Assembly: GCA_026702755.1 (NCBI GenBank)
Contig: JAPPBX010000031.1
Span: forward strand, 1 to 64,000
Source of the DNA: Candidatus Poribacteria bacterium
Lineage (GTDB): Bacteria; Poribacteria; WGA-4E; WGA-3G
DNA: 64,000 nucleotides
Reading direction: 5' to 3'
Part shown: one piece after another, positions 1 to 64,000 of the stretch
How positions within the stretch are numbered: position 1 is the stretch's first letter
Layout: every line of letters starts with the position of its first letter
The notes under the pieces: model-generated
What the model was told of the DNA's origin: nothing
What the model saw: the letters and a program-made list of their open reading frames with translations, nothing else
Database searches by the model: none
Made by a program: the position numbers and the translations under genes

Positions 1-1033
1 GGAATAGATGAAGGCGTTTTTTCTGCTTTTCCGGTAATCGATCGTAATGGAGCCGATCTTGTGCGATTTTCAGGACGTGATGTGAAACGTCCATTCCAAA
101 GATCTCTTCAAATTGCTTTTCAGCCAATAATTTACGAAGAAGTTTTCCCTCACCGCATCCTAAATCAAGAACGCGTTTCGCACCACACGTCTTAAGGACT
201 TCGGTGACCGCAGCCAAACGGACTTCGTTCAGAGAGATACGTTCTTCAATCTGTTCCTCTTTATGTGCTTGACTTGCCTCGTCAGTCTCTTGAGCATCTT
301 CCTCGCGCAATTGGGCGAGTGCCTCATGCGTCAATCGACGTTGATGTTTCAAGTAACGACGAACAATCGATTCCTGTTCCGGATGCCCAGCGAGCCAATC
401 ATTGCCATGCTTTAAGAGTTTTTCGATCTCTGCCTCACCCACCCAGTAGTGCTTTTCGTCGTCAAGCACTGGCATCAAAACATAAAGATGCGTGAGGAGT
501 TCGCTCAATTGACAGGTGTTTTCCAGCGTTACCGTAAAATAACGGCTCTGTCCCCAATCTGGGAATTGTGGGTCTAACATATATCGTTCTGCGCCTACTG
601 TATAACCCAGAGGTTCAAAAAGTCGGCGCAATAATTTTTCGCCACCGCGGCATGGCAAGATGGATAATTTTGCCTTTAAAGGGATCTCTGTTTCCACAAG
701 TTCTGGACGTTCTTTGCACTTGCCCGATAACGCACTACTAAATACCCGTGCGATCGCTACACTCAAAAACGACGAAGCAACATAAGGACGATCACTAACG
801 TACTCCGCCAACGCGAAATTTTCCGAAAATTGCCCGTGCGGACGGCGAACAAGTCCAACCGGATCAACATCAAGAAGCAGGGCTGCCGTGCACGTTTCGG
901 CACACGCCTCCGGGTAAAAGACATGTGCCTGACCAAAGGCAAGCCCAAAGGATTGAATTCGCGCGGGGTGTTTATGTAACAAATAACCAAGATCGGTCGC
1001 AGGAGAATATGTGGTTGATATTGTTAATAGCAT
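1..1033 (-). CDS. hen1: 3'-terminal RNA ribose 2'-O-methyltransferase Hen1 (partial, C-terminus beyond window)
   Basis: The reading frame opens at the ATG at 1033 and runs unbroken off the left edge, giving about 344 residues. The N-terminal part contains the stretch PVGLVRRPHGQ and matches the bacterial Hen1 N-terminal domain that pairs with the repair enzyme Pnkp. The SAM-binding motif DLGCGEG lies near residue 287. The stretch HYDRLPEKQKKRLHLF near the edge is very characteristic of bacterial Hen1. In the known family Hen1 adds a 2'-O-methyl mark to the 3' end of a cleaved RNA so that the site resists re-cleavage after Pnkp seals it. A pnkp gene would be expected just beyond the left edge, downstream of this gene, but cannot be seen. 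The manganese-binding residues of the catalytic core are also outside the window. Confidence 0.9.
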   Translation of the reverse strand, partial: MLLTISTTYSPATDLGYLLHKHPARIQSFGLAFGQAHVFYPEACAETCTAALLLDVDPVGLVRRPHGQFSENFALAEYVSDRPYVASSFLSVAIARVFSSALSGKCKERPELVETEIPLKAKLSILPCRGGEKLLRRLFEPLGYTVGAERYMLDPQFPDWGQSRYFTVTLENTCQLSELLTHLYVLMPVLDDEKHYWVGEAEIEKLLKHGNDWLAGHPEQESIVRRYLKHQRRLTHEALAQLREEDAQETDEASQAHKEEQIEERISLNEVRLAAVTEVLKTCGAKRVLDLGCGEGKLLRKLLAEKQFEEIFGMDVSHHVLKIAQDRLHYDRLPEKQKKRLHLF

Positions 1034-1367
1034 AACGAGGTGGTAAAAAATATAACGATATCTGACGATAACTTGGATTGGACATCTCAGCAGTTGTGCT
1101 CACATACATTACATTGTATTTTCTTTTCCGTATTCCGTCAAGTCTTTTGTTAGTGTATTAGGGCTATTTAGCTTTAGAATTTTTGTCCAATGTAGTCGAA
1201 AAATTCGCGACCGGAAGGTCACTCCTACAGCAAGGAATACAGAACCGAAAGCCTAAAATTTCGGAAAACTAAATGCCCCTATAGACCGCTAAAAAAGCCT
1301 TGAATTTCGCCAAGGCATCGTGTATAATTTGGATAAACTATATGTTCTTACCACACGGAGGTTCCAG
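1034..1367. other. Intergenic region between divergent hen1 and antitoxin-like gene
   Basis: No gene is seen here. The left half is A+T rich and probably holds the hen1 promoter. A short imperfect palindrome at 1207-1234 (GCGACCGGAAGGTCACTCC and on) resembles copies at 18341-18366 and 49607-49633. The promoter of the downstream gene is listed separately. Confidence 0.5.
1300..1328 (+). promoter_or_regulatory. Sigma70-type promoter for the antitoxin-like gene
   Basis: TTGAAT at 1300-1305 and a perfect TATAAT at 1323-1328 are separated by exactly 17 bases. A start about 7 bases downstream would leave a short leader to the ATG at 1368, with a CGGAGG ribosome site at about 1355-1360. Confidence 0.7.
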
Positions 1368-1592
1368 ATGCACGCAACCTCAGAAAACATATTGGAAGCA
1401 TTTAACCAACTTCCTGAGATAGAAAAACATGCGATCGCCTCTGAAATCATAAAACAGATGGTTCTGTTGGATTTCCCGCCTCTAACAGATGAGGGACTCA
1501 CAGAAATTGCTGACGCGCTTTTTGTTGAACATGACAAAATGGACTATCATCTTGCAAGTGAAGTTAAAAAGGCATGCCCGTCAATAACATAA
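1368..1592 (+). CDS. Antitoxin-like small protein, apparently without a toxin
   Basis: This 74-residue protein contains ILEAFNQLPEIEKHAIASEI followed by FPPLTDEGLTEIADALFVEHD. That pattern is typical of small antitoxins that in cyanobacteria and other phyla precede a MazF/PemK-type toxin. The start at 1368 is chosen because a CGGAGG ribosome site lies at the right distance; a longer frame opens at 1320 but overlaps the promoter. No toxin follows: an overlapping ATG near the 3' end opens only a 16-codon frame, and the next gene is an unrelated phosphoribosyltransferase. It could be an orphan antitoxin or a small regulator. The family match is by eye only. Confidence 0.6.
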   Translation: MHATSENILEAFNQLPEIEKHAIASEIIKQMVLLDFPPLTDEGLTEIADALFVEHDKMDYHLASEVKKACPSIT

Positions 1593-1641
1593 GCATGATA
1601 CGAATAAATTTGATTCAGTTTTAATCGGAGGACATGGCGCA

Positions 1642-3117
1642 ATGGCAGCTGCTAATTCTCATCCATACACACCGGTATATCCCGGTCCGAACGACGATCT
1701 GCTCGAAGCACAGGCACGCGTTTGCACAGGGCCGCATCAGACACGACCGTTAGGTGTAAACGCCTCAGATTTCCCGCAACCGGAACCGCTCCTTGAAACG
1801 CTCCTAAAATCTATAACGGGTGAATTGCCTGAATCGGATGCTGCATCAGCGGCACAGATGGGGGCGTTCTTCGCGGCAATGACGCTCCGCGCCTATTTCC
1901 CAAAATCCACACAATGGAGTCCTGCGGAAGAAGCAGCATTCCGCAAATACCGTCCAGCACTCACGACACAGCTCCCACCCGAAATTCAATACCTCATGAA
2001 TCCAGAGGACGGCTATGTACCAGCGAATCCGACAGAGGCAATCGTCGTGAACGCATTGGAAAAGATTTTACGCGCAAAACATTTAAGTTACACTGAAACC
2101 CGCGAGATGTGCGAAGCTATCCTCAGCGATGATGTCAACCCTGCCCTCAAAGGTGCTGCACTCATCGGGCAAAGAATGAACCGTGAAACCTACAAAGAGG
2201 TGCGCGGTTACCTCGATGCGTTCTTCGGACCGGAAGAGGTCCAGCCTATTGATGTTGCAACGCTAACGCATTTCGGGCAACCCTACGATGGCGCAACGCG
2301 CTATTTCCGTCCGACGCTATTTGTCGCTGCCGTGCGCGCTGCACTCGGTGAAGCATCGCTGCTGCACAGTGTGGATGTAATGCCCCCGAAGAACGGTGTG
2401 ACAGAAGAGGCTATCTTGAAGGCACTCGGCGCGAATACACAACTATCGCTTGCGCAAACCGCTTCACTCATCACAAACGAATCGGTGGGGTTTGGATACG
2501 TCAGCCAACGCGAGTATTGCCCCGCTGCCTATAACTTACGCGAACTGCGAGTGCACATCAAGAAACGTCCGCCTTGGGCAGCAACAGAGAAAGCACAACA
2601 GTTCTTCTCGGCACGGGAAGCAAACTATATGGTGCTCGGCTACTATCACATCGGTTATGAGAAACCGCTCCTCCAACTGGCGTGGGAGAGAGGGTTTGAT
2701 GCCGCAGTCGCTGTGAAGGGAGAGGAAGGGACAAGCCATTACGCGCTCCGCCTCGGAAAGCCTTCAACAAGCGATAGAATGGCAATCAACTATTCGCAAG
2801 GGTTCCGTCGTGTCAATGGTGTACGCGAAGATTTCGTGTTGGACATAGATCCAGCAGGTTACGGGTTTGACTATACTCGGAGTCCACGTCCAGAGGTTGT
2901 GAGCGCGGCAGCGTTTGCAGAAGTGGGTGTCGCGGCACTCTCAGGCGAAAAAGGACCTATCTACGATAGGATCCTATTGAACACAGCGATGGTAGACCAT
3001 CTGTTAGGGATTTGTTCAACCCCTAAAGACGCACTTGCGCGCACACAGTCGGTGATGGATAACGGAAGCGCATTGAAGCACCTGCAAGCGTATGTTGCGG
3101 AGAGTCATCGGGGATAG
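1642..3117 (+). CDS. TrpD-like phosphoribosyltransferase (glycosyltransferase family 3)
   Basis: The 491-residue protein resembles anthranilate phosphoribosyltransferase. A helical N-terminal region is followed by an alpha/beta domain with AVKGEEGTSHYALRLGKP near residues 365-385, comparable to the HGxDGLDE region of TrpD. DRILLNTAMVDHLLG near the C-terminus matches the conserved helix containing NAAxxL. It is much longer than ordinary TrpD (about 340 residues), so it may belong to a TrpD-like branch with a different substrate. The start at 1642 has a GGAGG site about 10 bases upstream. No other tryptophan genes lie nearby, which argues against a simple trp role. Confidence 0.65.
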   Translation: MAAANSHPYTPVYPGPNDDLLEAQARVCTGPHQTRPLGVNASDFPQPEPLLETLLKSITGELPESDAASAAQMGAFFAAMTLRAYFPKSTQWSPAEEAAFRKYRPALTTQLPPEIQYLMNPEDGYVPANPTEAIVVNALEKILRAKHLSYTETREMCEAILSDDVNPALKGAALIGQRMNRETYKEVRGYLDAFFGPEEVQPIDVATLTHFGQPYDGATRYFRPTLFVAAVRAALGEASLLHSVDVMPPKNGVTEEAILKALGANTQLSLAQTASLITNESVGFGYVSQREYCPAAYNLRELRVHIKKRPPWAATEKAQQFFSAREANYMVLGYYHIGYEKPLLQLAWERGFDAAVAVKGEEGTSHYALRLGKPSTSDRMAINYSQGFRRVNGVREDFVLDIDPAGYGFDYTRSPRPEVVSAAAFAEVGVAALSGEKGPIYDRILLNTAMVDHLLGICSTPKDALARTQSVMDNGSALKHLQAYVAESHRG

Positions 3118-3118
3118 C

Positions 3119-3205
3119 ACTTGTTATCGACAGTCAGCAATCCGCACTTAGAGACTGTTTGACTGCTGATTACTGACGGCTGATGGTTTCCGATAACTAA
3201 CAACC
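3119..3205. repeat. Dispersed palindromic repeat, family A (copy)
   Basis: The gap between two convergent genes is filled with CAGTCAGC, GCTGATTACTGACGGCTGAT and related words. The same words recur at 4388-4512, 9318-9360, 10770-10866 (inside recD2), 15541-15668 and 20651-20745. It may act as a bidirectional terminator, but this is inference. Confidence 0.5.
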
Positions 3206-3207
3206 AA

Positions 3208-4350
3208 TTAAATGTAGCCAGTTGAACCATCGGGACGGATGGGACAGGTGCGCTGCCAGTGGATGTATTCATTGTCCGTGATCGCCGCTTCGTTGACCTC
3301 TACACCCAAGCCGGGACGGTCTCGCAATTCCAAATACCCATCTTTTGGTAGATAAGGTTCGTCTACCCAATCGTTCCATTCGGTTTCAGTGGGCAGCAGA
3401 TATTCAAGTATCTTGAAATTTGGGGTTGCGGCGGCGAAGTGGACATTAACAGCCGTTGCGAGCGGTCCCATCGGGTTGTGGGGGGCAACACTGACATAGT
3501 GTGCCTCGGCGATTGCGGCGATTTTCCGCATTTCCAGCAACCCACCACAGACACAAACGTCCGGCTGAATGATGTCAGCACCCTGCGCTGCGATGAGATC
3601 CAGAAACTCGAAACGTGTATAGAGGGACTCCCCTGTTGCAAGCGGCACTTGCATCTGGGCACGTAGGCGCGCCCAGGCAGGTATATGCTCAGGTCGGAGC
3701 GGTTCCTCGTAGAAATACGGGTCGTAAGGTGCGAGTGCGTTTGCGAGTTGGAGTGCGCGAATCGGCTCGAAGATTTTGGCGTGCGGATCGAAGGCGAATT
3801 CCCAATCTGTCGGGGTGTTATTCCGAATTTGCTCAAAATAGGTAGTGGCAGCATCACAGACACGTCCCCACCGATCTGCATCAGGATCGAGTTGATAAGG
3901 ACTCGTCTTGAAAGCGGTGAAGCCCCACTCTTCATGAAGTTTGTGTGCCTGATCGGCGGCTTCGATACCGTCTCTGCCACCGATGCCGCGATAGATACGG
4001 ATACGGTCACGAGCGTGTCCACCGAGGAGCATATAGACTGGCACACCCGCTGCCTTTCCACTGATGTCCCACAACGCATGATCAACAGCAGAAATGACAG
4101 CAAGCCCGGCACCGCCCGCGGGGAAACGGAACTGCTGATGCAGTTTCATCATAATATACTCAATCCGTCTCGGATCGTCGCCTTGAATCATCTCAAAGAT
4201 GTAATCAGCAATCGGTTCAACAGAGAGGTCGGGACCCGTAGAGTAGGCTTCACCCCACCCGTAGAGACCTTCATCTGTTTCGACTTTGATGAGGCCGCGG
4301 GGTCGATTGCCGAAGCGTGCCATAAAGGTTTTGATAGCAGTGATTTTCAT
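3208..4350 (-). CDS. Enolase-superfamily dehydratase, galactonate/mannonate dehydratase-like
   Basis: The protein has about 380 residues from the ATG at 4350. A CGGAGG lies about 14 bases upstream; the frame remains open to 4413, but the extra residues look non-coding. The mandelate racemase/muconate lactonizing fold is clear. Metal ligands appear as FDPHAK (Asp), FYEEPL (Glu) and ATGES (Glu), and the C-terminal APHNPMGP contains the catalytic His. DxH together with HNP is the pattern of D-galactonate and D-mannonate dehydratases, which remove water from sugar acids to give 2-keto-3-deoxy acids. It lies downstream of two sialate esterase genes on the same strand, consistent with a sugar-catabolic neighbourhood. 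The exact substrate is not known. Confidence 0.85.
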   Translation of the reverse strand: MKITAIKTFMARFGNRPRGLIKVETDEGLYGWGEAYSTGPDLSVEPIADYIFEMIQGDDPRRIEYIMMKLHQQFRFPAGGAGLAVISAVDHALWDISGKAAGVPVYMLLGGHARDRIRIYRGIGGRDGIEAADQAHKLHEEWGFTAFKTSPYQLDPDADRWGRVCDAATTYFEQIRNNTPTDWEFAFDPHAKIFEPIRALQLANALAPYDPYFYEEPLRPEHIPAWARLRAQMQVPLATGESLYTRFEFLDLIAAQGADIIQPDVCVCGGLLEMRKIAAIAEAHYVSVAPHNPMGPLATAVNVHFAAATPNFKILEYLLPTETEWNDWVDEPYLPKDGYLELRDRPGLGVEVNEAAITDNEYIHWQRTCPIRPDGSTGYI

Positions 4351-4387
4351 TTTCTTAACTATGGACCTCCGTTCTTTATAGTAATCG

Positions 4388-4512
4388 GCTGTCAGTACGT
4401 TCGCTACGCTCACTTTCAGCAGTCGGTAAGAGGTTTCTGATTAAAAGAAACATCTCTTTACTGACCGCTGAAAGCAATGACGAAGTCATTGCGCCCTGAC
4501 AACTGAAAGCCA
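4388..4512. repeat. Dispersed palindromic repeat, family A
   Basis: The sequence forms a long imperfect hairpin: CAGTCGGTAAGAGGTTTCTG is followed by AAAAGAAACATCTCTTTACTG and flanked by GCTGTCAG and CTGACAACTG. It sits between two genes on the same strand, so it could stabilise or end the upstream transcript. Confidence 0.6.
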
Positions 4513-4513
4513 A

Positions 4514-6058
4514 TTACCACGGATGTGTACGAAACGGTGATGCGGGTAACCCTTCTTTGTTCACGAAATTCGGTTCCGCGCTCTGATGCCATCCGAATCG
4601 GACTGCGACCGGATTTGCGATGGCATCGCTGGAGACGACAACCGTATCGCCATCAATTGTTGCTTGCGCCTCGACGAATTCCTTATCTTCACCGGCGATT
4701 TGGAACCATGTGAGCGGTTTTTCATCTCGCGAGGTTAAACCACTACCGACATGATCAAAAGTAAGTCGGATTGTGTTTCCTTCGACCACCATTGATTTGT
4801 AGAGCGGGCCGGAATATGTCACATCATCTCTGCCGTAGTCCTTTGCAAGTGCCCACAACGCCAGCCGTCTACCGACTCCCTGTTTATTTCGGGGATGAAC
4901 ATCTCTCGGATTACCGATGTCGGTTGTCACAGCCATACCGGTATTTGGGAGTGCTAATGTTGCGGTTTGTGCTTCCCAGATTTGCGGCAGGAAAAACTGG
5001 CTGCCGTCTTGATTACCGTAATTGAACGGCGCGAGTTGCACGAAATAGAAAGGGAAATCTCCTTGTCCCCAGATCTCGCGCCACCCGTTGATGAGTGCCT
5101 TCATCTTCTCGTGATAGATCATACCGTCCTGATGGTTCGATTCGCCTTGATACCAGAGCGCACCGCGTATGGCGTAAGGAACGATCGGATGCACCATACC
5201 ATTGTAGAGTGCCGTCGGTCTCCCTTGATCCATTAACGGATGCGTATTGTCAGGCATCGGTTTAAGCTGTGCCTCGGTTTCTAACGCTTTACGGGTCTCG
5301 GCTATCCACGCTTCTATCGTGTTTATTTTCTCTGGGAGTTGTGAGCGATAGTTCGCCTGTATGTTTTCGACTTCCTTGTTTATAGACGTAAGTGCAGGCA
5401 CACCAGCGAGACCCACAGGCGGTGTCCACGGTTCGATGAGGGTCCCGCCCCACGACGTGTTAATTAGCCCGATCGGAACATCAAGATTCTTATAGAGTTT
5501 CCGCCCGAAATAGTAGGCGACAGCGGAAAAATTCGGGATCGTCTCTGGTGTAGTTTCGTACCAATCCGCCTCTACATCTTGCTGAGGTAAGCCTGACGGG
5601 ACTCGTGGGATATGGAACAGTCGGACCTTCGGATACATCGCCGCGGCGATCTCTTCCTCGCTATCATTTGAGGCACTTACGGGCCATTCCATGTTTGACT
5701 GCCCGGAACAGACCCAGACTTCACCGAAAAGCACGTTCGTCAGTTCGAGGGTGTTACTACCTGTGATTCGGAGTGTGTAGGGACCCCCAGCTGCCATAGC
5801 GGGGAGTTTAGCTTGCCAATTGCCATTAGCGTCGACAACTGTGGTTGTTGTTGCAATCGGTTCGACATCTTCGGCTTCAGCACTGAGTGTTATCGTAATC
5901 TCTTCGCCTGGGGGTGCCCACCCCCAGATAGGTGCCTGCATGTTACGCTGCAGCACCATGTTGCTGCCGAAGACACGCGGCAATGTGACCTCGGCGTAAG
6001 CGATACTTCCGATGAGAAGTGGTAGAAAACCGATGAAAAACAGCAGAATTAGTTCCAT
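4514..6058 (-). CDS. Secreted sialate O-acetylesterase (SGNH-type), copy 1
   Basis: The 514-residue protein begins with a hydrophobic signal peptide ending near AYAEV. The esterase signature GQSNMEW carries the catalytic Ser near residue 119. WYQGESN follows in the middle, and DIGNPRDVHPRNKQGVGRRL supplies the Asp and His of the triad. The family removes O-acetyl groups from sialic acids or other acetylated sugars in the periplasm or outside the cell. The start at 6058 has a GGAGC site seven bases upstream. It is a tandem paralogue of the next gene, with the same length and nearly the same layout. The substrate in this organism is unknown. Confidence 0.9.
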   Translation of the reverse strand: MELILLFFIGFLPLLIGSIAYAEVTLPRVFGSNMVLQRNMQAPIWGWAPPGEEITITLSAEAEDVEPIATTTTVVDANGNWQAKLPAMAAGGPYTLRITGSNTLELTNVLFGEVWVCSGQSNMEWPVSASNDSEEEIAAAMYPKVRLFHIPRVPSGLPQQDVEADWYETTPETIPNFSAVAYYFGRKLYKNLDVPIGLINTSWGGTLIEPWTPPVGLAGVPALTSINKEVENIQANYRSQLPEKINTIEAWIAETRKALETEAQLKPMPDNTHPLMDQGRPTALYNGMVHPIVPYAIRGALWYQGESNHQDGMIYHEKMKALINGWREIWGQGDFPFYFVQLAPFNYGNQDGSQFFLPQIWEAQTATLALPNTGMAVTTDIGNPRDVHPRNKQGVGRRLALWALAKDYGRDDVTYSGPLYKSMVVEGNTIRLTFDHVGSGLTSRDEKPLTWFQIAGEDKEFVEAQATIDGDTVVVSSDAIANPVAVRFGWHQSAEPNFVNKEGLPASPFRTHPW

Positions 6059-6116
6059 ATCTTTGCTCCTTCAATTAGATAGTCGCGGAACGCATAAGTC
6101 AAGTCCTTCGGCTATT

Positions 6117-7661
6117 TTACCATGAATCTGTACGGAATGGGGATGCAGGTAATCCTTCCTTGTTCACGAAATTCGGTTCCGCGCTCTGATGCCAACCGAA
6201 TCGGACTGCGACCGGATTCGCAACGGCATCATTGGAGACGACGATTGTGTCGCCATCAATCGTTGCTTTCGCTTCCACAAACTGTTTATCTTCACCTGCA
6301 ATCTCAAACCACGTGAGCGGTTTCTCATCCCGTGCCATCAAGCCGCTACCGATAGCGTTAAAAGTGAGTCGGATTGTGTTCCCTTCTACTTCCATTGATT
6401 TGTAAAGTGGACCAGAGTGCGTTACGTCATCTCTACCGTAGGTTTTCGCCAGTGCCCACAACGCCAATCGTCTGCCGACTTCCTGTTTGTTTCGAGGGTG
6501 GATGTCCTTGAGGTTACCGATGTCTGTTGTCACAGCCATGCCGGTATTTGGAACAGATAACGTCGCTGCTTGTGCCTCCCAGATTTTCGGTAGGGTGAAC
6601 AGATTCGCGTTCTGTCCGCCGTAATTGAAGGGAGCAAGTTGGACGAAATAGAACGGAAAATCACCTTGTCCCCAGACTCCGCGCCATCCATTAATGAGTG
6701 CCTTCATTTTCTCGTGGTAGAGCATACCGTCTCGAAGATTTGATTCGCCCTGATACCAGAGCGCGCCACGTATTGCATACGGAACAATTGGATGCACCAT
6801 GCCGTTGTAAAGTCCGGTTGGTCTGGCTTGATGCCTTAAGGGGTGTCTATTGTCAGGCATCTGTGTAAGCGGTGTGTCTTTTTCTAATGCCTCGCGTGTT
6901 TCGGCTATCCATGCCTCAATTTCCTTCATTTTTTCGGGAAGTTGCCCGCGATAGTTCGTGTCCGCCTCTTGAATCTCTTTGGATATAGATTCAAGGGCAG
7001 GCACGGTTGCAAAGCCTGCAGGGGGTGTCCAGGGTTCAATACGCGTGCCCCCCCATGAAGTGTTGATTAACCCGATCGGTATATCAAGGTTCTTATACAG
7101 TTTCCGACCGAAATAGTAAGCGACAGCAGAGAAATTGGCAATTGTCTCTGGTGTGGTTTCGTACCAATCCGCTTCCACGTCTTTCTGAAGCAATCCTGAA
7201 GGTCTTCTCGGTACATAGAACAATCGGATCGTTGGATAGTTTGCAGCAGCGATTTCTGCCTCGCTGTCCTTCGAGGCACTCACGGACCACTGCATGTTTG
7301 ATTGTCCAGAGCAAACCCAGACTTCACCGAAAAGCACGTTGGTCAATTCAACTGTGTTCTCGCCGGTGACACGGAGTGTATAGGGACCCCCAGATTGCAT
7401 AGCAGGAAGTTTGATCTGCCAATTGCCCTCCGCGTCGGCAGTCACAGTGGTTGAGAAGACGAGTTCGGTACTTTCCTCTTCGGTAGTGAGGGTTACGGTA
7501 ATTTCTTCGCCTGCGGATGCCCACCCCCAGATAGGAACTTGCATGTCGCGTTGCAGCACCATATTACTACCGATGACGCGTGGCAACGTAACTTCGGCAT
7601 GGACGAGAGGTTGTGTAAGGAACAGTAGTAAACCAATGAGAAATAGTGTAATTCGTTTCAT
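6117..7661 (-). CDS. Secreted sialate O-acetylesterase (SGNH-type), copy 2
   Basis: This 514-residue protein is a close paralogue of the adjacent downstream gene (4514-6058). It has a signal peptide ending near VHAEV, the GQSNMQW nucleophile motif, WYQGESN, and DIGNLKDIHPRNKQEVGRRL with the Asp/His pair. The ribosome site in AATTGGAGGAAC is close to that of its twin, so the duplication included the leader. Only 58 bases separate the two genes and both probably sit on one transcript. Differences are spread along the protein, so the duplication is not recent. Both copies look functional. Confidence 0.9.
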   Translation of the reverse strand: MKRITLFLIGLLLFLTQPLVHAEVTLPRVIGSNMVLQRDMQVPIWGWASAGEEITVTLTTEEESTELVFSTTVTADAEGNWQIKLPAMQSGGPYTLRVTGENTVELTNVLFGEVWVCSGQSNMQWSVSASKDSEAEIAAANYPTIRLFYVPRRPSGLLQKDVEADWYETTPETIANFSAVAYYFGRKLYKNLDIPIGLINTSWGGTRIEPWTPPAGFATVPALESISKEIQEADTNYRGQLPEKMKEIEAWIAETREALEKDTPLTQMPDNRHPLRHQARPTGLYNGMVHPIVPYAIRGALWYQGESNLRDGMLYHEKMKALINGWRGVWGQGDFPFYFVQLAPFNYGGQNANLFTLPKIWEAQAATLSVPNTGMAVTTDIGNLKDIHPRNKQEVGRRLALWALAKTYGRDDVTHSGPLYKSMEVEGNTIRLTFNAIGSGLMARDEKPLTWFEIAGEDKQFVEAKATIDGDTIVVSNDAVANPVAVRFGWHQSAEPNFVNKEGLPASPFRTDSW

Positions 7662-7749
7662 GTCGTCGTTCCTCCAATTAGATAGTTAGTGGTGTAAACT
7701 CTCCAGTTTCAAGTTATCAAGTCGTTAGAGATGGATTGTCAATGATTTA

Positions 7750-8823
7750 TCACTCTTTCGGAATAATTTCCACTTTTAGTTCAACCCCTAAACCTTTGGC
7801 AATTTTCATAAGATCCCGTTTCTTATCTATCGTCGTCCCGCCTGTATAGATGTAATATTCCCCTGATTTCGTTTGGGAGCGGCCCGAGTATTCAGATGCT
7901 GTGACACGAGGAATCTTTCGCCGGACTATGTCAAGTGCCGCCACTTTTTCAACTCCTAACTTTTCAATCACCTCAAAAAAAGTGTCTTTTATTTTCGGAC
8001 ATTCAATTATTTCACCATCAGGCATCGTAACAACCAGTCTTGTCCGTCGCTGAGACCGTTTCGGTTCTGGAGTCGAAACATGCATTGGGGGAACGTGCTC
8101 TTCTTGGTCAAGACCTTGGATTTGACTATCCGCAAGAGGAACACGCGCTTCCTCAGATTCTGTTGTTAAACTTTCCAGAAAAGCAAGTACCTCCTCTTCT
8201 GTTGGTAAATATCTACAAACCTTTTTCATATCTGCTATTAGAAGTTGTAGCAATACCCGATTCTTTTCTTCCAAGAGCTTGTGCCATACTTCGGGCAAAT
8301 GCCGTGCCAACTCGCGTTGTCGCGAAAAGTTTCGATAGTCTTCTTCGATTGCAACAAATGCATCACCCGTTTGTACTGACTCGTAGTTTAAGTATCTGTT
8401 TAGAAGATTGGCATTTTCCTCACTATTTCTAGTAATGAGATCCAATTCGACTACCTTGCGTTCTTCGTAAGTTCCCTCACCCAGCGGGTAAAAAAAGATC
8501 CATTTCCGCCCATCGGTGAGAATAGCAACACGGACACCTTGATGAACAGCGTATTTAAAAAGTTGTCTTTCTGCTCCATCAAGCTTCCCAACTTGCTTCG
8601 CTTCAATGAAAATGCGTGGTGTTGCGAGTGGATGATACAGAGCATAGTCAACTCTCTGTCCCTCAACTGGGTATTCCGGAAAAACAACCTGAGTCTTCAA
8701 CATCGGCCATCCTAACTCCTTAAGCAGTGGATCTATAATACCGGAACGTACGGCAGTTTCATTTGTGAACTGCTGGTTTACTAATTCGTTGCGTATGTCA
8801 TCAATGTGCTCCTTCAGTGTCAT
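7750..8823 (-). CDS. Protein with HsdR N-terminal-type PD-(D/E)XK nuclease domain
   Basis: The 357-residue protein starts with a domain like the N-terminal nuclease of type I restriction subunit R. VDYALY supplies the Asp and RIFIEAKQ the Glu and Lys of a PD-(D/E)XK site, within the first 80 residues. A helical middle is followed by a distinct C-terminal part with VTMPDGEIIECPKIKDTF and a stretch on binding and growth of a beta sheet (GEYYIYTGGT). No helicase motor or specificity subunit is nearby, so it is not a classical type I system. A second protein with the same N-terminal domain is at 52363-53460. The role is unknown; a stand-alone nuclease in defence or repair is plausible. The ribosome site is GGAGGGAGTAGGAGT before the ATG. 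Confidence 0.75.
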   Translation of the reverse strand: MTLKEHIDDIRNELVNQQFTNETAVRSGIIDPLLKELGWPMLKTQVVFPEYPVEGQRVDYALYHPLATPRIFIEAKQVGKLDGAERQLFKYAVHQGVRVAILTDGRKWIFFYPLGEGTYEERKVVELDLITRNSEENANLLNRYLNYESVQTGDAFVAIEEDYRNFSRQRELARHLPEVWHKLLEEKNRVLLQLLIADMKKVCRYLPTEEEVLAFLESLTTESEEARVPLADSQIQGLDQEEHVPPMHVSTPEPKRSQRRTRLVVTMPDGEIIECPKIKDTFFEVIEKLGVEKVAALDIVRRKIPRVTASEYSGRSQTKSGEYYIYTGGTTIDKKRDLMKIAKGLGVELKVEIIPKE

Positions 8824-9352
8824 ACTCCTACTCCCTCCATATTGAGTGAGTGATGTAGTGCGGTTCCATGAACTTTAAGAGAATATTTCGGTAATTCCAT
8901 AAAAAGCAGTTTCAGTCAAAAGGATTGATCACTCCTGAAAATCCTTGAATCTTGTAAATCCTGCTTCAGACAATAAACATCGCGTATTACCGAATTAATT
9001 TTTTAGTCTTCATCAAACCGCATCATAGGTGTCAATTTAGCGATTTTTCCGTTAATTTTTCGCTGTAGATCTCTACAGATACCGCCCCTACGGGGCTTAG
9101 GTCTGTGAGGTACCGTTTTTCTACACAGATACCATCCCTACGGGATTCAAGAGGTTTTTGAAAGTTTCAAGGTTTCTGCGTAAAACACGGTTCGGTTAGG
9201 AATGCAGGTCGCATTTGGGCGAGTACGCCGCAAAACCGAACCTACCGGTCTGGGTCCGCGACGGTTGTTTTCCCTAAAATTGACCCCCATGGTGCGGTTC
9301 CAAATCACATCTACTGAGTCGGGATAAACTTTTTCTGATTGCTGAAAGCCGA
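8824..9352. other. Intergenic region made of dispersed repeats
   Basis: No gene is seen. At 8925-8990 there is a reverse copy of the AAGCAGGATTTACAAGATT family. TTACCGAATTAATTTTTTAG at 8988-9007 recurs at about 14142-14161. Near-repeats CAGATACCGCCCCTACGGG and CAGATACCATCCCTACGGG occur at 9078-9145. GGTTCGGTTAGGAAT with CCGAACCTACCGG at 9190-9255 is a copy of the GGTTAGAAACCG family. The right end carries part of repeat family A. Confidence 0.55.
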
Positions 9353-11737
9353 TTACTGGCTGTTATTCAGGCGTTCGGCGAGGTAGCTGTTGCGTTGCAT
9401 GACTTGATTGTTACGGATACAAATGCCGAGTGCCTGTTTGGTGCCGACGACCACGACGCGCTCCCTCGCGCGGGTGATACCGGTGTAAAGAAGATTCCGC
9501 TGTAACATCAGATAGTGTTGTGTGTGCAAGGGGATAACAACAGCCGGATATTCACTGCCCTGTGCTTTATGGATTGTCGTGGCATACGCTAAGACGAGTT
9601 CTCCCAGGTCCGCCGTATCGTAAGCGACCTGTTTATCGGGAAACTGGATATAGATTTTCTTGTCGATGTGCTCAATCGCGACAACTCTCCCGATATCACC
9701 GTTGAACACGTCATAGTCGTAGTTGTTGCGGATCTGCATCACTTTATCGCCGACACGGAAACCACCCGCTGTGACGGATTGGTCTTTCAAGCGAGATACT
9801 TGTGCATAAGGTTCGGCTCCGAACCGTGATTTTTCTAAGGGATGGCGGTAGACCGGCGCAGTATATTCCGGATTCAACACCTCTTGAAGCCGTTTGTTGA
9901 GGTTTTCAGTACCAAGCGTTCCGCGTCTCATCGGACATAGGAGTTGGATGTCGTCTACTGGATGATAATCGTAGTGCTGTGGTAACCGATCCGCGATGAG
10001 CGAACATATCACTTCGGTAATTTCTTCGGGATCGTCCTCCTCTATGAAGAAAAAGTTTCGGTCAGTGTCGCCGGTGAGTTCAGGAAAATCGCCTTTGTTA
10101 ATACGATGGGCATTTGTGACGATCATGCTTTCCTGCGCTTGGCGGAATATCTCGGTCAGTTGAATGACGGGTATCCTTCGGGAATCGATGAGCTCCTTCA
10201 GGACATTGCCTGCACCGACAGAGGGGAGTTGATCGGTGTCACCGATGAGGATGACGGTGGTACTCGGACGGATTGCCTGCATCAAACGGTTCATCAGGAC
10301 GAGGTCTACCATGGATGTCTCGTCAATAATAACGACATCTGTGTTCAAAGGGTTGTGTCGATCCCGTTTAAAGGCGTTAATTTGTGGCGAGAATTCAAGG
10401 AGTCGATGGATGGTTTTGGCTTCACCACCGGTTGTCTCGCTGAGGCGTTTGGCGGCGCGCCCTGTGGGTGCTGCCAAAGTGATGTGTCTGCCTTGTGCCT
10501 CAAACAGACGAATCATGCCGACCGTGGTTGTCGTTTTGCCAGTGCCGGGTCCGCCCGTAAGAATCAGAGCACGCGCTGTCATCGCCGTATGGATCGCCTC
10601 ACGTTGCTGCGGTGCGAAACGGATATGCATCTCGCTCTCCAATTCGGAGAGCGATGCCGCCTCGGTTTGAACGTGACTGGTGCCGTGTCTCTCATTAGAA
10701 TTCAGGAGTCTCAAAAACTGATTTGCGACACCGAGTTCTGCATAGAAAAAAGGAGCAAGGTAGATAGCTGAATGGCTGTCGGCTGTCGGCTGTCGGCTAT
10801 CGGAAAGAGATGCTTGATGTGCATCGGTAATCTCTTCCTGATCGCCATCTGCTGATGATTGATCGCTAACCTCGTAGTCGCCCTGTGTCTCGTCTATGTT
10901 GGTTTGTTCGTCAGTGTCTGGGAAGTCTGTAAAACCGGGATTAATAATTTCCTCTTTTTCAATGAGGGCAAAGATACCCTCTTCAATCGCTTCCAGTTCC
11001 TGCTCAAGCATCGTCTCACACGCCTCAATCAATTCGGAGCGGTGTTGAAAAACGTGGCCTTCATCTGCCTTTTGGCTGAGAACATATTTGATTCCGGCTT
11101 GCACCCGTTGTGGTGCGTCCTTATCTATGCCGAGTTTCTGCGCGATTGTGTCCGCGGTTACGAATCCGATGCCGTAAATGTCGTCGGCGAGACGATATGG
11201 GTTTTCTGTGACGATTGGGATTGCATGGCTTTCATAAGTCTTGTAAATCTTTGCGGCGTGTGCCGTACTTACATCGTGCGATTGCAGGAAGATCATGACG
11301 TTTTTAATCTCGCGCTGTGCTTCCCACGCTTCTTTGATCATCTCTACACGCTTCCGCCCGATGCCGGGGACGCGCGTCAGTTTGTCAGGTTCGTACTCAA
11401 TGACATCCATCGTATCCATGCCGAACTTCCGGACGATGAGTGCTGCCATCTTCGGACCGATACCCTTGATGAGACCTGAGCCGAGGTATTTTCTTAAGCC
11501 GACGACGTTTGCGGGTAGGATGGTTTCATATTTCTCAATTTGGAACTGTCTGCCGTATCTGGGATTGTCTACCCACTCGCCTTGGAGGAGGAGGCTTTCA
11601 CCGGGGTTGATGGATGCCAAATTGCCGACGACAGTGATAAGTTCGGACTGGGCGCGCGCGGAAAGTCGTCCGACTGTATAGCCGGTATCAGGGTTCTCAT
11701 AGACGATGCGTTCAAGTATACCCTGCAATGTTTCCAT
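9353..11737 (-). CDS. recD2: RecD2-type ATP-dependent DNA helicase
   Basis: The 794-residue protein has the RecD2 layout: an N-terminal OB-like region (GILERIVYENPDTGYTV), helix-hairpin-helix repeats (GLIKGIGPKMA, LTRVPGIGRKR), then superfamily 1B helicase motifs. Walker A is LTGGPGTGKTTT near residue 394, motif II is IIDETSMVD, and the C-terminus has LAYATTIHKAQGSEY and LLYTGITRARE. RecD2 is a 5'-to-3' helicase that works without RecBC in repair and replication. An acidic, low-complexity stretch at about residues 270-322 is encoded partly by a palindromic repeat (separate entry). The frame is intact. The gene is flanked by unrelated genes. Confidence 0.95.
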   Translation of the reverse strand: METLQGILERIVYENPDTGYTVGRLSARAQSELITVVGNLASINPGESLLLQGEWVDNPRYGRQFQIEKYETILPANVVGLRKYLGSGLIKGIGPKMAALIVRKFGMDTMDVIEYEPDKLTRVPGIGRKRVEMIKEAWEAQREIKNVMIFLQSHDVSTAHAAKIYKTYESHAIPIVTENPYRLADDIYGIGFVTADTIAQKLGIDKDAPQRVQAGIKYVLSQKADEGHVFQHRSELIEACETMLEQELEAIEEGIFALIEKEEIINPGFTDFPDTDEQTNIDETQGDYEVSDQSSADGDQEEITDAHQASLSDSRQPTADSHSAIYLAPFFYAELGVANQFLRLLNSNERHGTSHVQTEAASLSELESEMHIRFAPQQREAIHTAMTARALILTGGPGTGKTTTTVGMIRLFEAQGRHITLAAPTGRAAKRLSETTGGEAKTIHRLLEFSPQINAFKRDRHNPLNTDVVIIDETSMVDLVLMNRLMQAIRPSTTVILIGDTDQLPSVGAGNVLKELIDSRRIPVIQLTEIFRQAQESMIVTNAHRINKGDFPELTGDTDRNFFFIEEDDPEEITEVICSLIADRLPQHYDYHPVDDIQLLCPMRRGTLGTENLNKRLQEVLNPEYTAPVYRHPLEKSRFGAEPYAQVSRLKDQSVTAGGFRVGDKVMQIRNNYDYDVFNGDIGRVVAIEHIDKKIYIQFPDKQVAYDTADLGELVLAYATTIHKAQGSEYPAVVIPLHTQHYLMLQRNLLYTGITRARERVVVVGTKQALGICIRNNQVMQRNSYLAERLNNSQ
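10770..10866. repeat. Family A palindromic repeat inserted in frame within recD2
   Basis: On the plus strand three direct GGCTGTC units are followed by GGAAAGAGATGC, a short loop, and GCATCGGTAATCTCTTCC, forming a hairpin. Similar words occur in the intergenic copies at 4388-4512 and 3119-3205. In the gene it encodes the polar stretch around SLSDSRQPTADSHSAI, and the frame stays open on both sides. Confidence 0.6.
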
Positions 11738-11822
11738 CTTTTTAATTTTGCCCTAACGGGGGCTGTTAGGACACATCGGCATTGAAAGGACACGCGATGC
11801 GTTTCGGACAACTTTATTAGAA

Positions 11823-12521
11823 TTACAAATAGAGCAAACTATCAAATAGGTGTGCGATTGGACAAGAAAACCCTGGCACGACATCCTCACCGGTGAGTGT
11901 ATTGTTGTGTGTTAGTGTCTCAATATCTGTCTCGGAGCGATATACCGTCACCGTTTTAGAAACAGGTTCAAGAACCCAAACGAGATGTGTTCCTGCTTTC
12001 AGATAGGCAAGTGCTTTTGCAGCAACACGAGACTGGACATCTGCAGGAGAAACAACCTCAATTGCCAGATCGGGCGGTATGGAAAACCCCTTAGTCTTGT
12101 CGCCAGTCAATCGGGCGGTTGAAACAAACGCGACATCAGGTTTTGCTGTACGTTCCCCAATCTGAAATGTCGTCTCCGCCGTATACAAGCGTCCTAATTT
12201 CTGTTGATAAACATGCATATACAAATAATGAATGACATTGACACTAATTTCACCATGTTCTCTCGACGGCGGCACCATTGGTACTAATTCTCCCTTAACA
12301 TATTCATACCCCTCTACATCATGCTCAAGAAATTCCTCCAACGTCATTGTGGTAGGTATTGAGCGCATCTCTGGAGGAAGTGGCGGTGATTTTGGGACTA
12401 ATTTGCCGTCTATGTATTCATATCCCTCTACATCATGCTCGAGAAACTCTTCCAATGTCATCTTGAGGCTTTCTGGTGGACGTATTCCTTGCTCAACTTC
12501 GTGGATTTCTTGTAACTTCAT
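11823..12521 (-). CDS. Uma2-family PD-(D/E)XK nuclease-like protein with duplicated N-terminus
   Basis: The 232-residue protein carries the Uma2 (DUF820) signature: an N-terminal MTLEEFLE...YEYxxGxLV segment, KPDVAFV for the catalytic Asp and LAIEVVSP for the Glu, with a following Lys-rich helix (AAKALAYLKAG). The opening motif MTLEEFLEHDVEGYEY occurs twice, at about residues 21-36 and 46-61; only one copy is usual. The family is very abundant in cyanobacteria and Poribacteria-like genomes and its role is mostly unknown. A GGAGGG site precedes the start at 12521. Confidence 0.85.
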   Translation of the reverse strand: MKLQEIHEVEQGIRPPESLKMTLEEFLEHDVEGYEYIDGKLVPKSPPLPPEMRSIPTTMTLEEFLEHDVEGYEYVKGELVPMVPPSREHGEISVNVIHYLYMHVYQQKLGRLYTAETTFQIGERTAKPDVAFVSTARLTGDKTKGFSIPPDLAIEVVSPADVQSRVAAKALAYLKAGTHLVWVLEPVSKTVTVYRSETDIETLTHNNTLTGEDVVPGFSCPIAHLFDSLLYL

Positions 12522-12662
12522 GCTTTTAATCCCTCCGAATAGAAAGTTTGCAAGTGTGCTAAAGTTTGCAGATGAACCAGAAGCCTCTGGAAACCACTTT
12601 ACGGACTTTAGAACATTTTATGGACTTTGAAACTTTCCCCAACTGAAGTCGCTGAATGAGAT

Positions 12663-13895
12663 CTATCCAACTTCCGTCATCAATTTCCGAAAAGCATTGA
12701 GCTGCGGTGGAATGGTATGCGGCTTATCGGTTTTATCTTGGAGTGCCTCAACGGTTTTGAGTCCATTACCCGTGATGGCGAGAACTATCGACTCATCCCG
12801 TCCAATGTGGCCGCTCTCTATCAATTTTTGCGCAGCGGCGAGCGTAACACCGCCAGCAGTTTCGGTGAAGATACCTTCTGTAGAAGCGAGCAGTTTTATC
12901 GCCTCCACGATCTCACCATCAGTGGCGTGTTCGCCGACACCACCGGAGTTTCGGACTGTATCAACAGCATAGATACCATCTGCTGGATTTCCAATAGCAA
13001 GGGATTTAGCGATTGTGTTCGGTCTGACAGGCTTTACAAAGTCGCCGTTTTCTTTATATGTGTTGACGATGGGACCACAACCTTCCGCTTGGGCGACGTG
13101 GATTTTAGTGTTCGGTTTGTCTATTAAATCCAAAGTGTGGAATTCTTTTAATGCCTTGCCAATCTTTGTGATGAGAGAACCACCAGCGGCAGGTGCGACG
13201 ATATGTGCGGGCGCCTTCCAACCGAGTTGTTCGAGCAGTTCAAAGCAGAGGGTTTTCGAGCCTTCAGCATAGAAAGGTCGGATGTTGATGTTCACAAATG
13301 CCCATGGATAGACCCCACCAATTTCACTACAAAGTCGGTTGACATCGTCGTAAGTACCAGTGATGCCTACGACTGTGGGACCATAAACGAGAGATGCGAC
13401 GACTTTGCCGACCTCAAGATCCGCGGGGATAAAGAGAAAGCAGTTCAGTTTCGCGATGGCGGCGTGTGCGGCAACAGCGTTGGCGAGATTGCCAGTGGAC
13501 GCACAGGAGACAGTGTCAAAGTCGAATTCCTTCGCTTTGCTCAAAGCGACTGCGACAACCCGATCTTTGAAGGAAAACGTCGGATGACAGACGGTGTCGT
13601 CTTTGATATAGATCTCGTTGACCCCGAGCGCGTCTGCGAGATTTTTCGCACGAACGAGGGGTGTAAACCCAGTGTGCTCACCATCCGTCGGTTCACCGTC
13701 TATCGGCAGCAGATCTGCATATCGCCACATACTTTCGGGACCGCTCTCTATTGAACGCCTTGAGATAGATTTTTGTATCACTTCATAGTCATAGTCTACT
13801 TCCAGAGGCCCAAAACAGAATTCGCAAACGTGAAGCGGCTCTTTGGGATATTGCTCACCACATTCGCGGCATTTGAGCCCTAATACTTTTTCCAT
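12663..13895 (-). CDS. thrC: Threonine synthase
   Basis: The 410-residue PLP enzyme converts O-phosphohomoserine to threonine. The N-terminus has a Cys-rich knuckle (CRECGEQYPKEPLHVCEFC), as in one branch of threonine synthases. TFSFKDRV holds the PLP-binding Lys near residue 110, CASTGNLANA is the phosphate-contact loop, and APAAGGSLITKIGKAL the second glycine-rich loop. The length fits the family. The start at 13895 follows a GGAAAG site. Neighbouring genes are not part of threonine synthesis, so it is probably transcribed alone. Confidence 0.92.
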   Translation of the reverse strand: MEKVLGLKCRECGEQYPKEPLHVCEFCFGPLEVDYDYEVIQKSISRRSIESGPESMWRYADLLPIDGEPTDGEHTGFTPLVRAKNLADALGVNEIYIKDDTVCHPTFSFKDRVVAVALSKAKEFDFDTVSCASTGNLANAVAAHAAIAKLNCFLFIPADLEVGKVVASLVYGPTVVGITGTYDDVNRLCSEIGGVYPWAFVNINIRPFYAEGSKTLCFELLEQLGWKAPAHIVAPAAGGSLITKIGKALKEFHTLDLIDKPNTKIHVAQAEGCGPIVNTYKENGDFVKPVRPNTIAKSLAIGNPADGIYAVDTVRNSGGVGEHATDGEIVEAIKLLASTEGIFTETAGGVTLAAAQKLIESGHIGRDESIVLAITGNGLKTVEALQDKTDKPHTIPPQLNAFRKLMTEVG

Positions 13896-14196
13896 TGTTT
13901 CTTTCCTTTTCGATTTCTAACGATTGGTTTTCAATGAATTTGAACACCATCACGGTGAACGAATAGATTCCAAGAATTTCCTTTTAGTCCGTCCGCGTTT
14001 ATTGTTAATCTACAATCACCTATACACCAAAAGATTGGCGGGGTTAGATGAAGTTTAATTATTTAAATCGGTAATTCTAATTCGCCCCTAGGCCCGGTAG
14101 GTGCGGTTTGCAATCGCACCGGACTTCACCAATAAATTACCGAATTAATTTTTTAATCCTCATGAAACCCCGCCAGCGGAGGTGATCGGTAAATGA
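13896..14196. other. Intergenic region with repeat copies
   Basis: No gene is seen. GGTAGGTGCGGTTTGCAATC followed by GCACCGG at 14096-14123 is a hairpin copy of the GGTTAGAAACCG family. TTACCGAATTAATTTTTTAA at about 14142 repeats a word from 8988. AAACCCCGCCAGCGGAGG at 14164-14181 belongs to the CTCGCCAGCG family. Confidence 0.5.
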
Positions 14197-15537
14197 TTAG
14201 ATTGTCAATTTAACGCTAAATTCGTTTTTTCCGGGTTGCAATGTAAGACGTATAAAAAGCAAATGTTCTCCGACCCATCTGACATCATGGGCGTTAGACT
14301 CGGTGAGTCGTAAACCGTTGTGGTCCCCCCACACTGCTATCCCATAAGGCATCGCTTTCGTTGATTCTACTGTGATAGCGATGCGTAGTTGCGTTCGATG
14401 TCGAGTTGGCGAAAAGCCTATTAGAACAGGTTTCGTCGCCTCAGATTGCAACACCCGTTCGCTTGCATAATTTTTGATTTCAACGGGGTCCATAGCACCT
14501 TCAATAAAGGCGAATTCGCACGCCGCGTCACAGTAAAACATCTTTAACGTAGACTTCGGATCAGCGGTTTCCTCTTGTACCTCCGTACTTGTACCGACAA
14601 CAGCCACCGGTTCGGTTAGTTTACAATGCGCTATGTAATCGTCAACCATCTGAGAAAGCAGTAGCGGCTTCGTGTCTTCAACACTCACGACGTGTGCGAA
14701 GTATGCATCCAGTCGGTCAAGTCCATCTTGTCCGAGATGCGCGACGGTGAGCGGATGAATATGCTCTACATAACCGAGCCACTGATTCCACGCCGTGTTC
14801 TCCAAATAGGTATCGTAATGCTGCTGTGCCGTTCCATTTAAGAGGGCTGCGCGAAGATTATGTGTATCCTGAGCAAGATGACCGGCGGTATGGTAGGGGA
14901 CACCAACAATTTTCTCAAACGATTGCGCGCCGTTCTCATCAGCCGTCCCTCGCATTGCAATAGCATCAGCGGACGTTGGTGCCTCAAGTGGATAAAAGCA
15001 CCCGAACCCCCCACGGTCCATTTCCACTTCCGGTGCGTTCGGATCGGTCTCATCAATATCTTGTGGATTCCAATGATAGCCCCAGAGCCCTCGGAATCCG
15101 GTCTGTTCAAGCGCGCGCAGAAAAACATCATTCTTGAAGATTGCGCCTGCGACATTAGGCTCTGCCCAAGGCATTGTGCTCTTCAGTTTTTCGGATTCCT
15201 TGGTTATGTACTCCGGTAATCGCTCTCGCATCTTGACGAGATGCGTCGCCATGGCTTCTGTGCTGGCACCTGGATTAGCGTTTCTTTCTTCCTCCCAGTT
15301 TGTGTCCCAGATCGGTTTGACATCGAGCATTAGCAACGAAGCGTCGCCCCCACACTGTTCAAAGTCGGTGTGCAGTGTGGTGAGCAACTTCGCAACGCCT
15401 GGCGCAGACTGCGTGTCGATCGCCCATGTTATGGGTATACTGTGTTTGTGCGCGATTTCGGCTAATAGTCGGATGCCCTCAAGCAATCGTTCTCGGTCTT
15501 CCCCTATTGCTGTGCTTACCAATCCGTAATTCAACAT
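14197..15537 (-). CDS. Unknown protein, possibly polysaccharide-deacetylase-like N-terminal fold
   Basis: I do not recognise this 446-residue protein with certainty. The first 150 residues (KHSIPITWAIDTQSA, GDASLLMLDVKPIWD) read like an alternating beta/alpha barrel and recall NodB-type deacetylase or glycoside-hydrolase-like proteins. No signal peptide is present. The middle contains VGVPYHTAGHLAQDTHN and a Trp-rich stretch. The last 100 residues look all-beta (PVLIGFSPTRHRTQLRIAI, FIRLTLQPGKNEFSV) and may be a carbohydrate-binding-like domain. It lies upstream of threonine synthase, 301 bases away, and downstream of an aldolase on the same strand. Confidence 0.4.
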   Translation of the reverse strand: MLNYGLVSTAIGEDRERLLEGIRLLAEIAHKHSIPITWAIDTQSAPGVAKLLTTLHTDFEQCGGDASLLMLDVKPIWDTNWEEERNANPGASTEAMATHLVKMRERLPEYITKESEKLKSTMPWAEPNVAGAIFKNDVFLRALEQTGFRGLWGYHWNPQDIDETDPNAPEVEMDRGGFGCFYPLEAPTSADAIAMRGTADENGAQSFEKIVGVPYHTAGHLAQDTHNLRAALLNGTAQQHYDTYLENTAWNQWLGYVEHIHPLTVAHLGQDGLDRLDAYFAHVVSVEDTKPLLLSQMVDDYIAHCKLTEPVAVVGTSTEVQEETADPKSTLKMFYCDAACEFAFIEGAMDPVEIKNYASERVLQSEATKPVLIGFSPTRHRTQLRIAITVESTKAMPYGIAVWGDHNGLRLTESNAHDVRWVGEHLLFIRLTLQPGKNEFSVKLTI

Positions 15538-15540
15538 GTT

Positions 15541-15668
15541 CTTAATAGTTACCAGTTACCAGTTATCAGTTGTCAGTTAATTTCTTGTGGTGGTTGCTTT
15601 ATTTATTACTGCCACAACGCCTCTTTTAACTGAAGACTGAAAGGTTTTTCGCAGAAAAACCGAACCGA
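15541..15668. repeat. Dispersed palindromic repeat, family A (long form)
   Basis: Tandem TACCAGTTACCAGTTATCAG leads into CAGTTAATTTCTTGTGGTGG, and TACTGCCACAACGCC then CTTTTAACTGAAGACTG close the hairpin. A near-copy with the same CTTGTGGC/GCCAC pairing lies at 20651-20745. Confidence 0.65.
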
Positions 15669-15671
15669 CAA

Positions 15672-16379
15672 CTATTCCAAAAAGACGGTAACGCCCATGT
15701 CCGCATACTTTTGACGTGTGCTGGGGTTGCCATTTCTAAAGCAGACAGCAGTTGTCGTTCCTTCCAAGGCGCGAGCGACGTATTCAACGCAGGCATCCAC
15801 GGTTTGGAGCGCATGATTCGGATGACTCTCAATGCTAAATGTCAAATCAGCGGGACCGAAGGAGAGGCAATCAACACCCGGTTTCGCGAGATATCGTGCA
15901 TGTGTGACAGCTTCTATAGATTCGATTTGCATCCAGAGGATACCATTGGAATTCCACCAGTCGGCGTATTCGAGCCGCTCTTTGCCTGCGGAATTGACCC
16001 GTGGGGCACCACCCCAACTTCGGATACCCTGCTGTGGATAGTAGAACGCGGCAACGGCCTCGTTTACTGTTTCGTCCAATTCAACTTGCGGCACCTCAAT
16101 GCCAGAGGGGCCCAAATCAAGGTAGTTGCCGATGAGGTAGGCGTTTCGGGTATGCTTAATCCGAAAGTTAACCGGAATCCCTAATTCATTCGCCATATTA
16201 CAAAAGGCGACAAGCCGATCTTCGTTGTATGGAGAGTGCTGGCTATCTACGGCAACAAAATCGTAACCCTCGTCTTCGACTTTGGAGACGAGCGCGTCGG
16301 CGGTTGTTGCCATAGAGACGTTAGCGCCATAGACGTGTTCTCCGTTATGTATCCGCTGTTTCAAATTTGCTGCTGACAT
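15672..16379 (-). CDS. HpcH/HpaI-family aldolase
   Basis: The protein has about 235 residues from the ATG at 16379, chosen because a GAGGG site lies six bases upstream; frames from 16385 and 16433 are possible. It is a class II pyruvate aldolase-type barrel of the HpcH/HpaI/CitE group: YDFVAVDSQHSPYNEDRL with the conserved Asp and His region, ELGIPVNFRIKH, GPSGIEVPQVELDE for the metal-binding Glu, and CLSFGPADLTFSI with the Asp. Such enzymes cleave 2-keto-3-deoxy or 4-hydroxy-2-oxo acids to pyruvate and an aldehyde. That would suit the product of the enolase-family dehydratases in this window, though a shared pathway is inference. Confidence 0.8.
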   Translation of the reverse strand: MSAANLKQRIHNGEHVYGANVSMATTADALVSKVEDEGYDFVAVDSQHSPYNEDRLVAFCNMANELGIPVNFRIKHTRNAYLIGNYLDLGPSGIEVPQVELDETVNEAVAAFYYPQQGIRSWGGAPRVNSAGKERLEYADWWNSNGILWMQIESIEAVTHARYLAKPGVDCLSFGPADLTFSIESHPNHALQTVDACVEYVARALEGTTTAVCFRNGNPSTRQKYADMGVTVFLE

Positions 16380-16602
16380 TGTCATCCCTCGCTTTTTTGG
16401 TGCAGCTTGCAAGTCAAACTTGCTGTTAACCACTGTCCGCGATGCGCGCGTAAGTTCAGTTTTGTCCTAAAAATAGCATAGCAGAATGCTATTCCGAAAC
16501 TCAGGCAGGCACTGTAAGTCACGCCCAAGCCTTTATAATTATACCCCAAAAATCGTTTTCTGTCAACGGATTTGGTTTGGAACGGAGGCATTCGGTTTTC
16601 AG

Positions 16603-18324
16603 TTATCCCTGTAGGAATCGTATCTGCTGGCTATCGAAGTGGCGTTCCGATTTCTGGGTGGGGCGGATTCGCCATGCGTCTGGTAAGCGGACGAGGGTAT
16701 TGATAATATCCGGGTTCTCGAAGTAGGTATCATCTATCCGCCAGAATTGGAGGCGAGGGTAGGATTTCTTGTTGTGTTCAAAACTGCCCATATCCTGTGC
16801 TTCTTGCCGCATTTTCGCGGTGACGGGTTCAATGGTGATAAAGATACCGACCTCAGCGTTGTTCTTATCCATCACACGGCAGAAGGCGCGGACTTGGGTA
16901 ATGGTAGGTTTACCGGTCTTGACCTCAGCGAGAATGCGCGCATCCGTCTCTTTCATCTGCTGCGGATTCCAGAGCGTGACGTGTCCAACGCCGTCGAGTC
17001 CGCCATCACCGACATCTTTCGTCGGTCTCAGTCCAAGCCGTGTCACCGCCCAATTCGAGAAGTCGTGATATTTCCGTTTGTCTCCCTCTTTTAAGAGTCT
17101 GTGGACCTCCTGCATGTTCGTCGGATAGCCTTCGATTTGGTAGTCAACGGACGGCTCTAACCCGTGCCGATCTGCCAACCGTTGCCGCATCGGATCAAGT
17201 GCGAGGATTGTTAAGTCTATGCCCAACCACTGCCGTTTGAGGGCATGGGCGGCATCAATTGTCGTGCCGCAGCCACAGAACGGATCGAGGATGATATCAC
17301 CTTCGTTGCTGGAGGCAGTTATCAGGCGTTCATAAAGTGCAAGTGGCTTTTGCGTCGGGTAACCTTGGTGCTCCTTAGATTTGCTTGTGAGGGGGTTTAT
17401 GTCTGTAATAATATCGTGCACTCTTCTTCCCTTTGAGGTAGACAAATACCGCTTAAACCTTGGGATATTTCCCTTCGGGGGCCAGTAAATTAAACCGTTC
17501 GCATCCAACGCATCCAGTTTTTCGTGAACAGAAAGGGATTCATAATTGTCAGGTGGTTCAACACCTTCGGGCCAGGCTTCTCTACGCGGTGCTCGCCAGT
17601 GATTACCTACGGCATTCGGATCTACGCTCCGCCAAGGTTTTCCAGATTCACCATGCCTAATTCCAGATGCGTTCAGATCCCCTACTTGGTAGAGACCTCT
17701 TTGGTCCTTATAGCGATAAGCCCTTTTTACGTACTCCGGATCATGCTCCATATAGACAGGGTTCCATACCGTTTTGCTACTTTTGCTATAGAATAGAATC
17801 GTGTCGTGGACTCTGCCATACTGCTTACCGTCGTTATGTGCATTCGTGCGTTGCCAGATAATCTCGTTCCTGAAATTATCCACGCCAAAGATAGCGTCCA
17901 TTACGCCTTTGAGATAGTGGCTTGCAGTCGGGTCGCAGTGGAGGTAGATGCTGCCGGTGGGTGTGAGGACTCGGTGCATCTCGGCAAGTCTGGGTCCCAT
18001 GAAGGCGAGGTAGGCACGCATTGCACCACTATTGCCGGATACGGCGTTTTGCAGCACTAAGTCGTAACCCTTGAGGCAGTTGTCAAGTGCTTTATAAGTG
18101 TCGCTGGTAATGGCTCGTGATTCAATGTCGGTGCGCGCATCCTGTGCAGCGGTGTCATACGTCCATGTATCGGTAAACGCTTTCTTCTGTGCGAGGGAAT
18201 CACCGATGAAGGCGTTGTAGTCGCGTCCGCTGTTGAAGGGTGGGTCGGTGCATATCAGGTGAACGCGTTCGTCATCCATCTCGCGTAGGATTTCGAGGTT
18301 ATCGCCGAAGTAGAGTTTGTTCAT
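16603..18324 (-). CDS. DNA methyltransferase fused to an Mrr-like nuclease domain
   Basis: The 573-residue protein is a beta-class amino-methyltransferase: DPPFNSGRDYNAF (motif IV) near residue 32 precedes the SAM-binding DPFCGCGTT (motif I) near residue 346. From about residue 410 a second domain follows, with NWAVTRLGLRPTKDVGDGGLDG and, 25 residues on, ILAEVKTGK. The D and ExK spacing fits an Mrr-type PD-(D/E)XK nuclease. No separate restriction or specificity gene is nearby, so it may be a single-chain restriction-modification enzyme. No clear ribosome site precedes the ATG at 18324. Two relic copies of its 5' end lie upstream, at 18369-18406 and 19247-19321. Confidence 0.85.
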   Translation of the reverse strand: MNKLYFGDNLEILREMDDERVHLICTDPPFNSGRDYNAFIGDSLAQKKAFTDTWTYDTAAQDARTDIESRAITSDTYKALDNCLKGYDLVLQNAVSGNSGAMRAYLAFMGPRLAEMHRVLTPTGSIYLHCDPTASHYLKGVMDAIFGVDNFRNEIIWQRTNAHNDGKQYGRVHDTILFYSKSSKTVWNPVYMEHDPEYVKRAYRYKDQRGLYQVGDLNASGIRHGESGKPWRSVDPNAVGNHWRAPRREAWPEGVEPPDNYESLSVHEKLDALDANGLIYWPPKGNIPRFKRYLSTSKGRRVHDIITDINPLTSKSKEHQGYPTQKPLALYERLITASSNEGDIILDPFCGCGTTIDAAHALKRQWLGIDLTILALDPMRQRLADRHGLEPSVDYQIEGYPTNMQEVHRLLKEGDKRKYHDFSNWAVTRLGLRPTKDVGDGGLDGVGHVTLWNPQQMKETDARILAEVKTGKPTITQVRAFCRVMDKNNAEVGIFITIEPVTAKMRQEAQDMGSFEHNKKSYPRLQFWRIDDTYFENPDIINTLVRLPDAWRIRPTQKSERHFDSQQIRFLQG

Positions 18325-18368
18325 GATTGGTTGTCAGTTGTCGCGATCATGAGATCGCTCCTACAATT

Positions 18369-18406
18369 AGGATTTTGAGGTTATCGTCGGAGTAGCGTTT
18401 GCTTAC
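18369..18406 (-). pseudogene. Relic of a methyltransferase 5' end, fragment 1
   Basis: The minus strand reads VSKRYSDDNLKIL, matching MNKLYFGDNLEIL at the start of the adjacent methyltransferase. The match stops after about 13 codons and the start codon is lost. It is a decayed duplicate. Confidence 0.55.
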
Positions 18407-18476
18407 TCTATTCTCTCCGCGGGTAAACACTTTAAAGGCGAGTTCAAACAAGGTGTACTGTCCTTCTTGTACTCGA

Positions 18477-18779
18477 CTAAAGTTTGAGTTCCTCAACATC
18501 TACTTTAACTTCGAGCCATGTATCCCATTTATACATTTCAGAAACCGCTGAAACAGCCTTTTTCGCGAGGTTAATCCTTTCATTCATGCGTTCTTTATCC
18601 ACATCACCATAATGTTTGACGATCACATGGAGACTTTTCCCATCTAACCCGGGTAGATAAGACAAAGTAAACCTATCGGATACCGTGCTATCGTGCCGAA
18701 ATTGAGAATTTAACATGACTGTAAGCCAGTCCAAACGGGTAGGTGTGTATCCTTCTAATCCTGGTGCTTTCTTTGGCAT
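18477..18779 (-). CDS. Small protein of unknown function
   Basis: The 100-residue protein begins MPKKAPGLEGYTPTRLDWL and ends in an acidic/hydrophobic KVDVEELKL. The ATG at 18779 is chosen because GGGAG lies seven bases upstream; a TTG at 18785 is too close to that site. It looks soluble and mixed alpha/beta, with no family that I recognise. Nine bases upstream of its ribosome site lies the end of a coiled-coil membrane protein gene on the same strand, so the two probably form a pair. Both lie between relic copies of the methyltransferase 5' end. Confidence 0.6.
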   Translation of the reverse strand: MPKKAPGLEGYTPTRLDWLTVMLNSQFRHDSTVSDRFTLSYLPGLDGKSLHVIVKHYGDVDKERMNERINLAKKAVSAVSEMYKWDTWLEVKVDVEELKL

Positions 18780-18794
18780 TTTCAATCTCCCTTA

Positions 18795-19151
18795 TCAATT
18801 AAGAAATGCAACAATCAGGGCAACGATGGCACTTGTAACGACGCTGCCAATGGCAACGGCTATAGTTACATTCGACCGCAAGCGTGCTTCTAATCGGGTT
18901 ATTCTGTTATGGAGGTCGTCTTTGACACTCTGGAGGTCACCTTTAAGATCGTTTTTGATTCCTTGGAGGTCATCCTTGAGATCACTCTTAACATCTCTGA
19001 TGTCATCTTTGAGGTCGTCCTTGACTTCGTTTATCCGATCATCCAGACGTGATTTTACATGACCAAGTTCTTTATCAACTCCGTCCATTTTTGTTTTGAG
19101 TCGAATGATTTCTTCTATGTTAGATGTATTATGATTGTTAGCGTCTGACAT
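18795..19151 (-). CDS. Coiled-coil protein with a C-terminal membrane anchor
   Basis: The 118-residue protein has a long charged coiled coil (about residues 14-92) built of repeating units such as VKDDLKDDIRDVKSDLKDDL, so the DNA is also internally repetitive. The last 25 residues (VTIAVAIGSVVTSAIVALIV) form one membrane helix. An AGGAG site precedes the start. This tail-anchored layout is common among small bacterial proteins of unknown role. The next gene downstream starts within 16 bases, so the two are likely co-transcribed. Confidence 0.7.
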   Translation of the reverse strand: MSDANNHNTSNIEEIIRLKTKMDGVDKELGHVKSRLDDRINEVKDDLKDDIRDVKSDLKDDLQGIKNDLKGDLQSVKDDLHNRITRLEARLRSNVTIAVAIGSVVTSAIVALIVAFLN

Positions 19152-19246
19152 GACACGCTCCTCTTCTAAAATTCACGCTATTTTGCCCCGCTGATTGTTT
19201 ACCAAAGTGGCATTCCGATAATGGCTCATAGATATGTGGGTTTGGT

Positions 19247-19321
19247 TTAGACGAGACGGACATATCGACCATCGATCTCGCGTAGGATTTTGAGGTTATC
19301 ACCAAAATAGAGTTTGTTTAT
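19247..19321 (-). pseudogene. Relic of a methyltransferase 5' end, fragment 2
   Basis: The minus strand reads INKLYFGDNLKILREIDG and then a stop after VRLV. It aligns with the first 18 residues of the methyltransferase at 16603-18324, but the ATG has become ATA. The copy is better preserved than fragment 1 and overlaps the 3' end of the upstream 80-residue gene by four bases. Confidence 0.7.
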
Positions 19322-19560
19322 TGGTATGTCTCTAAACTATAGTATGTTTCTCCTGCCGCAAGGGCATCACGGATGTCTGCAAAGAGATTGTAGGCTTCCT
19401 CAAATTCAGCAAATTCAGCAATGACGCGTTTGGATCCATCCTGCGCTGTTAAGACGAGTTGACCTTTGCCAGGGTCCTCTCCTTCTACACTCAAATTTTT
19501 GTACTGATAGAAATTTATGATTTCCAAGTCATCCGTCACGATGTACATAATTGTTCTCAC
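19318..19560 (-). CDS. Small protein of unknown function
   Basis: The 80-residue protein (MYIVTDDLEIINFYQYKNL ... DIRDALAAGETYYSLETYQ) looks like a compact beta-rich fold followed by one helix. I do not recognise the family. The ribosome site is weak; the ATG at 19548 is an alternative start. Its stop codon overlaps the relic methyltransferase start at 19321. Confidence 0.5.
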   Translation of the reverse strand: MRTIMYIVTDDLEIINFYQYKNLSVEGEDPGKGQLVLTAQDGSKRVIAEFAEFEEAYNLFADIRDALAAGETYYSLETYQ

Positions 19561-19598
19561 AGAGGTTTCGGTGTCTAACCGGTATTTTTTCCAATAGA

Positions 19599-19922
19599 TT
19601 AGCCAAGCTTCACGAGGTCTAGCCCGGATGCTCCGGCTTTGAATGCTTCTGCTACAATGGTGATTTTCTCGGGTTCGGTGCCACCGCCAGCTATTTCTGA
19701 ATCGGTGAAAACCGTATAGCCAACGCGATTGTTATTGTGAAAGTGAATTTCTAACCTGTCCCCGTTTTCACGCTCCCAAGAAAATGCGAGGTCTCCATCA
19801 TCGTCCCTGAATGTTCTACGCTTGCCTAAAATCCCATCTAATTTTTTGAGACACTCAGCACGTACGGGATTTGATTCTTTTCGATTTTTACGTTCTAAAG
19901 CCCTACGTTGTTGTCGGTTCAT
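19599..19922 (-). CDS. Small protein of unknown function with basic N-terminus
   Basis: The 107-residue protein opens with a strongly basic helix (NRQQRRALERKNRKE) that could bind nucleic acid, followed by a beta-rich part (LEIHFHNNNRVGYTVF). An AGGG lies eight bases before the ATG. No family is recognised. It lies 38 bases upstream of the 80-residue gene on the same strand, suggesting a small operon of unknown genes upstream of the fused methyltransferase. Confidence 0.55.
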   Translation of the reverse strand: MNRQQRRALERKNRKESNPVRAECLKKLDGILGKRRTFRDDDGDLAFSWERENGDRLEIHFHNNNRVGYTVFTDSEIAGGGTEPEKITIVAEAFKAGASGLDLVKLG

Positions 19923-20227
19923 AGAAATACCCTATTTTTTCGCAAGGAAACCCGCTTATTATTGACTTGAGTCTTTAACAGCAATTTCGTTGAGTTGCGC
20001 TGATATAATAACATATAAACGGGAGATAAGTCAAGTGAAAATGCCAAAGTTTTAGCAGAGGAAATCGGGGTTAGAAACCGATTTTACCGGCTCTGGGGTT
20101 ACGGCACACGGCGTGTGCCTACTACTTTCGTCTTGCTCCCACAAGGAGATTTTGGGTGTTGACAACGGCGGGTTTTCAGGATATGATGTTGCGGGTGAGA
20201 AGAAAAATCGGGACGATGGAGAACAGT
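19923..20227. other. Intergenic region between divergent genes
   Basis: No gene is seen. CGGGGTTAGAAACCG with TACCGG at 20068-20091 is a copy of the GGTTAGAAACCG family. GGCACACGGCGTGTGCC at 20103-20119 is a perfect 7-base hairpin with a 3-base loop. A longer frame of the archease gene opens at 20156 but its extra residues look non-coding. Confidence 0.5.
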
Positions 20228-20647
20228 ATGAAACCTTACGAATACATCGAACATACGGCTGATATGGGACTACAGGTTAGGGGAAAAAACCTGTCTGAAC
20301 TCCTGACGAATGCGGCACAAGGACTCTTTGAGACGATAGCGGTTGTGGAGACAGTTGATGAGATAGCGTCTATCCAAATTCGCCTCACGGCTGAATCTGT
20401 GGAAGACCTGTTTGTGGCGTGGCTCGATGAACTCATCTTTCAACACGAGACGAAGGAGATTTTCTTTAAGCGCGCAGCGGTTCAGCAGTGCAGCGAAACG
20501 GAGGTATCAGCGACGGTTTACGGCGAACCGGCAAATTTCGATAAACACGAAGTCTATACTGAGATTAAGAGTGTCACGTATCATCAGTTGCAGGTTGTGC
20601 AAAAGCCTGATGGGAGTTGGTTCGCGCAGGTTATTTTTGATCTGTAA
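20228..20647 (+). CDS. Archease
   Basis: The 139-residue protein is a typical archease in length and sequence: YEYIEHTADMGLQVRGKNL at the start, DLFVAWLDELIFQHET in the middle, and EIKSVTYHQLQV with WFAQVIFDL at the end. The Asp in HTADMGL and the terminal Asp are metal-binding residues in the family. Archease activates the RNA ligase RtcB, promoting its guanylylation and turnover. The start at 20228 has a GGAG site six bases upstream. No rtcB gene is visible in the window. With Hen1 at the left edge, two RNA-repair-related genes occur within 20 kb. Confidence 0.9.
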   Translation: MKPYEYIEHTADMGLQVRGKNLSELLTNAAQGLFETIAVVETVDEIASIQIRLTAESVEDLFVAWLDELIFQHETKEIFFKRAAVQQCSETEVSATVYGEPANFDKHEVYTEIKSVTYHQLQVVQKPDGSWFAQVIFDL

Positions 20648-20650
20648 TTG

Positions 20651-20745
20651 ATCGTCGGTTGTCAGTTATTCTCTTGTGGCAGTCGTTTTACAGGTAACCG
20701 CCACAGAATTTCTCTTAACTGATAACTCCTCTGCACAGCCTAACA
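20651..20745. repeat. Dispersed palindromic repeat, family A (long form)
   Basis: GGTTGTCAGTTATTCTCTTG, TGGCAGTCG, GTAACCGCCACAG and CTCTTAACTGATAACTCC form an imperfect hairpin. It resembles the copy at 15541-15668 and lies between convergent genes. Confidence 0.65.
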
Positions 20746-20767
20746 GGCTATGCTACAGAGATAACGA

Positions 20768-22729
20768 TTACGGATAGAACTGATACATTGTGGTGTTCAA
20801 AAGGACGTTTAGGAGGCTCCACGTGCTTCCCATGAGATAATCACCGAGCACTAATCCTAAAAAGAAGGGAATGGCGCGCCGATAACTTTGAATGCCACCG
20901 TGCCGAAGGATGAGCCATTTTAGGGACAATGCAATGAGCAAGGGAATCCAAAGGTCGGACATCTCTTGGTTACTCGCCATCACATAACCGAGCGGATGCA
21001 GCGGCAACCAGAAGAATTTGACACGGAGATATGTCAGTACCATCATCACAGAAAATCCGATGCCCATGAATATCACGCCGAGCCAGTCCGTGTCGAGCGG
21101 ATACGTAATCCAGTTTGTCAATCGGCTGAAGTATTGTCTACCGTAGCCGAGTGCCCAGGGTCCAAAATAGCCGGAATCCGCACCGAATTGGTAATAAAGA
21201 TGGAGTTGTACCCAGAAAGCGACGAACACACCGAAAATAGTGGCGATGACGATGGTCAGGAGCATCCGACGTTGGTTGATATTGGCAAGCTCAGCGATTT
21301 TAAACGCCTCCAACTGATGTGGCATCTGCTGCGGACGGTAATCTCGGTTGAAAAAGCAGACGGAGAGTGCCGTCAAGTTCCGTGCACCGAGGCGGTGCGT
21401 TCCCAAGATTGTGTTTAAGATGTATCGGGGTGCCTGCCAATGATAGGCGTGGACAAAGATACCGGACTCGGCACGGATACGCGTTGTTACCAACGGTGTT
21501 ATGAGAAATAGGACGGCAAAAGTGAGCGCGAGCCAAGCTGCCATGCCCGCCTTGTAGAGCAGAAACGCAAATAGGAGGATACCGATAACAAAGCCCCAGA
21601 CAGCCACCCGATACGGCATCGGTTCATCGTGCTGTGGCGGTGGTGGTTCTCGTCCGCGGGACGGCAGCGCGCTCCGCAAAACGGCACTGAAATGCCGTTT
21701 ACCCGTCCAACCGAAGAAGAAACAGAGTCCCACGAAGGCACCGATCGTCTGTTCGTTAAGATAGGGGAAGCGCGGGATGCTACTCCACCCGACCGCTTTC
21801 GCTAAAGCGACCTCGTTCCGATAGAGAAAATAGAACAGGGTCGTCGAAAAGAGGACATCCAACGGCATGAGGAACATAATCCCGATAGCGAACGGATAGA
21901 AGGCGGTGATGATGGTGCCGTAGAGGCTCAGTGGCGGTTCGTGGAAACTGAAGAAACGGCGTGTCACCGGAATATGCGGTATCACAGGGTAGAGATGGCT
22001 CAATCCGTTGAAAAGACTGATGCCCGCGGCAATCGAGAAGCCGATCCACATCCGTTTGTTTCGGAAGAAACCGGATTTTGGATCCGTCATCATAAGCGGG
22101 AGTTGGATAATCGGGAAGGTGAGGCGTTCCCGCTGCGCCCACTGCCGACGGAGAATTGTGTTGAGGCAGAGAAAGATGAAGGCTATAACTACAAACAGCA
22201 GTAACCACGCTCCCATCACCGGCAACCAAACCCGCAAGTGAAGCGAACGATACAGGCTTGATTCCCCAAGATAGTAACCACGGAGTGCATCTCTATCTGA
22301 AACAGTGAGCCATTGCGGGAGGTGGTGCCAAAACAGAGTGCGCCATTCGTTCTCTTCCGTTGCAAACCAGAAACTATGTCCAAGCACAGACAGGATCGCT
22401 TGTAAGACATCGCATCCAGCGAGTGTTGTGGCGAAACTGAGTGTTACATAGAGGAGTAAGAGTTCGCCCTGTCCAAGCGCAACATTACTGCTTAGGAGAC
22501 GGATGACACTGTTTATTAGCATCACCGCAGTGAGGATGAAAATGACATTGGACAGGGGGACCACCCACGTTGGAAAGGTATAACGCACTATTTCCATCTG
22601 GATGAGGAAATAGCAGTTAATCGGTGCAGTAATGGCGAAGATAAATAGGACGCGCCACGTGAGGGCGCGTTGTTGCTGCGGGGAAGTCAATTTTGTTTCG
22701 CCTTTGTGAAAAGCGTTAGGTATAGGCAT
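20768..22729 (-). CDS. Large multi-pass membrane protein (DUF6784/DUF6785-like)
   Basis: The 653-residue protein has many hydrophobic helices from residue 25 to the end and no signal peptide. Conserved-looking loops include LSFATTLAGCDVLQAI, RRQWAQRERLTFPIIQLPL, and WQAPRYILNTILGTHRLGARN. This resembles a large membrane-protein family annotated DUF6784/DUF6785 in Planctomycetes, Lentisphaerae and Poribacteria, with a distant feel of oligopeptide transporters. The match is from memory. The substrate is unknown. It stands alone, convergent with archease. Confidence 0.6.
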   Translation of the reverse strand: MPIPNAFHKGETKLTSPQQQRALTWRVLFIFAITAPINCYFLIQMEIVRYTFPTWVVPLSNVIFILTAVMLINSVIRLLSSNVALGQGELLLLYVTLSFATTLAGCDVLQAILSVLGHSFWFATEENEWRTLFWHHLPQWLTVSDRDALRGYYLGESSLYRSLHLRVWLPVMGAWLLLFVVIAFIFLCLNTILRRQWAQRERLTFPIIQLPLMMTDPKSGFFRNKRMWIGFSIAAGISLFNGLSHLYPVIPHIPVTRRFFSFHEPPLSLYGTIITAFYPFAIGIMFLMPLDVLFSTTLFYFLYRNEVALAKAVGWSSIPRFPYLNEQTIGAFVGLCFFFGWTGKRHFSAVLRSALPSRGREPPPPQHDEPMPYRVAVWGFVIGILLFAFLLYKAGMAAWLALTFAVLFLITPLVTTRIRAESGIFVHAYHWQAPRYILNTILGTHRLGARNLTALSVCFFNRDYRPQQMPHQLEAFKIAELANINQRRMLLTIVIATIFGVFVAFWVQLHLYYQFGADSGYFGPWALGYGRQYFSRLTNWITYPLDTDWLGVIFMGIGFSVMMVLTYLRVKFFWLPLHPLGYVMASNQEMSDLWIPLLIALSLKWLILRHGGIQSYRRAIPFFLGLVLGDYLMGSTWSLLNVLLNTTMYQFYP

Positions 22730-22795
22730 TAATTTCTGTGAGGTTTGCAGCGACTATTATTCGTTACTCCGCGTTCGGAAAGAGATGTGGGTTTG

Positions 22796-23059
22796 CTATA
22801 AGGTCTTAACGTCCTCTGGGCTCGCGCCAATAGATAGGGATACATGTCCCCATTCTTCGTTTGAAAGTTGCTTAGTCAACTCCGACCAGATCAGATTATG
22901 CCGCTCGCGCGCGAGTTTTCCATCAAATTTTCGACTGACAATAACAACATGGACAAGGTCGTCAAAACCGTCGGAGACATCAACAAGGTCTGTTGCTTCA
23001 TTGAAGTATCCAGATTTAAGCGAATCATAAATTTTTTGCTTTAATTTTTTTGATGCCAT
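22796..23059 (-). CDS. BolA-like protein
   Basis: The 87-residue frame from the ATG at 23059 (MASKKLKQKIYDSLKSGYF) contains DDLVHVVIVSRKFDGKLARERHNLIWSEL in pieces. This is the BolA pattern of a beta strand, a V-S-x-x-F-x-G-K loop and an R-H helix. BolA proteins act with monothiol glutaredoxins in iron-sulfur and redox control or as DNA-binding regulators. The usual BolA C-terminal segment is present (HVSLSIGASPEDV). A longer frame to 23260 is open, but it crosses a repeat and looks spurious. The weak N-terminal match keeps confidence moderate. Confidence 0.6.
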   Translation of the reverse strand: MASKKLKQKIYDSLKSGYFNEATDLVDVSDGFDDLVHVVIVSRKFDGKLARERHNLIWSELTKQLSNEEWGHVSLSIGASPEDVKTL

Positions 23060-23119
23060 GTGCAAGTATATCACATTTTTCAACTCTGTTTCAAGGAGGG
23101 TATGAAACTCCACAGAGGC

Positions 23120-23215
23120 ATTTAGGTATCGGTTGTCAGTCGTCAGTAGGCGGGGTTGCTTAGGGGAAATCCGCAAAAATACCCAAGCAAAACACCCCGC
23201 CAACAGAGATGAAGA
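23120..23215. repeat. Palindromic repeat with CCCAAGCAAAACACCCCGCC
   Basis: GGTTGTCAGTCGTCAGTAGG and GGCGGGGTT pair with ACCCAAGCAAAACACCCCGCC. The block ACCCAAGCAAAA-CAC-CGCCA is shared with the copy at 40698-40756. Confidence 0.5.
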
Positions 23216-23259
23216 AAACCAGACCCGACCGTCCCTTAAGCATGGTAAAACTTCTACCA

Positions 23260-24525
23260 CTATCCATGCACAGGGGTCTCGCGTGCTTTTTCAAAGAGGT
23301 CTGCCCATTCGTCAGAGCCGTCGTCGAAGGTTAGTTCCAGACGCGCGCCCTCTACTTGTGCCTCGCCGTTACCAGCATTGAAATAGCTCAAACCATCACC
23401 CGACATGTGGATACAACTGCCGTCAGGATAGACAGCGGTTTTGATGATGCGTGGCACGGGATGAATCGTGTAGCCATCAGCGTCTAACGCTTCATCAGGC
23501 ACACGGCAACGTTCAACCGCGTCCTCATCAACCTCAACACCTAACCCAGGTGCATCAGGAACCTTGTGGCAGCCATCCGTTACTTGCACCGGTTGTGTGA
23601 GTAGATGTTCACTATAGAGATTGATACAGGTAATTGCGGGCCATGTCGCATGGGTAAGCACACTTCCGAGATGCCCTGCCCAGGTTGTTGTCAAGCCGTT
23701 GCCGACGATTTGGAGCCAAAACGGCATATCGGCTGCCGCGCTGAGCTGCCCCTCACGCATCACCTGCGACTTACCACCACCGATAACAAATCCAGTATTT
23801 ACGTCCTCACATACACAAGTCGTATAGGGTGGTGAGCCGAAGTGCATTGCGATTTGGCAACCAACCTCTTGGCGGATCTGCTTGTTTCCTTCAACGTCGC
23901 CTTGCGGAATGGGGGTCTCAAACATTGCGACGTTTGGATGTCCAGCGAGTTTTTGCAGGACAGGGATAGCGGTTTCCGCATCGCGCCAAGAACCGTTTGG
24001 ATCGAGGTCGAGTTTGAAATCTGATGGCACGGCTTCCGCAACAGCCTCCACCTGATCGTTGATATCCCACCACGGACGCGGCTTGTTTTTAAAACTGGTA
24101 TATCCGTTTTCCACTGCATCCGCGGCTTCTGCTGCCCAGTTTTCAGGCGACGAATCAATAGACCACCATGAAATTGGGACCGCCTCACGACACTGCGTGC
24201 CGAGGAGTTGGTAGACCGGCACCTCTAAAATTTTGCCGACGACATCGAAGAGCGCCATCTGCAAGCCAGCACCCAATGAGTCGTCATTCATGAATAAGGC
24301 AGGACTTTGACCGAGCACACGTTCGACGCTGGCGTCGCTGACGCGGGAATAGGTATAGTGAATAACCGTCTCGCCCCAACCGACATGTCCTGTATCGGTG
24401 GTGACCTTGCACAACTCAAGGAGCGACCAGTTGTAAACGGTTGACACACTCTGCGTCGTAATCTGTTGTTGACGCGGGGTGAAAGGGACATCTACAATTA
24501 CACGTTCAACGTTTGTGACTTTCAT
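23260..24525 (-). CDS. Enolase-superfamily protein with non-canonical metal site
   Basis: The 421-residue protein has the mandelate racemase/muconate lactonizing fold: an N-terminal capping domain with VGWGETVIHYTY and a barrel with TSFKNKPRPWW (a K-x-K-like motif), LDLDPNGSW (first metal Asp) and MFETPIP (second ligand Glu). Where a third Glu or Asp in a GE or DE motif is expected, it has IAMHFGSPPYTTCVCEDV, so the third ligand is either His or the downstream Asp. This suggests a distinct subgroup. The C-terminal 60 residues extend beyond the usual barrel. The reaction is unknown. The ATG at 24525 is followed by the canonical first strand. Confidence 0.8.
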   Translation of the reverse strand: MKVTNVERVIVDVPFTPRQQQITTQSVSTVYNWSLLELCKVTTDTGHVGWGETVIHYTYSRVSDASVERVLGQSPALFMNDDSLGAGLQMALFDVVGKILEVPVYQLLGTQCREAVPISWWSIDSSPENWAAEAADAVENGYTSFKNKPRPWWDINDQVEAVAEAVPSDFKLDLDPNGSWRDAETAIPVLQKLAGHPNVAMFETPIPQGDVEGNKQIRQEVGCQIAMHFGSPPYTTCVCEDVNTGFVIGGGKSQVMREGQLSAAADMPFWLQIVGNGLTTTWAGHLGSVLTHATWPAITCINLYSEHLLTQPVQVTDGCHKVPDAPGLGVEVDEDAVERCRVPDEALDADGYTIHPVPRIIKTAVYPDGSCIHMSGDGLSYFNAGNGEAQVEGARLELTFDDGSDEWADLFEKARETPVHG

Positions 24526-24584
24526 AGTAGACTCCTTAGATCAATAGGAGGATGGAGGTATAGAGACTTTGGAACGCACTTGTT

Positions 24585-24630
24585 AAAAAAAAAGGGCGAG
24601 GATTTGATTGAAACCATTCACCTCGCCCTA
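24585..24630 (-). terminator. Intrinsic terminator of the secreted Cys-rich gene
   Basis: On the minus strand AGGGCGAGG (24621-24629) pairs with CCTCGCCCT (24593-24601), followed by a run of about nine T. It lies right after the gene at 24638-25465. Confidence 0.85.
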
Positions 24631-24637
24631 TAGGACA

Positions 24638-25465
24638 TTAATACGAAGATTTAATCTCACCCCAAGTGGTAGAGATTTTGCCTTTGGCATCAACATCAAA
24701 GCCACCGGCACTTGTAACGATAATGCTGTCAATCCGTCCCATCCCCCAACTTTCGTGCCAGACCCCGACGGTGCCTGCACCTTTGTAGGTGGCTTCATCG
24801 GATTCAAGGATAGGATCTCCGAGGTCCGCGGAGGATGCGAACAGGTCGTTGACTTCCTCAAGTAGCATATACCAGATTTTAACGTTGTTGCCTTGGACTT
24901 CAACGCGTCCGAAATAAGCGACAGCATTTGTTTGGTCAAGTCCACCACCCAAGCCGTGTGGCACACCTTCTAATTCCTTACCACCATTTTCACAGCCACA
25001 CTCGCTGAGACATTGTCCGGAAGGACAGCATCCATCTGCAAGATCGCCGAGGATGACTTGCGGTGTTTCATTATAACCGAAGACGACGAGATAACCTTTA
25101 TCGTCGCCTTTTCTGCGGAACTGCACACCGAAACTATCGTCATCCCCAAAGGAGAAAACGACCTGAACAATACCGTCAGTGAAGTCATCCACCCCAGGCA
25201 GTTCAGTGTTCCCGGAAATGCCACATCCTTCAGCGGTTTGTGTCATAGATTTTTTACCGCCGATTTTGCCGCCGTTGAAATCTCCCTCAGCCCAGATAGT
25301 GCCAGCATTTTCTGATTTGTAACTTTTAACGTTGTTCACATTAGCGTTCGGTTTTGCCTCCTTGGAACCAGGCTCAAAATCGGCATAAAACACAACTTGT
25401 CCGCTGGCGTGGAAGGAAACAAATAGACTCAAAGTGAGGATCAAAAGAAAAAAACGTGTTTTCAT
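24638..25465 (-). CDS. Secreted Cys-rich protein with C-terminal TWGEIK tail, paralogue 1
   Basis: The 275-residue protein starts at the ATG at 25465 with a signal peptide (MKTRFFLLILTLSLFVSFHA, cleaved near SGQ). The mature part looks like a jelly-roll or LamG-like beta sandwich: ADFEPGS, DDFTDGIVQVVFSFGDDDSF, RRKGDDKGYLVVFGYNETPQ. A Cys knot ADGCCPSGQCLSECGCENGG sits in the middle. The protein ends GKISTTWGEIKSSY; the same kind of tail ends the paralogue at 25720 and the protein at 37707. The function is unknown. The frame extends to 25516, but the signal peptide and a GGAG site fix the start. Confidence 0.75.
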   Translation of the reverse strand: MKTRFFLLILTLSLFVSFHASGQVVFYADFEPGSKEAKPNANVNNVKSYKSENAGTIWAEGDFNGGKIGGKKSMTQTAEGCGISGNTELPGVDDFTDGIVQVVFSFGDDDSFGVQFRRKGDDKGYLVVFGYNETPQVILGDLADGCCPSGQCLSECGCENGGKELEGVPHGLGGGLDQTNAVAYFGRVEVQGNNVKIWYMLLEEVNDLFASSADLGDPILESDEATYKGAGTVGVWHESWGMGRIDSIIVTSAGGFDVDAKGKISTTWGEIKSSY

Positions 25466-25593
25466 AGCAATATCTCCTCCATTTTCATGGTTGTGTTGCC
25501 GTTTATCCGCAAGCAACAGTACGGCAACGAAGCATTAGGGCACTGCTTAGATACGCATATCCCTAAAGAAGCCCCGTCGTAAAACTAAAGTGG

Positions 25594-25676
25594 TGTTGGG
25601 TGAGGCATTGACCTCACCCGACAAAGATGAATCATGCGATGCAGGGCGAACAGGGTTTGGGAACCCCGCCCTGCAA
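25594..25676 (-). terminator. Two hairpins downstream of the second Cys-rich gene
   Basis: GCAGGGC (25641-25647) pairs with GCCCTGC (25668-25674), and GGGTGAGG (25598-25605) pairs with CCTCACCC (25612-25619). A T-run is weak, so they may be terminators or transcript-stabilising hairpins. Confidence 0.5.
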
Positions 25677-25719
25677 TGCCAGTTGAATTTAGGGTATGAG
25701 CCTATATCAGGGAAGGAGA

Positions 25720-26544
25720 CTAATAGCTGCTTTTAACGTCCGCCCACGTCGTGGAAAGCTTAGCGTGTGGGTCGACTGCTACGGTGCCGCCTGGACCAGT
25801 AACGAGAAGGCTACCAACTCTTCCATTGCCCCAACTTTCATGCCAGAGCCCGACGGTGCCGGGTCCTAAATCATCCGCGCCATCGTATTCAGCAATCGGA
25901 TCGCCGAGTTCACTTGAATCCGCAAAGATATCCGGCACATCATCGAGTGGCATATACCAAACCTCAATGAGGCTTCCACTGACTTGAACGCGCGCAAAAT
26001 AGGCAACACTGTTGTCTTGGGTGAGGTCCGCACCTAAGCCGTGGTCAACACCGACGAGTTCATTCCCGCCGTTTTCGCAGCTACACTCGCTGAGACATTG
26101 TCCTGAGGGGCAGCATCCATCTGCAAGGCTCCCGATGATAACCTGAGGGGTTTCGTTATAGCCAAATACGACGAGATAGCCGCTATCATCGCCGACGCGA
26201 CGTAACATGAATCCAACACTGTCATCGTCGTTCCACGAAAAAACCGCCTGGATGATACCGTCGGAGAAGTCATCAACACCGGGGAGTGGTGTGTCCCCGG
26301 AGATGCCGCACCCTTCGGCACTTTGATGTAAAGCAGTTCCACCATCGGGGAAGTCAGTTGACTCCACCCAAACCGTTCCTGCGTTTTCCGGTACGTAATT
26401 TGCCGGGTCGTTGACGCTGGCATCCGGGACTGCGTCAGAGGAACCTGCTTCAAAATCAGCAAAGAAAATTATCTGTGCACTCGCGGTACTTATCAGCATG
26501 ACTGAAAAAAGCGCGATGAGCATCAGAAAGTGTGTTCTTTTCAT
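25720..26544 (-). CDS. Secreted Cys-rich protein with C-terminal TWADVK tail, paralogue 2
   Basis: The 274-residue protein is a close paralogue of the neighbouring gene. It has a signal peptide (MKRTHFLMLIALFSVMLIST, cleaved after ASA), the opening QIIFFADFEAGS, the Cys-rich loop ADGCCPSGQCLSECSCENGG and the tail AKLSTTWADVKSSY. The many Asp-Gly turns and alternating strands suggest a concanavalin-like beta sandwich that may bind calcium or sugar. Five of six Cys lie within 16 residues, suggesting disulfides or a metal site. I do not recognise a named family. The two genes are separate transcripts, each with its own hairpin. Confidence 0.75.
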   Translation of the reverse strand: MKRTHFLMLIALFSVMLISTASAQIIFFADFEAGSSDAVPDASVNDPANYVPENAGTVWVESTDFPDGGTALHQSAEGCGISGDTPLPGVDDFSDGIIQAVFSWNDDDSVGFMLRRVGDDSGYLVVFGYNETPQVIIGSLADGCCPSGQCLSECSCENGGNELVGVDHGLGADLTQDNSVAYFARVQVSGSLIEVWYMPLDDVPDIFADSSELGDPIAEYDGADDLGPGTVGLWHESWGNGRVGSLLVTGPGGTVAVDPHAKLSTTWADVKSSY

Positions 26545-27225
26545 TTTCTACTCCTTTATTGATTGATTTTCCACAAGTGAAGTAATCTGTGCTAAAGTCA
26601 TTTTCGTCTGGCAAAACAGACTTTCATAGATAGGACGATTTCTTAACGAAATCGATGTTTAACACTTTAGCAAAAATGCATTTTTCTGTCAAGAAACAAA
26701 AAAGACAGAATCCTTATTTTTTTAACGCAAGTTTCACTTAAAACATTTCATGTGTTAAAAATGAAGGTTTATTGTTTGAATCACAGATTACGCGGATTAT
26801 ACAGGTGACACGGCTTTTATAGTAAAACCCGCAATTACCTATACACCAACGCAAGGGCGAGGATACAATCCTCGCCAGCGGTGGTGGGTGCTTGTTTCCT
26901 GACGAACTATAAACATATTTTCGGATTCTACTATAAAGCACACAAACACTGAAAGCAGAAGTGTGTGGTAGCACAAACTATTAGTTCCCGTAGGTTGGGT
27001 TGAGCAGTAAAAAAATTATATCATGTTCAATGGAGATCTTGTTTCTTGGTAACCTACTTGTAGAAAACAGATATAGCGAAACCCAACGAATCAAACACCG
27101 AGGGAAGAGGAGGAGCGAGGTTGGGAAACCTCGCCAGCGAAAATGGTGCGTCTACGGAAGGAGGCGAGGTTAGGAAACCTCGCCAGTGAAGGAAAATTGG
27201 AAGGATTAATCGGAAAAGTGGAAAC
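26545..27225. other. Intergenic region with repeats
   Basis: No gene is seen in these 680 bases. The left part is A+T rich and should hold the promoter of the Cys-rich gene. TTTGAATCACAGATTACGCG at 26775 starts a common dispersed word. Hairpin copies of GCGAGG...CCTCGCCAGCG lie at 26855-26883, 27115-27140 and 27171-27192. Confidence 0.5.
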
Positions 27226-30171
27226 CTACTGATTCGCACGCTGTAAGCGGAATACACCATTGTGCTTTGTGCCGATGTAGAATGTATCGCCATCAACAGC
27301 GAGAGAAGTCACCGTGTGCGGTGGGACTGGCGCAATGTGTTTCCATGTGCCCGTTTGGTTATCCACCTGATAAACACCGCTATCACAGATACCGTAAAGG
27401 GTTAAGCCGTCAGCGACAATCCGATCCATAAGGAGCATTTTCCCGTTAGTATCAGTGAGCGCGTGCCAGACCTCGCCGTTGAGCGAACGCATGACTCCTG
27501 CATCCGTTAAGATATAGACGGTTGAACCCGCAAATACGATCTCTTTGAAATACACAAATGGAAAGGGAAGGCTTTCGGTGATGTCGTTCCAAGTGTCTCC
27601 ATTGTCCAGAGACTGAAAGAGTTCACCCTCCCGTTTACCAGCATAGACAACGTCCCCCGAAACGCCAAGCGTGAGTCCTTTAGCAGACTCATCAGGTAAA
27701 GTGAGGAACCCGCTATCTTCTAAACCTGTATAGTGCCACGCTGTTTCGCCGCGCCGCCACCTGTAAAGTTTATGTCTATATTCCATGAAGACGGTATCGT
27801 CAGCCAATGTAAACGTTCCGTTCGTCCTCCATTCTTCAACGATACGGTCCCCGCCGGCTGACCACAACTCTTGTGCTTTATCAAGATCGGCATCATTCTC
27901 TCCCATTTTTATGACCTTTTTCTCTAATTCCGTGTGTAAGGTGTTCTCTTCAAAATCTGGGACACCTTCAACCGGTAGAAACAGATCGCCAGCGTCAGAG
28001 AGTTGAAAGAGTGTAACGTCCGTAAGTTCACTATTACTTGCATAGAGTACACCATTGGCTGTTGCGACTTTCGCTTTCGCTCCCTCCAATGAAGCATTTT
28101 CGTCAGGACTCAAGCCAATGGATTCCCACGACTCACCGCCATCTGTAGACTTGAGCATTCCGGTAGGTGTTAGCGCGTAGAGAACATTTTCGACCGTAAC
28201 CAGACTCTGAACATGGGAACTCACAAGTCCGCTCATAAAGGGGTGCCACGTGAAACCGCCATCCGTTGAACGTATTATCTCAGAAGGATGGTAATCCGTT
28301 TTGTAAAAATTGTTTTCATCCAATGCGACAACAGGAGACGCACCAGACGTACCAGACGTATGCCGGTCGCGTCCCGGATCCACCCACGTCTTACCATGGT
28401 CGTATGAGAGTAGAGCACCACCGGTACCCACTACCATAAGTGTCCCTCCAACTGGCACAACTTCAACAGCGGCTATTAACTTGACAGGATGTTGGTGAGA
28501 AGGGGGCGTAATATCGGTCCAAGAATCGCCGAGGTCGGTAGAAAAGAGAACTGAGGCATGAGGGGTCCACCCCGGCATCCCTCGTGGACCGATGATTGTT
28601 CCGATGTAAAGCTTATCTTCAGCAACTGCCAACGATTTGACACCTTGTTTCGATTGTGTCGGCACCGTCAATTTTTTCCAATTATCGGTAAACCGGAAAA
28701 GTCCGGCACTCGCCCCAACAAAGAGGATATTATTAACGGCGAGCGCGTCGTAAATGCGGAAATTAGGATCCCCTGCCTCCGGTACGACATCGGATCGCAA
28801 GACATGCCCTATGGATTCCCACTGCTTCCCAGCATCCTGAGAACGAAACACCTCCGTTCTGAGAATGAGGTACATCGTTATATCAACACTCTGTGCGCTG
28901 CGTTCTTGAGGTGCATCTGTGATAACCAAAGCGACGGCACGTCCTTTGGGACGGTCACTGAGGACCTCCCATGTTCTGCCATCATCAATTGAAGTTAAGA
29001 CTTCATCGGTCGTGAGGAGATAGAGAGTATCGCCGTGTTCCGCCATAACTCCCGCAAATTCCCGATTCGGACCGGCAGAACTAACAAACGTCCACGCGTC
29101 CGTTTTTTCGGCGAGTTTATAAAGCCCTGTTTTTGTAATAGTGTAGAGGGTTTGGTCGGACGCAAGAAAGAGTTCAGCTGCTGAAACGCCTCCGGGTCCC
29201 CTCGTTTGGACCCATTGCGGTTCTGCTATCGAAACGTCCACTTCATCCGTCTGCGCGGCTGCAATGAGAAACGATTCCATTTGGAATCCAGCCCTACCGT
29301 TTTTACCCGGTATATCGGCTCTTCCAAATTGGGTCAGTCGGTCAGATTTGTGTTCCAACGCTCGAACAACAGGTGCCTCAACCAATTCTATTGTCATTTC
29401 CGATGCGGCATCCAAGTTGTAGGGCTGCTGGAAACGCGACAACGCACGAGGTCCCATCCCGACCATCAAGATAACCAAAAAGGTCGAGGCGAATGAAAAT
29501 CCCCACGGCATCCAAGGTTTGCTTACGGAAGGAGATGCTGGTTTAATACGAGCGATTTCACGCATGATGTTCTCAGTTAAGGTCGGTGGTAATCGAAAGA
29601 TACCTGAGAAAGTATGGAGCAAATGCTCTTGCTCTTTCAATCGCTTGCGGGCACGGCGAAGTCGGCTTCTAATTGTGTTCGGCGATACACCCAAAAACGC
29701 GCTAACCTCCTCGCTTGTCATTTCTGCCAGATAAAACAGTGTGACAACAGTGCGCTCGCTTTCAGGCAGCTTTTGGAGCAGGCGTTTGACGAGTTCGCGC
29801 TGGTGGTCAATAGAGGCTTCTTCGTCACGCGCTGCTGTATATCGAGCATAACATAACTCCTCTAACTCGGTTGTGGGCATCGCATCCAGGGATGTCGTTG
29901 ATACCTGCTTCTTTCGGAGCCATGAGATACAGTGCCGCGTGGTGATTACATAGAGCCATCCCGGAAAATGATCTGGCGGTTTCAGCGTCGATAACTTTTT
30001 ATACACTTTCAGGAAAATATCCTGTGTGATTTCTTCGGCGGTATGGAAATCACCTATCTTCCGCCAGACAAGGGTATGAACCCATTTCTGGTATTTCTTG
30101 ACGAGCGTGGTAAATGCACCCTCGTCTCCATCTAAAGTCCGTTGAATTAATGCAACATCATTCTCTTTCAT
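27226..30171 (-). CDS. Membrane-bound ECF sigma factor fused to an Asp-box beta-propeller sensor, copy 1
   Basis: The 981-residue protein has three parts. Residues 1-190 are a complete ECF-type sigma factor: region 2 with QDIFLKVYKKL and FPGWLYVITTRHCISWL, region 4 with LPESERTVVTLFYLAEM and VSPNTIRSRLRRARKRL. A linker leads to one membrane helix at about 219-240 (WGFSFASTFLVILMVGMG). Residues 300-981 contain at least seven Asp-box motifs (DGGESW, DDGRTW, DLGDSW, DNGDTW and others), typical of BNR or photosynthesis-assembly-type propellers. Sigma and a presumed extracytoplasmic sensor are therefore one chain with no separate anti-sigma gene. The start has a GGAGGGAG site. A promoter-like element shared with the other fusion lies at 30216-30244. 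Confidence 0.88.
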   Translation of the reverse strand: MKENDVALIQRTLDGDEGAFTTLVKKYQKWVHTLVWRKIGDFHTAEEITQDIFLKVYKKLSTLKPPDHFPGWLYVITTRHCISWLRKKQVSTTSLDAMPTTELEELCYARYTAARDEEASIDHQRELVKRLLQKLPESERTVVTLFYLAEMTSEEVSAFLGVSPNTIRSRLRRARKRLKEQEHLLHTFSGIFRLPPTLTENIMREIARIKPASPSVSKPWMPWGFSFASTFLVILMVGMGPRALSRFQQPYNLDAASEMTIELVEAPVVRALEHKSDRLTQFGRADIPGKNGRAGFQMESFLIAAAQTDEVDVSIAEPQWVQTRGPGGVSAAELFLASDQTLYTITKTGLYKLAEKTDAWTFVSSAGPNREFAGVMAEHGDTLYLLTTDEVLTSIDDGRTWEVLSDRPKGRAVALVITDAPQERSAQSVDITMYLILRTEVFRSQDAGKQWESIGHVLRSDVVPEAGDPNFRIYDALAVNNILFVGASAGLFRFTDNWKKLTVPTQSKQGVKSLAVAEDKLYIGTIIGPRGMPGWTPHASVLFSTDLGDSWTDITPPSHQHPVKLIAAVEVVPVGGTLMVVGTGGALLSYDHGKTWVDPGRDRHTSGTSGASPVVALDENNFYKTDYHPSEIIRSTDGGFTWHPFMSGLVSSHVQSLVTVENVLYALTPTGMLKSTDGGESWESIGLSPDENASLEGAKAKVATANGVLYASNSELTDVTLFQLSDAGDLFLPVEGVPDFEENTLHTELEKKVIKMGENDADLDKAQELWSAGGDRIVEEWRTNGTFTLADDTVFMEYRHKLYRWRRGETAWHYTGLEDSGFLTLPDESAKGLTLGVSGDVVYAGKREGELFQSLDNGDTWNDITESLPFPFVYFKEIVFAGSTVYILTDAGVMRSLNGEVWHALTDTNGKMLLMDRIVADGLTLYGICDSGVYQVDNQTGTWKHIAPVPPHTVTSLAVDGDTFYIGTKHNGVFRLQRANQ

Positions 30172-30215
30172 CAGTCTCCCTCCGAAAAAATAAATAATAA
30201 GGCTTCATAATATAG

Positions 30216-30244
30216 TAACGCACTTTGGAGACCGAAATGGTGCA
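30216..30244 (-). promoter_or_regulatory. Candidate ECF-type promoter upstream of fusion copy 1
   Basis: On the minus strand TGCACCATTTCGGTCTCC precedes TGCGTTA. The 29-base block aligns without gaps to 35804-35832, upstream of the other fusion gene. A start just downstream would leave a leader of about 40 bases. Autoregulation by the encoded sigma factor is inference. Confidence 0.45.
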
Positions 30245-30288
30245 TAAAATGCAATTTTCGGAAGAATGCCTGTTTAAAGATGCAAAGG

Positions 30289-30313
30289 CGAGGTTGCAAA
30301 CCTCGCCCAGCAA
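30289..30313. repeat. CTCGCC hairpin repeat, family B (copy)
   Basis: GGCGAGGTTGCAAACCTCGCC is a perfect hairpin of the family also seen at 27115-27192, 39825-39855 and 40661-40686. Confidence 0.6.
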
Positions 30314-30356
30314 AAGGAAAATCAAGGACACATAAATGGAAAAGCGGAGAAAATAT

Positions 30357-32567
30357 TTATCGACTATCCCGCTGAAAACGGAGTATGCCGCTGTGTTTTG
30401 TACCGATGTAAAGCACTTCGTCAGCAATAGCGAGAGAAGTTGCCGCATAAGGTGCTTCCGAGGCGATCCGTCTCCATGTATCCATCTGATCATCAACCTG
30501 ATAAACGCCATTATCACGCACGCCGTAAAGGATTGCGTCCTCAGCTGCAATCCAATCCATAAGGAGCGGATCTCCGTCACTATCGGTGAGTGTCTGCCAG
30601 ACCTCGCTATTAAGCGAACGCATGACTCCCATATCCGTTGAAATATAGACCGTTGAACCCGCAAATACGATGTCCTTGAAGTATTCAAATGGAAAAGCGA
30701 GATTTTCGGTGATGTCGTTCCAAGTATCTCCGTTGTCCAAGGATTGGAAAAGTTCGCCCTCTCGCTTACCTGCATAGACAATGTTCCTCGAAACCGCAAG
30801 GGTGAATCCTTTTCCGTCAATAGGTGGGAATTCTCCTTGATCTTCCAAACCGGTGTAGTGCCACGCTGTTTCGCCGGGTCGCCATCTGAAAAGTTTCCGT
30901 CGGTGCTCCATAAACACAGTTTCCCCAGCGAGGACAAACCCTCCATTTCTTGTGTCCTCTTCAGCGATAAAGAGTAAACTCTCTCGCCACTGCCGCTCTG
31001 TTTCACGAACATTGACGTTGGTTTCTCTGGCTTCCCTAAGCCTTTTCTTCCATTCAACATACAGATTATCTTCCTTGAAATCCGGTATGCCTTGCACAGG
31101 TACCAGTTCATTACTTTCGACAGGAAGGTGCAAAAGTTGCGTTCGATGACTGGCAATGCTGCTTACATAGAGGGTTTCATCGGTTGTTTCAATCCTCGGA
31201 ATCAGGAGTTTACCTCCGCCACTCACGTTAATAGCCTCCCAAGATTCACCTCTGTTCGCCGATTTAGCAACCTTACCACCGCTAACTACATAGAGCATGT
31301 TTTTGTCTGCAATCAGATTCTGTACATCGGCACTCACGAGTCCCTTTACAAAGGGATGCCACGAGCGACCGCCATCTGTTGAGCGTGTTACCCCAGAGAG
31401 TTGAGATTTGAAAAAATTATTTTCATCCAAGGCTACAACAGGCAAGAAGCCACCCGTAAAGGCATGCGGGGCGCGTCCTGGATCCTCCCATGTCCTGCCA
31501 TGATCATAAGAAAGCAGAGCCCCACCGGGACCTATCACCATAAGTGTGTCTCCAACGGAAACGATCTTAACTGTGCCGATTAATTTAACTGGATGTTCAG
31601 CGGTGCTTGGGGTGATGTCGGTCCATGAATCTCCGAAGTCGGTTGAATAGAAGAGTGAACAATGAGGGGCATCCGGCTGATCTGAAATCGTTGCGACATA
31701 GAGTCTATCTTCGGTAGCTGCCAACGAATTGACACCTGCAAGGGTCGGTAGCGTTACTTTATTCCAATCGCCGGTAAACCGAAAAAGTCCGCGACTCGTT
31801 CCCACAAAGAGGATTCGGTTCGTTCCAGCATAGATGATGTCATCAATGGCAGCAGCGTCATGAATTCTTAATTCAATGTCTGCTTCCTCTGGGGCGATAT
31901 CGGCTCGCAAACTCTCGCCTATAGCGATCCACTGCTTACCTCCATCTTCAGAACGAAATACCTCTGTGCTGAGAACAAGAAACATTGTCATATCAACGCT
32001 CTGGGGGCTGCGTTCTCGAGGGGCATCCGTAACAACCAAGGCGACGGCACTTCCTTCGGGACGGTTACCGAGAGTATCCCATGTTTCACCGCGATCGGTT
32101 GATGCTAAGAGTTTATCCGTTGTGAGAAGATAAAGGGTATTGCCACGTTCTGCCATAATCTGGTCAAACTGCCGATTCGGACCGCCGGAATTAATAAGCG
32201 TCCATTCGTCTGCTTCTTCTGTAAATCGGTAGAGACCCGTCTTTGCAATAAGGTAAAGGGTTCGGTCAGATGCCAGAAAGAGTCCCGGTCTTGAAACGCC
32301 TCCCAATCCCTTCGTCTGGATCCACTGTGACTCTGTTACCAAAACGTCTGCCTTATCTGCGTGTAACGTTCGCGCACCGAAATTGAGCGTCAAACTCACC
32401 AGAAGTACCAATGCGAAAGTGAATACCCACGGCTTACTCACCGAAAGAAAAGCAGACTTGATGGGGAGGGTTTCCCGCATGACGTTCATAGTCAGATATG
32501 GGGAGATTTGGCACCTGAATCTTGCAAGCGAAGATTTGCTTTCAACGCTGCGTATTTTTTCAATCAT
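30357..32567 (-). CDS. Membrane Asp-box propeller protein lacking the sigma domain
   Basis: The 736-residue protein is a paralogue of the two flanking fusion proteins but starts where their linker begins. Its LTMNVMRETLPIK...LSVSKPW aligns with LTENIMREIARIK...PSVSKPW of the fusions. One membrane helix follows (FTFALVLLVSLTLNFGA), then at least seven Asp-box motifs (DRGETW, DGGKQW, DFGDSW, DHGRTW, DGGRSW, NRGESW, DNGDTW). The ATG at 32567 has AAGGAG six bases upstream, so the short form is a real gene and not a broken one. It lies 49 bases after the upstream fusion gene and is probably co-transcribed with it. It could act as a sensor subunit or decoy for the fused sigma proteins. Confidence 0.82.
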   Translation of the reverse strand: MIEKIRSVESKSSLARFRCQISPYLTMNVMRETLPIKSAFLSVSKPWVFTFALVLLVSLTLNFGARTLHADKADVLVTESQWIQTKGLGGVSRPGLFLASDRTLYLIAKTGLYRFTEEADEWTLINSGGPNRQFDQIMAERGNTLYLLTTDKLLASTDRGETWDTLGNRPEGSAVALVVTDAPRERSPQSVDMTMFLVLSTEVFRSEDGGKQWIAIGESLRADIAPEEADIELRIHDAAAIDDIIYAGTNRILFVGTSRGLFRFTGDWNKVTLPTLAGVNSLAATEDRLYVATISDQPDAPHCSLFYSTDFGDSWTDITPSTAEHPVKLIGTVKIVSVGDTLMVIGPGGALLSYDHGRTWEDPGRAPHAFTGGFLPVVALDENNFFKSQLSGVTRSTDGGRSWHPFVKGLVSADVQNLIADKNMLYVVSGGKVAKSANRGESWEAINVSGGGKLLIPRIETTDETLYVSSIASHRTQLLHLPVESNELVPVQGIPDFKEDNLYVEWKKRLREARETNVNVRETERQWRESLLFIAEEDTRNGGFVLAGETVFMEHRRKLFRWRPGETAWHYTGLEDQGEFPPIDGKGFTLAVSRNIVYAGKREGELFQSLDNGDTWNDITENLAFPFEYFKDIVFAGSTVYISTDMGVMRSLNSEVWQTLTDSDGDPLLMDWIAAEDAILYGVRDNGVYQVDDQMDTWRRIASEAPYAATSLAIADEVLYIGTKHSGILRFQRDSR

Positions 32568-32616
32568 GGATTTCTCCTTAATGGGAAAGCGGGTAAAAAT
32601 CCCACCCACCGATAAA

Positions 32617-35553
32617 CTACAAGTTGGACAAGGGCAAACTTAAAAGCCCACGGTGTTCAGTGCCAACATAGAGAACATTCCCCACAACAACGAGAGACGT
32701 TACTCGTCCAAGAACTTCTGAGGTAATCTGCTCCCAGATGCCTGTGCTGTTGTTCAGTCGGTAAACACCTGTTTGGGAAACACCGTAGAGGGTTGTGCCA
32801 TCAACTGCCAATTGGCGCATGGCAATCGGAGTATATTTTGAATCGGTGAGTGTATGCCAGTTTTCGCCATCGCTTGACACGGCAACACCGTCTTTTGTTG
32901 AAACGTATACCGTGTTATCCACAAAGCGTATTTCTCTGAAGTGTGGCAATTTTTTTAGGAGTTGGTCTTGCGATTCTGCTCTATTAAGCTGAAAGGGGAA
33001 GTCTGCGGTAATATCTCTCCAAGTGTCTCCGCCATCCAAGGATTGGAAGAGGCTGCCGTCACTTTTTCCGAGATACATGATCTTTCCTGAGACAGCGAAT
33101 TGGAACCCGTCAGTCGCATAGAAGTCCCCGAATACGGGTGCATCTTGGACCCCTGTGTCGTGCCATTCACGATCTCCACGTGCCCATCGGTAGAGTTTCC
33201 GTTCGTATTCAATGTAGAACGCGTTTTCGCTGACAGCGAACTCGCCTGTTGTTCGGACGATGGCCTCCTTGATGCCGAGTCGATAGTCAGATTCATCATT
33301 TGATAAACCTAAGCCGCGCTCGGCGAGTGTATCGGCGGTGTTTACCAGCCCCTCCAACCATTCGCCGTGGCTCGGATCCACATAAACAGGCATTCCCTCA
33401 ATATGGATCAGCGTATCAGTATTGGCGGGTAAATGGAGCAGGCAGTTTGTGCTGCCGCCCTGCTTTGTTCTGACGTAAAGCGAATCTCCCACGACTGTCA
33501 TATTCGACAATTTCAACTCACCGAGCGATTTATTTGGCGAGAGTGGTAAATTCGTGTCCATCTGCGTCCACTGATTTCCACCATCGATAGATTTAGCGAC
33601 ACCTTTATTCGTTACAGCGTAGAGCACGTTGTTAACCTGTGCAAGATCGAGAATTTGGGGTTCTGCTATACCCGTTGTGAACGAATGCCAACTACTGCCG
33701 CCATCAGTTGAACGTCCGAGACTACTCCCGAGTGCGACGAAAAAAGTATTCTCATCTAAAGCGATCGCTGGAGCAAAACCGAGCGCAAGCGCGTGCTTGT
33801 GGAAACCGAGGTATTCCCATGTGTCGCCAGCATCTCTTGAACCTAACACGCCAGCACCCAATACCAAAAGGGTTTCACCTGCCGCTACAAGCTTGACAGA
33901 TCCGATCGTCAATGGTGACATTCCTACTTTTAGATTCATGGGCGTTATATCAGTCCAAGATGCCCCAAAGTCGCTTGAAGCAAAGAGCGAACCAGATTTC
34001 TGATCTCCCTGCCTTGGGGCACTGATGTAGATTCTATCGTCAGCGACTGCTAACGCGTCAATAGATTGTGCCTGTGCAACAGATAATTTCTCCCATACAC
34101 CTGAATTAAGCCGATAGAGACCCTGCTTTGTCCCTAAAAAGGGGATGTTCCCAACGGTAACGGCAGTATGTATCTCTGGTGCGGTCAAGCCATCGTTAAA
34201 GGCGTTCCATGCTTTACCAGTATCTGTCGAACGAAACACACCGTCTGCAAGAACGAGGTACATTTCAATCTGGGCATCCTGCGACCAGCGTAACTTGCTG
34301 GGGATAAGTAGTGCGATGGCACGTCCGCGTGGCCGTGGACCGAGGAAATGCAATGTCACGCCGTGATCCGTTGACGCGAGCAGATCGGTCTCAGTAACAA
34401 TATAGAGCGTATCTTTCCCTTCTGCCATCGGCATCCTATAAGGTGTAACGGGAAGTGCGGCGTTAATGAGTGTCCATTCAGTGTTGTCAGCTGCTAACTG
34501 GTAGAGCCGAGTGCCTCCAATCGCATAGACCTCTTTTTGAGATGTGGCAAATAAGTTCCCGACACCGCCCCCCTCCGGTCCCCTTGTTGGCATCCATTGT
34601 GGTTCTGTCTTTCGTATCTTTGTTGTATCCGCTGCTACTGTCAACAGTCCAGCATCGGCTTTTGAAACGGTACCACTACCGTCTTTTCCCGGAGCATTAC
34701 CCTTTCCAAACTGATTTCTCACATCCAGTTCTCGTTTCAGTTCAAACACAACGGGTGCGTCAACCAATTCAACTGTCATCTCCGAGGTTGCATCCAAGTC
34801 GTAGGGTTGCTGGAAGCGAGATAACGTCTGGGGACCGAATCCCATCATCAGGATAACCAAAAGCGTTGAAGAAAAGGAGAGTGCCCACGGCACCCAAGGT
34901 TTACCCACAGAAGGCGATGTCGGCTTGATACGGGCAATTTCACGCATGACCTTCTCGGTTAGGGTTTGCGGCAATTGGAAAATGCTTGGGGCATCGTGGA
35001 GCAGATGTTCTTGCTTCTCCAACCGCTTGCGGGCGCGGTGGAGACGACTCTTAATAGTGTTTGGGGATACCCCCAAGAATTCGCTAATGTTTTCGCAAGA
35101 CATTTCTGCCAGATAAAACAGTGTTACAACAGTGCGCTCGCTCTCTGGGAGTTTTTGGAGCAGGCGTTTGACGATGCCGCGCTGGTGTTCAACAGATGCT
35201 TCTTCGTTATGTGCTGCCTCATATCGTGCATAACATAACTCCTCTAACTCGGTTGTAGGCATCGCATCCAGGGAGGTCGTTGATACCCTCTTCTTTCGGA
35301 GCCATGTGATACAGTGCCGCGTCGCAATTACATAGAGCCACCCTGGAAAACGATCCGGTGGTTTCAACGTCGATAACTTTTTGTACACCTTCAAAAAAAT
35401 ATCCTGTGTGATTTCCTCGGCGATATGGAAATCCCCTATTTTTCGCCAGACCAAAGTGTGAATCTGCTTTTGGTATTTGTTCACGAGTGCTGTAAATGCG
35501 CGTTGGTCACCCTCTAAAGTCCGTCGAATCAGGTCAACATCGCTTCTCTCCAT
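32617..35553 (-). CDS. Membrane-bound ECF sigma factor fused to an Asp-box beta-propeller sensor, copy 2
   Basis: The protein has 978 residues from the ATG at 35553, chosen for its GGGAGGAGA site; the frame is open to 35646 without a site. The layout matches copy 1: sigma region 2 (QDIFLKVYKKL, FPGWLYVIATRHCITWL), region 4 (LPESERTVVTLFYLAEM, VSPNTIKSRLHRARKRL), one membrane helix near 220-242 (ALSFSSTLLVILMMGFG) and a long Asp-box region (DTGKAW, DFGASW, DAGDTW, DGGSSW, DGGNQW, DGGDTW). The sigma and linker parts are far more alike between copies than the propellers, suggesting constant signalling output with diverging inputs. A MITE-like element separates it from its promoter-like element. 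Confidence 0.88.
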   Translation of the reverse strand: MERSDVDLIRRTLEGDQRAFTALVNKYQKQIHTLVWRKIGDFHIAEEITQDIFLKVYKKLSTLKPPDRFPGWLYVIATRHCITWLRKKRVSTTSLDAMPTTELEELCYARYEAAHNEEASVEHQRGIVKRLLQKLPESERTVVTLFYLAEMSCENISEFLGVSPNTIKSRLHRARKRLEKQEHLLHDAPSIFQLPQTLTEKVMREIARIKPTSPSVGKPWVPWALSFSSTLLVILMMGFGPQTLSRFQQPYDLDATSEMTVELVDAPVVFELKRELDVRNQFGKGNAPGKDGSGTVSKADAGLLTVAADTTKIRKTEPQWMPTRGPEGGGVGNLFATSQKEVYAIGGTRLYQLAADNTEWTLINAALPVTPYRMPMAEGKDTLYIVTETDLLASTDHGVTLHFLGPRPRGRAIALLIPSKLRWSQDAQIEMYLVLADGVFRSTDTGKAWNAFNDGLTAPEIHTAVTVGNIPFLGTKQGLYRLNSGVWEKLSVAQAQSIDALAVADDRIYISAPRQGDQKSGSLFASSDFGASWTDITPMNLKVGMSPLTIGSVKLVAAGETLLVLGAGVLGSRDAGDTWEYLGFHKHALALGFAPAIALDENTFFVALGSSLGRSTDGGSSWHSFTTGIAEPQILDLAQVNNVLYAVTNKGVAKSIDGGNQWTQMDTNLPLSPNKSLGELKLSNMTVVGDSLYVRTKQGGSTNCLLHLPANTDTLIHIEGMPVYVDPSHGEWLEGLVNTADTLAERGLGLSNDESDYRLGIKEAIVRTTGEFAVSENAFYIEYERKLYRWARGDREWHDTGVQDAPVFGDFYATDGFQFAVSGKIMYLGKSDGSLFQSLDGGDTWRDITADFPFQLNRAESQDQLLKKLPHFREIRFVDNTVYVSTKDGVAVSSDGENWHTLTDSKYTPIAMRQLAVDGTTLYGVSQTGVYRLNNSTGIWEQITSEVLGRVTSLVVVGNVLYVGTEHRGLLSLPLSNL

Positions 35554-35631
35554 GACTCTCCTCCCGAAAATATAGTGAAACCTACAATTACGATCAATGT
35601 GATTTTTCGGTAGGTAAATGCCTATATACTC

Positions 35632-35750
35632 AGGACTTACGCACATTGAGTAAATATCGGATGTTTAGACGCAAAAAGCGGTAATTTCTATCCTTTAAAC
35701 CCCCTAAATCCCCTTATCAGGGGGACTTTAAGAGGGAATGCGTAAATCCT
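35632..35750. mobile_element. MITE-like element with terminal inverted repeats
   Basis: AGGACTTACGCA at the left end is matched by TGCGTAAATCCT at the right end, 119 bases apart. Flanking CTATATACT (35622-35630) and ATATACT (35751-35757) look like a target duplication. The interior has a CCCCCTAAATCCCCTTATCA hairpin and no coding capacity. Partial ends CAGGACTTACACA occur at 39808 and 50283. Confidence 0.65.
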
Positions 35751-35803
35751 ATATACTTTTAGACTTTACCATAAAAACAAAAAATAGTGCTTTCATAGGT
35801 TAA

Positions 35804-35832
35804 TAACGCGTCTATGAGACTGAAAGGTTGCA
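35804..35832 (-). promoter_or_regulatory. Candidate ECF-type promoter upstream of fusion copy 2
   Basis: On the minus strand TGCAACCTTTCAGTCTCATA precedes GACGCGTTA. TGCAACCTTT resembles -35 elements of several ECF groups, and the block aligns with 30216-30244. It lies about 250 bases from the start codon, partly because of the MITE-like insertion. Confidence 0.45.
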
Positions 35833-35981
35833 TAAAATACGATTTTCAAGACAAATAAGCAATTTCTGTGCCAGTGCCAGAGGTCTGCCTGTGTAGAATT
35901 CTGCCCGGAAAGGGGCAACTGTTATTCTTAAATGCACGAAAAAGGGCATCTCACGGAGATGGAAAGGGAGCGTACACCAGA

Positions 35982-36006
35982 AAAGGCGCGTAACGAACGC
36001 GCCTTT
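35982..36006 (-). terminator. Hairpin terminator downstream of the cytochrome-like lipoprotein gene
   Basis: AAAGGCGCG and CGCGCCTTT form a perfect 9-base stem with a 7-base loop, followed on the minus strand by TTTTCTGG. It probably ends transcription of the gene at 36109-36630. Confidence 0.65.
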
Positions 36007-36108
36007 CTAACATTCTACAACATACGCTTGGAGGTAGGTTGGTAACGTTGGTTCCGATATTTTTTCACTTGACAGAACGGAGCAGAACTGCTATGCTGTC
36101 GCTAAGTT

Positions 36109-36630
36109 TTAGTTATTCTCGGCACCTTCGTCAATCCAGTCAATGAAAAGTTGAATCTGGTCACCGTCTAATGGAGGACCACCGGGGGGCATGCCGCCAC
36201 CATCAATGCGTTTGACGACGAGACTTCCCTTGCCATCGCCAGCGACAAACCCGGGACCGTTCCCGCCACCTTTTTTGAAGGTATCGTATTTGCTGAGGTC
36301 GAGTCCAGCAACACCGGGGGCGGCGTGGCACCCTGCAACGGCGCATCGCTCAGCAAGAATGGGTTGAATGTCGTCCTTAAAAGAGACACCCTCTACAACA
36401 GGTTCTTCGACAGGCGGTGGATCACCAACCGGTGGTTCAGGCACTGGGGTTTGTGTAGAGGGAGGCGTTGTTGTCGGTTGAAGGACATCTGCCATACCAG
36501 TGTCTTCCGTCACATCGCCCTCGTCACCGCAGCTGGCGATGAAAATTGTAGCGAGAAAGAGACTGATAGCAAACACAGGGATAGTGAGTGTGTGTCGGTT
36601 ACGCATACGTATAGAAAATGAATCGATCAC
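36109..36630 (-). CDS. Lipoprotein with a cytochrome c-like CX4CH site
   Basis: The 173-residue protein starts at a GTG (36630) with an AGGAGA site; an ATG at 36609 is possible. A hydrophobic segment ends in a lipobox-like IFIASC, so it is likely a lipoprotein. A Pro/Thr-rich linker (about residues 50-80) leads to a domain beginning VSFKDDIQPILAERC, like the planctomycete-type cytochrome c family. The haem-like motif is CAVAGCH, with four residues between the Cys instead of two. LDLSKYDTFKKGGGNGP and GGMPPGG, with a possible axial Met, follow. The role may be electron transfer in the periplasm. Whether haem binds through CX4CH is uncertain. Confidence 0.75.
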   Translation of the reverse strand: MIDSFSIRMRNRHTLTIPVFAISLFLATIFIASCGDEGDVTEDTGMADVLQPTTTPPSTQTPVPEPPVGDPPPVEEPVVEGVSFKDDIQPILAERCAVAGCHAAPGVAGLDLSKYDTFKKGGGNGPGFVAGDGKGSLVVKRIDGGGMPPGGPPLDGDQIQLFIDWIDEGAENN

Positions 36631-36720
36631 GATAGGATTCTCCTTTTCTGAGAAATGTGTTTTTTACTAAAGATTTCGTCATTTTGTATATAGAATACCA
36701 CGATACGGAGGAGATGTCAA

Positions 36721-37665
36721 ATGAAAATTCTGATTAACACTGATATTACCTCGGAACAACAGCAGCAGATTGAATCCGTTTCTGAGGAACTTTCGCTTGT
36801 GCGTCCACAGAATTCGGAAGAGGCATTGCGCGAAATTGTGGATACCGACATTGTGTTGGGTGGGTTCAATCGCTCTCTTTTTGAGAATGCGCAACAACTC
36901 AAATGGGTGCAAGTACTCTCCGCTGGCGTTGACGGCTTGCTGTTTCCCGAATTTGTTGAGAGCGATGTTATCCTAACGAGCGCGAAAGGGTTTGTGGGAC
37001 CCCATTTGGCAGATCAGACGTGGGCTTTACTTTTAGGTCTCCTCCGCGGTATCGGACGTTCAGTACGCGAGCGGACATGGGACAATCGGATGTCGATCCG
37101 TTTGGCAACGTGGGAGTTAAGCGAACGGACACTGGGTATCGTCGGACTCGGCGGCACAGGTATCGACGTTGCGCGCCGCGCACAAGGATTCGATATGCGC
37201 GTCATCGCTGTTGACCCAGAGACGATTGAGGCTCCGTCGTTTGTCCACGAAGTTTGGAAAATGGATCGGTTCCATGACCTTCTGTCAGAATCAGATGTTG
37301 TCGCTATCTGCGCGCCGCTGACACCGGAGACGCACGGCATGTTCGACGATGCGGCGTTTGAACAGATGAAATCACACGCGTTGCTTATCAACGTCACACG
37401 CGGCAAAATTGTAGATGGACCTGCACTACTTCGCGCGCTCACTTCGGGAAGCATCGGCGGTGCGGGATTGGATGTCACGCCTGAAGAACCGCTGCCTACG
37501 GACAGTCCGTTATGGGATCTGCCGAATGTGATTATTACACCACACGTCGCCGGTGGTTCACCCATCCGCTTGGATCGATCGGTTGGGCTTTTCTGTGATA
37601 ACTTAGAACGACTTCTCGTTGGCAAACCGCTTCTCAGCATAATTGATAAAGAAAAAGGCTATTAG
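36721..37665 (+). CDS. D-isomer-specific 2-hydroxyacid dehydrogenase
   Basis: The 314-residue protein has the family's NAD-binding motif GIVGLGGTGIDVARRAQGF near residue 140, with Asp at the end of the second strand (AVDPET). The substrate Arg lies in NVTRGKIVDG, the Glu near TPEEPLP, and the catalytic His in TPHVAGG. Such enzymes reduce 2-keto acids to D-2-hydroxy acids, as in glyoxylate or phosphoglycerate metabolism; the exact substrate cannot be told. The start follows GGAGGAGATGTCAA. It is divergent from the cytochrome-like lipoprotein gene and convergent with the next gene. Confidence 0.9.
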   Translation: MKILINTDITSEQQQQIESVSEELSLVRPQNSEEALREIVDTDIVLGGFNRSLFENAQQLKWVQVLSAGVDGLLFPEFVESDVILTSAKGFVGPHLADQTWALLLGLLRGIGRSVRERTWDNRMSIRLATWELSERTLGIVGLGGTGIDVARRAQGFDMRVIAVDPETIEAPSFVHEVWKMDRFHDLLSESDVVAICAPLTPETHGMFDDAAFEQMKSHALLINVTRGKIVDGPALLRALTSGSIGGAGLDVTPEEPLPTDSPLWDLPNVIITPHVAGGSPIRLDRSVGLFCDNLERLLVGKPLLSIIDKEKGY

Positions 37666-37706
37666 AAGCGAATTTAGGCTGTGCACGTGGGCGTAACTCG
37701 TTCAGA

Positions 37707-38753
37707 TTAGTTCTTTGAACGCTTGATCGCTCCCCACGTCACAGCCATCTTATTTAGTGGTTGTACTGGCAACGAATCACCAACCCAGCGCGGCAAAATA
37801 GGGAGCCTGTCCTGTAAAGAAACCAAATGCCGAACTCTCTGAGTTGCAAACGAGTAGATGTAGATCCCATAATCACTAAAAATCATATCAGTGGAGAATA
37901 CAAGATACTTGCCATTCGGTGACCAATCTACTTGATAGAACTGTAGCGAGTCAAGATCTGCTATTTTATTTGCTATTTTTTGAATGTTTATCTCATCAAC
38001 ATTCGCTGCAACAAATATGCCTTCATGAGCGCGATCGGTTACTTTTTGGTGGTTCTTTCCATTAACATCCGCAACAAATACACCCTCATGAACCGATGTG
38101 TAGGCTATCTTTTTGCCGTTTGGTGAGAAACTATAGAACGGATAACGGCTTAAGAAACCCGCCCCTTCATGGAACAGCAAATGTTTCTTGGCTTTTTCCT
38201 GACCATTGATTTTTGACTCCCAGATTTCCTGCCGCCTGTCTGGTGCCGAGAGATTGTAAAACACAGATTGCGCATCTGGTGCCCAGACAAAGCCTATTGG
38301 ATTCTCACCAATTGGGTGCGGTAACTTTCGCTTCCGTCGTCCATCCGGTGAAATTAGAAAAATTTCGGTGTCCACGCCACGCCCCCCTCTTATCCTTTGT
38401 GGGCTGCCAGCATACACAATCCAACGTCCATCCGGGGACCAAGAAATATCCACGTAAGAATGGACTTGCAATATGATGGAACGAATTTTCTTACCCGTGC
38501 GGAGGTCTCGGATATGGAGAACATTACGGCGATCGGGGTCGCTGTCTACCGCTGCCAAAAAACGACCATCCGGTGAAGGCGTAGAAATACCCTCTTCCGC
38601 AATGCGCGTAGGTATGGTATCATTCGGACGCATCATATAGGTCGTACTACGATAGGCGTAGACAATCACACCTTCTGCCCAACAGAACAGACCTGTACAA
38701 AAACTCAACAGAATTATGAGCGAAAACAGTAGCACCAAACGACGCGTGTTCAT
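37707..38753 (-). CDS. Secreted TolB/WD40-like propeller protein with TWGAIK tail
   Basis: The 348-residue protein begins with a signal peptide (LVLLFSLIILLSFCTGLFCW, cleaved near AEG). Repeats such as STPSPDGRFLAAVDSDPDRR, ISWSPDGRWIVYAG, FSFSPNGKKIAYTS-like and DWSPNGKYLVFSTD are typical of TolB-type propeller blades (PD40). It ends NKMAVTWGAIKRSKN, which resembles the tails of the two Cys-rich secreted proteins at 24638 and 25720. The location is probably periplasmic or extracellular. The function is unknown. It starts 22 bases after the end of the oxidoreductase gene and may share its transcript. Confidence 0.78.
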   Translation of the reverse strand: MNTRRLVLLFSLIILLSFCTGLFCWAEGVIVYAYRSTTYMMRPNDTIPTRIAEEGISTPSPDGRFLAAVDSDPDRRNVLHIRDLRTGKKIRSIILQVHSYVDISWSPDGRWIVYAGSPQRIRGGRGVDTEIFLISPDGRRKRKLPHPIGENPIGFVWAPDAQSVFYNLSAPDRRQEIWESKINGQEKAKKHLLFHEGAGFLSRYPFYSFSPNGKKIAYTSVHEGVFVADVNGKNHQKVTDRAHEGIFVAANVDEINIQKIANKIADLDSLQFYQVDWSPNGKYLVFSTDMIFSDYGIYIYSFATQRVRHLVSLQDRLPILPRWVGDSLPVQPLNKMAVTWGAIKRSKN

Positions 38754-38774
38754 GAGGAAGTCCTCGTTTCAACT

Positions 38775-39785
38775 TTAGTCTATGTCAGCGATTTTAACGA
38801 GCTGTTTGCCGATATTGCCACCTTTCAGCATGCTAATAAACGCTGCGGGCGCGTTTTCAATTCCACCTTCTTCGATCGTCTCACGATATTTCAACCTACC
38901 CTGCCGTAACCACTCTGACATCTCAATAAGTGCTTCCGCATGTTGATCCGCAAACTCAGAAACGAGGAAGCCTTCAATTCTCGCACGCTTGGTGATCATA
39001 TTCCAGAGGAAACGCGGTCCTGTTTCCGGTTTCTCCAAGTTATATTGCGAAATCTGTCCACAGATTACGACGCGTCCCTTGATCCTTAAATTGGGGAAAA
39101 CGGCATCTGTGATAACGCCACCGACGTTGTCAAAATAGACATCAATACCATCAGGAAGAAGTGTTTGGAGTTCTGTTTCGTAATCGTCGACCTCCTTATA
39201 GTTAAACGCTGCATCAAAACCGAGTTCATCAACGATGTATGCAACCTTTTCATCAGTTCCCGCAGAACCGACAACCCGACACCCTTTGATTTTTGCGATC
39301 TGCCCGACGACGGAACCGACTGCGCCAGCAGCACCAGAGACAAATACGGTCTCTCGTTCTTGAAGTTTTCCAATCTTAAGCAAGCCGAAGTAGGCTGTCA
39401 ACCCCGGCATACCGAGAATTCCAGCACCTGTTGAGATAGGTGCGATTGTCGAATCAATCTTCCGCAGCCCATCCCCAGCAGCGATGCCGTATTCCTGCCA
39501 CCCGATGCCAGCATTCACGATATCGCCTTCCTCGAAATTTGGATGCTTCGATGCCATAACCTGAGCGATAACACTGCCGATCATGATCTCATCAATTTCT
39601 ACATTCGCGGCGTAAGATTTCGCGGCATTAATCCGTCCCCGCATATACGGATCAACCGAGAGGTAGATGGTCTTTACCAATACTTCCCCATCTTCGGGTG
39701 CTGGAATAGGCACCTCAACTAAGTTGAAATCCGATTCCTTGGGATACCCTACAGGCCGGGAAGCGAGGGTAATTTGACGATTCAT
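38775..39785 (-). CDS. NADP-dependent oxidoreductase, curcumin/alkenal reductase-like MDR
   Basis: The 336-residue protein is a zinc-free medium-chain dehydrogenase/reductase. The N-terminus has VDPYMRGRIN, a hallmark of the prostaglandin/leukotriene and curcumin reductase group. The nucleotide site is VFVSGAAGAVGSVVGQIAKI, followed by FDAAFNYKE and VYFDNVGG. It ends with EGGIENAPAAFISMLKGGNIGKQLV. These enzymes reduce carbon-carbon double bonds of enals and enones with NADPH. The absence of zinc-binding Cys separates it from the Zn-type enzyme at 40759. Confidence 0.9.
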   Translation of the reverse strand: MNRQITLASRPVGYPKESDFNLVEVPIPAPEDGEVLVKTIYLSVDPYMRGRINAAKSYAANVEIDEIMIGSVIAQVMASKHPNFEEGDIVNAGIGWQEYGIAAGDGLRKIDSTIAPISTGAGILGMPGLTAYFGLLKIGKLQERETVFVSGAAGAVGSVVGQIAKIKGCRVVGSAGTDEKVAYIVDELGFDAAFNYKEVDDYETELQTLLPDGIDVYFDNVGGVITDAVFPNLRIKGRVVICGQISQYNLEKPETGPRFLWNMITKRARIEGFLVSEFADQHAEALIEMSEWLRQGRLKYRETIEEGGIENAPAAFISMLKGGNIGKQLVKIADID

Positions 39786-39807
39786 TTTAACATTTCTCCT
39801 TTATTCA

Positions 39808-39862
39808 CAGGACTTACACAACTTCCTCGCTGGCGAGGTTTTAAACCTCGCCAGCGGCGTGT
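39808..39862. repeat. Dispersed repeat with CAGGACTTACACA end and CTCGCC hairpin
   Basis: ACAGGACTTACACAA resembles the MITE end at 35632. It is followed by CTCGCTGGCGAGGTTTTAAA and CCTCGCCAGCG, a hairpin of repeat family B. Confidence 0.55.
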
Positions 39863-39907
39863 AGTAGTATTAATCTTATACAGATTAGTAGATGTGCTAT
39901 TCGGTGT

Positions 39908-40633
39908 CTATTGCCTATTATTAAATTGCACTGGATCCTCACCGTGAACGACAATGAGTTTGTGTTCAGGGGCATCCCAATCGAAAACTTTGACAATAGG
40001 GAGGATGACTCGGACAGCCAAACCGATACGCCGCTTGTCAGAACGATTCGCTTCCGAGTGATGCAAGGTACGCTCATTAAAGAGCACAAATTCGCCGGGT
40101 TGCATCTCAAGGTTGACGATAGTGCTGGTATCAATGAATTCGAGATCACCCATCTGATTGAACGCCATGTCTGAAGTCGCCTTCACATGTGGGACTACCT
40201 TTCGGTGTGAACCAGGGACGATCTGGAGACAACTATTCTCTAACGTCGCTGAATCAACAGCGATCCACGCCGAAATAATGATGGGTGGTTCAAGGGGCCA
40301 ATAGTTGAAATCTTGGTGCCATGGAATCTCTTTTGCACCCGGTTCCTTGACGAAAAAGTTCGTCCGCCAGAGGAGCAGATCTGGACCATAGAGTGCCGCC
40401 ATCCGTTTGACGATAGTCGGGTGCGTGGCAAGTTGATGAATCAACGGAGAATCAAGATGGCGGTTATGCACCACTTGGTTATGATCCGGTGGTGGCGTTT
40501 CAAGAATTTTCTCAATTTCTGGTTGCATGTCAAGCATATCTTCAGGACTACAGAGTTTGTAAGGACCGAGGTAACCCTGCCGCCAAAACTGTTCCCTTTC
40601 TTCGGTGCTCAACGTATGATTTCCGTTCTGCAT
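39908..40633 (-). CDS. Phytanoyl-CoA dioxygenase-family oxygenase, copy 1
   Basis: The protein has about 241 residues from the ATG at 40633; the frame continues upstream through a repeat and looks non-coding there. The Fe(II) site is visible as PWHQDFNYW (His and Asp) and the distal His in NERTLHHSEAN, with the 2-oxoglutarate-binding Arg in DKRRIGLAVR. Members hydroxylate small lipids or metabolites using oxygen and 2-oxoglutarate. The family is strongly expanded in marine and sponge-associated bacteria, and the substrate is usually unknown. A second family member is at 51541. Confidence 0.88.
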   Translation of the reverse strand: MQNGNHTLSTEEREQFWRQGYLGPYKLCSPEDMLDMQPEIEKILETPPPDHNQVVHNRHLDSPLIHQLATHPTIVKRMAALYGPDLLLWRTNFFVKEPGAKEIPWHQDFNYWPLEPPIIISAWIAVDSATLENSCLQIVPGSHRKVVPHVKATSDMAFNQMGDLEFIDTSTIVNLEMQPGEFVLFNERTLHHSEANRSDKRRIGLAVRVILPIVKVFDWDAPEHKLIVVHGEDPVQFNNRQ

Positions 40634-40654
40634 TGTGTTAAACCTTTTTACGAT

Positions 40655-40756
40655 TAGGAAAGGCGAGGTTGAAAACCTCGCCAGCGAAGGAGACATTAGG
40701 AAAGGCGAGGTTTCCAGAAGAAACACCCAAGCAAAAACACTCGCCAGCGAAGGAGA
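40655..40756. repeat. Two direct CTCGCC repeats, family B
   Basis: AGGAAAGGCGAGGTTGAAAA then CCTCGCCAGCGAAGGAGA at 40655-40692 is followed by a second copy at 40698-40756. In the second the loop is expanded with CCAGAAGAAACACCCAAGC, a block shared with 23120-23215. Confidence 0.7.
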
Positions 40757-40758
40757 TG

Positions 40759-41796
40759 TTAATCTTGACAGACATGGACTTTAATCGCGCCAGAGGTCTT
40801 ATCAGCAGATACGCGGAATGCCTCTCGGATTTCCTCAAGCGGATAGTAGTGCGTCACCAATTTCGTGGCATCGACCTTGCCGGAATCTATCAACTCAATT
40901 GCCGCTTCAAAGTCGGTCTCCATGCCGCTATAACCGTAGCAGTTAGAACCCGTAATGGATGCCTCGGACCAAACGATAGTGGAGAGATTCACCTCAAGCG
41001 GTTTGTAGTACCCCGCGACGAGAACGACTGACCCTTGCTTCCGAACAATCGTTGTGGCAATGTTGAAGTTTTCCGCACCACCTACCGTTTCGATGACCGC
41101 ATCAAAACCGATGCCATTTGTGACATCCTTGACGTATTCTTGCACATCGGTGTCTCCAACATTGACGATGTGATCTGCCCCAAGTGCTTTTGCCAACTCT
41201 GCCTGTTGTTCGTATTTGACGGTAATCAACGTCTCTTTAACACCCGCAGCAACCGCATCCGCTAAGCAGAATTGACCGATAGTCCCACCACCGATAATCG
41301 CGACGGTGTCCCGGGAATTGGCACCCGAGCGCGCTATCGCACGGTGTGAGACAGCGAGTGGTTCAACGAGCGCGCCCTGTTCAAAGGTCATTCGTTCCGG
41401 CAATTTAAACAACCCAGATTGGTGTGTTGACGTGTATTCAGCAAACCCGCCGTGCATCTTCGGAGAGATCCCGCCTCTATTGAGACAAAGATTGTACTGC
41501 CCGGTTTCGCAGTACGTGCAGGTACCGCAGTGCGAAAAACACTCTACAGCGACTCTATCCCCGATGTCGAACTTCGTTACACCGTCACCGAGTGCCACGA
41601 CCACACCACACGTTTCATGCCCGGCGGCGTGCTCATGCGATTGCCCCCAATTCCCGAAATAACTATGCAGATCGCTTCCGCAGATACCGGTCTGCTTTGT
41701 ATCAACGAGGACAAACCCTGGAGGGGGTTCATCACGTTCAACCTCACGAACCTCAATTTCTTCAATGCCTGTGTAGATAGCGGCTTTCATTCTCAT
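40759..41796 (-). CDS. Zinc-dependent alcohol/polyol dehydrogenase
   Basis: The 345-residue protein is a Zn-type medium-chain dehydrogenase. The catalytic zinc site includes GICGSDLHSYFG (Cys) and GHETCGVVV (His-Glu). The structural zinc loop is CFSHCGTCTYCETGQYNLC. The nucleotide fold has VAIIGGGTIGQFCL. The pattern resembles sorbitol and threonine dehydrogenases, but the substrate is open. Its ATG overlaps the stop of the acyl-CoA synthetase gene by four bases (ATGA), so the two are translationally coupled. An AAGGAG site lies eight bases upstream. Confidence 0.9.
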   Translation of the reverse strand: MRMKAAIYTGIEEIEVREVERDEPPPGFVLVDTKQTGICGSDLHSYFGNWGQSHEHAAGHETCGVVVALGDGVTKFDIGDRVAVECFSHCGTCTYCETGQYNLCLNRGGISPKMHGGFAEYTSTHQSGLFKLPERMTFEQGALVEPLAVSHRAIARSGANSRDTVAIIGGGTIGQFCLADAVAAGVKETLITVKYEQQAELAKALGADHIVNVGDTDVQEYVKDVTNGIGFDAVIETVGGAENFNIATTIVRKQGSVVLVAGYYKPLEVNLSTIVWSEASITGSNCYGYSGMETDFEAAIELIDSGKVDATKLVTHYYPLEEIREAFRVSADKTSGAIKVHVCQD

Positions 41797-43532
41797 GGCA
41801 GTTTCTCCTTTGTTTCTGCACTTAGCAGTCGTTTACGGAGTGTTTGCTTATCAGATTTTCCGACACCCGTTTTTGGGATTTCATCAACAAAGACAAAGTG
41901 GTCAGGGATCCAGAACTTCGGGAACTCAAGGGCGAGATGCTGCTTGAGGGTGTTTGAGATGTCCGCATCGGTGCGGTTAGAAACCGCACCTACCGGGGTA
42001 AGGGCAATGTCCGCATCGGTGCAGTTAGAAACCGCACCTACCGGGGTAAGGGCAATGTCCGCATCGGTGCGGTTAGAAACCGCACTTACCGGGGTAAGGG
42101 CGACGACAGCGAGTGGACGTTCACCCCACTTTTCGTTAGGCATCCCGATAACCGCTGCGTCAAGGACATAAGGATGTTTCAGGAGGGCAGTCTCCAAGGC
42201 AACACTTGAAATAGATTCTCCACCGCTTCGGATGAGTGCCTTCGCGCGGTCCACAATCTGCATGTAGCCTTGCGCGTCAATCGTCGCAATATCACCAGTC
42301 CTTAACCATCCATCGGGGGTGAAGTGTTCGTCTGTCGGTTTACTCCCATAGTAGGTGCTTGCTGTCCACGGACTCCGTACTTGTAGTTCTCCAGCTGTTT
42401 TACCATCCCAAGGGAGTTCGGTGAGTTGGTTAGATGTTTCAGCTACAATGCGAAGTTCAACGCCTGGGACCGGTCTACCCTGTTTCGCTTTAACCCGCCA
42501 TTTTTCAGCATCGGACAAATTTTGATGCCGCCTACGCAGTTTTGAGAAGGTACCAGTCGGGGACATCTCTGTCATTCCCCACGCGTGACAAATCTCAATC
42601 CCAAGTTCCTTTTCGTAAGCCTCAATGAGTGTCGGCGGCATCGCTTCGCCGCCAACTATCAATCGCCTCAATGAATATATGTCTCGCCGCCTTTTGCGGA
42701 ATTCGGGATAAGCCGCCGCCCATACCGTTGGCACGCCTGCAGCGACGGTGACACCTGTTTTTGCAATGAGGTCAGCGAGGCAAAGAGATGTAGGACCGGG
42801 TAGTACGAGATCCGCCCCGGCAAACATGCTGGCGTAAGGCAGTCCCCACGCCATCGCATGGAACATTGGGACAAGCGGCAGAACAACGTCTGCCTCGGTC
42901 AGTCCAAAGACATCGGCTTGATTTACAGCGAGCGTGTGAAGGAACATGGAGCGGTGCGTGTAGAGAACACCCCGCGGCTCGCCTTGCGTTCCGCTGGTAT
43001 AGCAGAGACCCATCGCCCAGTTTTCGTCTGGAATATCCCATGTATACGCTGGGTCGGCTTCAGAGAGGAACTGCTCATAAAAGACAGCGGAAGGTGTAGG
43101 CATCTGATTAAAATAGACAACCTGTTCACATTTAATCTCATTCCGTAGTTCCTCAAACTGCCCAGCAAACGCTCCATCTACAAAAATGACTTTGTCTTCT
43201 GCTTCATGCGTAATGTGAGCCAATTGTGCAGCGGAGAGGCGAACATTGAGCGGATGCAGCACGGCACCAAGGCACGGAATCGCATAGTAAAGTTCCAGAT
43301 GTTGATACGTATTGGATGCATAGGTTGCTACCCTATCGCCCGGCTGCACGATGCCCAATTGCGTGATAGCGTTTGCTAATTGCTTCACACGCTCGTATAA
43401 TGCAGTATAACTATAACGATGGAACATCTGATGGGACAGGCGCGTGGTGATCCGTTTATCGCCGTGTATACGATGTGCATGCTCCAAAATCTGCGCAAGC
43501 GTCAATGGATAGTTCATCATCAAGCCGTGCAT
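41793..43532 (-). CDS. Fatty-acyl-CoA synthetase (AMP-forming) with a coding repeat insert
   Basis: The 579-residue protein belongs to the adenylate-forming ligases that activate fatty acids as acyl-CoA. The nucleotide loop is YTSGTQGEPRGVLYTHRS near residue 180. HAWGMTEMSPTGTF, DGWLRTGDIATID and the C-terminal catalytic Lys in EIPKTGVGKSDKQTL are all present, so it should be active. An insert of about 50 residues (near 471-524) in the C-terminal domain consists of three copies of a 17-residue unit containing ALTPVGAVSNRTDADI, encoded by an intergenic-type repeat. The start at 43532 has a second Met five codons in. It is coupled to the downstream dehydrogenase. Confidence 0.9.
   Translation of the reverse strand: MHGLMMNYPLTLAQILEHAHRIHGDKRITTRLSHQMFHRYSYTALYERVKQLANAITQLGIVQPGDRVATYASNTYQHLELYYAIPCLGAVLHPLNVRLSAAQLAHITHEAEDKVIFVDGAFAGQFEELRNEIKCEQVVYFNQMPTPSAVFYEQFLSEADPAYTWDIPDENWAMGLCYTSGTQGEPRGVLYTHRSMFLHTLAVNQADVFGLTEADVVLPLVPMFHAMAWGLPYASMFAGADLVLPGPTSLCLADLIAKTGVTVAAGVPTVWAAAYPEFRKRRRDIYSLRRLIVGGEAMPPTLIEAYEKELGIEICHAWGMTEMSPTGTFSKLRRRHQNLSDAEKWRVKAKQGRPVPGVELRIVAETSNQLTELPWDGKTAGELQVRSPWTASTYYGSKPTDEHFTPDGWLRTGDIATIDAQGYMQIVDRAKALIRSGGESISSVALETALLKHPYVLDAAVIGMPNEKWGERPLAVVALTPVSAVSNRTDADIALTPVGAVSNCTDADIALTPVGAVSNRTDADISNTLKQHLALEFPKFWIPDHFVFVDEIPKTGVGKSDKQTLRKRLLSAETKEKLP
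41960..42112. repeat. Three tandem 51-base repeats inside the acyl-CoA synthetase gene
   Basis: The unit TCCGCATCGGTGCGGTTAGA continues with AACCGCACCTACCGGGGTAA and GGGCAATG; three copies differ at only a few bases. The core GGTGCGGTTAGAAACCGCAC is the same hairpin as intergenic copies near 9190, 14096 and 20068. Unit length is a multiple of three, so the frame is kept. Confidence 0.9.
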
Positions 43533-43732
43533 GTTCCGCCGTGTCCTATCGCTAAAAATCGTACAAACTTTTTATGATTTTAGCATAAAAACAAAGTTTA
43601 TTGGTAAAAAAACTGATATTTTACATTTTCGGAATTTTAATTTGCATTTCACTATAAAAATAAATCATAATTAAACCATTGTTTATGCGCTGTATTTCTC
43701 ATTATCATCAACTTACAACGAGGATAAACGAA

Positions 43733-46525
43733 ATGTCAATTTCAGATAATAAACGGCATCTCTGGTGTGTCGTCGCCATCCTACTCGGCATCATATCAGC
43801 AATACCGATGACTGCCAGTGCCGAAGCACTTAAGGTAGTCGTTCAAGACCAGAATGGGAACGCTATCCCGGAAGCAAAAGTGCAAATCGGGAACCAAGAA
43901 CAAACAACAGATGATTCTGGAATCGCTATGTTCAGCGATGTAACAGGTTCAGCGTCGCTAACAATAATAGCAATCGGATTTTCGAGCAAACGGATCAATA
44001 CCACTGCGGGACAAACCGAAGTGACAGCCACGCTTGCTCCCATCCAAACGATTGAATCCGTTGTGGTGGTAGGTACTCGCAGTATCGGCAGAAGAGCCTT
44101 GCAGGCACCCGTCCCGATAGAAGTTGTTAACAGAGAGCAGCTTAGTATTACAGGTCAATCCGAAACGGGACGTGTTCTGCAGATGTTAGTCCCCTCCTTT
44201 AACTTCTCAAGTTCAACAATTAGTGATGGTACAGACGCATTGCGTCCGGCAACATTGCGTGGCTTGGGGCCCGACCAGACGCTTGTGCTCGTCAATGGCA
44301 AACGTCGCCACAAAAGCGCATTGTTGCACGTAAATACATCTGTAGGTCGTGGGACTGCCGGAACAGACTTCAACGCGATTCCGTCTGCGGCGATAGAGCG
44401 GATTGAAGTGCTACGTGATGGCGCAGCAGCACAATACGGTTCCGATGCGATCGCCGGTGTTATCAACATTGTACTCAAAAACGACGTTGACACAGGTGAT
44501 GCCGATGTTTATTGGGGGCAAACATACCAAGGCGATGGTGACACATGGAACGGAAACGCCAACTACGGTATGAAAGTCGGTGACTCCGGTTTCCTCAATC
44601 TCACCGCTGAATGGCGCGAGAGAGCACGCACCAACCGGGCAGGTCTCACAGGGGAACGCCAATATGATTGGACAGAAGTTAACCAAGGTAGACTTGCAGA
44701 TAATACACTTGAAATTGAAAACGATGATGGAACTGTAACCGAGAAATCTGTCTGGTTCGATTCGCGCGAATATACCTTTGAAAGACAGAACTTCCGCATC
44801 GGGGATTCCGATTCGTCACAAAAAATCGGATTTTACAACTTTGGACTCCCGCTCGGCGAGGGGTTGGAACTCTATTCTTTCGGGGGACACTCCTCACGCC
44901 AAAACAACAGTGCGGGTTTCTATCGTAGAGCGAATCAGGCATCCCGAACTGTCACTGAAATCTATCCGGACGGGTTCCTACCAGAAATCAATACAGATAT
45001 TGGCGATACTTCTCTCGCCTTAGGTATGGCATGGACACATGAAGCAACTGACCTGAATGTCGATGTCAGCGTCAATCACGGGTTGAATACATTCGACTTC
45101 CTCATTTCTAACTCCTTGAACGCCTCTTACGGTGCAAGCAGCCCAACCTCCGCAGATGCTGGTGGCTTTGAACTCTCACAAACGGCGTTTAACTTAGATG
45201 TTACTTACCCGCTCGACTACCAGTCCTCACTGGTAAACCTCGCCGGTGGTGTCGAATTCCGTAGGGAAGGTTACGGTATCCGCGCGGGTGAACCGCTTTC
45301 ATGGATTAATGCGGGTCTTGGGGTACCCGGTGCCTCTGGTGGTATACAAGTATTTCCCGGCTTCCGGCCCGATAATGAAGTGGACGAGAGTCGGACGAAT
45401 ATCGCAGGTTATGCCGACTTTGAATCCTATCTTAGTGGGCAACCCGGAACCGGTCTGCTTGTTGGTGCAGCGGTGCGCGGTGAGCAGTACAGCGATTTCG
45501 GCACCACTGTCACAGGAAAAGCGACGGGTCGCTATGACTTGACAAAACAGGTTGCAGTCCGTGCTGCCGGCAGTACAGGCTTCCGTGCGCCTTCACTACA
45601 GCAGCTCTACTTCAATAACATCAGTACACAATTCAAGGTAGATGCTGACGATATTGATGGCGATGGAAACACCACTGAGCTGGTTGCTCTTGAAGTCGGT
45701 ACGTTCCGCAATGATAGCGATGCTGCACGGGCACTTGGTATCCCTGAACTGAAAGAGGAAACCGCTTTCAACGTCTCTGGTGGTGTTGTGTTGAAACCAC
45801 TTGAGAAGTTGTGGTTCACCGTAGACGGATTCCTCATCCAAATCGATGATCGCATTGTTCTGAGTGGTAGTTTCAGTGCCGATAAAGTCAAAGCGTTAGC
45901 TGCAGCAGGCGCGAGCAGCGCGCAGGTGTTCACGAATGTTGCACAGACACGGACGCAAGGCGTTGATGTCGCAGCAGGTTATCTCCACGCTTTCGACAAT
46001 GAATCTCTTCTTAATCTGAAGGTTGCGTTGACATGGGCAGATACCGAAGTTATCGGTGACGTGGACGCGCCAGAAATTCTTGTCGGACTTGAGGACACTC
46101 TCTTCCCGTCGCAGGAACGTTCCATGATTGAAGAGTGGCAGCCGAACACTCGCATTAACGTCGGTGTGGATTACATCATCGGTGACCTCACGATTGGTGG
46201 TGCTTTGCGCTACTTCGGCAGCTACACCGTTCAAGAGGGAAGCGGTGACGATCCAGCACGGCAGACTTACGGCGGAAAATGGCTCACCGATATCCAGAGC
46301 AATTACCAGTTGAACGAAGGACTTTCACTGACAATCGGTGCGAATAACCTGTTCGATCAGGTACCTGACTTGAACGAGATTGGACAGTCACGCGCCGGAA
46401 CGCTAACGGACAGCACGGGGCATGTCATTGTTGATTCACCCGGTGTGTTCACGTATTCGAGACGGTCTGCTCCGTTCGGTTTCAACGGTGGACTTTACTA
46501 CGCGAAGCTCTCCTATAGTTTCTAA
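43733..46525 (+). CDS. TonB-dependent outer-membrane receptor, copy 1
   Basis: The protein has about 930 residues from the ATG at 43733, chosen for a GAGG site nine bases upstream; the frame opens at 43679. A signal peptide (ending near ASAEA) precedes a carboxypeptidase-regulatory-like domain (VVQDQNGNAIPEAKV), then the plug (PVPIEVVNREQLSITGQSE, DGTDALRPATLRGLGPDQTL, IERIEVLRDGAAAQYGSDAI) and a large barrel ending LYYAKLSYSF with the terminal Phe. It should import an unknown nutrient using TonB energy. No TonB box is obvious, and no tonB/exbBD genes are nearby. The next gene is a close paralogue. Confidence 0.93.
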   Translation: MSISDNKRHLWCVVAILLGIISAIPMTASAEALKVVVQDQNGNAIPEAKVQIGNQEQTTDDSGIAMFSDVTGSASLTIIAIGFSSKRINTTAGQTEVTATLAPIQTIESVVVVGTRSIGRRALQAPVPIEVVNREQLSITGQSETGRVLQMLVPSFNFSSSTISDGTDALRPATLRGLGPDQTLVLVNGKRRHKSALLHVNTSVGRGTAGTDFNAIPSAAIERIEVLRDGAAAQYGSDAIAGVINIVLKNDVDTGDADVYWGQTYQGDGDTWNGNANYGMKVGDSGFLNLTAEWRERARTNRAGLTGERQYDWTEVNQGRLADNTLEIENDDGTVTEKSVWFDSREYTFERQNFRIGDSDSSQKIGFYNFGLPLGEGLELYSFGGHSSRQNNSAGFYRRANQASRTVTEIYPDGFLPEINTDIGDTSLALGMAWTHEATDLNVDVSVNHGLNTFDFLISNSLNASYGASSPTSADAGGFELSQTAFNLDVTYPLDYQSSLVNLAGGVEFRREGYGIRAGEPLSWINAGLGVPGASGGIQVFPGFRPDNEVDESRTNIAGYADFESYLSGQPGTGLLVGAAVRGEQYSDFGTTVTGKATGRYDLTKQVAVRAAGSTGFRAPSLQQLYFNNISTQFKVDADDIDGDGNTTELVALEVGTFRNDSDAARALGIPELKEETAFNVSGGVVLKPLEKLWFTVDGFLIQIDDRIVLSGSFSADKVKALAAAGASSAQVFTNVAQTRTQGVDVAAGYLHAFDNESLLNLKVALTWADTEVIGDVDAPEILVGLEDTLFPSQERSMIEEWQPNTRINVGVDYIIGDLTIGGALRYFGSYTVQEGSGDDPARQTYGGKWLTDIQSNYQLNEGLSLTIGANNLFDQVPDLNEIGQSRAGTLTDSTGHVIVDSPGVFTYSRRSAPFGFNGGLYYAKLSYSF

Positions 46526-46540
46526 AATGGTTTCTCAATC

Positions 46541-46573
46541 AATATAGGCGCGGTCCCAAACCGCGCCTATATT
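46541..46573 (+). terminator. Terminator-like hairpin between the two receptor genes
   Basis: AATATAGGCGCGGT and ACCGCGCCTATATT form a perfect 14-base stem with a 5-base loop. The following ATTTTGAGG is only weakly T-rich. It lies 15 bases after the stop codon. Confidence 0.75.
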
Positions 46574-46745
46574 ATTTTGAGGAAGATTGATTACTCATAG
46601 TGGTTTTGTACCGCAAACTGTATGAGGATTAATTGTCGGAATCAGGATTTTCAGGATTCAAGGATTTTTAGGATGACAACTCGACTGGGACTATAGACAT
46701 CCTTTACTTTGCAATTTTTATTATCTATAAGCGAGAATAAACGAG

Positions 46746-49544
46746 ATGTTAATTTCAGAAAATAAACGGTATTTCTGGTGCGTTGTCGCTATGCTATTCA
46801 GCATCGTCCCAGCAATACCGATGACTGCCAGTGCCGCGGCACTTAAGGTAGTCGTTCAAGAGCAGAACGGGAACGCTATTTCAGCAGCAAAAGTCCAAAC
46901 CGGAAACCAAGAACAGACAACAGATGACTCTGGAGTCGCCACGTTTAGTGACGTGACAGGTGCGCAGTCGCTCACTGTAACAGCAACCGGATTTTCGAGT
47001 AAGCAGGTCAACACTACTGCAGGACAAACCGAAGTGGCAGTGACACTCGCTCCCACCCAAATCGTTGACACAGTCGTGGTGGTAGGTACCCGAAGTATCG
47101 GTAGGAAAGTTTTGCAAGCACCTGTGCCGATAGAAGTGGTTAACAGGGAACAACTTAGCCTCACCGGTCAATCCGAAACGGGGCGCGTCCTACAGATGTT
47201 AGTTCCCTCCTTTAACTTCCCAAGCTCAACAATTAGCGATGGCACCGACGCGTTGCGTCCTGCGACGTTGCGAGGCTTAGGACCTGATCAGACGCTTGTG
47301 CTCATCAACGGCAAACGTCGCCACAAAAGTGCGCTGCTGCACGTAAATAGTTCCGTCGGTCGCGGCACCGCTGGGACAGACTTCAACGCGATTCCATCCG
47401 CGGCGATAGAGCGGATCGAAGTCCTCCGTGACGGCGCAGCAGCACAATACGGCTCCGATGCGATCGCCGGTGTCATCAACATCATTTTAAAGGATGATGT
47501 CGATTTAGGCGATGTCAACCTCTATTGGGGACAGACCTACGAAGGTGACGGAGATACGTGGCACGGAAATGGGAATTATGGGATGAAAGTCGGTGATTCC
47601 GGCTTCCTCAATCTAACAGTGGAGTGGCGCGACAGATACCGCACGAACCGCGCTGGGATTAGCGGCACGCGACAGTACGATTGGGTAGAAGTAGACCAAG
47701 GTAGACCGCCCGATGCCGAACTTGAGGTAAAAGACGCGGACGGAAATGTAACAGGTAAAAAACCGGTCTGGTTTGATCCGCGTGAGTATTACTTCAATCG
47801 AAAAAACTTTCGGGTCGGGGATGCTGACACTTCACAAAAAGTTGGGGTCTACAATTTCGGTCTACCCCTGACAGAAACATTAGAGCTCTATTCATTCGGT
47901 GGGTATTCTACAAGGCAAAACAATAGCTCGGGCTTTTATCGCAACAGCAAAGATACCAGTCGAAACGTGAAGGCGATTTATCCAGATGGATTTCTTCCGG
48001 AAATCAACACAGCCATTGAAGATGTATCCGTTGCATTGGGAATGGCGTGGAAACACGCTTCAACGGATTTAGATGTTGATCTCAGTCTGAACCACGGTCT
48101 GAATACGTTTGACTTTTTCATTTCCAACTCACTGAACGCTTCCTACGGGGCGGCGAGTCCAACTGCCGCCGATTCCGGTGGATTTCGACTCGATCAAACT
48201 GCCTTCAATATAGATATTACCTATCCTCTCACCTATCAATCCTCCCTCATTAACCTTGCCGGTGGTGCCGAATTTCGACGGGAAAGTTACGGCATCCGAG
48301 CGGGTGAACCTGTCTCTTGGTTCAACGCGGGTCTCGGTGCCGAAGGTGCAGCCAGTGGTATCCAAGTCTTTCCCGGCTTCCGTCCAGCCAACGAGGTGGA
48401 TGAAAGCCGGATAAATATTGCAGGTTACGCTGACTTTGAATCCCATCTCAGCGGGCAACCGGGAACCGGTCTGCTCGTTGGTGCTGCTGTACGGGGCGAG
48501 CAGTATAGCGACTTCGGTGCTACTGTCACAGGAAAAGCAACGGTTCGCTACGACTTAACAGAACAGATTGCGGTGCGTGCCGCCGGTAGCACAGGCTTCC
48601 GGGCACCCTTACTCCAACAACTTTATTTTAACAACATCAGCACACAATTCAAGGCTGACAATAATGACGCTGATGGCGATGGGAATACGACGGAACTGCT
48701 ACCTTTCGAGGTCGGGACGTTTCGCAATGACAGCGACACTGCGCGTGCACTCAACATCCCAGAACTTAAAGAGGAAACCTCAGTCAACGTTTCAGGGGGT
48801 ATCGTCCTCAAACCGATTCAGAATCTATGGTTGACGCTTGATGCCTTCCAGATTGACCTTGATGACCGCATTGTTCTAAGCGGCAGCTTCAGGGCAGATA
48901 CCGTGCCTGCCTTAGCACAAGCTGGTGCCAGTCAAGCACAAGTCTTTACGAATGTCGCGCAAACGCGGACTCGCGGCATTGATATAGCCACAGGTTACGT
49001 ACACGCCTTTGACGATGAATCTCTTCTCGATTTGAAAGTTGCATTAACGTGGGCAGATACCAAAGTCATCGGTGATGTGGAAGCACCGGGTTCCATTCTA
49101 ATCGGTCTCGAGGAAATTCTCTTTCCAGAACGAGAACGCTCTATTCTTGAGGAATGGCAACCGAACACACGCATAAACCTCACAGCAGATTACACTATCG
49201 GATCCCTCAAAATTGGGTCTGCTTTACGTTACTTCGGGAGTTATACCCTGCAAGCAGGGAGTGGAGAGAATGCCCAGCGTCAAACTTACGGTGGAAAATG
49301 GCTCGCCGATATTCAGAGTGCCTATCAACTCAACGAATCCTTCACCTTGACGCTCGGCGCAAACAATCTTCTCAATCAGGTACCTGACTTAAACGAGGTC
49401 GGTCAAGCACGTGGTGGCACCCTCATAGATAGTACTGGAACAGTGATTGCGGATTCGCCGGGAGTTTTCACGTATGATCGGGCGGCTGCACCCTTCGGTT
49501 TCAACGGTGGACTTTACTACGTGAAGTTATCTTATAGTTTCTAA
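46746..49544 (+). CDS. TonB-dependent outer-membrane receptor, copy 2
   Basis: The 932-residue protein is a close paralogue of the receptor just upstream, sharing signal peptide, regulatory-like domain, plug and barrel almost block by block. The plug contains PVPIEVVNREQLSLTGQSE and IERIEVLRDGAAAQYGSDAI, and the C-terminus is LYYVKLSYSF. Differences cluster in loop-like stretches of the barrel, such as DQGRPPDAELEVKDADGN compared with NQGRLADNTLEIENDDG, which may tune the substrate. A terminator-like hairpin and a separate leader suggest independent expression. The start at 46746 lies eight bases after GAGAATAAACGA. Confidence 0.93.
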   Translation: MLISENKRYFWCVVAMLFSIVPAIPMTASAAALKVVVQEQNGNAISAAKVQTGNQEQTTDDSGVATFSDVTGAQSLTVTATGFSSKQVNTTAGQTEVAVTLAPTQIVDTVVVVGTRSIGRKVLQAPVPIEVVNREQLSLTGQSETGRVLQMLVPSFNFPSSTISDGTDALRPATLRGLGPDQTLVLINGKRRHKSALLHVNSSVGRGTAGTDFNAIPSAAIERIEVLRDGAAAQYGSDAIAGVINIILKDDVDLGDVNLYWGQTYEGDGDTWHGNGNYGMKVGDSGFLNLTVEWRDRYRTNRAGISGTRQYDWVEVDQGRPPDAELEVKDADGNVTGKKPVWFDPREYYFNRKNFRVGDADTSQKVGVYNFGLPLTETLELYSFGGYSTRQNNSSGFYRNSKDTSRNVKAIYPDGFLPEINTAIEDVSVALGMAWKHASTDLDVDLSLNHGLNTFDFFISNSLNASYGAASPTAADSGGFRLDQTAFNIDITYPLTYQSSLINLAGGAEFRRESYGIRAGEPVSWFNAGLGAEGAASGIQVFPGFRPANEVDESRINIAGYADFESHLSGQPGTGLLVGAAVRGEQYSDFGATVTGKATVRYDLTEQIAVRAAGSTGFRAPLLQQLYFNNISTQFKADNNDADGDGNTTELLPFEVGTFRNDSDTARALNIPELKEETSVNVSGGIVLKPIQNLWLTLDAFQIDLDDRIVLSGSFRADTVPALAQAGASQAQVFTNVAQTRTRGIDIATGYVHAFDDESLLDLKVALTWADTKVIGDVEAPGSILIGLEEILFPERERSILEEWQPNTRINLTADYTIGSLKIGSALRYFGSYTLQAGSGENAQRQTYGGKWLADIQSAYQLNESFTLTLGANNLLNQVPDLNEVGQARGGTLIDSTGTVIADSPGVFTYDRAAAPFGFNGGLYYVKLSYSF

Positions 49545-49606
49545 GATGGTTTTTTAATAGTTGTTACAAAAGATGTAAGCACTGTTTTCGACTGCGCTTT
49601 TTTATG

Positions 49607-49633
49607 TCGCGATCAGGAGATCGCTCCTACAAC
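49607..49633. repeat. Short palindromic repeat, family C
   Basis: TCGCGATCAGGAGATCGCTC with CTACAAC matches the copy at 18341-18366 (TCGCGATCATGAGATCGCTC) and more loosely 1207-1234. Confidence 0.6.
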
Positions 49634-49646
49634 TCAGATTTTTCTA

Positions 49647-49675
49647 TTGCACCCATTCGCGCAATATGCTAAATT
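49647..49675 (+). promoter_or_regulatory. Possible sigma70 promoter of the cytochrome c gene
   Basis: TTGCAC (49647-49652) and TAAATT (49670-49675) are 17 bases apart, about 35 bases before the start codon. The -10 match is imperfect. Confidence 0.4.
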
Positions 49676-49710
49676 AGGGTGAGATTTGAATCTATAAGGA
49701 GAGCTATTGA

Positions 49711-50274
49711 ATGCAGCGAAATCTCTTAACCTTTTCTGTGGTAGTGCTTTTTGTCGGTGCGATCATTGCGCTGAATATAAACTCTGTCGAAAGCCAGAAC
49801 GATAAGGTGCAGCGAGGAAAATACCTCGTGGACACGGTGGGCGCGTGCGGGCATTGTCATACTCCGCGTGCGGGTGCCGAATATAACATGGACATGTACC
49901 TTGCCGGACATCCAGCGAACGCGCCTTCTCCGCGCTACAACTTCAGTATGATGCAACAAGGCATCTTTATCCTCACGTCACCACAAATGAGTGCCTTCTC
50001 CGGTCCGTTTGGAACAAGTTTCTCCTCAAATTTGACACCGGACAAAGAAACCGGATTGGGTGATTGGACAGAGGAGATGTTCATCCAAGCAATACGTACT
50101 GGGCTTCATCAAGGTGTGGAGGGCAATCGGAAAATCTTTCCGCCGATGCCGACGAAGCACTATGCCCAAATGAACGATGAGGATCTGAAAGCGATTTGGG
50201 CGTATCTACGGACGATTAAGCCGGTTAAAAACGAAGTGAGTCCACCCTTGAATTCACGGGGTAGGCCGTACTAA
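49711..50274 (+). CDS. Monohaem cytochrome c
   Basis: The 187-residue protein has an N-terminal signal or membrane helix (LTFSVVVLFVGAIIALNI) and one haem site CGHCH at about residues 46-50. KIFPPMPTKHYAQMNDEDLK near residue 150 supplies the likely axial Met, followed by the conserved terminal helix LKAIWAYLRTIKPV. It is probably a membrane-anchored or periplasmic electron carrier, similar to cytochromes that accept electrons from sugar or alcohol dehydrogenases. The start follows AAGGAGAGC. It is followed by genes for a Gfo/Idh/MocA oxidoreductase and a PhyH protein on the same strand. Confidence 0.88.
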   Translation: MQRNLLTFSVVVLFVGAIIALNINSVESQNDKVQRGKYLVDTVGACGHCHTPRAGAEYNMDMYLAGHPANAPSPRYNFSMMQQGIFILTSPQMSAFSGPFGTSFSSNLTPDKETGLGDWTEEMFIQAIRTGLHQGVEGNRKIFPPMPTKHYAQMNDEDLKAIWAYLRTIKPVKNEVSPPLNSRGRPY

Positions 50275-50465
50275 AAATTAGACAGGACTTACACACAAAG
50301 CGGATATTGAGAGATGAGAGCAAAGGTGGGAAGCGTGGAAGGATGGAAGAAAGGAAGAATAGACCCCAATCTTCCAACTTTCCAGTCCACCCCGCAAATT
50401 CCACAAACGAATCCGTGGATATTGCGTAAACTCCTATCTATCGAAATTATTTGGAGACATTTTTC

Positions 50466-51530
50466 ATGGCAGCAAAAAAACCTGTCCAAATTGCCGTCGT
50501 CGGTATGGGTATAGGTAAACCGAATGGAACGGCACTCGCCGGAAATCCGAGAGGCAACGTTGTCGCACTCTGCGATTTGCTCGAAGACCGGATGAAAGAC
50601 TTCGCTAAGGACCTACCGGGCGAGGTTAAATTCTACACAGATTACAAAAAGATGTGTAAAGCGAAGGATATTGACGCTGTATTCGTTGGCACCCCGAATC
50701 AGTGGCATGTGCCAATAGCATTGGAAGCCGTACGGAACGGCAAACATGTCATGGTAACGAAACCGCTCGCCGATTCCGAGGAAGCAGCGCAACAACTGGT
50801 CACGGAAGCAGAGGCAGCAGGTGTCGTTAATATGATGTCGCTCTCTACGCGCTTCGGGAATGACACCCAATACCTCGGCAATCTTGCGCGCGATAATTAT
50901 TTCGGAGAACTCTATTACGCGCGGGCACGGAGCGTGCGTAGGAGTGGTATCCCGGCGTGGAATCTCGGTTTCATCCAGAAAGGCGGCGGTGCATTTCGCG
51001 ACATGGGGGTCCATGTGCTTGACTCGGCATGGTGGATTCTCGGATTACCAAAGCCAATTGCGGTACTCGGTGCTGCTGGCGCGAAGTTCGGACCTCGAGG
51101 CCTCGGCTACTGGAAAGGGACGAAAGCCCCTAAAGAGATCTACGAGAAATATGATTCTGATGATTACGCTGGTGGGTTTATTACTTTTGAAGGTGGTGTC
51201 GGCTTGCAGGTGGAAAGTTTCTGGGCATCACACCAACCCGACGAATTTCAGATCGAACTCTTCGGCACAGAGGCAGGCGCGACGCTGAAGCCCCTACGAC
51301 TCTATCGAACCGATAAAAAAGGTGAATTTGAGAACATAGACGCGAAACTTCCAAAGAGTAAGTATGGCAAGTCGTGGGATGCTATCGCTGATCATTTCAT
51401 TGAATGTATTTTAGATGACGTAACCTGCAAGGCACCCCTCCGCCATGGATTGATTGTCCAACAGATGATGGAAGGTCTGCTCACAAGTGCTGAGACAGGA
51501 CGCGAAGTTCAGATTGCAGAAACTGAATGA
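50466..51530 (+). CDS. Gfo/Idh/MocA-family oxidoreductase
   Basis: The protein has about 354 residues from the ATG at 50466, preceded by TTGGAGACA; the frame opens five codons earlier. The N-terminal NAD(P) fold has VQIAVVGMGIGKPNG and the family's E-K-P motif appears as VTKPLADSEEA near residue 100. The C-terminal alpha/beta domain includes GAFRDMGVHVLDSAWWILG with the D/H residues near the active site. Members oxidise or reduce sugars and cyclitols. The stop lies ten bases before a PhyH gene, so the two are likely co-transcribed. Confidence 0.9.
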   Translation: MAAKKPVQIAVVGMGIGKPNGTALAGNPRGNVVALCDLLEDRMKDFAKDLPGEVKFYTDYKKMCKAKDIDAVFVGTPNQWHVPIALEAVRNGKHVMVTKPLADSEEAAQQLVTEAEAAGVVNMMSLSTRFGNDTQYLGNLARDNYFGELYYARARSVRRSGIPAWNLGFIQKGGGAFRDMGVHVLDSAWWILGLPKPIAVLGAAGAKFGPRGLGYWKGTKAPKEIYEKYDSDDYAGGFITFEGGVGLQVESFWASHQPDEFQIELFGTEAGATLKPLRLYRTDKKGEFENIDAKLPKSKYGKSWDAIADHFIECILDDVTCKAPLRHGLIVQQMMEGLLTSAETGREVQIAETE

Positions 51531-51540
51531 GGGATAAAAA

Positions 51541-52266
51541 ATGACCCTTGACACGACAACACTTCGGAACGATTTCTCAAGGGACGGTTTCGCTATCGCG
51601 CCGAACCTGTTCACGCGAAGTGAAGTCCAACGGCTCAAGTTAGAATGTATCGACATTCTGGAAGCCGTTAAAGCAGAAACAGGCACAGTCGCTGGACACG
51701 GTGTTTATGTCGGCTTAGCTGCGCGGAGTCCTGTCTTTCAAACCGCAGTCGGTGATGAACGGATACTCGATATTTTAGAAAGCGTTTATGCACCGGACAT
51801 TGAATTTCTAAGCGACAAGGTAGTTTTCAAAAGCGAGACAACGACCTTCGCCAGCCCTTGGCACCAAGATTGGTCCTATTGGTACGGCGCACATAAACTC
51901 TCAATTTGGGTTGCGCTTGACGATGCGACTGTTGAAAACGGGTGCCTCAAACTCTTTCCGGGTTCTCACAAATCCGCTCTTGTCCACGATGGCGATGCCA
52001 GTGATGGACATGGGTTCGGGAATCGACTCCGTCCAGGTGCGGTTGACGAGAACCTTGCCGTCACAGCGGAGATTGAAGCAGGTGGTGCCGTCTTTTTTCA
52101 CGATTTGACGCTTCATTCCAGTCATCCCAATCGTTCTGGAGAAGAACGCTGGGTCTGGATTCCGACGTACCGCGACGCAAAGGCGGAGGATACCGATTAT
52201 CCGTGGGCTGTCGCTGCGAAAGTTTTACGCGGAGAGAAACTGTCTGAATCAGGATTCACAGGATAG
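51541..52266 (+). CDS. Phytanoyl-CoA dioxygenase-family oxygenase, copy 2
   Basis: The 241-residue protein has the Fe(II)/2-oxoglutarate site: PWHQDWSYW (His, Asp) and the distal HSSHPNRSGEERWVWIPTYR, with His and Arg. LDDATVENGCLKLFPGSHK is a strong family marker. It is the same size as the copy at 39908 but clearly divergent. It follows the Gfo/Idh/MocA gene by ten bases, suggesting that the two act on the same small molecule. The ribosome site GAGGG precedes ATAAAAA and the ATG. Confidence 0.9.
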   Translation: MTLDTTTLRNDFSRDGFAIAPNLFTRSEVQRLKLECIDILEAVKAETGTVAGHGVYVGLAARSPVFQTAVGDERILDILESVYAPDIEFLSDKVVFKSETTTFASPWHQDWSYWYGAHKLSIWVALDDATVENGCLKLFPGSHKSALVHDGDASDGHGFGNRLRPGAVDENLAVTAEIEAGGAVFFHDLTLHSSHPNRSGEERWVWIPTYRDAKAEDTDYPWAVAAKVLRGEKLSESGFTG

Positions 52267-52362
52267 ATAGATTGTCAGGATTAAGGTATGCCAGCGAGGC
52301 TATCGTGTTAACCAAGAATTTTTGTTTTATTCTGAAAAATAAAAAATCCAAAGGAGGTATTA

Positions 52363-53460
52363 ATGGATTTTATCGAAGCACTCAGTAATTTATCAGCGAG
52401 AATCACAAAGCAAAAAGATGTTATTCAGACCGAGGAGGCGACGAAAACTGCTTTCGTCATGCCTTTTATCAACCTTTTGGGATATGACGTATTTAACCCA
52501 ACAGAAGTAGTGCCCGAATTTACTGCTGATGTTGGTACAAAACAGGGTGAAAAGGTTGACTACGCCATTTTCAAAGATGATGAAGTTATCATGCTCATTG
52601 AGTGCAAAAAGTACGGTGAAGATTTGTCTGATGTTCATACCTCACAACTTTACCGTTACTTTTCAGTGGTTCACGCTCGAATTGCTGTATTGACAGATGG
52701 TGTTCTGTATCGATTTTACACCGATTTAGAAGAATCGAACATAATGGATACCAAGCCTTTCCTTGAATTCGACATGCTTGATATTCAGCCGCCGTTGGTC
52801 AATGAGCTCAAGCGGTTCACCAAGCCCGCTTTTGATTTGAATGAAACGCTTACTGCTGCAAGCGACTTGAAGTATACAAAAGAAATAAAGCAGACGATGA
52901 TTGAGCAATTGGAAACGCCTTCCGAAGATTTTGTTCGATTTTTCCTGTCTTTTGTCTACAGCGGTGTAAAAACGCAGGCAGTGGTTCAGCAGTTCACGGA
53001 TATTGTCAAGCGTGCCTTGAACCAGTTTCTAAATGAACAGATTAATCAACGCTTGCAGTCTGCAATCACAAAAGGGGAAGTTGCGGAACAGTCTGTTGAA
53101 GTTGAAGAATCCGATGAGTCAATTGAGGTAGAGGTTGAGTCTCGTATTGTAACAACCGAAGAAGAATTAGAGGGATTTTATACCGTTAAATCCATCATTC
53201 GTGAAGTGGTTGCCCCAGATCGAATTGGACACCGGGACACAATGAGTTATATGTCAGTCCTGCTAGATGATAACAGGCGAAAACCTATATGCCGTCTTCA
53301 TTTTAACAGTACCAAAAAATACTTGGGGTTGTTCGATGGGGGAAAAAACCATGAACGGATTGAAATTGGGAGTATAGACGATATTTACCAGTACACAGAA
53401 CAGCTAAAAGCAACCGCCCAAAGTTATGATACTCCTGATGTCTCAGAAAGCTCAGAGTAA
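52363..53460 (+). CDS. Protein with HsdR N-terminal-type PD-(D/E)XK nuclease domain
   Basis: The 365-residue protein begins with a domain like the type I restriction R-subunit N-terminus: VDYAIFKDDEVIMLIECKK carries the Asp and the ExK of the nuclease site near residues 66-84. A helical middle is followed by an acidic linker (SVEVEESDESIEVEVES) and a small C-terminal domain (VKSIIREVV, ICRLHFNSTKKYLGLFD). It has no helicase motor. The ribosome site AAAGGAGG is ideal. It shares only the N-terminal domain with the protein at 7750. The role is unknown; such proteins are widespread and often lie next to defence genes. Confidence 0.8.
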   Translation: MDFIEALSNLSARITKQKDVIQTEEATKTAFVMPFINLLGYDVFNPTEVVPEFTADVGTKQGEKVDYAIFKDDEVIMLIECKKYGEDLSDVHTSQLYRYFSVVHARIAVLTDGVLYRFYTDLEESNIMDTKPFLEFDMLDIQPPLVNELKRFTKPAFDLNETLTAASDLKYTKEIKQTMIEQLETPSEDFVRFFLSFVYSGVKTQAVVQQFTDIVKRALNQFLNEQINQRLQSAITKGEVAEQSVEVEESDESIEVEVESRIVTTEEELEGFYTVKSIIREVVAPDRIGHRDTMSYMSVLLDDNRRKPICRLHFNSTKKYLGLFDGGKNHERIEIGSIDDIYQYTEQLKATAQSYDTPDVSESSE

Positions 53461-53492
53461 TGTTAGATCGGGAAAACTAGCAAGGAGAAATT

Positions 53493-54347
53493 ATGTTTAA
53501 GAACCTGAGTACCGGTGCAATCGGCATCCGGGCAAATATGACTGAAGGCTTAGACCTCGCGAAAAACGCCGGTTTTGAAGGTCTCGACCTGAACATCGAC
53601 GAAGCCAACCAACTCGCACAAGAACACTCTGTCCAACACGTCAAAGACCTCTGGTCAGAGGCAGGCATTGCGATGGGAGGTTGGGGATTCGGTGTCAATT
53701 GGCGCGGTCCCGATGCCGACTATTATGCCGGTTTAGCGCAGCTGCCGGAACGTGCAGCACTCGCCGCAGAACTCGGCTGCTACCGGACAACCACCGTTGT
53801 AGGACCTGCTTCAAACGATATGACGTATCAGGAGAATTGGGATTTTTCCGTCAAACGGCTACGTGCTGTCGCCGAGATTCTCAAAGACCACGGACATTCC
53901 ATCGGGCTTGAGTTCATTGGACCGGCGACGAGTCGCAAGGGTTCCCAATACCTCTTCGCCTATTCAATGGATGCGATGTTAGGGCTTGCCGCTGCAGTCG
54001 GCACAGGGAACGTTGGACTGCTGTTCGATACATGGCACTGGTACACCTGTCGCTCCACGACCGACGATGTTCGCAAACTCTCTGTATCGGATGTCGTTTA
54101 CGTCCACATCAACGATGCACCCGCCGGTATTGACCCAGACGAACAGATTGACAACATCAGATGTCTCCCCGCCGAAACCGGCGTGATCCCGCTCACTGAA
54201 TTGATGCAAATCCTGACGGACATCGGTTATGAAGGACCCGTGACACCCGAACCCTTCAGCCAAAAGGTAAACGGTATGGAACCCGCAGATGCGGCGAAAG
54301 CCACTGCGGAATCACTGGATCAGGTGTGGGAAAACGCAGGTCTGTAA
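53493..54347 (+). CDS. Sugar phosphate isomerase/epimerase-family protein
   Basis: The 284-residue protein is a xylose-isomerase-like TIM barrel: LAKNAGFEGLDLNIDEANQ at strand 2, IGLEFIGPATSRKG with the metal Glu in the middle, VGLLFDTWHWYTC with Asp and His, VVYVHINDAPAGIDPD, and a terminal GPVTPEPFSQK with a second Glu. This set of Glu, Asp, His and Glu is the usual divalent-metal site. Members interconvert sugars or inositols. The start follows AAGGAGAAATT. It fits the sugar and cyclitol theme of the neighbouring Gfo/Idh/MocA gene. Confidence 0.88.
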   Translation: MFKNLSTGAIGIRANMTEGLDLAKNAGFEGLDLNIDEANQLAQEHSVQHVKDLWSEAGIAMGGWGFGVNWRGPDADYYAGLAQLPERAALAAELGCYRTTTVVGPASNDMTYQENWDFSVKRLRAVAEILKDHGHSIGLEFIGPATSRKGSQYLFAYSMDAMLGLAAAVGTGNVGLLFDTWHWYTCRSTTDDVRKLSVSDVVYVHINDAPAGIDPDEQIDNIRCLPAETGVIPLTELMQILTDIGYEGPVTPEPFSQKVNGMEPADAAKATAESLDQVWENAGL

Positions 54348-54363
54348 GTATCCTGTCTACTTC

Positions 54364-54392
54364 TTGTGTTTCAAGACAGTTTGTGTTATCAT
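54364..54392 (+). promoter_or_regulatory. Possible promoter of the PIN-domain gene (leaderless)
   Basis: TTGTGT (54364-54369) and TATCAT (54387-54392) are 17 bases apart. The expected transcription start coincides with the ATG at 54400, and no ribosome site is present, so the mRNA may be leaderless. Confidence 0.4.
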
Positions 54393-54399
54393 TTAGAAT

Positions 54400-54900
54400 A
54401 TGACAACTAATTCTCAAAAAGAGGGCCCCCGGGTTTACATTGACGCAACGATTCCGAGTTACCTCGTCTCTAGACCCAGTCGTGCTGTCAAGACAGCGGA
54501 ACGGCAAAGAATCACGCGGCAGTTTTGGCAGGACATCCGTTTTGAATTCGTTTTGTCCAACTATGTTATTGCCGAAATATCAATGGGGGATAGCGAGCAA
54601 GCATTACATAGGCAGAGAGTGGTTGAAGGGCTTAGTCTTGTGATTGTACAGAATTCTGACCGAGCTTTTGCACAACATTTGGTTGATCAGGGAGCTCTTC
54701 CGCAAATTGCCTTCACCGACGCTGTCCATATAGCTGTTTCGGCAATACGCGCTATCCCATATTTAGCAACGTGGAATTTCGCGCACCTTGCAAACCCACA
54801 TACAAGACCGAAAATTGAACAAGTTTGTCGCAACGCAGGTCTTGCAATGCCTTGCATCGACACCCCCGCGACAATATTGGAGGAACTCTCTCATGTATGA
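54400..54900 (+). CDS. PIN-domain ribonuclease, toxin-like
   Basis: The 166-residue protein has the PIN arrangement of acidic residues: VYIDATIPSYLVSR (first Asp), NYVIAEISMGD (Glu) and IAFTDAVHIAVSAIR (Asp), with NFAHLANP near the end. PIN toxins of the VapC type cut tRNA or rRNA. The stop overlaps by eight bases the start of a 60-residue gene, which is the usual tight link of toxin-antitoxin pairs, here with the toxin first. No ribosome site precedes the ATG. Confidence 0.8.
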   Translation: MTTNSQKEGPRVYIDATIPSYLVSRPSRAVKTAERQRITRQFWQDIRFEFVLSNYVIAEISMGDSEQALHRQRVVEGLSLVIVQNSDRAFAQHLVDQGALPQIAFTDAVHIAVSAIRAIPYLATWNFAHLANPHTRPKIEQVCRNAGLAMPCIDTPATILEELSHV

Positions 54901-55075
54901 CGAAATCTTGAAGGAATGCCTTGAGGCCAAAAAACGTCTCGTCGCTCTTTTCGGTGATTTGGAGACGTATATGGAATTTATGACAAAGCAACAGGAGAAG
55001 CAGATGAAGCAGGGCATCAAGTACGTAGATTTACCAGTCGCCCCTATAAAAAAGAAGGAAAAGCCTAATGCCTGA
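54893..55075 (+). CDS. Small antitoxin-like partner of the PIN protein
   Basis: The 60-residue protein (MYDEILKECLEAKKRLVALF ... LPVAPIKKKEKPNA) is mostly helical with a basic tail. A GGAGG site within the end of the PIN gene lies nine bases before the ATG at 54893, and the two genes overlap by eight bases. Proteins of this kind follow PIN-domain genes and are presumed antitoxins. I do not recognise a DNA-binding fold. Confidence 0.65.
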   Translation: MYDEILKECLEAKKRLVALFGDLETYMEFMTKQQEKQMKQGIKYVDLPVAPIKKKEKPNA

Positions 55076-55164
55076 GGTTCAAGTTGCCAGATGAAGTAGG
55101 AACCGGCCCACGAAAATAGACACGAATAGTGCAAACTTTACTAAGTATAGGAGTGTGACTTAAC

Positions 55165-55971
55165 GTGCAACTTATTGATAAAGAGAGCATCCTCGCGATG
55201 ACACACTTATGGGAAGGCGACCGGTTCCCTGACGGACGACCCCGCGTCCCCGATGATATCATTCAGCGGATGAAGGCGATCAGTATTGAACAGGCGTGGG
55301 GTGTTCTCCACGGCAACGGCTATCAGTTCCAATTCGCTGGCGATTGGATGAACCTCCACCCGGATCGAGTTCTCGTCGGTAGAGCGGTGACGTGTGCGTT
55401 TGTGCCTGTCCGCCCCGATTTCAACGATGCCATCTCCACACAAGGCGAAAAGGAGGGACGCGTCGGCGGTCAAAACTCGTGGGTGATTGATACGCTCGTC
55501 CAAGATGATGTCATCGTCGTCGACCTCTTCGGCAAAGTGAAGGACGGCACCTTCGCCGGTGATAACCTCGGCAATTCCATCTATGCGAAAACAGGCACTG
55601 GCATGGTCATTGAGGGTGGCATCCGGGACCTTGATGGTATCTACGAGTTGCCCGATTTTGCCACATTCGTGCGCGGTGTGGATCCGACAGGTATTGCGAA
55701 CGTCACACTCACCGGTATTAATATCCCTATCAGAATTGCAGAAGCGACAGTTTTACCGGGAGACATCGTTTTAGGGAGGCGCGGTGGCGTTATTTTCATT
55801 CCACCGTATTTCGCGCAACAGGTCGTTGAACAGGGCGAAGAGGTGGCTCTCCGTGATCGGTTCGGGCATCAACGGCTACGTGAGAGTGTGTATACGCCGG
55901 GTGAGATAGATCGGAAGTGGTCAGAGGAAATTGAGGCGGACTTTGCGAAATGGCGCGAGGAGCAGGAGTGA
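55165..55971 (+). CDS. RraA-family protein (aldolase/dimethylmenaquinone methyltransferase-like)
   Basis: The 268-residue protein has the RraA fold core: LVGRAVTCAFVPVRPDFND, DVIVVDLFGKVKDGTFAGDN, GTGMVIEGGIRDLDGIYEL with the G-x-R-D metal and substrate site, and PGDIVLGRRGGVIFIPPYFA. In the family these proteins are 4-hydroxy-4-methyl-2-oxoglutarate aldolases or RNase E inhibitors; the GGIRD motif favours the aldolase type. The start is GTG at 55165 with AGGAG 12 bases upstream. Its 3' third is duplicated at 57238-57558, beyond two unrelated genes on the opposite strand. Confidence 0.85.
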   Translation: MQLIDKESILAMTHLWEGDRFPDGRPRVPDDIIQRMKAISIEQAWGVLHGNGYQFQFAGDWMNLHPDRVLVGRAVTCAFVPVRPDFNDAISTQGEKEGRVGGQNSWVIDTLVQDDVIVVDLFGKVKDGTFAGDNLGNSIYAKTGTGMVIEGGIRDLDGIYELPDFATFVRGVDPTGIANVTLTGINIPIRIAEATVLPGDIVLGRRGGVIFIPPYFAQQVVEQGEEVALRDRFGHQRLRESVYTPGEIDRKWSEEIEADFAKWREEQE

Positions 55972-56105
55972 AGTATGTCTGAAGCAGGATTTGCAGGATT
56001 TTAGGATTTTCAGGATGAGAGGCAACCTTCAAGATGGGAAGACGATATGGATCACCCCATATCAAAATCTCACACGTCCATTTTTGACTTTTCACCTATT
56101 TACTG

Positions 56106-56729
56106 TTAGAAGAGTTTTGCTTTTTTATTTCCCCATTTTGGATCAACTGAAGGGGCACAAAGACAGTCACGATTGTGTTCCAAAGCCGCTGCCTCACGGT
56201 AGTGCCCTCCATTTTCCAACTCGCGTATTTTCTGATTATAGTGCCCAATTACGCGTTTGTACACTTCTTCTGCAGTCAAACCGTCGGCAAACGCCCGATC
56301 TATTTCAGAGTCACAGTCAAAAAAAGCATCGGAAATACGCATCAAAACGATGAACTCTTCATTGTACCCAAAGTAGGCAAGGCATCCATGGGTCACAAAG
56401 TCAGGACCAAGTCCAACAGCAGTTTGACAGGCAAAAAAATGAACAACCTTGCCATCCGATTCCTGGGGTTGATAACTCCCTATATCAAAAATAGGGTTGT
56501 AATGTTCTCCCATATAGGTTGTCTCAGTCCCATGTCCTACGCCTGTCATATAAATGATGTCTTGTTGACATGCTTTCGGTTTAACGTGAAAACGACACGC
56601 CAATTTGCCCTGACAACGTACAATTTCAAACCCTCTGGCTTCCAGATAAGGATAAACATGCCGATTTCGATAGTCGTAGGAAGCTTGTGTAATCCTATCG
56701 TAACTGGAATCAATAGCGAGAACTTTCAA
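56106..56729 (-). CDS. Caspase-like (His-Cys) putative protease
   Basis: The 207-residue protein contains IIYMTGVGHGTETTYMG, with a candidate catalytic His near residue 66, and KVVHFFACQTAVGLG, with a candidate Cys near residue 101. A beta strand ending in GHG followed about 35 residues later by a strand ending in AC-x-T/S-A is the hallmark of clan CD proteases (caspase, gingipain and CHAT groups). The rest (SDAFFDCDSEIDRAFADGL, YKRVIGHYNQKIRELENGG) is helical. The start appears to be TTG at 56729; no strong ribosome site is seen. It pairs with the gene at 56798-57136 on the same strand. A role in signalling or defence is inference. Confidence 0.6.
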   Translation of the reverse strand: MKVLAIDSSYDRITQASYDYRNRHVYPYLEARGFEIVRCQGKLACRFHVKPKACQQDIIYMTGVGHGTETTYMGEHYNPIFDIGSYQPQESDGKVVHFFACQTAVGLGPDFVTHGCLAYFGYNEEFIVLMRISDAFFDCDSEIDRAFADGLTAEEVYKRVIGHYNQKIRELENGGHYREAAALEHNRDCLCAPSVDPKWGNKKAKLF

Positions 56730-56797
56730 ATCAGGTTCAATTCAACGCGTCGTTTTTTGCTTGAGACAACGTTTTACCTTTTGTTATTTTTTGTGAA

Positions 56798-57136
56798 CTA
56801 AAGGTTTCCTTCAAGCGCACGTTTGAGTAACATTCTAATCATGCGCTGCTCAACGTCAATTAAGGCGCGCCCTATAGATGTTCGTTTCTGTACTTCGTCA
56901 ATGGCGTGCTTCTTGTCCACTATCCGCTGACCCAGGATACCTACGTCAAATTCGGGGCTTTGCCGAATGCGTTCCGCGACCAATTCTGACTGTTTCTCAA
57001 GGGACAAGCAATTAAATGGAACCTGTGTTGGTGCTCCGTCTACCACTTCTCGTAAAGAAATCCATTGACCATCGGGTGTCATAGCCACTGGACGACTCCA
57101 ATGGTCTTCGTGCGTCATTGGTGCGTTATTCGCCAT
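56798..57136 (-). CDS. Small protein upstream of the caspase-like gene
   Basis: The 112-residue protein starts MANNAPMTHEDHWSRPVAMT, includes WISLREVVDGAPTQVPFNCL, and ends in a helical region (RTSIGRALIDVEQRMIRMLL). I do not recognise the family. GGAGAC precedes the start at 57136. It ends 68 bases before the caspase-like gene on the same strand, suggesting an operon. It could be a regulator or partner of the protease. Confidence 0.6.
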   Translation of the reverse strand: MANNAPMTHEDHWSRPVAMTPDGQWISLREVVDGAPTQVPFNCLSLEKQSELVAERIRQSPEFDVGILGQRIVDKKHAIDEVQKRTSIGRALIDVEQRMIRMLLKRALEGNL

Positions 57137-57237
57137 GAGTGTCTCCTTAAGGACTCAGAACCAAATTATCTTTCTCTTTAAACGGGTTAATGGTATTATA
57201 CCATAAAAAGAAATAAAAGTCAAAAAAGCGAAAAATG

Positions 57238-57558
57238 GTAGATTTTGCTACGTTCGTGCGTGGTGTGGATCCGACAAGTATTGCGAACGTCACGCTTACC
57301 GGTATTAACATTCCTATTCGCATCGCTGAGGCGACGGTTCTACCCGGAGACATCGTTTTAGGGAGACGTGGCGGCGTTATTTTCATTTCGCCGCATTTCG
57401 CACAACAGGTCGTTGAACAGGGTGAGGAGGTGGCTCCCCGAGATCGGTTCGGGCATCAACGACTACGGGAAAGTGTATACACGCCGGGCGAGATAGATCG
57501 CAAATGGTCAGAGGAAATTGAGGCGGACTTTGCGAAATGGCATGTCGATCAAGGATGA
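57238..57558 (+). pseudogene. Duplicated 3' fragment of the RraA-family gene
   Basis: The 106 residues from VDFATFVRGVDPT to the stop repeat the last third of the gene at 55165-55971 with about ten substitutions, such as IPPYF to ISPHF. No upstream part or ribosome site is present; the ATG in front is accidental. Homology begins abruptly at 57238 after an A-rich stretch. It is a partial duplication, probably not translated. Confidence 0.85.
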
Positions 57559-57599
57559 GGGTATTACCTAACTATTTATTGTAGGAAGACTTTGAAGAA

Positions 57600-58535
57600 A
57601 TGGTGATAATAGAGTTATTTACTTACGTTTCCATAATATCTATGATGGTATTTTGCGCAAATGTCATGAAAAAAAAGGGGCTTTTGAAAAAATTGGATTC
57701 TATCTATTTTTTTCTTTTGTTGACTCTTATTATCTCACAGATCATTATTACTGCTATAATATCCAGCCCGATTCTACCACAAACAGAAGATTCTAATCCC
57801 TCCACAATCCTTATCTGTATCGGAGCGATATTAGCCTTGGCTCTCATTTACATTATAACCCGCATAGTCGAATCATCCACTGAGACCCATGAATATGCGC
57901 GAAAATTTACGTTATCAGCAATGTTCATAGTACTTGGAGCGAGTTTTTGCGCGATATTGATATGGCCATCAGAAACGAACATGGATTTATACAGAATGCC
58001 TTTTGCCTTGGCTTTATGTATTGGTATGGTGTATTACCCATCGACACTTGATCAGTTGATTGGAATGAAGGGCGATGCGGAAAAAAGCACACCTGACGAG
58101 AGTCCGCCTGAAGACAGTATCTCTAACGAGAGTATATCTGGTGAGAGTGTGTCTGAAGAGAGTATGCCTGACGAGAGTGCGGATGGTTATAAGGAAGCTA
58201 TCATTAAATTGGCCACTGAATCCTGGCATTTTACAACGGTTTATCAACGTATGCTTACCATCCTTGATGCCAGCGAGCATCGAAAATATACAAGTCAGTT
58301 GCGCTGGCATTTAAAAAAGATGGAGGAATCTCTTGATGAAGGCGGACTCCGGATCGTCAATGTCGAAGGACAACCTTATGATCCCGGTATGGCTGTCATA
58401 CCGTCCAATATTGAAGACTTCGACGAGGATGTTCCTTTAGTAGTCAGCCGGATGCTTGAACCGATAATCATGGAAGGAACGGCCTTGGCAAAAATGGGAA
58501 AGGTTACTTTAAAAAGGAGGATAATAGAAGAATAA
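57600..58535 (+). CDS. Membrane protein with Ser/Glu repeat linker, upstream of Hsp70-like gene
   Basis: The 311-residue protein has about four or five hydrophobic helices in the first 160 residues (LFTYVSIISMMVFCANV, YFFLLLTLIISQIIITAI, ILICIGAILALALIYII, AMFIVLGASFCAILIW, ALALCIGMVYYP). A linker of about 35 residues follows, with repeated ESxSxES-like units (ESISGESVSEESMPDESA). The last 110 residues form a soluble helical domain (TVYQRMLTILDASEHRKYTS). The stop overlaps the ATG of the Hsp70-like gene by one base, so they are translationally coupled. No known family is recognised. It may anchor or sense for the chaperone module. Confidence 0.72.
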   Translation: MVIIELFTYVSIISMMVFCANVMKKKGLLKKLDSIYFFLLLTLIISQIIITAIISSPILPQTEDSNPSTILICIGAILALALIYIITRIVESSTETHEYARKFTLSAMFIVLGASFCAILIWPSETNMDLYRMPFALALCIGMVYYPSTLDQLIGMKGDAEKSTPDESPPEDSISNESISGESVSEESMPDESADGYKEAIIKLATESWHFTTVYQRMLTILDASEHRKYTSQLRWHLKKMEESLDEGGLRIVNVEGQPYDPGMAVIPSNIEDFDEDVPLVVSRMLEPIIMEGTALAKMGKVTLKRRIIEE

Positions 58536-61096
58536 TGGCAAACTATGTCGGTATTGACTTAGGTACCACAAATAGTGTTATCAGCACCTACGATGGAACT
58601 AACACCCGAATCAGACAAAGTATACGAGAACGGAACGATGTAACGCCGTCTGCTATCCTGATTGGGCGGAGTGGAAACATCACGGTCGGTCAGAGAGCTT
58701 ATCACCAAGTCGGACGACTTCAAGATAACTGTGCAACGGAATTTAAACGTAAGATGGGAACCAGCACACTAATTGAACTATCCGGGGCGAATCGCACGCT
58801 TACCGCGGAGGAATGTTCGGCAGAAGTATTAAAGACGTTGTTCGGTTCCCTACCTGAAGAAATCAGAAATTCCCCAGATACGGGAACTGTCGTTACGGTA
58901 CCTGCAGCATTCAACCAGATAAAGAGAAATGCAACGAGTGAGGCTGCGGAAATGGCGCAAATCGGTAACGTTAAACTTATGCAAGAACCGGTCGCTGCTG
59001 TAATGAGCTATATGCGTGTTCGCAACACTGATGGCAGATTTTTAGTCTATGACCTCGGGGGCGGCACATTTGACGCTGCCATCGCTGAAAGCACCGGAGG
59101 AAGGGTTTCCCTGCTTGCGCACGGAGGAATAGAGTTCTGCGGAGGGCGAGATTTCGATCGCCTGCTACGTGATAATGTTGTTCTCCCCTATCTACGCGAG
59201 AAATACAATTTACCTGATGACTTATCTACAGATCCAACTTTCCGCAAAATTTTACGACCTGTGGAGTTGAGTTGTGAAGCTGCAAAGATCAGATTATCTT
59301 CGGAAGTAGAATACGATATAAATGTTGGTGATTTTGATGAGGAAGAACCGCTACTGGATCTAAACGGAGTGGAAATCTATGAGGACATCCCTTTACATCG
59401 CGACACCTTTGATAGACTAATAGCAGAGAAGCTCAACGACACCATAAATCGTGTACGTGAAACGATGGAAGAATGCGGGGTTAACGCCCAGGATTTAGAT
59501 TGTATCGTGTGGGTTGGCGGTCCGACACATTACAAGCCGTTGCGGGACAAAGTTTCCTCTGAACTCGACATTGCGGGCGACTTAGATGCCGTGAACCCTA
59601 TGACGACTGTCGCTGAAGGGGCGAGCATATTTGCCGAGTCCATTGATTGGAGCTCAGAGAACCGCGGAAGGAGATCGACCCGTGGGCAAATTTCAGATGC
59701 GGAATTACCGTTCCGTTTTAATTACATCGCTCGAACATCGACAGATACAGCAAAAATTGCCGTTCAAGTTGATGGAAACGTTCCAACAGGGAATACATTC
59801 GAGGTTTTGAGCCTTGATGATGCCTCGATTTCTGGACAGTATCCACTCAAGCATGCGACGACTATTGACGTGTCCTTGCCAAAGCCTAGCGATAACACGT
59901 TTAAAGTTACAGTATACGATGCTGCAGGGGAACCTATAAAGCAGGAAGAAATTGTCATCACCAAAACGGCGGCAATTCTTGATGCGATTCCAGCTTCACA
60001 TACAATTGTTTTAGAAGTTTTAGATCGCCTGGGTGGTCAACCGAAACCTTATCATCTCATTGAGAAGGGCGCACCACTTCCTCAAGAAAAACGGAGTGTA
60101 GAACTAATCGCTGGCCAAACAGTTATCGCCGGTTCATCCGATTCTCTCAAATTTATTCTGTGGGAGGGGGATATTAAGCACCCGATTAAGGACAATCGCT
60201 TCATCGGTTGTTTAGAAGTGACCGGACGTGATTTCGATGACGGTATAATTTCCGAGGGGTCAGATATAATATGCAATTATGAAATTTTGGATTCAGGCGA
60301 AATCATATTAGAGGTCGAGACCCGAGAGATCGCTGGCATATATAAAGAGAATTTTTACTCACGTGAAGAAGCGGAGCGGGATTACTCCGCAGATGCTTCT
60401 CAGATTGCTAACGAAGCTACTCAAGTCCGCAACCGCGTCGATGAAATCGCAAATAAAATTGACGACCCCAGACTCGAGGATGCCCGTAGGAAACTGGAAC
60501 TCCCAAGTTCGTTAAATTCCGAGGAGTCGGATACCGAAAAGGTTCAGGAAGCCAGCGAAGCGATCTTAGATGCTAATAACTTGATCAATCGGGTGAAAAA
60601 AGATAATCTCAAGGTAATTCGTCAAATGGATCTTGATGATACACTTACCTTTTTTGATACGTATATTCGCCAGCACGCGCGCCCATCGGAAGCAACGGAA
60701 TATGATAACCTCGTTGCTACAGCGCAACGTTCCATTGACAATAATGATTCTGACGAAGTATTTGAGTCGCTTCTCAGTCAACTGAGGGGGAGAAATTTTG
60801 AGATACTGTGGCGTCAACCCTGGTTTGTTATTGAGCAATTTAAGCATTTAGAAAGCACACCCTACGCTTTTCTGGATCGGCGACGTTTTGAGGAACTTGC
60901 GCGTAGCGGTAGGCAACTCATAGAATGTGAAGGACTTGATAAAGATCTCCGCCAAGGGGCTATTATAGATACCCCTGCCATTGCGGAACTCCGTGAAGTT
61001 GTCAGGGAACTTATGTTCCTTCCTCACATTGGTGGGACAGAAGATGCCGATAGCACTATTCAGATGGCAAATATTTTCTTGAAAAACAGCCCCTAA
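58535..61096 (+). CDS. Long Hsp70 (DnaK)-like chaperone
   Basis: The 853-residue protein has a complete Hsp70 ATPase: VGIDLGTTNSVIST at residue 5, LMQEPVAAVMSYM, YDLGGGTFDAAIA near residue 171, and CIVWVGGPTHYKPLRD near residue 325. The beta substrate-binding region (about 395-610) is only weakly like DnaK. The helical lid is unusually long (to residue 853, compared with about 640 in DnaK). The canonical DnaK C-terminal tail is absent. GGAGG precedes the start, which overlaps the upstream membrane-protein stop. Genes with degenerate J-domain-like N-termini follow directly, and no grpE is present. It is probably a specialised chaperone rather than housekeeping DnaK. Confidence 0.9.
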   Translation: MANYVGIDLGTTNSVISTYDGTNTRIRQSIRERNDVTPSAILIGRSGNITVGQRAYHQVGRLQDNCATEFKRKMGTSTLIELSGANRTLTAEECSAEVLKTLFGSLPEEIRNSPDTGTVVTVPAAFNQIKRNATSEAAEMAQIGNVKLMQEPVAAVMSYMRVRNTDGRFLVYDLGGGTFDAAIAESTGGRVSLLAHGGIEFCGGRDFDRLLRDNVVLPYLREKYNLPDDLSTDPTFRKILRPVELSCEAAKIRLSSEVEYDINVGDFDEEEPLLDLNGVEIYEDIPLHRDTFDRLIAEKLNDTINRVRETMEECGVNAQDLDCIVWVGGPTHYKPLRDKVSSELDIAGDLDAVNPMTTVAEGASIFAESIDWSSENRGRRSTRGQISDAELPFRFNYIARTSTDTAKIAVQVDGNVPTGNTFEVLSLDDASISGQYPLKHATTIDVSLPKPSDNTFKVTVYDAAGEPIKQEEIVITKTAAILDAIPASHTIVLEVLDRLGGQPKPYHLIEKGAPLPQEKRSVELIAGQTVIAGSSDSLKFILWEGDIKHPIKDNRFIGCLEVTGRDFDDGIISEGSDIICNYEILDSGEIILEVETREIAGIYKENFYSREEAERDYSADASQIANEATQVRNRVDEIANKIDDPRLEDARRKLELPSSLNSEESDTEKVQEASEAILDANNLINRVKKDNLKVIRQMDLDDTLTFFDTYIRQHARPSEATEYDNLVATAQRSIDNNDSDEVFESLLSQLRGRNFEILWRQPWFVIEQFKHLESTPYAFLDRRRFEELARSGRQLIECEGLDKDLRQGAIIDTPAIAELREVVRELMFLPHIGGTEDADSTIQMANIFLKNSP

Positions 61097-61143
61097 AATC
61101 AGCGTTCAGAGTGAAAGGCAGTATTTCTTTATTATCAGCAGAA

Positions 61144-62382
61144 ATGGATCTTTTACAGAACCCTTTTTATATTTTGACAGCGACACAGCAAGACGACCGG
61201 CGCAGGATTATGGAGCTCACAGAGGAACGAGGGCTGTTATCAGATGCCGATAAATGTATAGCAGCACAAACTAAACTCGTAAATCCGCGAACGCGTATAT
61301 CTGCTGAAGTCGCATGGCTGCCGGGGTGCGTTTCTGAACGCGTTTACGATCTGTTGATGCTGTTAGAATCGTCTGCCGGAAATCACCTTGGCAATGATGA
61401 AACTACATCTATCGCGCCTGTTGATTCACTTGCCTCTGCACTATCGCGTTTACCTTATGCAAAAAAATACAACGTTGCAGACAAAGTTTTAGAACTATTG
61501 AAACCATCAATGAGGTCTTTTATTCAGGAAAATTCTTTAAATTCTTTTAAAACAAATAACCTGATGGAACTCGGAAAGTTTCTCGGTATAGACAAACTCA
61601 CGCCTATTGCGCGAGCGAACTTACTTGCTGCTCGGATGTCACGTTTACCAGATTACACGCCTGATGGTATTGCCAAGTGGATACTCGCAATTGCGCAAGC
61701 ATTTGAAGCTATCAATCCAATAGAGGTACACGCAACACTTAACGAGGAACGCAAAGTCTCCGGCTTTCCCGAAATAACAGATTTGTCAACGATAGAATTG
61801 GAAATACGAAATCGTAGACTTTATTATCAGCAAGTTATCAAATCGACTTTAAAAAATATACTTACCGCTAAAGCGCGGGTGAGATCAGTTACTACGGTTC
61901 TTTCGATAGTTAAAACTGCAACTGATAGTGGTAAAAACAGCTGGCCTATTCTGATTGAGGCTACCGTTGATTCCTATGAAATAGAGGCTCAGACCTCCCT
62001 TGGAACCGTAGAAAAAAACATTGAAACACAGGACAAAAAAATCCGAATTGCTGCGGAAATGGAGGAGCCCGATACTATTTTTGCATCGATGGTAGATGAA
62101 TTCATTGAAACCGTCAGAGACTGGGGTATCATAGCGGCCCCCATTCAACTCAACAAAAATAGACAAGGCTTACGTCATAATGCAAGTCACGATATAGCAG
62201 ATCGGGTCAGACAATTGGCTATACACCTTTTTAATGAATACGATAAACTTGATTTTTCTCAAAAAATCCTGAATGTGTTACAAGAAGTTTTCACTGGGAT
62301 TCCCGCAATCGCTGGACATATCACGGCTGACCTTGAGACATTAAATAAAATCGCCAAACGGCGTGAACAGCAGATATTCTAA
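61144..62382 (+). CDS. Protein with J-domain-like N-terminus lacking HPD, copy 1
   Basis: The 412-residue protein starts MDLLQNPFYILTATQQDDRR, then MELTEERGLLSDADKCIAA and LVNPRTRISAEVAWLPG. This follows the order of a J-domain (NPFxxLG, two helices, a third helix ending in LxNPxxR), but the HPD tripeptide that drives Hsp70 ATPase is absent. The rest is helical and includes a module (IFASMVDEFIETVRDWGIIA, then HLFNEYDKLDFSQKIL) that recurs in the next protein. The ATG at 61144 matches the start of its paralogue; a GTG at 61111 in frame is an alternative. It directly follows the Hsp70-like gene. Confidence 0.75.
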   Translation: MDLLQNPFYILTATQQDDRRRIMELTEERGLLSDADKCIAAQTKLVNPRTRISAEVAWLPGCVSERVYDLLMLLESSAGNHLGNDETTSIAPVDSLASALSRLPYAKKYNVADKVLELLKPSMRSFIQENSLNSFKTNNLMELGKFLGIDKLTPIARANLLAARMSRLPDYTPDGIAKWILAIAQAFEAINPIEVHATLNEERKVSGFPEITDLSTIELEIRNRRLYYQQVIKSTLKNILTAKARVRSVTTVLSIVKTATDSGKNSWPILIEATVDSYEIEAQTSLGTVEKNIETQDKKIRIAAEMEEPDTIFASMVDEFIETVRDWGIIAAPIQLNKNRQGLRHNASHDIADRVRQLAIHLFNEYDKLDFSQKILNVLQEVFTGIPAIAGHITADLETLNKIAKRREQQIF

Positions 62383-62422
62383 TCTATAAGTTTTGTTAGT
62401 TCTTGATAATCTGGAGAAAATG

Positions 62423-64000
62423 TGGACCTTTTAAAAAACCCTTTTCATATTCTCGGTGCTACGACGCGAGATAACCGGCATAGGATTATGGAACTCGCTG
62501 AGGAATGTAGTCTGCTAACGGATGCCGACGAGTGTATGGAGGCACAGTCTATACTAACCAATCCACGCAGGCGCATCTCTGCTGAAGTGGCATGGCTGCC
62601 GGGTATCAACCAAATACTTACTAACGGATTTTTGAATTTATTGGAACGATCTGCGGAACTCCGCATGGAACTGTTTCACAAATTGATAACGTTCATGGAA
62701 AATGTGAATGAAACGGGTTATGAACAGAGCCTTTTCGGGAACGAAAAACTGATTCCTCTCTCTCGTGCGAACTTATTTGCTGCCGGACTATCTCGTGTAC
62801 ATGATCATTTGCCAGATGACATTGGCCAGTGGAGTGGTTACATTTATCGCTCCTCTCCTCCGACAACAGTGCAGTGGATACTTGAAATCGCTAAAGCGTT
62901 CGACGGAATTGAGATGAAAGAACTCTGCATAACCATCAACGAAGAACGTAGAGAATCGGGTTTTCCCGAAATAACGAACCTGTCAATTATAGAAGATGAA
63001 CTCCAAAATCGACGGCATTATTACCAGCAAGTTATCAATTTGGCGTTAAAGGATCTATCCATCTGGGAACTTGCGAAAGCAGTGACTATAGGAATTAAAA
63101 CAGCAACAAGTAACGGTGAAAAACACGGACCAATTTTGATTGATGACCTGGTAATCTGGTACGAAAACCATATTCAAGGATCTATTGAAAATGTGGAGTT
63201 GAAAATTAATATACACATAGAGGACATCCGGTCAAGGGCTGTTGCTAAACAAACTGACTCTAATTTGGGCTTTATAATTAATGAACTCATCCGGACCGTA
63301 AAAGAATGGAATGTCCTTGCGCAACCGATCCAAGTAAGCAAAAAAAGCAGAGGAGAACGGCATAACGCAAGTTTTGAAATGGTAGGACGCTTTAATGACT
63401 TGGCTGCTGCCTTATTCTTTGAATACCGTAAACCTGATTTCTCCAGAAAAATTTTAAATACACTCAAGGACATATTCTCTGAAGTACCAGAAATTGTTGA
63501 ACAGATTGTTGAGATCTTAAGGGAATTAGAAACACAAATAGGTCTTGTTATAGCAATAGAAAGTTTTGAAAATATCAAGGCACAAGTTGAACAACTCAAG
63601 GAGGCTTCGGACGCGAAACAATCAGATTACACTTTAACTCCGATGGTCAATCAACTCATACAATCTGTCAAGTCATGGGATACCGCTACACAACCGGTTG
63701 AGGCAAATAGCGGTGTGGCATTTACTGTTAGAGAGGTAGCTCTTCATCTCTGTAACAAACACCGAAAAATTGATTTCGCCATACAGATCACAAACGCGCT
63801 AATCGGCGTATTTAATGCAAACAGTGTAGGTGTCGAAGTAGTAACACGTCTTACTGAAGACAAAGCAGCATTAGTTGCAATGAAAAATTTTGAAAACATC
63901 AATACACAAGTTGAACAACTCAAGGAGGCTTCGGACGCGAAACAATCGGATTATACTTTATCACCAATGGTCAATCAGCTTATACAATCTGTCAAGTCAT
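62423..64000 (+). CDS. Protein with J-domain-like N-terminus lacking HPD and 108-residue repeats, copy 2 (partial)
   Basis: The frame starts at GTG 62423, with GGAG just upstream, and is open past the right edge (over 525 residues). It begins VDLLKNPFHILGATTRDNRH, and its first 60 residues closely match the upstream paralogue, again without HPD. Downstream it holds helical modules of the type PMVNQLIQSVKSWDTATQP. The unit starting FENIKAQVEQLKEASDAKQS is repeated 324 bases later with almost no change, so at least two tandem 108-residue units are visible and more may follow. The two paralogues and the Hsp70-like gene appear to form one operon. Confidence 0.75.
63564..64000 (+). repeat. Tandem 324-base repeat within the second J-like gene
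   Basis: The block from TTTTGAAAA(T/C)ATC through CAGATTACACTTTAA-like sequence and AATCTGTCAAGTCAT at 63564-63679 recurs at 63888-64000, offset by 324 bases (108 codons). The conserved part is about 110 bases; the remainder of the unit is diverged. Confidence 0.8.

Follow-up and report, generated by a model that had tools for sequence, protein, structure and literature searches.

A conserved short C-terminal tail closes a large set of exported proteins in the Poribacteria genome studied here, and we infer that it very probably serves as a sorting or anchoring tag. The first-pass annotation had proposed such a signal from three proteins only. What the analysis supports is a C-terminal tag on exported proteins; the sorting role is inferred from its distribution, and no transport has been shown. 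The tail meets the general definition of a sorting tag, being a short conserved C-terminal motif that is present on unrelated exported proteins and rare elsewhere. The fuller reading, in which the tail is a phylum-wide sorting tag that directs proteins to the surface, probably through the type IX secretion system (T9SS), stands evenly balanced between right and wrong; its link to T9SS is inferred, and no receptor, cleavage, secretion or binding has been shown.

Results

Three secreted proteins of the window share a C-terminal tail

The window, that is, the whole stretch of DNA analysed (64,000 nucleotides), corresponds to contig C31:1-64000 of a 5.84-Mb genome in 126 contigs. The three tails read by the first-pass annotation were found at the positions in Table 1. 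Sec signal peptides appear to be present on all three proteins, as had been claimed; those of the first two were recognised by a hydropathy rule, and that of the propeller was judged by reading its sequence together with a helix at residues 3-24 of its AlphaFold model, because the gene caller had missed the gene. The first two proteins, which have no Pfam or NCBIfam match, are indeed paralogues (about 60% identical), and the third is an unrelated PD40 propeller.

Table 1. Window proteins that carry the C-terminal tail.
Feature	Position	Strand	Length (aa)	C-terminal end	Tail	Tail position
Secreted protein	24638..25465	(-)	275	ISTTWGEIKSSY	...DVDAKGKISTTWGEIKSSY	about 24641-24697
Paralogue	25720..26544	(-)	274	LSTTWADVKSSY	...VDPHAKLSTTWADVKSSY	about 25723-25776
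Secreted PD40 beta-propeller	37707..38753	(-)	348	MAVTWGAIKRSKN	...VQPLNKMAVTWGAIKRSKN	about 37710-37766

Close relatives of the first protein retain the tail. Among relatives of its paralogue (30 loci), 59 of 60 matching open frames have the terminal tail and the remaining one is cut off; among relatives of the propeller, W-[GA]-x-[LIVMF]-[KR] closes 42 of the 45 matching frames, some of them only about 25% identical, and three fragments or broken frames make up the rest. The tail is retained even where the domains have diverged. The conservation of the tail visible in alignment A1 is by choice, since that alignment was composed of tail carriers.

The motif is concentrated at protein ends

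Across the whole genome, the DNA pattern encoding T-W-[GA]-x-x-K gave 153 matches (74 + 79) versus 12 (8 + 4) for the reversed pattern. The protein-level sample comprised 1.88 Mb of sequence (103 stretches, 1407 called genes); gene calling relied on a simple script, which trimmed starts, and signal peptides were assigned by the hydropathy rule. Many of these stretches had been picked for containing matches, and only contigs C72-C91 (20 contigs, 332 kb, 254 called genes) were free of such selection. Within the sample, the motif lay at most 20 residues from the C-terminus in 82 genes versus 9 elsewhere, a 156-fold excess over the internal rate. The unselected contigs held the strict motif five times at a C-terminus and never internally, with nine tail genes by the profile described below; provided that these contigs are typical, the genome would contain about 158 tail genes. 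When one genome per species was scanned with a stricter pattern, 89 of 89 matches, at the 80 loci among the matches listed, fell within 24 codons of the stop. Chance was rejected as the cause of the tail on the basis of the excess over the reversed pattern, the C-terminal position in the sample and this proximity to the stop codon.

The consensus of the tail is V-[ED]-P-x-x-K-L-x-T-x-W-[GA]-x-[LI]-K, and the chain ends 1-6 residues past the K. In 78 strict matches, a linker V-[ED]-P-x-x precedes the basic motif K-L-x-T-x-W-[GA]-x-[LI]-K, and the stretch from the T to the chain end, counting the T, spans 7-12 residues. With these sequences aligned on W, the column counts were V 58, E/D 45, P/A 66, two loose positions, K 59, L 57, A/T 62 and T 54, followed by T, W, G/A, any residue, L/I 68 and K. 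At E < 1, a 16-column profile built from the same 78 sequences matched 104 C-termini, of which 26 lack the strict motif, and it matched nothing in the remaining protein sequence.

Carriers are exported proteins of many unrelated families

Signal peptides were assigned to 94 of the 113 genes with tail-profile matches versus 358 of the 1294 others (Fisher p 1.3e-31); the unselected contigs gave a weaker result, 6 of 9 versus 72 of 245 (p 0.026). Enrichment across the proteome had been named by the first-pass annotation as the check on its claim, and the claim passed it on 1.88 of 5.84 Mb. By our own reading of the 19 carriers without a rule-based signal peptide, seven gain one from a GTG or TTG start and two show one by eye, and the remainder are five genes cut by a stretch or contig edge, four fragments and one false match. 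A lipobox was found in none of the 94 signal-peptide carriers versus 23 of 325 other signal-peptide proteins.

BLAST grouped the 107 carriers longer than 150 aa into 24 clusters; with one false match set aside, about 23 remain. LamG (54 members), PD40 (11) and LTD (6) proteins were followed by smaller clusters with Fn3, Kelch, CBM9, F5/8C or NPCBM domains or with no known domain. The carriers are thus Sec-exported non-lipoproteins from many unrelated families, mostly carbohydrate-binding or propeller proteins. Because half of them (54/107) belong to one LamG family, duplication explains many of the copies, and the tail could in principle serve the folding or stability of the domains, or have spread along with them by duplication and recombination, without any sorting role. 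We give this very little credence: some 22 further sequence clusters share the tail (false match excluded), a spread that already suggests independent gain by unrelated families; two models with different folds both place the tail outside the folded domain; and its carriers are almost without exception exported. Since the tail is present on unrelated folds, we also rejected common descent of the carriers as its only cause.

The tail is predicted to lie outside the folded domains

Two AlphaFold models suggest that the tail, of some 16-20 residues, is unstructured. In the model of the window propeller (mean pLDDT 65.6, from only 4 aligned sequences), the tail was placed outside the fold, with residues 327-348 under a pLDDT of 50. 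In that of a LamG carrier (mean 82.4), residues 248-256 and 260-262 were under 50 and outside the jelly roll, and a weak helix of low confidence ran across the motif. Foldseek identified the LamG model as an ordinary ConA-like jelly roll, nearest to a GH43 arabinanase domain; further down the ranking, unrelated toxins appeared with their lectin-like halves because the fold is shared, and no relation is implied.

On an amphipathic reading of the tail, L, W and L fall on one helical face, and the net charge of the last ten residues is about +1.6 on average, versus about 0 in other genes. A basic amphipathic peptide might need no dedicated machine to adhere to lipopolysaccharide, membrane or cell wall, in which case the tail would serve retention or anchoring only. 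Its positive charge relative to other genes and the weak helix over the tail of the LamG model would suit such a role; that helix, however, is predicted with low confidence, and the specific W-[GA]-x-[LIVM]-K is retained beyond what charge and amphipathicity need, so we regard adhesion of this kind alone as improbable.

Poribacteria account for almost all listed loci with the tag

The pattern exceeded its reversed control in each of the 84 phylum genomes, by at least 2.6-fold (the lowest being 26 versus 10). In the one-genome-per-species scan, 77 of the 80 loci among the matches listed bear a Poribacteria label, and the other three are labelled Pseudomonadota (L168), Planctomycetota (L181) and Deltaproteobacteria (L204). 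The genomes of these three loci gave 5, 8 and 14 matches versus 2, 6 and 4 in the control; with so little excess, the tag is, among the matches listed, at least very largely confined to Poribacteria, and a spread to other phyla was rejected on the same grounds. We read the three loci as misbinned or stray contigs, with some doubt for the genome of L204.

Strict matches are few in the genus of a distant genome (G023). In 400 kb of this genome, the propellers mostly end in WGx[IV]K or similar without the full TTW, and the non-propeller carriers keep TTTWG or TTAWG. The propeller ends reduce the core of the tail to P...W-[GA]-x-[LIVM]-K. No support emerged for a receptor and its ligands drifting together along lineages, as tail variation in this genome tracks the protein family and not the genome.

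T9SS components are present throughout the phylum

An SprA-like open frame of 2263 aa was found in the genome of the window (E 1.2e-17, below the curated cut-off), and 83 of the 84 phylum genomes have such a frame, one of them above that cut-off. PorV_fam gave 19 matches in the genome of the window, with 16 genes called in the 1.88-Mb sample. Three PorU-like C25 proteins (about 1700-2160 aa), which have CTD-like ends, scored 388, 341 and 395 bits, where the PorU cut-off is 420. The CTD family TIGR04183 had 59 matches in this genome and was matched in 84 of 84 phylum genomes; Bacteroides ihuae was matched too. GldM gave no match, in a search whose controls were silent as well. A T9SS signal presupposes the machinery in the same genome, and it is provided by SprA-like genes, mostly below the curated cut-off, by PorV-family genes and by PorU-like ones, also below cut-off. 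Since T9SS is universal in the phylum, its co-occurrence with the tail does not discriminate. According to Kamke et al. 2014 (PMC3909097), single-cell genomes of Poribacteria contained T9SS sorting domains and no structural Por genes; the SprA, PorV-family and PorU-like genes found here reopen the gap stated in that paper.

The tail differs from the T9SS CTD

The tail and the TIGR04183 CTD are alike in being C-terminal, in occurring on Sec-exported proteins, in their basic end and in the many cargo families per genome. However, the Ig-like beta-sandwich typical of the T9SS CTD is absent from the tail, which has fewer than 25 residues, low pLDDT and no strands in two models. Motif D (GxY) is missing from the aligned tail columns, and the basic residue near the end (motif E) is present. 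TIGR04183 matched neither the three window proteins nor five 30-residue tails, and a CTD profile made from the same genome matched 0 of the 113 tail genes. A reading of the tail as a degenerate last strand of the CTD was unsupported; hhalign aligned two columns, no better than three column-shuffled controls.

No protein in the sample carries both signals (113 tail genes, 45 CTD genes), an exclusivity that is only weak evidence for T9SS because both require the C-terminus. Tail proteins, mostly 200-300 aa long, are smaller than CTD proteins, which mostly exceed 500 aa. In one domain family, five members have the tail and two a CTD, as if the two were interchangeable there. The PD40/WD40 group contains 11 tails, one CTD and nine unlabelled members, five of which have a weaker tail by eye. 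Modules resembling the one before the tail of the LTD proteins precede a T9SS CTD in other phyla. When the neighbours of the 16 PorV-family genes were considered, a CTD gene was the next called gene at five of them and the next but one at a sixth, whereas a tail gene adjoined only one, with two more having one within five genes. PorV adjacency was therefore rejected as a pointer to the receptor of the tail, given that CTD genes adjoin more often.

Discussion

Among the C-terminal sorting tags, a known kind, the tail forms a new class. PEP-CTERM, GlyGly-CTERM and MYXO-CTERM each contain a hydrophobic membrane segment. The transmembrane segment of these tags and of the LPXTG class was not detected in any of 113 tails (17 residues above 1.6 on the Kyte-Doolittle scale, last 45 residues), and the invariant Cys of the MYXO-CTERM motif is likewise missing (no Cys in the last 25 residues of any of the 113). 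The analogy to PEP-CTERM drawn in the first-pass annotation consequently stands only in logic, as the tail has no membrane helix. These three are also short C-terminal tags on otherwise unrelated exported proteins, and MYXO-CTERM is phylum-wide, like the tail (PMC1569441, PMC3237569, PMC11980579).

That the tag bears no known name, as had been suspected, agrees with the absence of any NCBIfam or Pfam match for five tails at E up to 10; this is no proof of absence, because HMMER filters can drop very short matches. A literature search that did not cover subscription papers or preprints returned nothing joining Poribacteria with a C-terminal sorting signal, and no match to the motif in six spellings. 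In the same search, Poribacteria and type IX secretion occurred together only in what seem to be incidental mentions.

The shortest T9SS signals that we found in print have 40-55 residues and belong to cargo of Prevotella intermedia (PMC11969387). These short CTDs combine a three-stranded sheet with motifs B, D (GxY) and E, and the Poribacteria tail has only the basic residue near the end in common with them (PMC11969387). P. intermedia nevertheless offers a parallel, a shortened T9SS signal alongside long CTDs in one organism (PMC11969387). According to work cited in the same source, GFP secretion and attachment absolutely required only the last 22 residues of the Hbp35 CTD (PMC11969387). On this basis we do not class the tail as a T9SS CTD, although it may still work like one.

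A common receptor is the simplest cause of a single motif on so many folds. Once a carrier has been exported by Sec with its tail free, one receptor would recognise the tail and either carry the protein across the outer membrane or fix it there. With Sec export done and no lipid or membrane anchor, the step served is most likely surface delivery or anchoring. The receptor would most likely be the co-resident T9SS, with its SprA translocon, PorV-family shuttles and PorU-like sortases, and smaller cargo would use the tail as a minimal signal of its own, alongside the canonical Ig-like CTD. T9SS is the best candidate because it is present, reads C-termini and handles such cargo, and because one domain family alternates between tail and CTD. 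Against it count the missing CTD features, the weak PorV adjacency and the lack of a discriminating genome without T9SS.

The main competitor to a T9SS role is a separate outer-membrane receptor or translocon, specific to Poribacteria and unrelated to T9SS, which would read the sorting tag. T9SS is distributed more widely than Poribacteria. The wider range of T9SS relative to the tag (seen also in the B. ihuae match), the little excess of the tag outside the phylum among the matches listed, the lack of sequence likeness between tail and CTDs, and the preference of PorV-family genes for CTD neighbours would all fit such a receptor. Yet no candidate is in hand, without a systematic proteome-wide search, and the same genomes already have a T9SS and a domain family that uses either CTD or tail; we consider a separate receptor rather unlikely. 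Returning to T9SS, a more specific proposal is that the system uses two labels, the canonical CTD for large proteins and an unfolded tail of about 16 residues for some 150 or more small propeller and carbohydrate-binding proteins per genome, read by separate PorV/PorU paralogues. This is a possibility that we hold only tentatively; if true, the tail would be the smallest T9SS signal known to us, and the CTD fold would be dispensable.

One unnamed tag marks a large share of the predicted surface proteome of widespread, uncultured sponge symbionts, and candidate host-contact proteins are thereby labelled directly. If the tail is a T9SS signal, the minimum recognised by that machine would be redefined; if it is not, Poribacteria sort proteins to the surface by a route not yet described. 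In both cases, annotation would gain immediately from a model of the tail.

Sortase and shuttle genes

The window's own genome contains three PorU-like sortases (at sequence loci L340, L346 and L347) and about 16 PorV-family genes, the latter called in a 1.88 Mb sample of that genome; one PorU per genome is usual. For five of the 16 PorV-family genes, the next called gene bears a type IX C-terminal domain. On a short contig, a tail-bearing gene and a PorV-family gene (L062, 2614-4666) adjoin and are divergently oriented. At L204, one of three motif loci labelled outside Poribacteria, the tail lies just beyond the stop codon of an esterase-like gene (approximately 2650-3717, minus strand) and in a different frame; the contig carrying this gene is labelled Deltaproteobacteria.

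Other features of the window

The G+C content of positions 56001-64000 was 0.42-0.45, lower than the value of about 0.49 across the remaining window. In both sigma factor-propeller fusions listed below, the two parts were judged by eye to be separated by a hydrophobic stretch, and N-termini resembling those of these fusions begin long ORFs at sequence loci L340 (13325-16330) and L041 (at 7201).

Coordinates of fusion, propeller and short exported ORFs in the window
Feature	Position	Strand
ECF-type sigma factor (Sigma70_r2 + r4) fused to C-terminal BNR/Vps10-like propeller, long ORF	27226-30171	-
ECF-type sigma factor (Sigma70_r2 + r4) fused to C-terminal BNR/Vps10-like propeller, long ORF	32617-35646	-
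BNR/Vps10-like propeller without sigma part	30357-32609	-
Short exported protein with a weak PSCyt1 (planctomycete cytochrome c) match	36109-36630	-

Follow-up and report, generated by a model that had tools for sequence, protein, structure and literature searches.

The window analysed here, a stretch of 64,000 nucleotides from Candidatus Poribacteria bacterium, carries three related genes on the minus strand, which are transcribed in the order C, B and A. Their features are as follows:

27226..30171, minus strand: gene A, 981 aa; ECF sigma, linker, membrane helix, stalk and Asp-box sensor
29905..30105, minus strand: sigma region 2 of A (Pfam PF04542)
29638..29796, minus strand: sigma region 4 of A (Pfam PF08281)
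29446..29508, minus strand: membrane helix of A (hydropathy and alignment)
30357..32567, minus strand: gene B, 736 aa; paralogue without a sigma that starts within the linker and has 7 Asp-boxes
32343..32567, minus strand: N-terminus of B; remnant of the linker helix and a hydrophobic segment with a signal-peptidase-like end (LHA/DKAD)
32617..35553, minus strand: gene C, 978 aa; ECF sigma, linker, membrane helix, stalk and double-propeller sensor
35287..35487, minus strand: sigma region 2 of C (Pfam PF04542)
35020..35178, minus strand: sigma region 4 of C (Pfam PF08281)
34828..34890, minus strand: membrane helix of C, PWALSFSSTLLVILMMGFGPQ (hydropathy; P222, W223 and G238 conserved)
34684..34827, minus strand: conserved extracytoplasmic stalk of C, SRFQQPYDLDATSEMTVELVDAPVV... 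(alignments)
32620..34602, minus strand: sensor of C, an Asp-box double beta-propeller with a GH74-like fold (AlphaFold model and Foldseek)

Two single-chain sigma-sensor proteins and a sigma-less paralogue

In the Pfam scans, Sigma70_r2 matched A at residues 23-89 (4e-13) and r4_2 at residues 126-178 (1.9e-15); the values for C were 9.6e-13 and 3.7e-16, respectively. The two regions lie within the first 180 residues of both proteins, and regions 1.1 and 3 are absent, which is the layout of the ECF (group IV) sigma factors. Against TIGR02937, A and C scored 98.8 and 97.2 bits (cut-off 42.9), and this type of sigma matched the SigW structure 5wuq with an E value of 3.7e-25. The NCBIfam models of named ECF subfamilies (SigW, RpoE and others) all stayed below their equivalog cut-offs, the best score being about half of that needed (113 of 209 bits for the SigW model).

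A single convincing hydrophobic helix was found by hydropathy in each of A and C, at about residue 221, and a second peak of the sigma proteins, at about residue 563, falls within a predicted propeller strand. The Asp-box S-x-D-x-G-x-x-W occurs seven times in A, seven times in B and six times in C, against an expectation of 0.02 in shuffled sequences, which rules out a chance origin of the boxes. The first-pass annotation had described two proteins that each combine complete sigma regions 2 and 4 with a single membrane helix and an Asp-box region, and Pfam, hydropathy and box counts agree on this; the domain matches that it predicted were also returned (Sigma70 r2 and r4 for A and C, BNR for B). 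As it had claimed, sensor and sigma belong to one molecule: each ORF runs without interruption from a conserved start, which rules out a frameshift or split gene, and the domains lie in a single polypeptide. The start of C was placed at 35553 by homology, in agreement with the first-pass annotation, and the 31-aa upstream extension of the listed ORF is spurious. The sigma halves of A and C are more alike than the propellers, with 82% identity in the sigma, 67% in the linker, membrane helix and stalk, and 40% in the sensor.

Rates of substitution were calculated by comparison with the cluster of orthologues in OX638352 (L139), where the gene order is C, B, one additional sigma fusion and A. The dN/dS of A was 0.21 over the whole gene, 0.13 in the sigma and 0.25 in the sensor, and that of C was 0.18, 0.115 and 0.19, respectively. 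For B, it was 0.26 over the whole gene and 0.24 in the sensor, compared with 0.61 in the N-terminal linker and helix. These values indicate that A, B and C are all maintained by selection.

Gene B matched neither sigma region in the Pfam scan; Sortilin-Vps10, DUF6242 and BNR were matched instead. Its true start is the ATG at 32567, which is preceded by a conserved AAGGAG. The absence of a sigma domain and the retention of the linker start, both reported for this third protein, were borne out, but the hydrophobic helix is followed by a signal-peptidase-like site and the stalk is missing, so that the helix need not be the membrane anchor for which it had been taken. An orthologue with 87% identity in a relative (L061) is also sigma-less, and the nearest homologues of B in L062-L064 retain the sigma; the sigma was therefore lost in the lineage of B. 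A second sigma-less gene on the chassis described below, of the WD40 class (L014:1064-3325), lies directly behind a sigma-WD40 gene, in the same arrangement as C and B. In both sigma-less genes the LT.N...R start of the linker is kept, the stalk is lost and the hydrophobic stretch ends in a signal-peptidase-like site, which is LAEA/QTDQ in the second gene. Most of the other sigma-less matches were contig-edge truncations or interrupted genes and could not be counted as independent cases; two are real in this genome.

The loss of sigma and stalk, together with the faster evolution of the N-terminal 75 residues, might suggest that B is a pseudogene or an assembly artefact and not a functional protein. 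This is very improbable, as an intact orthologue of 736 aa in another genome has the same start and ribosome site, the sensor of B is under constraint and a second sigma-less case exists beside the sigma-WD40 gene. B has probably become a secreted or signal-anchored derivative of the sensor. In the simplest reading, it would be a ligand binder made beside C, with its sensor domain competing for the ligand or presenting it. The first-pass annotation had proposed that the sigma-less protein could compete or signal, and either role may apply.

The fused-sigma family and its sensors

The genome to which the window belongs (5.84 Mb) contains 81 matches to Sigma70 region 2. A single fused-sigma family accounts for 49 members among the proteins read in this genome, with scores of 230-275 bits to the family model, as compared with 150-195 bits for other ECF sigmas. 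The trio was first described as a cluster, and it is real; it is not isolated, being part of this genome-wide family. In a search of named genomes, all of the best relatives (78/78) were from Candidatus Poribacteria.

Approximately 37 of the 49 members share a common chassis, consisting of the sigma, a helix (LTENIMRE), a proline-rich KP linker, PWA, the membrane helix and a stalk with the consensus YLxRFQxPYSFxAxSExTVEIIDAPIVLD, and the further copies for which the first-pass annotation had proposed a search were found in number. The sensors on this chassis vary, and include Asp-box, WD40, Kelch, Reg_prop, PD40 and GHL15-like domains and several without a Pfam match. About 10 family members lack a membrane helix; the domains that they carry are redoxin, peptidase M61-N, DnaN or of unknown kind. 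Tandem copies are frequent; for example, seven fused-sigma genes lie within about 25 kb of contig C17 (L001 and L002; G000:C17:141900-169600), with Asp-box, WD40 and other sensors intermixed. Of 85 genomes from the phylum, 68 contained the chassis. Within the same taxonomic family the copy number rose to as many as 59 in one genome, and elsewhere in the order there were 0-3 copies, mostly weak; none was found in the other classes of the phylum that were sampled.

The Asp-box region of C was modelled by AlphaFold as beta-propellers with good confidence, as had been expected, and the pLDDT of the sensor propellers was approximately 85-92. The best fold match of the C sensor in Foldseek was the GH74 xyloglucanase 2cn2 (E 3e-24, TM 0.62 of target), and periplasmic sensors of the HTCS type, such as BT4663, were lower in the list. 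The GH74 xyloglucanases have a double Asp-box propeller like that of C. This likeness is one of fold alone, with no significant sequence match between the C sensor and GH74 and an identity of about 15%, too distant for residues such as the two catalytic aspartates in the GH74 cleft to be mapped. On the strength of these fold matches, a glycan would be a reasonable guess, and only a guess, for the ligand of the C sensor. The linker and stalk were of low confidence in both AlphaFold models and no inhibitory contact was visible, and the idea of the linker helix as a docked anti-sigma is thus unsupported.

Some fusions in this genome involve domains of the replication and division machinery. In one ORF of 1347 aa (L035:4454-8497, G000:C51), an ECF sigma is joined with an entire FtsZ and with the front part of DNA polymerase III alpha (DnaE), and a sigma-FtsZ of 406 aa is present at L027:11963-13183 (G000:C24). 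The sigma-FtsZ junction was matched in 54 of 58 genomes of the taxonomic family, many of the ORFs being 1350-1440 aa, and a normal FtsZ is also present (C69). At L027:5567-7288 (G000:C24), a family sigma and an entire DNA polymerase III beta clamp (DnaN) form one fusion, with the family promoter; this junction is conserved in 31 of the 58 genomes, and the normal DnaN is at C90.

The family promoter and its co-variation with the sigma

ECF promoters commonly have AAC at -35 and CGTC at -10, and are commonly autoregulated. A promoter of this form was predicted upstream of both sigma genes of the window:

35801..35832, minus strand: predicted ECF promoter of C, TGCAACCTTTCAGTCTCATAGACGCGTTATTA (genome pattern scan, 2 mismatches; PWM 33.7 bits)
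30213..30244, minus strand: predicted ECF promoter of A, TGCACCATTTCGGTCTCCAAAGTGCGTTACTA (pattern scan and PWM)

The site of A reads TGCACC-N17-GCGTTACTA and lies 41 bp before the start, and that of C reads TGCAAC-N17-GCGTTATTA, 247 bp before the start; the latter is conserved in the L061 orthologue. The consensus upstream of most family members is AATTATGCAACcTTT-(5-6)-ctAAntcGCGTCAcTAaa, with the core TGCAAC-N17-GCGTCA. PWM scores were above the 99% shuffle level for 154 of 173 family genes (39/49 in this genome and 115/124 in others), including A and C. A PWM trained exclusively on other genomes gave more than 10 bits in 34 of the 49 family upstream regions of this genome, compared with 5 of 300 control ORFs.

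A scan of the whole genome with the pattern returned 44 sites, as against 13 with the reversed pattern. Sites were located upstream of family sigma genes in 20 of the 39 cases with readable surroundings, and several of the helix-less family members also carry the promoter. Others among the sites precede genes for a MoxR ATPase, two ABC ATPases, two STAS proteins, a redoxin, an adenosine deaminase, a lectin-domain protein and a laminin-G-like protein. These non-sigma targets are predictions, some of which will be due to chance. AhpC/TSA redoxin domains also occur on three helix-less fused sigmas, besides the stand-alone redoxin and STAS proteins with the family promoter (L010:3764-5869, L010:7764-9947, L031:5003-6949 and L148:5908-7293).

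The mutual information shared by residues of the sigma and bases of the promoter was calculated for 152 genes (132 with stalk columns as a control). It was highest for residues 165-172 of the recognition helix with the -35 core, and for residues 83 and 86 of region 2.4 with the -10 block; the paired positions were 169/-34, 168/-31 and -30, 172/-32 and 153/-30, and residues 83 and 86 with the -10 block. At z >5, nine pairs linked region 4.2 to the -35 core, and no pair linked it to the -10 core. Region 2.4 showed the reverse, with three pairs at the -10 core but zero at the -35 core. Among the 112 control columns behind the sigma, two pairs involved the -10 core and no pair the -35 core. In a test on 66 disjoint sister pairs, p was 9e-7 for 169/-34, 5e-7 for 168/-30 and 1.3e-5 for 172/-32, and for the -10 block 2.6e-6 (residue 83) and 1e-4 (residue 86). 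A few non-contact pairs reached p ~3e-5 in this test, and the co-variation is partly phylogenetic.

By alignment to 1or7, residues 153, 168, 169 and 172 correspond to Y156, R171, S172 and F175 of sigma-E. A paper on the SigW -35 structure places these residues of sigma-E as follows: S172 on G-34, R171 on the base opposite -31, Y156 near -30 and F175 near -33 (PMC6713349). The statistical pairs of region 4 thus match the crystal contacts, residue 172 being offset by one base. The window pair follows the family-wide pattern, with R172 and TGCACC in A, and H172 and TGCAAC in C. When minority bases in this genome were predicted from the other genomes, the prediction worked at -34 (7/9) and half-worked at -32 (8/14) and at one position of the -10 block (10/19); prediction of the non-majority -31 bases from residue 168 failed in this genome (0/12).

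As the promoter bases co-vary with regions 4.2 and 2.4, and the region 4 pairs match the contacts of sigma-E, it is very probable that the fused sigma works and that it recognises the promoter of its own gene. The best explanation of the pattern would be that the paralogues diverged together with their own promoters, under positive autoregulation. The strong similarity of the promoters across the family, and their presence at some non-sigma genes, could also reflect a network in which the paralogues activate each other, or one master sigma serves as a hub from many inputs to one regulon. This is rather improbable, since the promoter bases follow the residues of the sigma directly downstream, a pattern that a single master sigma would not yield. 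The two independent sigma-less derivatives might likewise be taken to mean that the sigma is a decaying passenger and the propellers do the work, as in B. The chance of this is slight indeed, and the idea is already contradicted by the comparative data, in which no other part is as well conserved as the sigma (dN/dS 0.12) and the sigma co-varies with the promoter bases.

Possible activation and relation to known systems

To our knowledge, only a few single-chain membrane sigmas are known, and only one has been characterised for proteolytic activation. The one-piece design has precedents in IutY (ECF243), ECF48, ECF52 (SCO4117) and ECF53 (PMC8999054). In P. putida IutY, the proteases Prc and RseP release a sigma of 23 kDa (PMC5411451). 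The proteins described here resemble IutY in having an N-terminal ECF sigma, one membrane helix and a C-terminal extracytoplasmic domain in one chain, and activation by release of the sigma would be that of IutY. Particular to IutY are its size of 374 aa, its role in iron signalling, its periplasmic FecR-like anti-sigma domain and its outer-membrane receptor partner; the Pfam scans of A, B and C gave no accepted match to FecR or to any other anti-sigma domain. The Poribacterial family differs from IutY in its large beta-propeller, in a linker and stalk that are specific to the family, and in having tens of paralogues in a genome.

By analogy with IutY, intramembrane proteolysis would be the likeliest activation mechanism. 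In A and C, the cytoplasmic sigma, tethered by one membrane helix to the extracytoplasmic propeller, would be kept inactive at the membrane when there is no signal. Sensing of a ligand or of damage by the propeller would expose the stalk to a first protease, after which RseP would cut within the membrane and free the sigma (~23 kDa). The freed sigma would take RNA polymerase to TGCAAC-N17-GCGTCA, at its own gene first and then at a modest regulon. Release by proteolysis with autoregulation is, on balance, the reading that we favour. A site-2 protease gene had been proposed as something to search for, and one full RseP-type protease with HELGH was found in the genome, with three S41 (Prc-type) proteases.

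The first-pass annotation had left activation between proteolysis and action at the membrane, and both are still live options. ToxR and CadC are membrane one-component regulators, and the sigma may similarly work while tethered, the ligand changing its conformation or oligomer state without cleavage. The long and flexible linker, and the fusion of the same sigma family to proteins without a membrane helix, are compatible with this. It is nevertheless considered unlikely, if worth keeping in mind, as IutY, the sole characterised single-chain sigma of such a layout, requires Prc and RseP, and strong conservation is seen in the membrane helix and the stalk while the sensors vary. Judging from the approximately 10 helix-less members with the same sigma, several of which have the promoter, membrane proteolysis cannot be the sole control mode of the family.

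ECF48, ECF52 and ECF53, which are from Actinobacteria, also have a C-terminal membrane extension on the sigma, and ECF52 carries a carbohydrate-binding domain; their own feature is a zinc-finger anti-sigma-like domain between the sigma and the membrane helix. No zinc finger was matched by Pfam in A or C, and the aligned linker has no conserved Cys/His pattern. ECF57 resembles the present family in carrying an ECF sigma on propeller-type (WD40-like) repeats. By description, it has two conserved cysteines linking the sigma domains and is activated by protein interaction; no such cysteine pair was present among the conserved columns of the family alignment. BT4663 and related HTCS also combine a large periplasmic propeller pair as sensor with a one-chain transducer, but their output is a kinase and HTH domain, whereas that of the Poribacterial proteins is a sigma factor.

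No published description of the Poribacterial fused-sigma family was found in the literature searched, which excludes subscription journals, and within that scope the repertoire, the common chassis and the self-promoter code appear to be undescribed. This lineage has expanded the one-piece design to tens of paralogues with a common chassis and swapped sensors, and these are numerous enough for a sigma-promoter specificity code to be read off the sequences, one that agrees with the contacts seen in crystals. How insulated regulatory circuits evolve, and what this uncultured symbiont of sponges senses, are thereby made testable questions, and orthogonal sigma-promoter pairs for use in the laboratory could be drawn from the family. 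More tentatively, since members of the family and separate ECF sigmas are fused to extra copies of DnaN, FtsZ and DnaE, the repertoire may include guards of the core machinery. The whole might then consist of tens of one-piece receptor-sigmas on one chassis, with their own co-evolved promoters and interchangeable sensors, possibly guarding essential components as well as the outside.

Two further observations concern other parts of the window. The minus strand at 24638-26544, adjoining gene A, encodes a tandem pair of paralogous secreted proteins, each of about 280 aa, that share the conserved cysteine motif CCPSGQCLSEC. At about 41910-42065, also on the minus strand, an in-frame tandem repeat of approximately 17 residues (ALTPVGAVSNRTDADI) lies near the C-terminus of an acyl-CoA ligase-like ORF.
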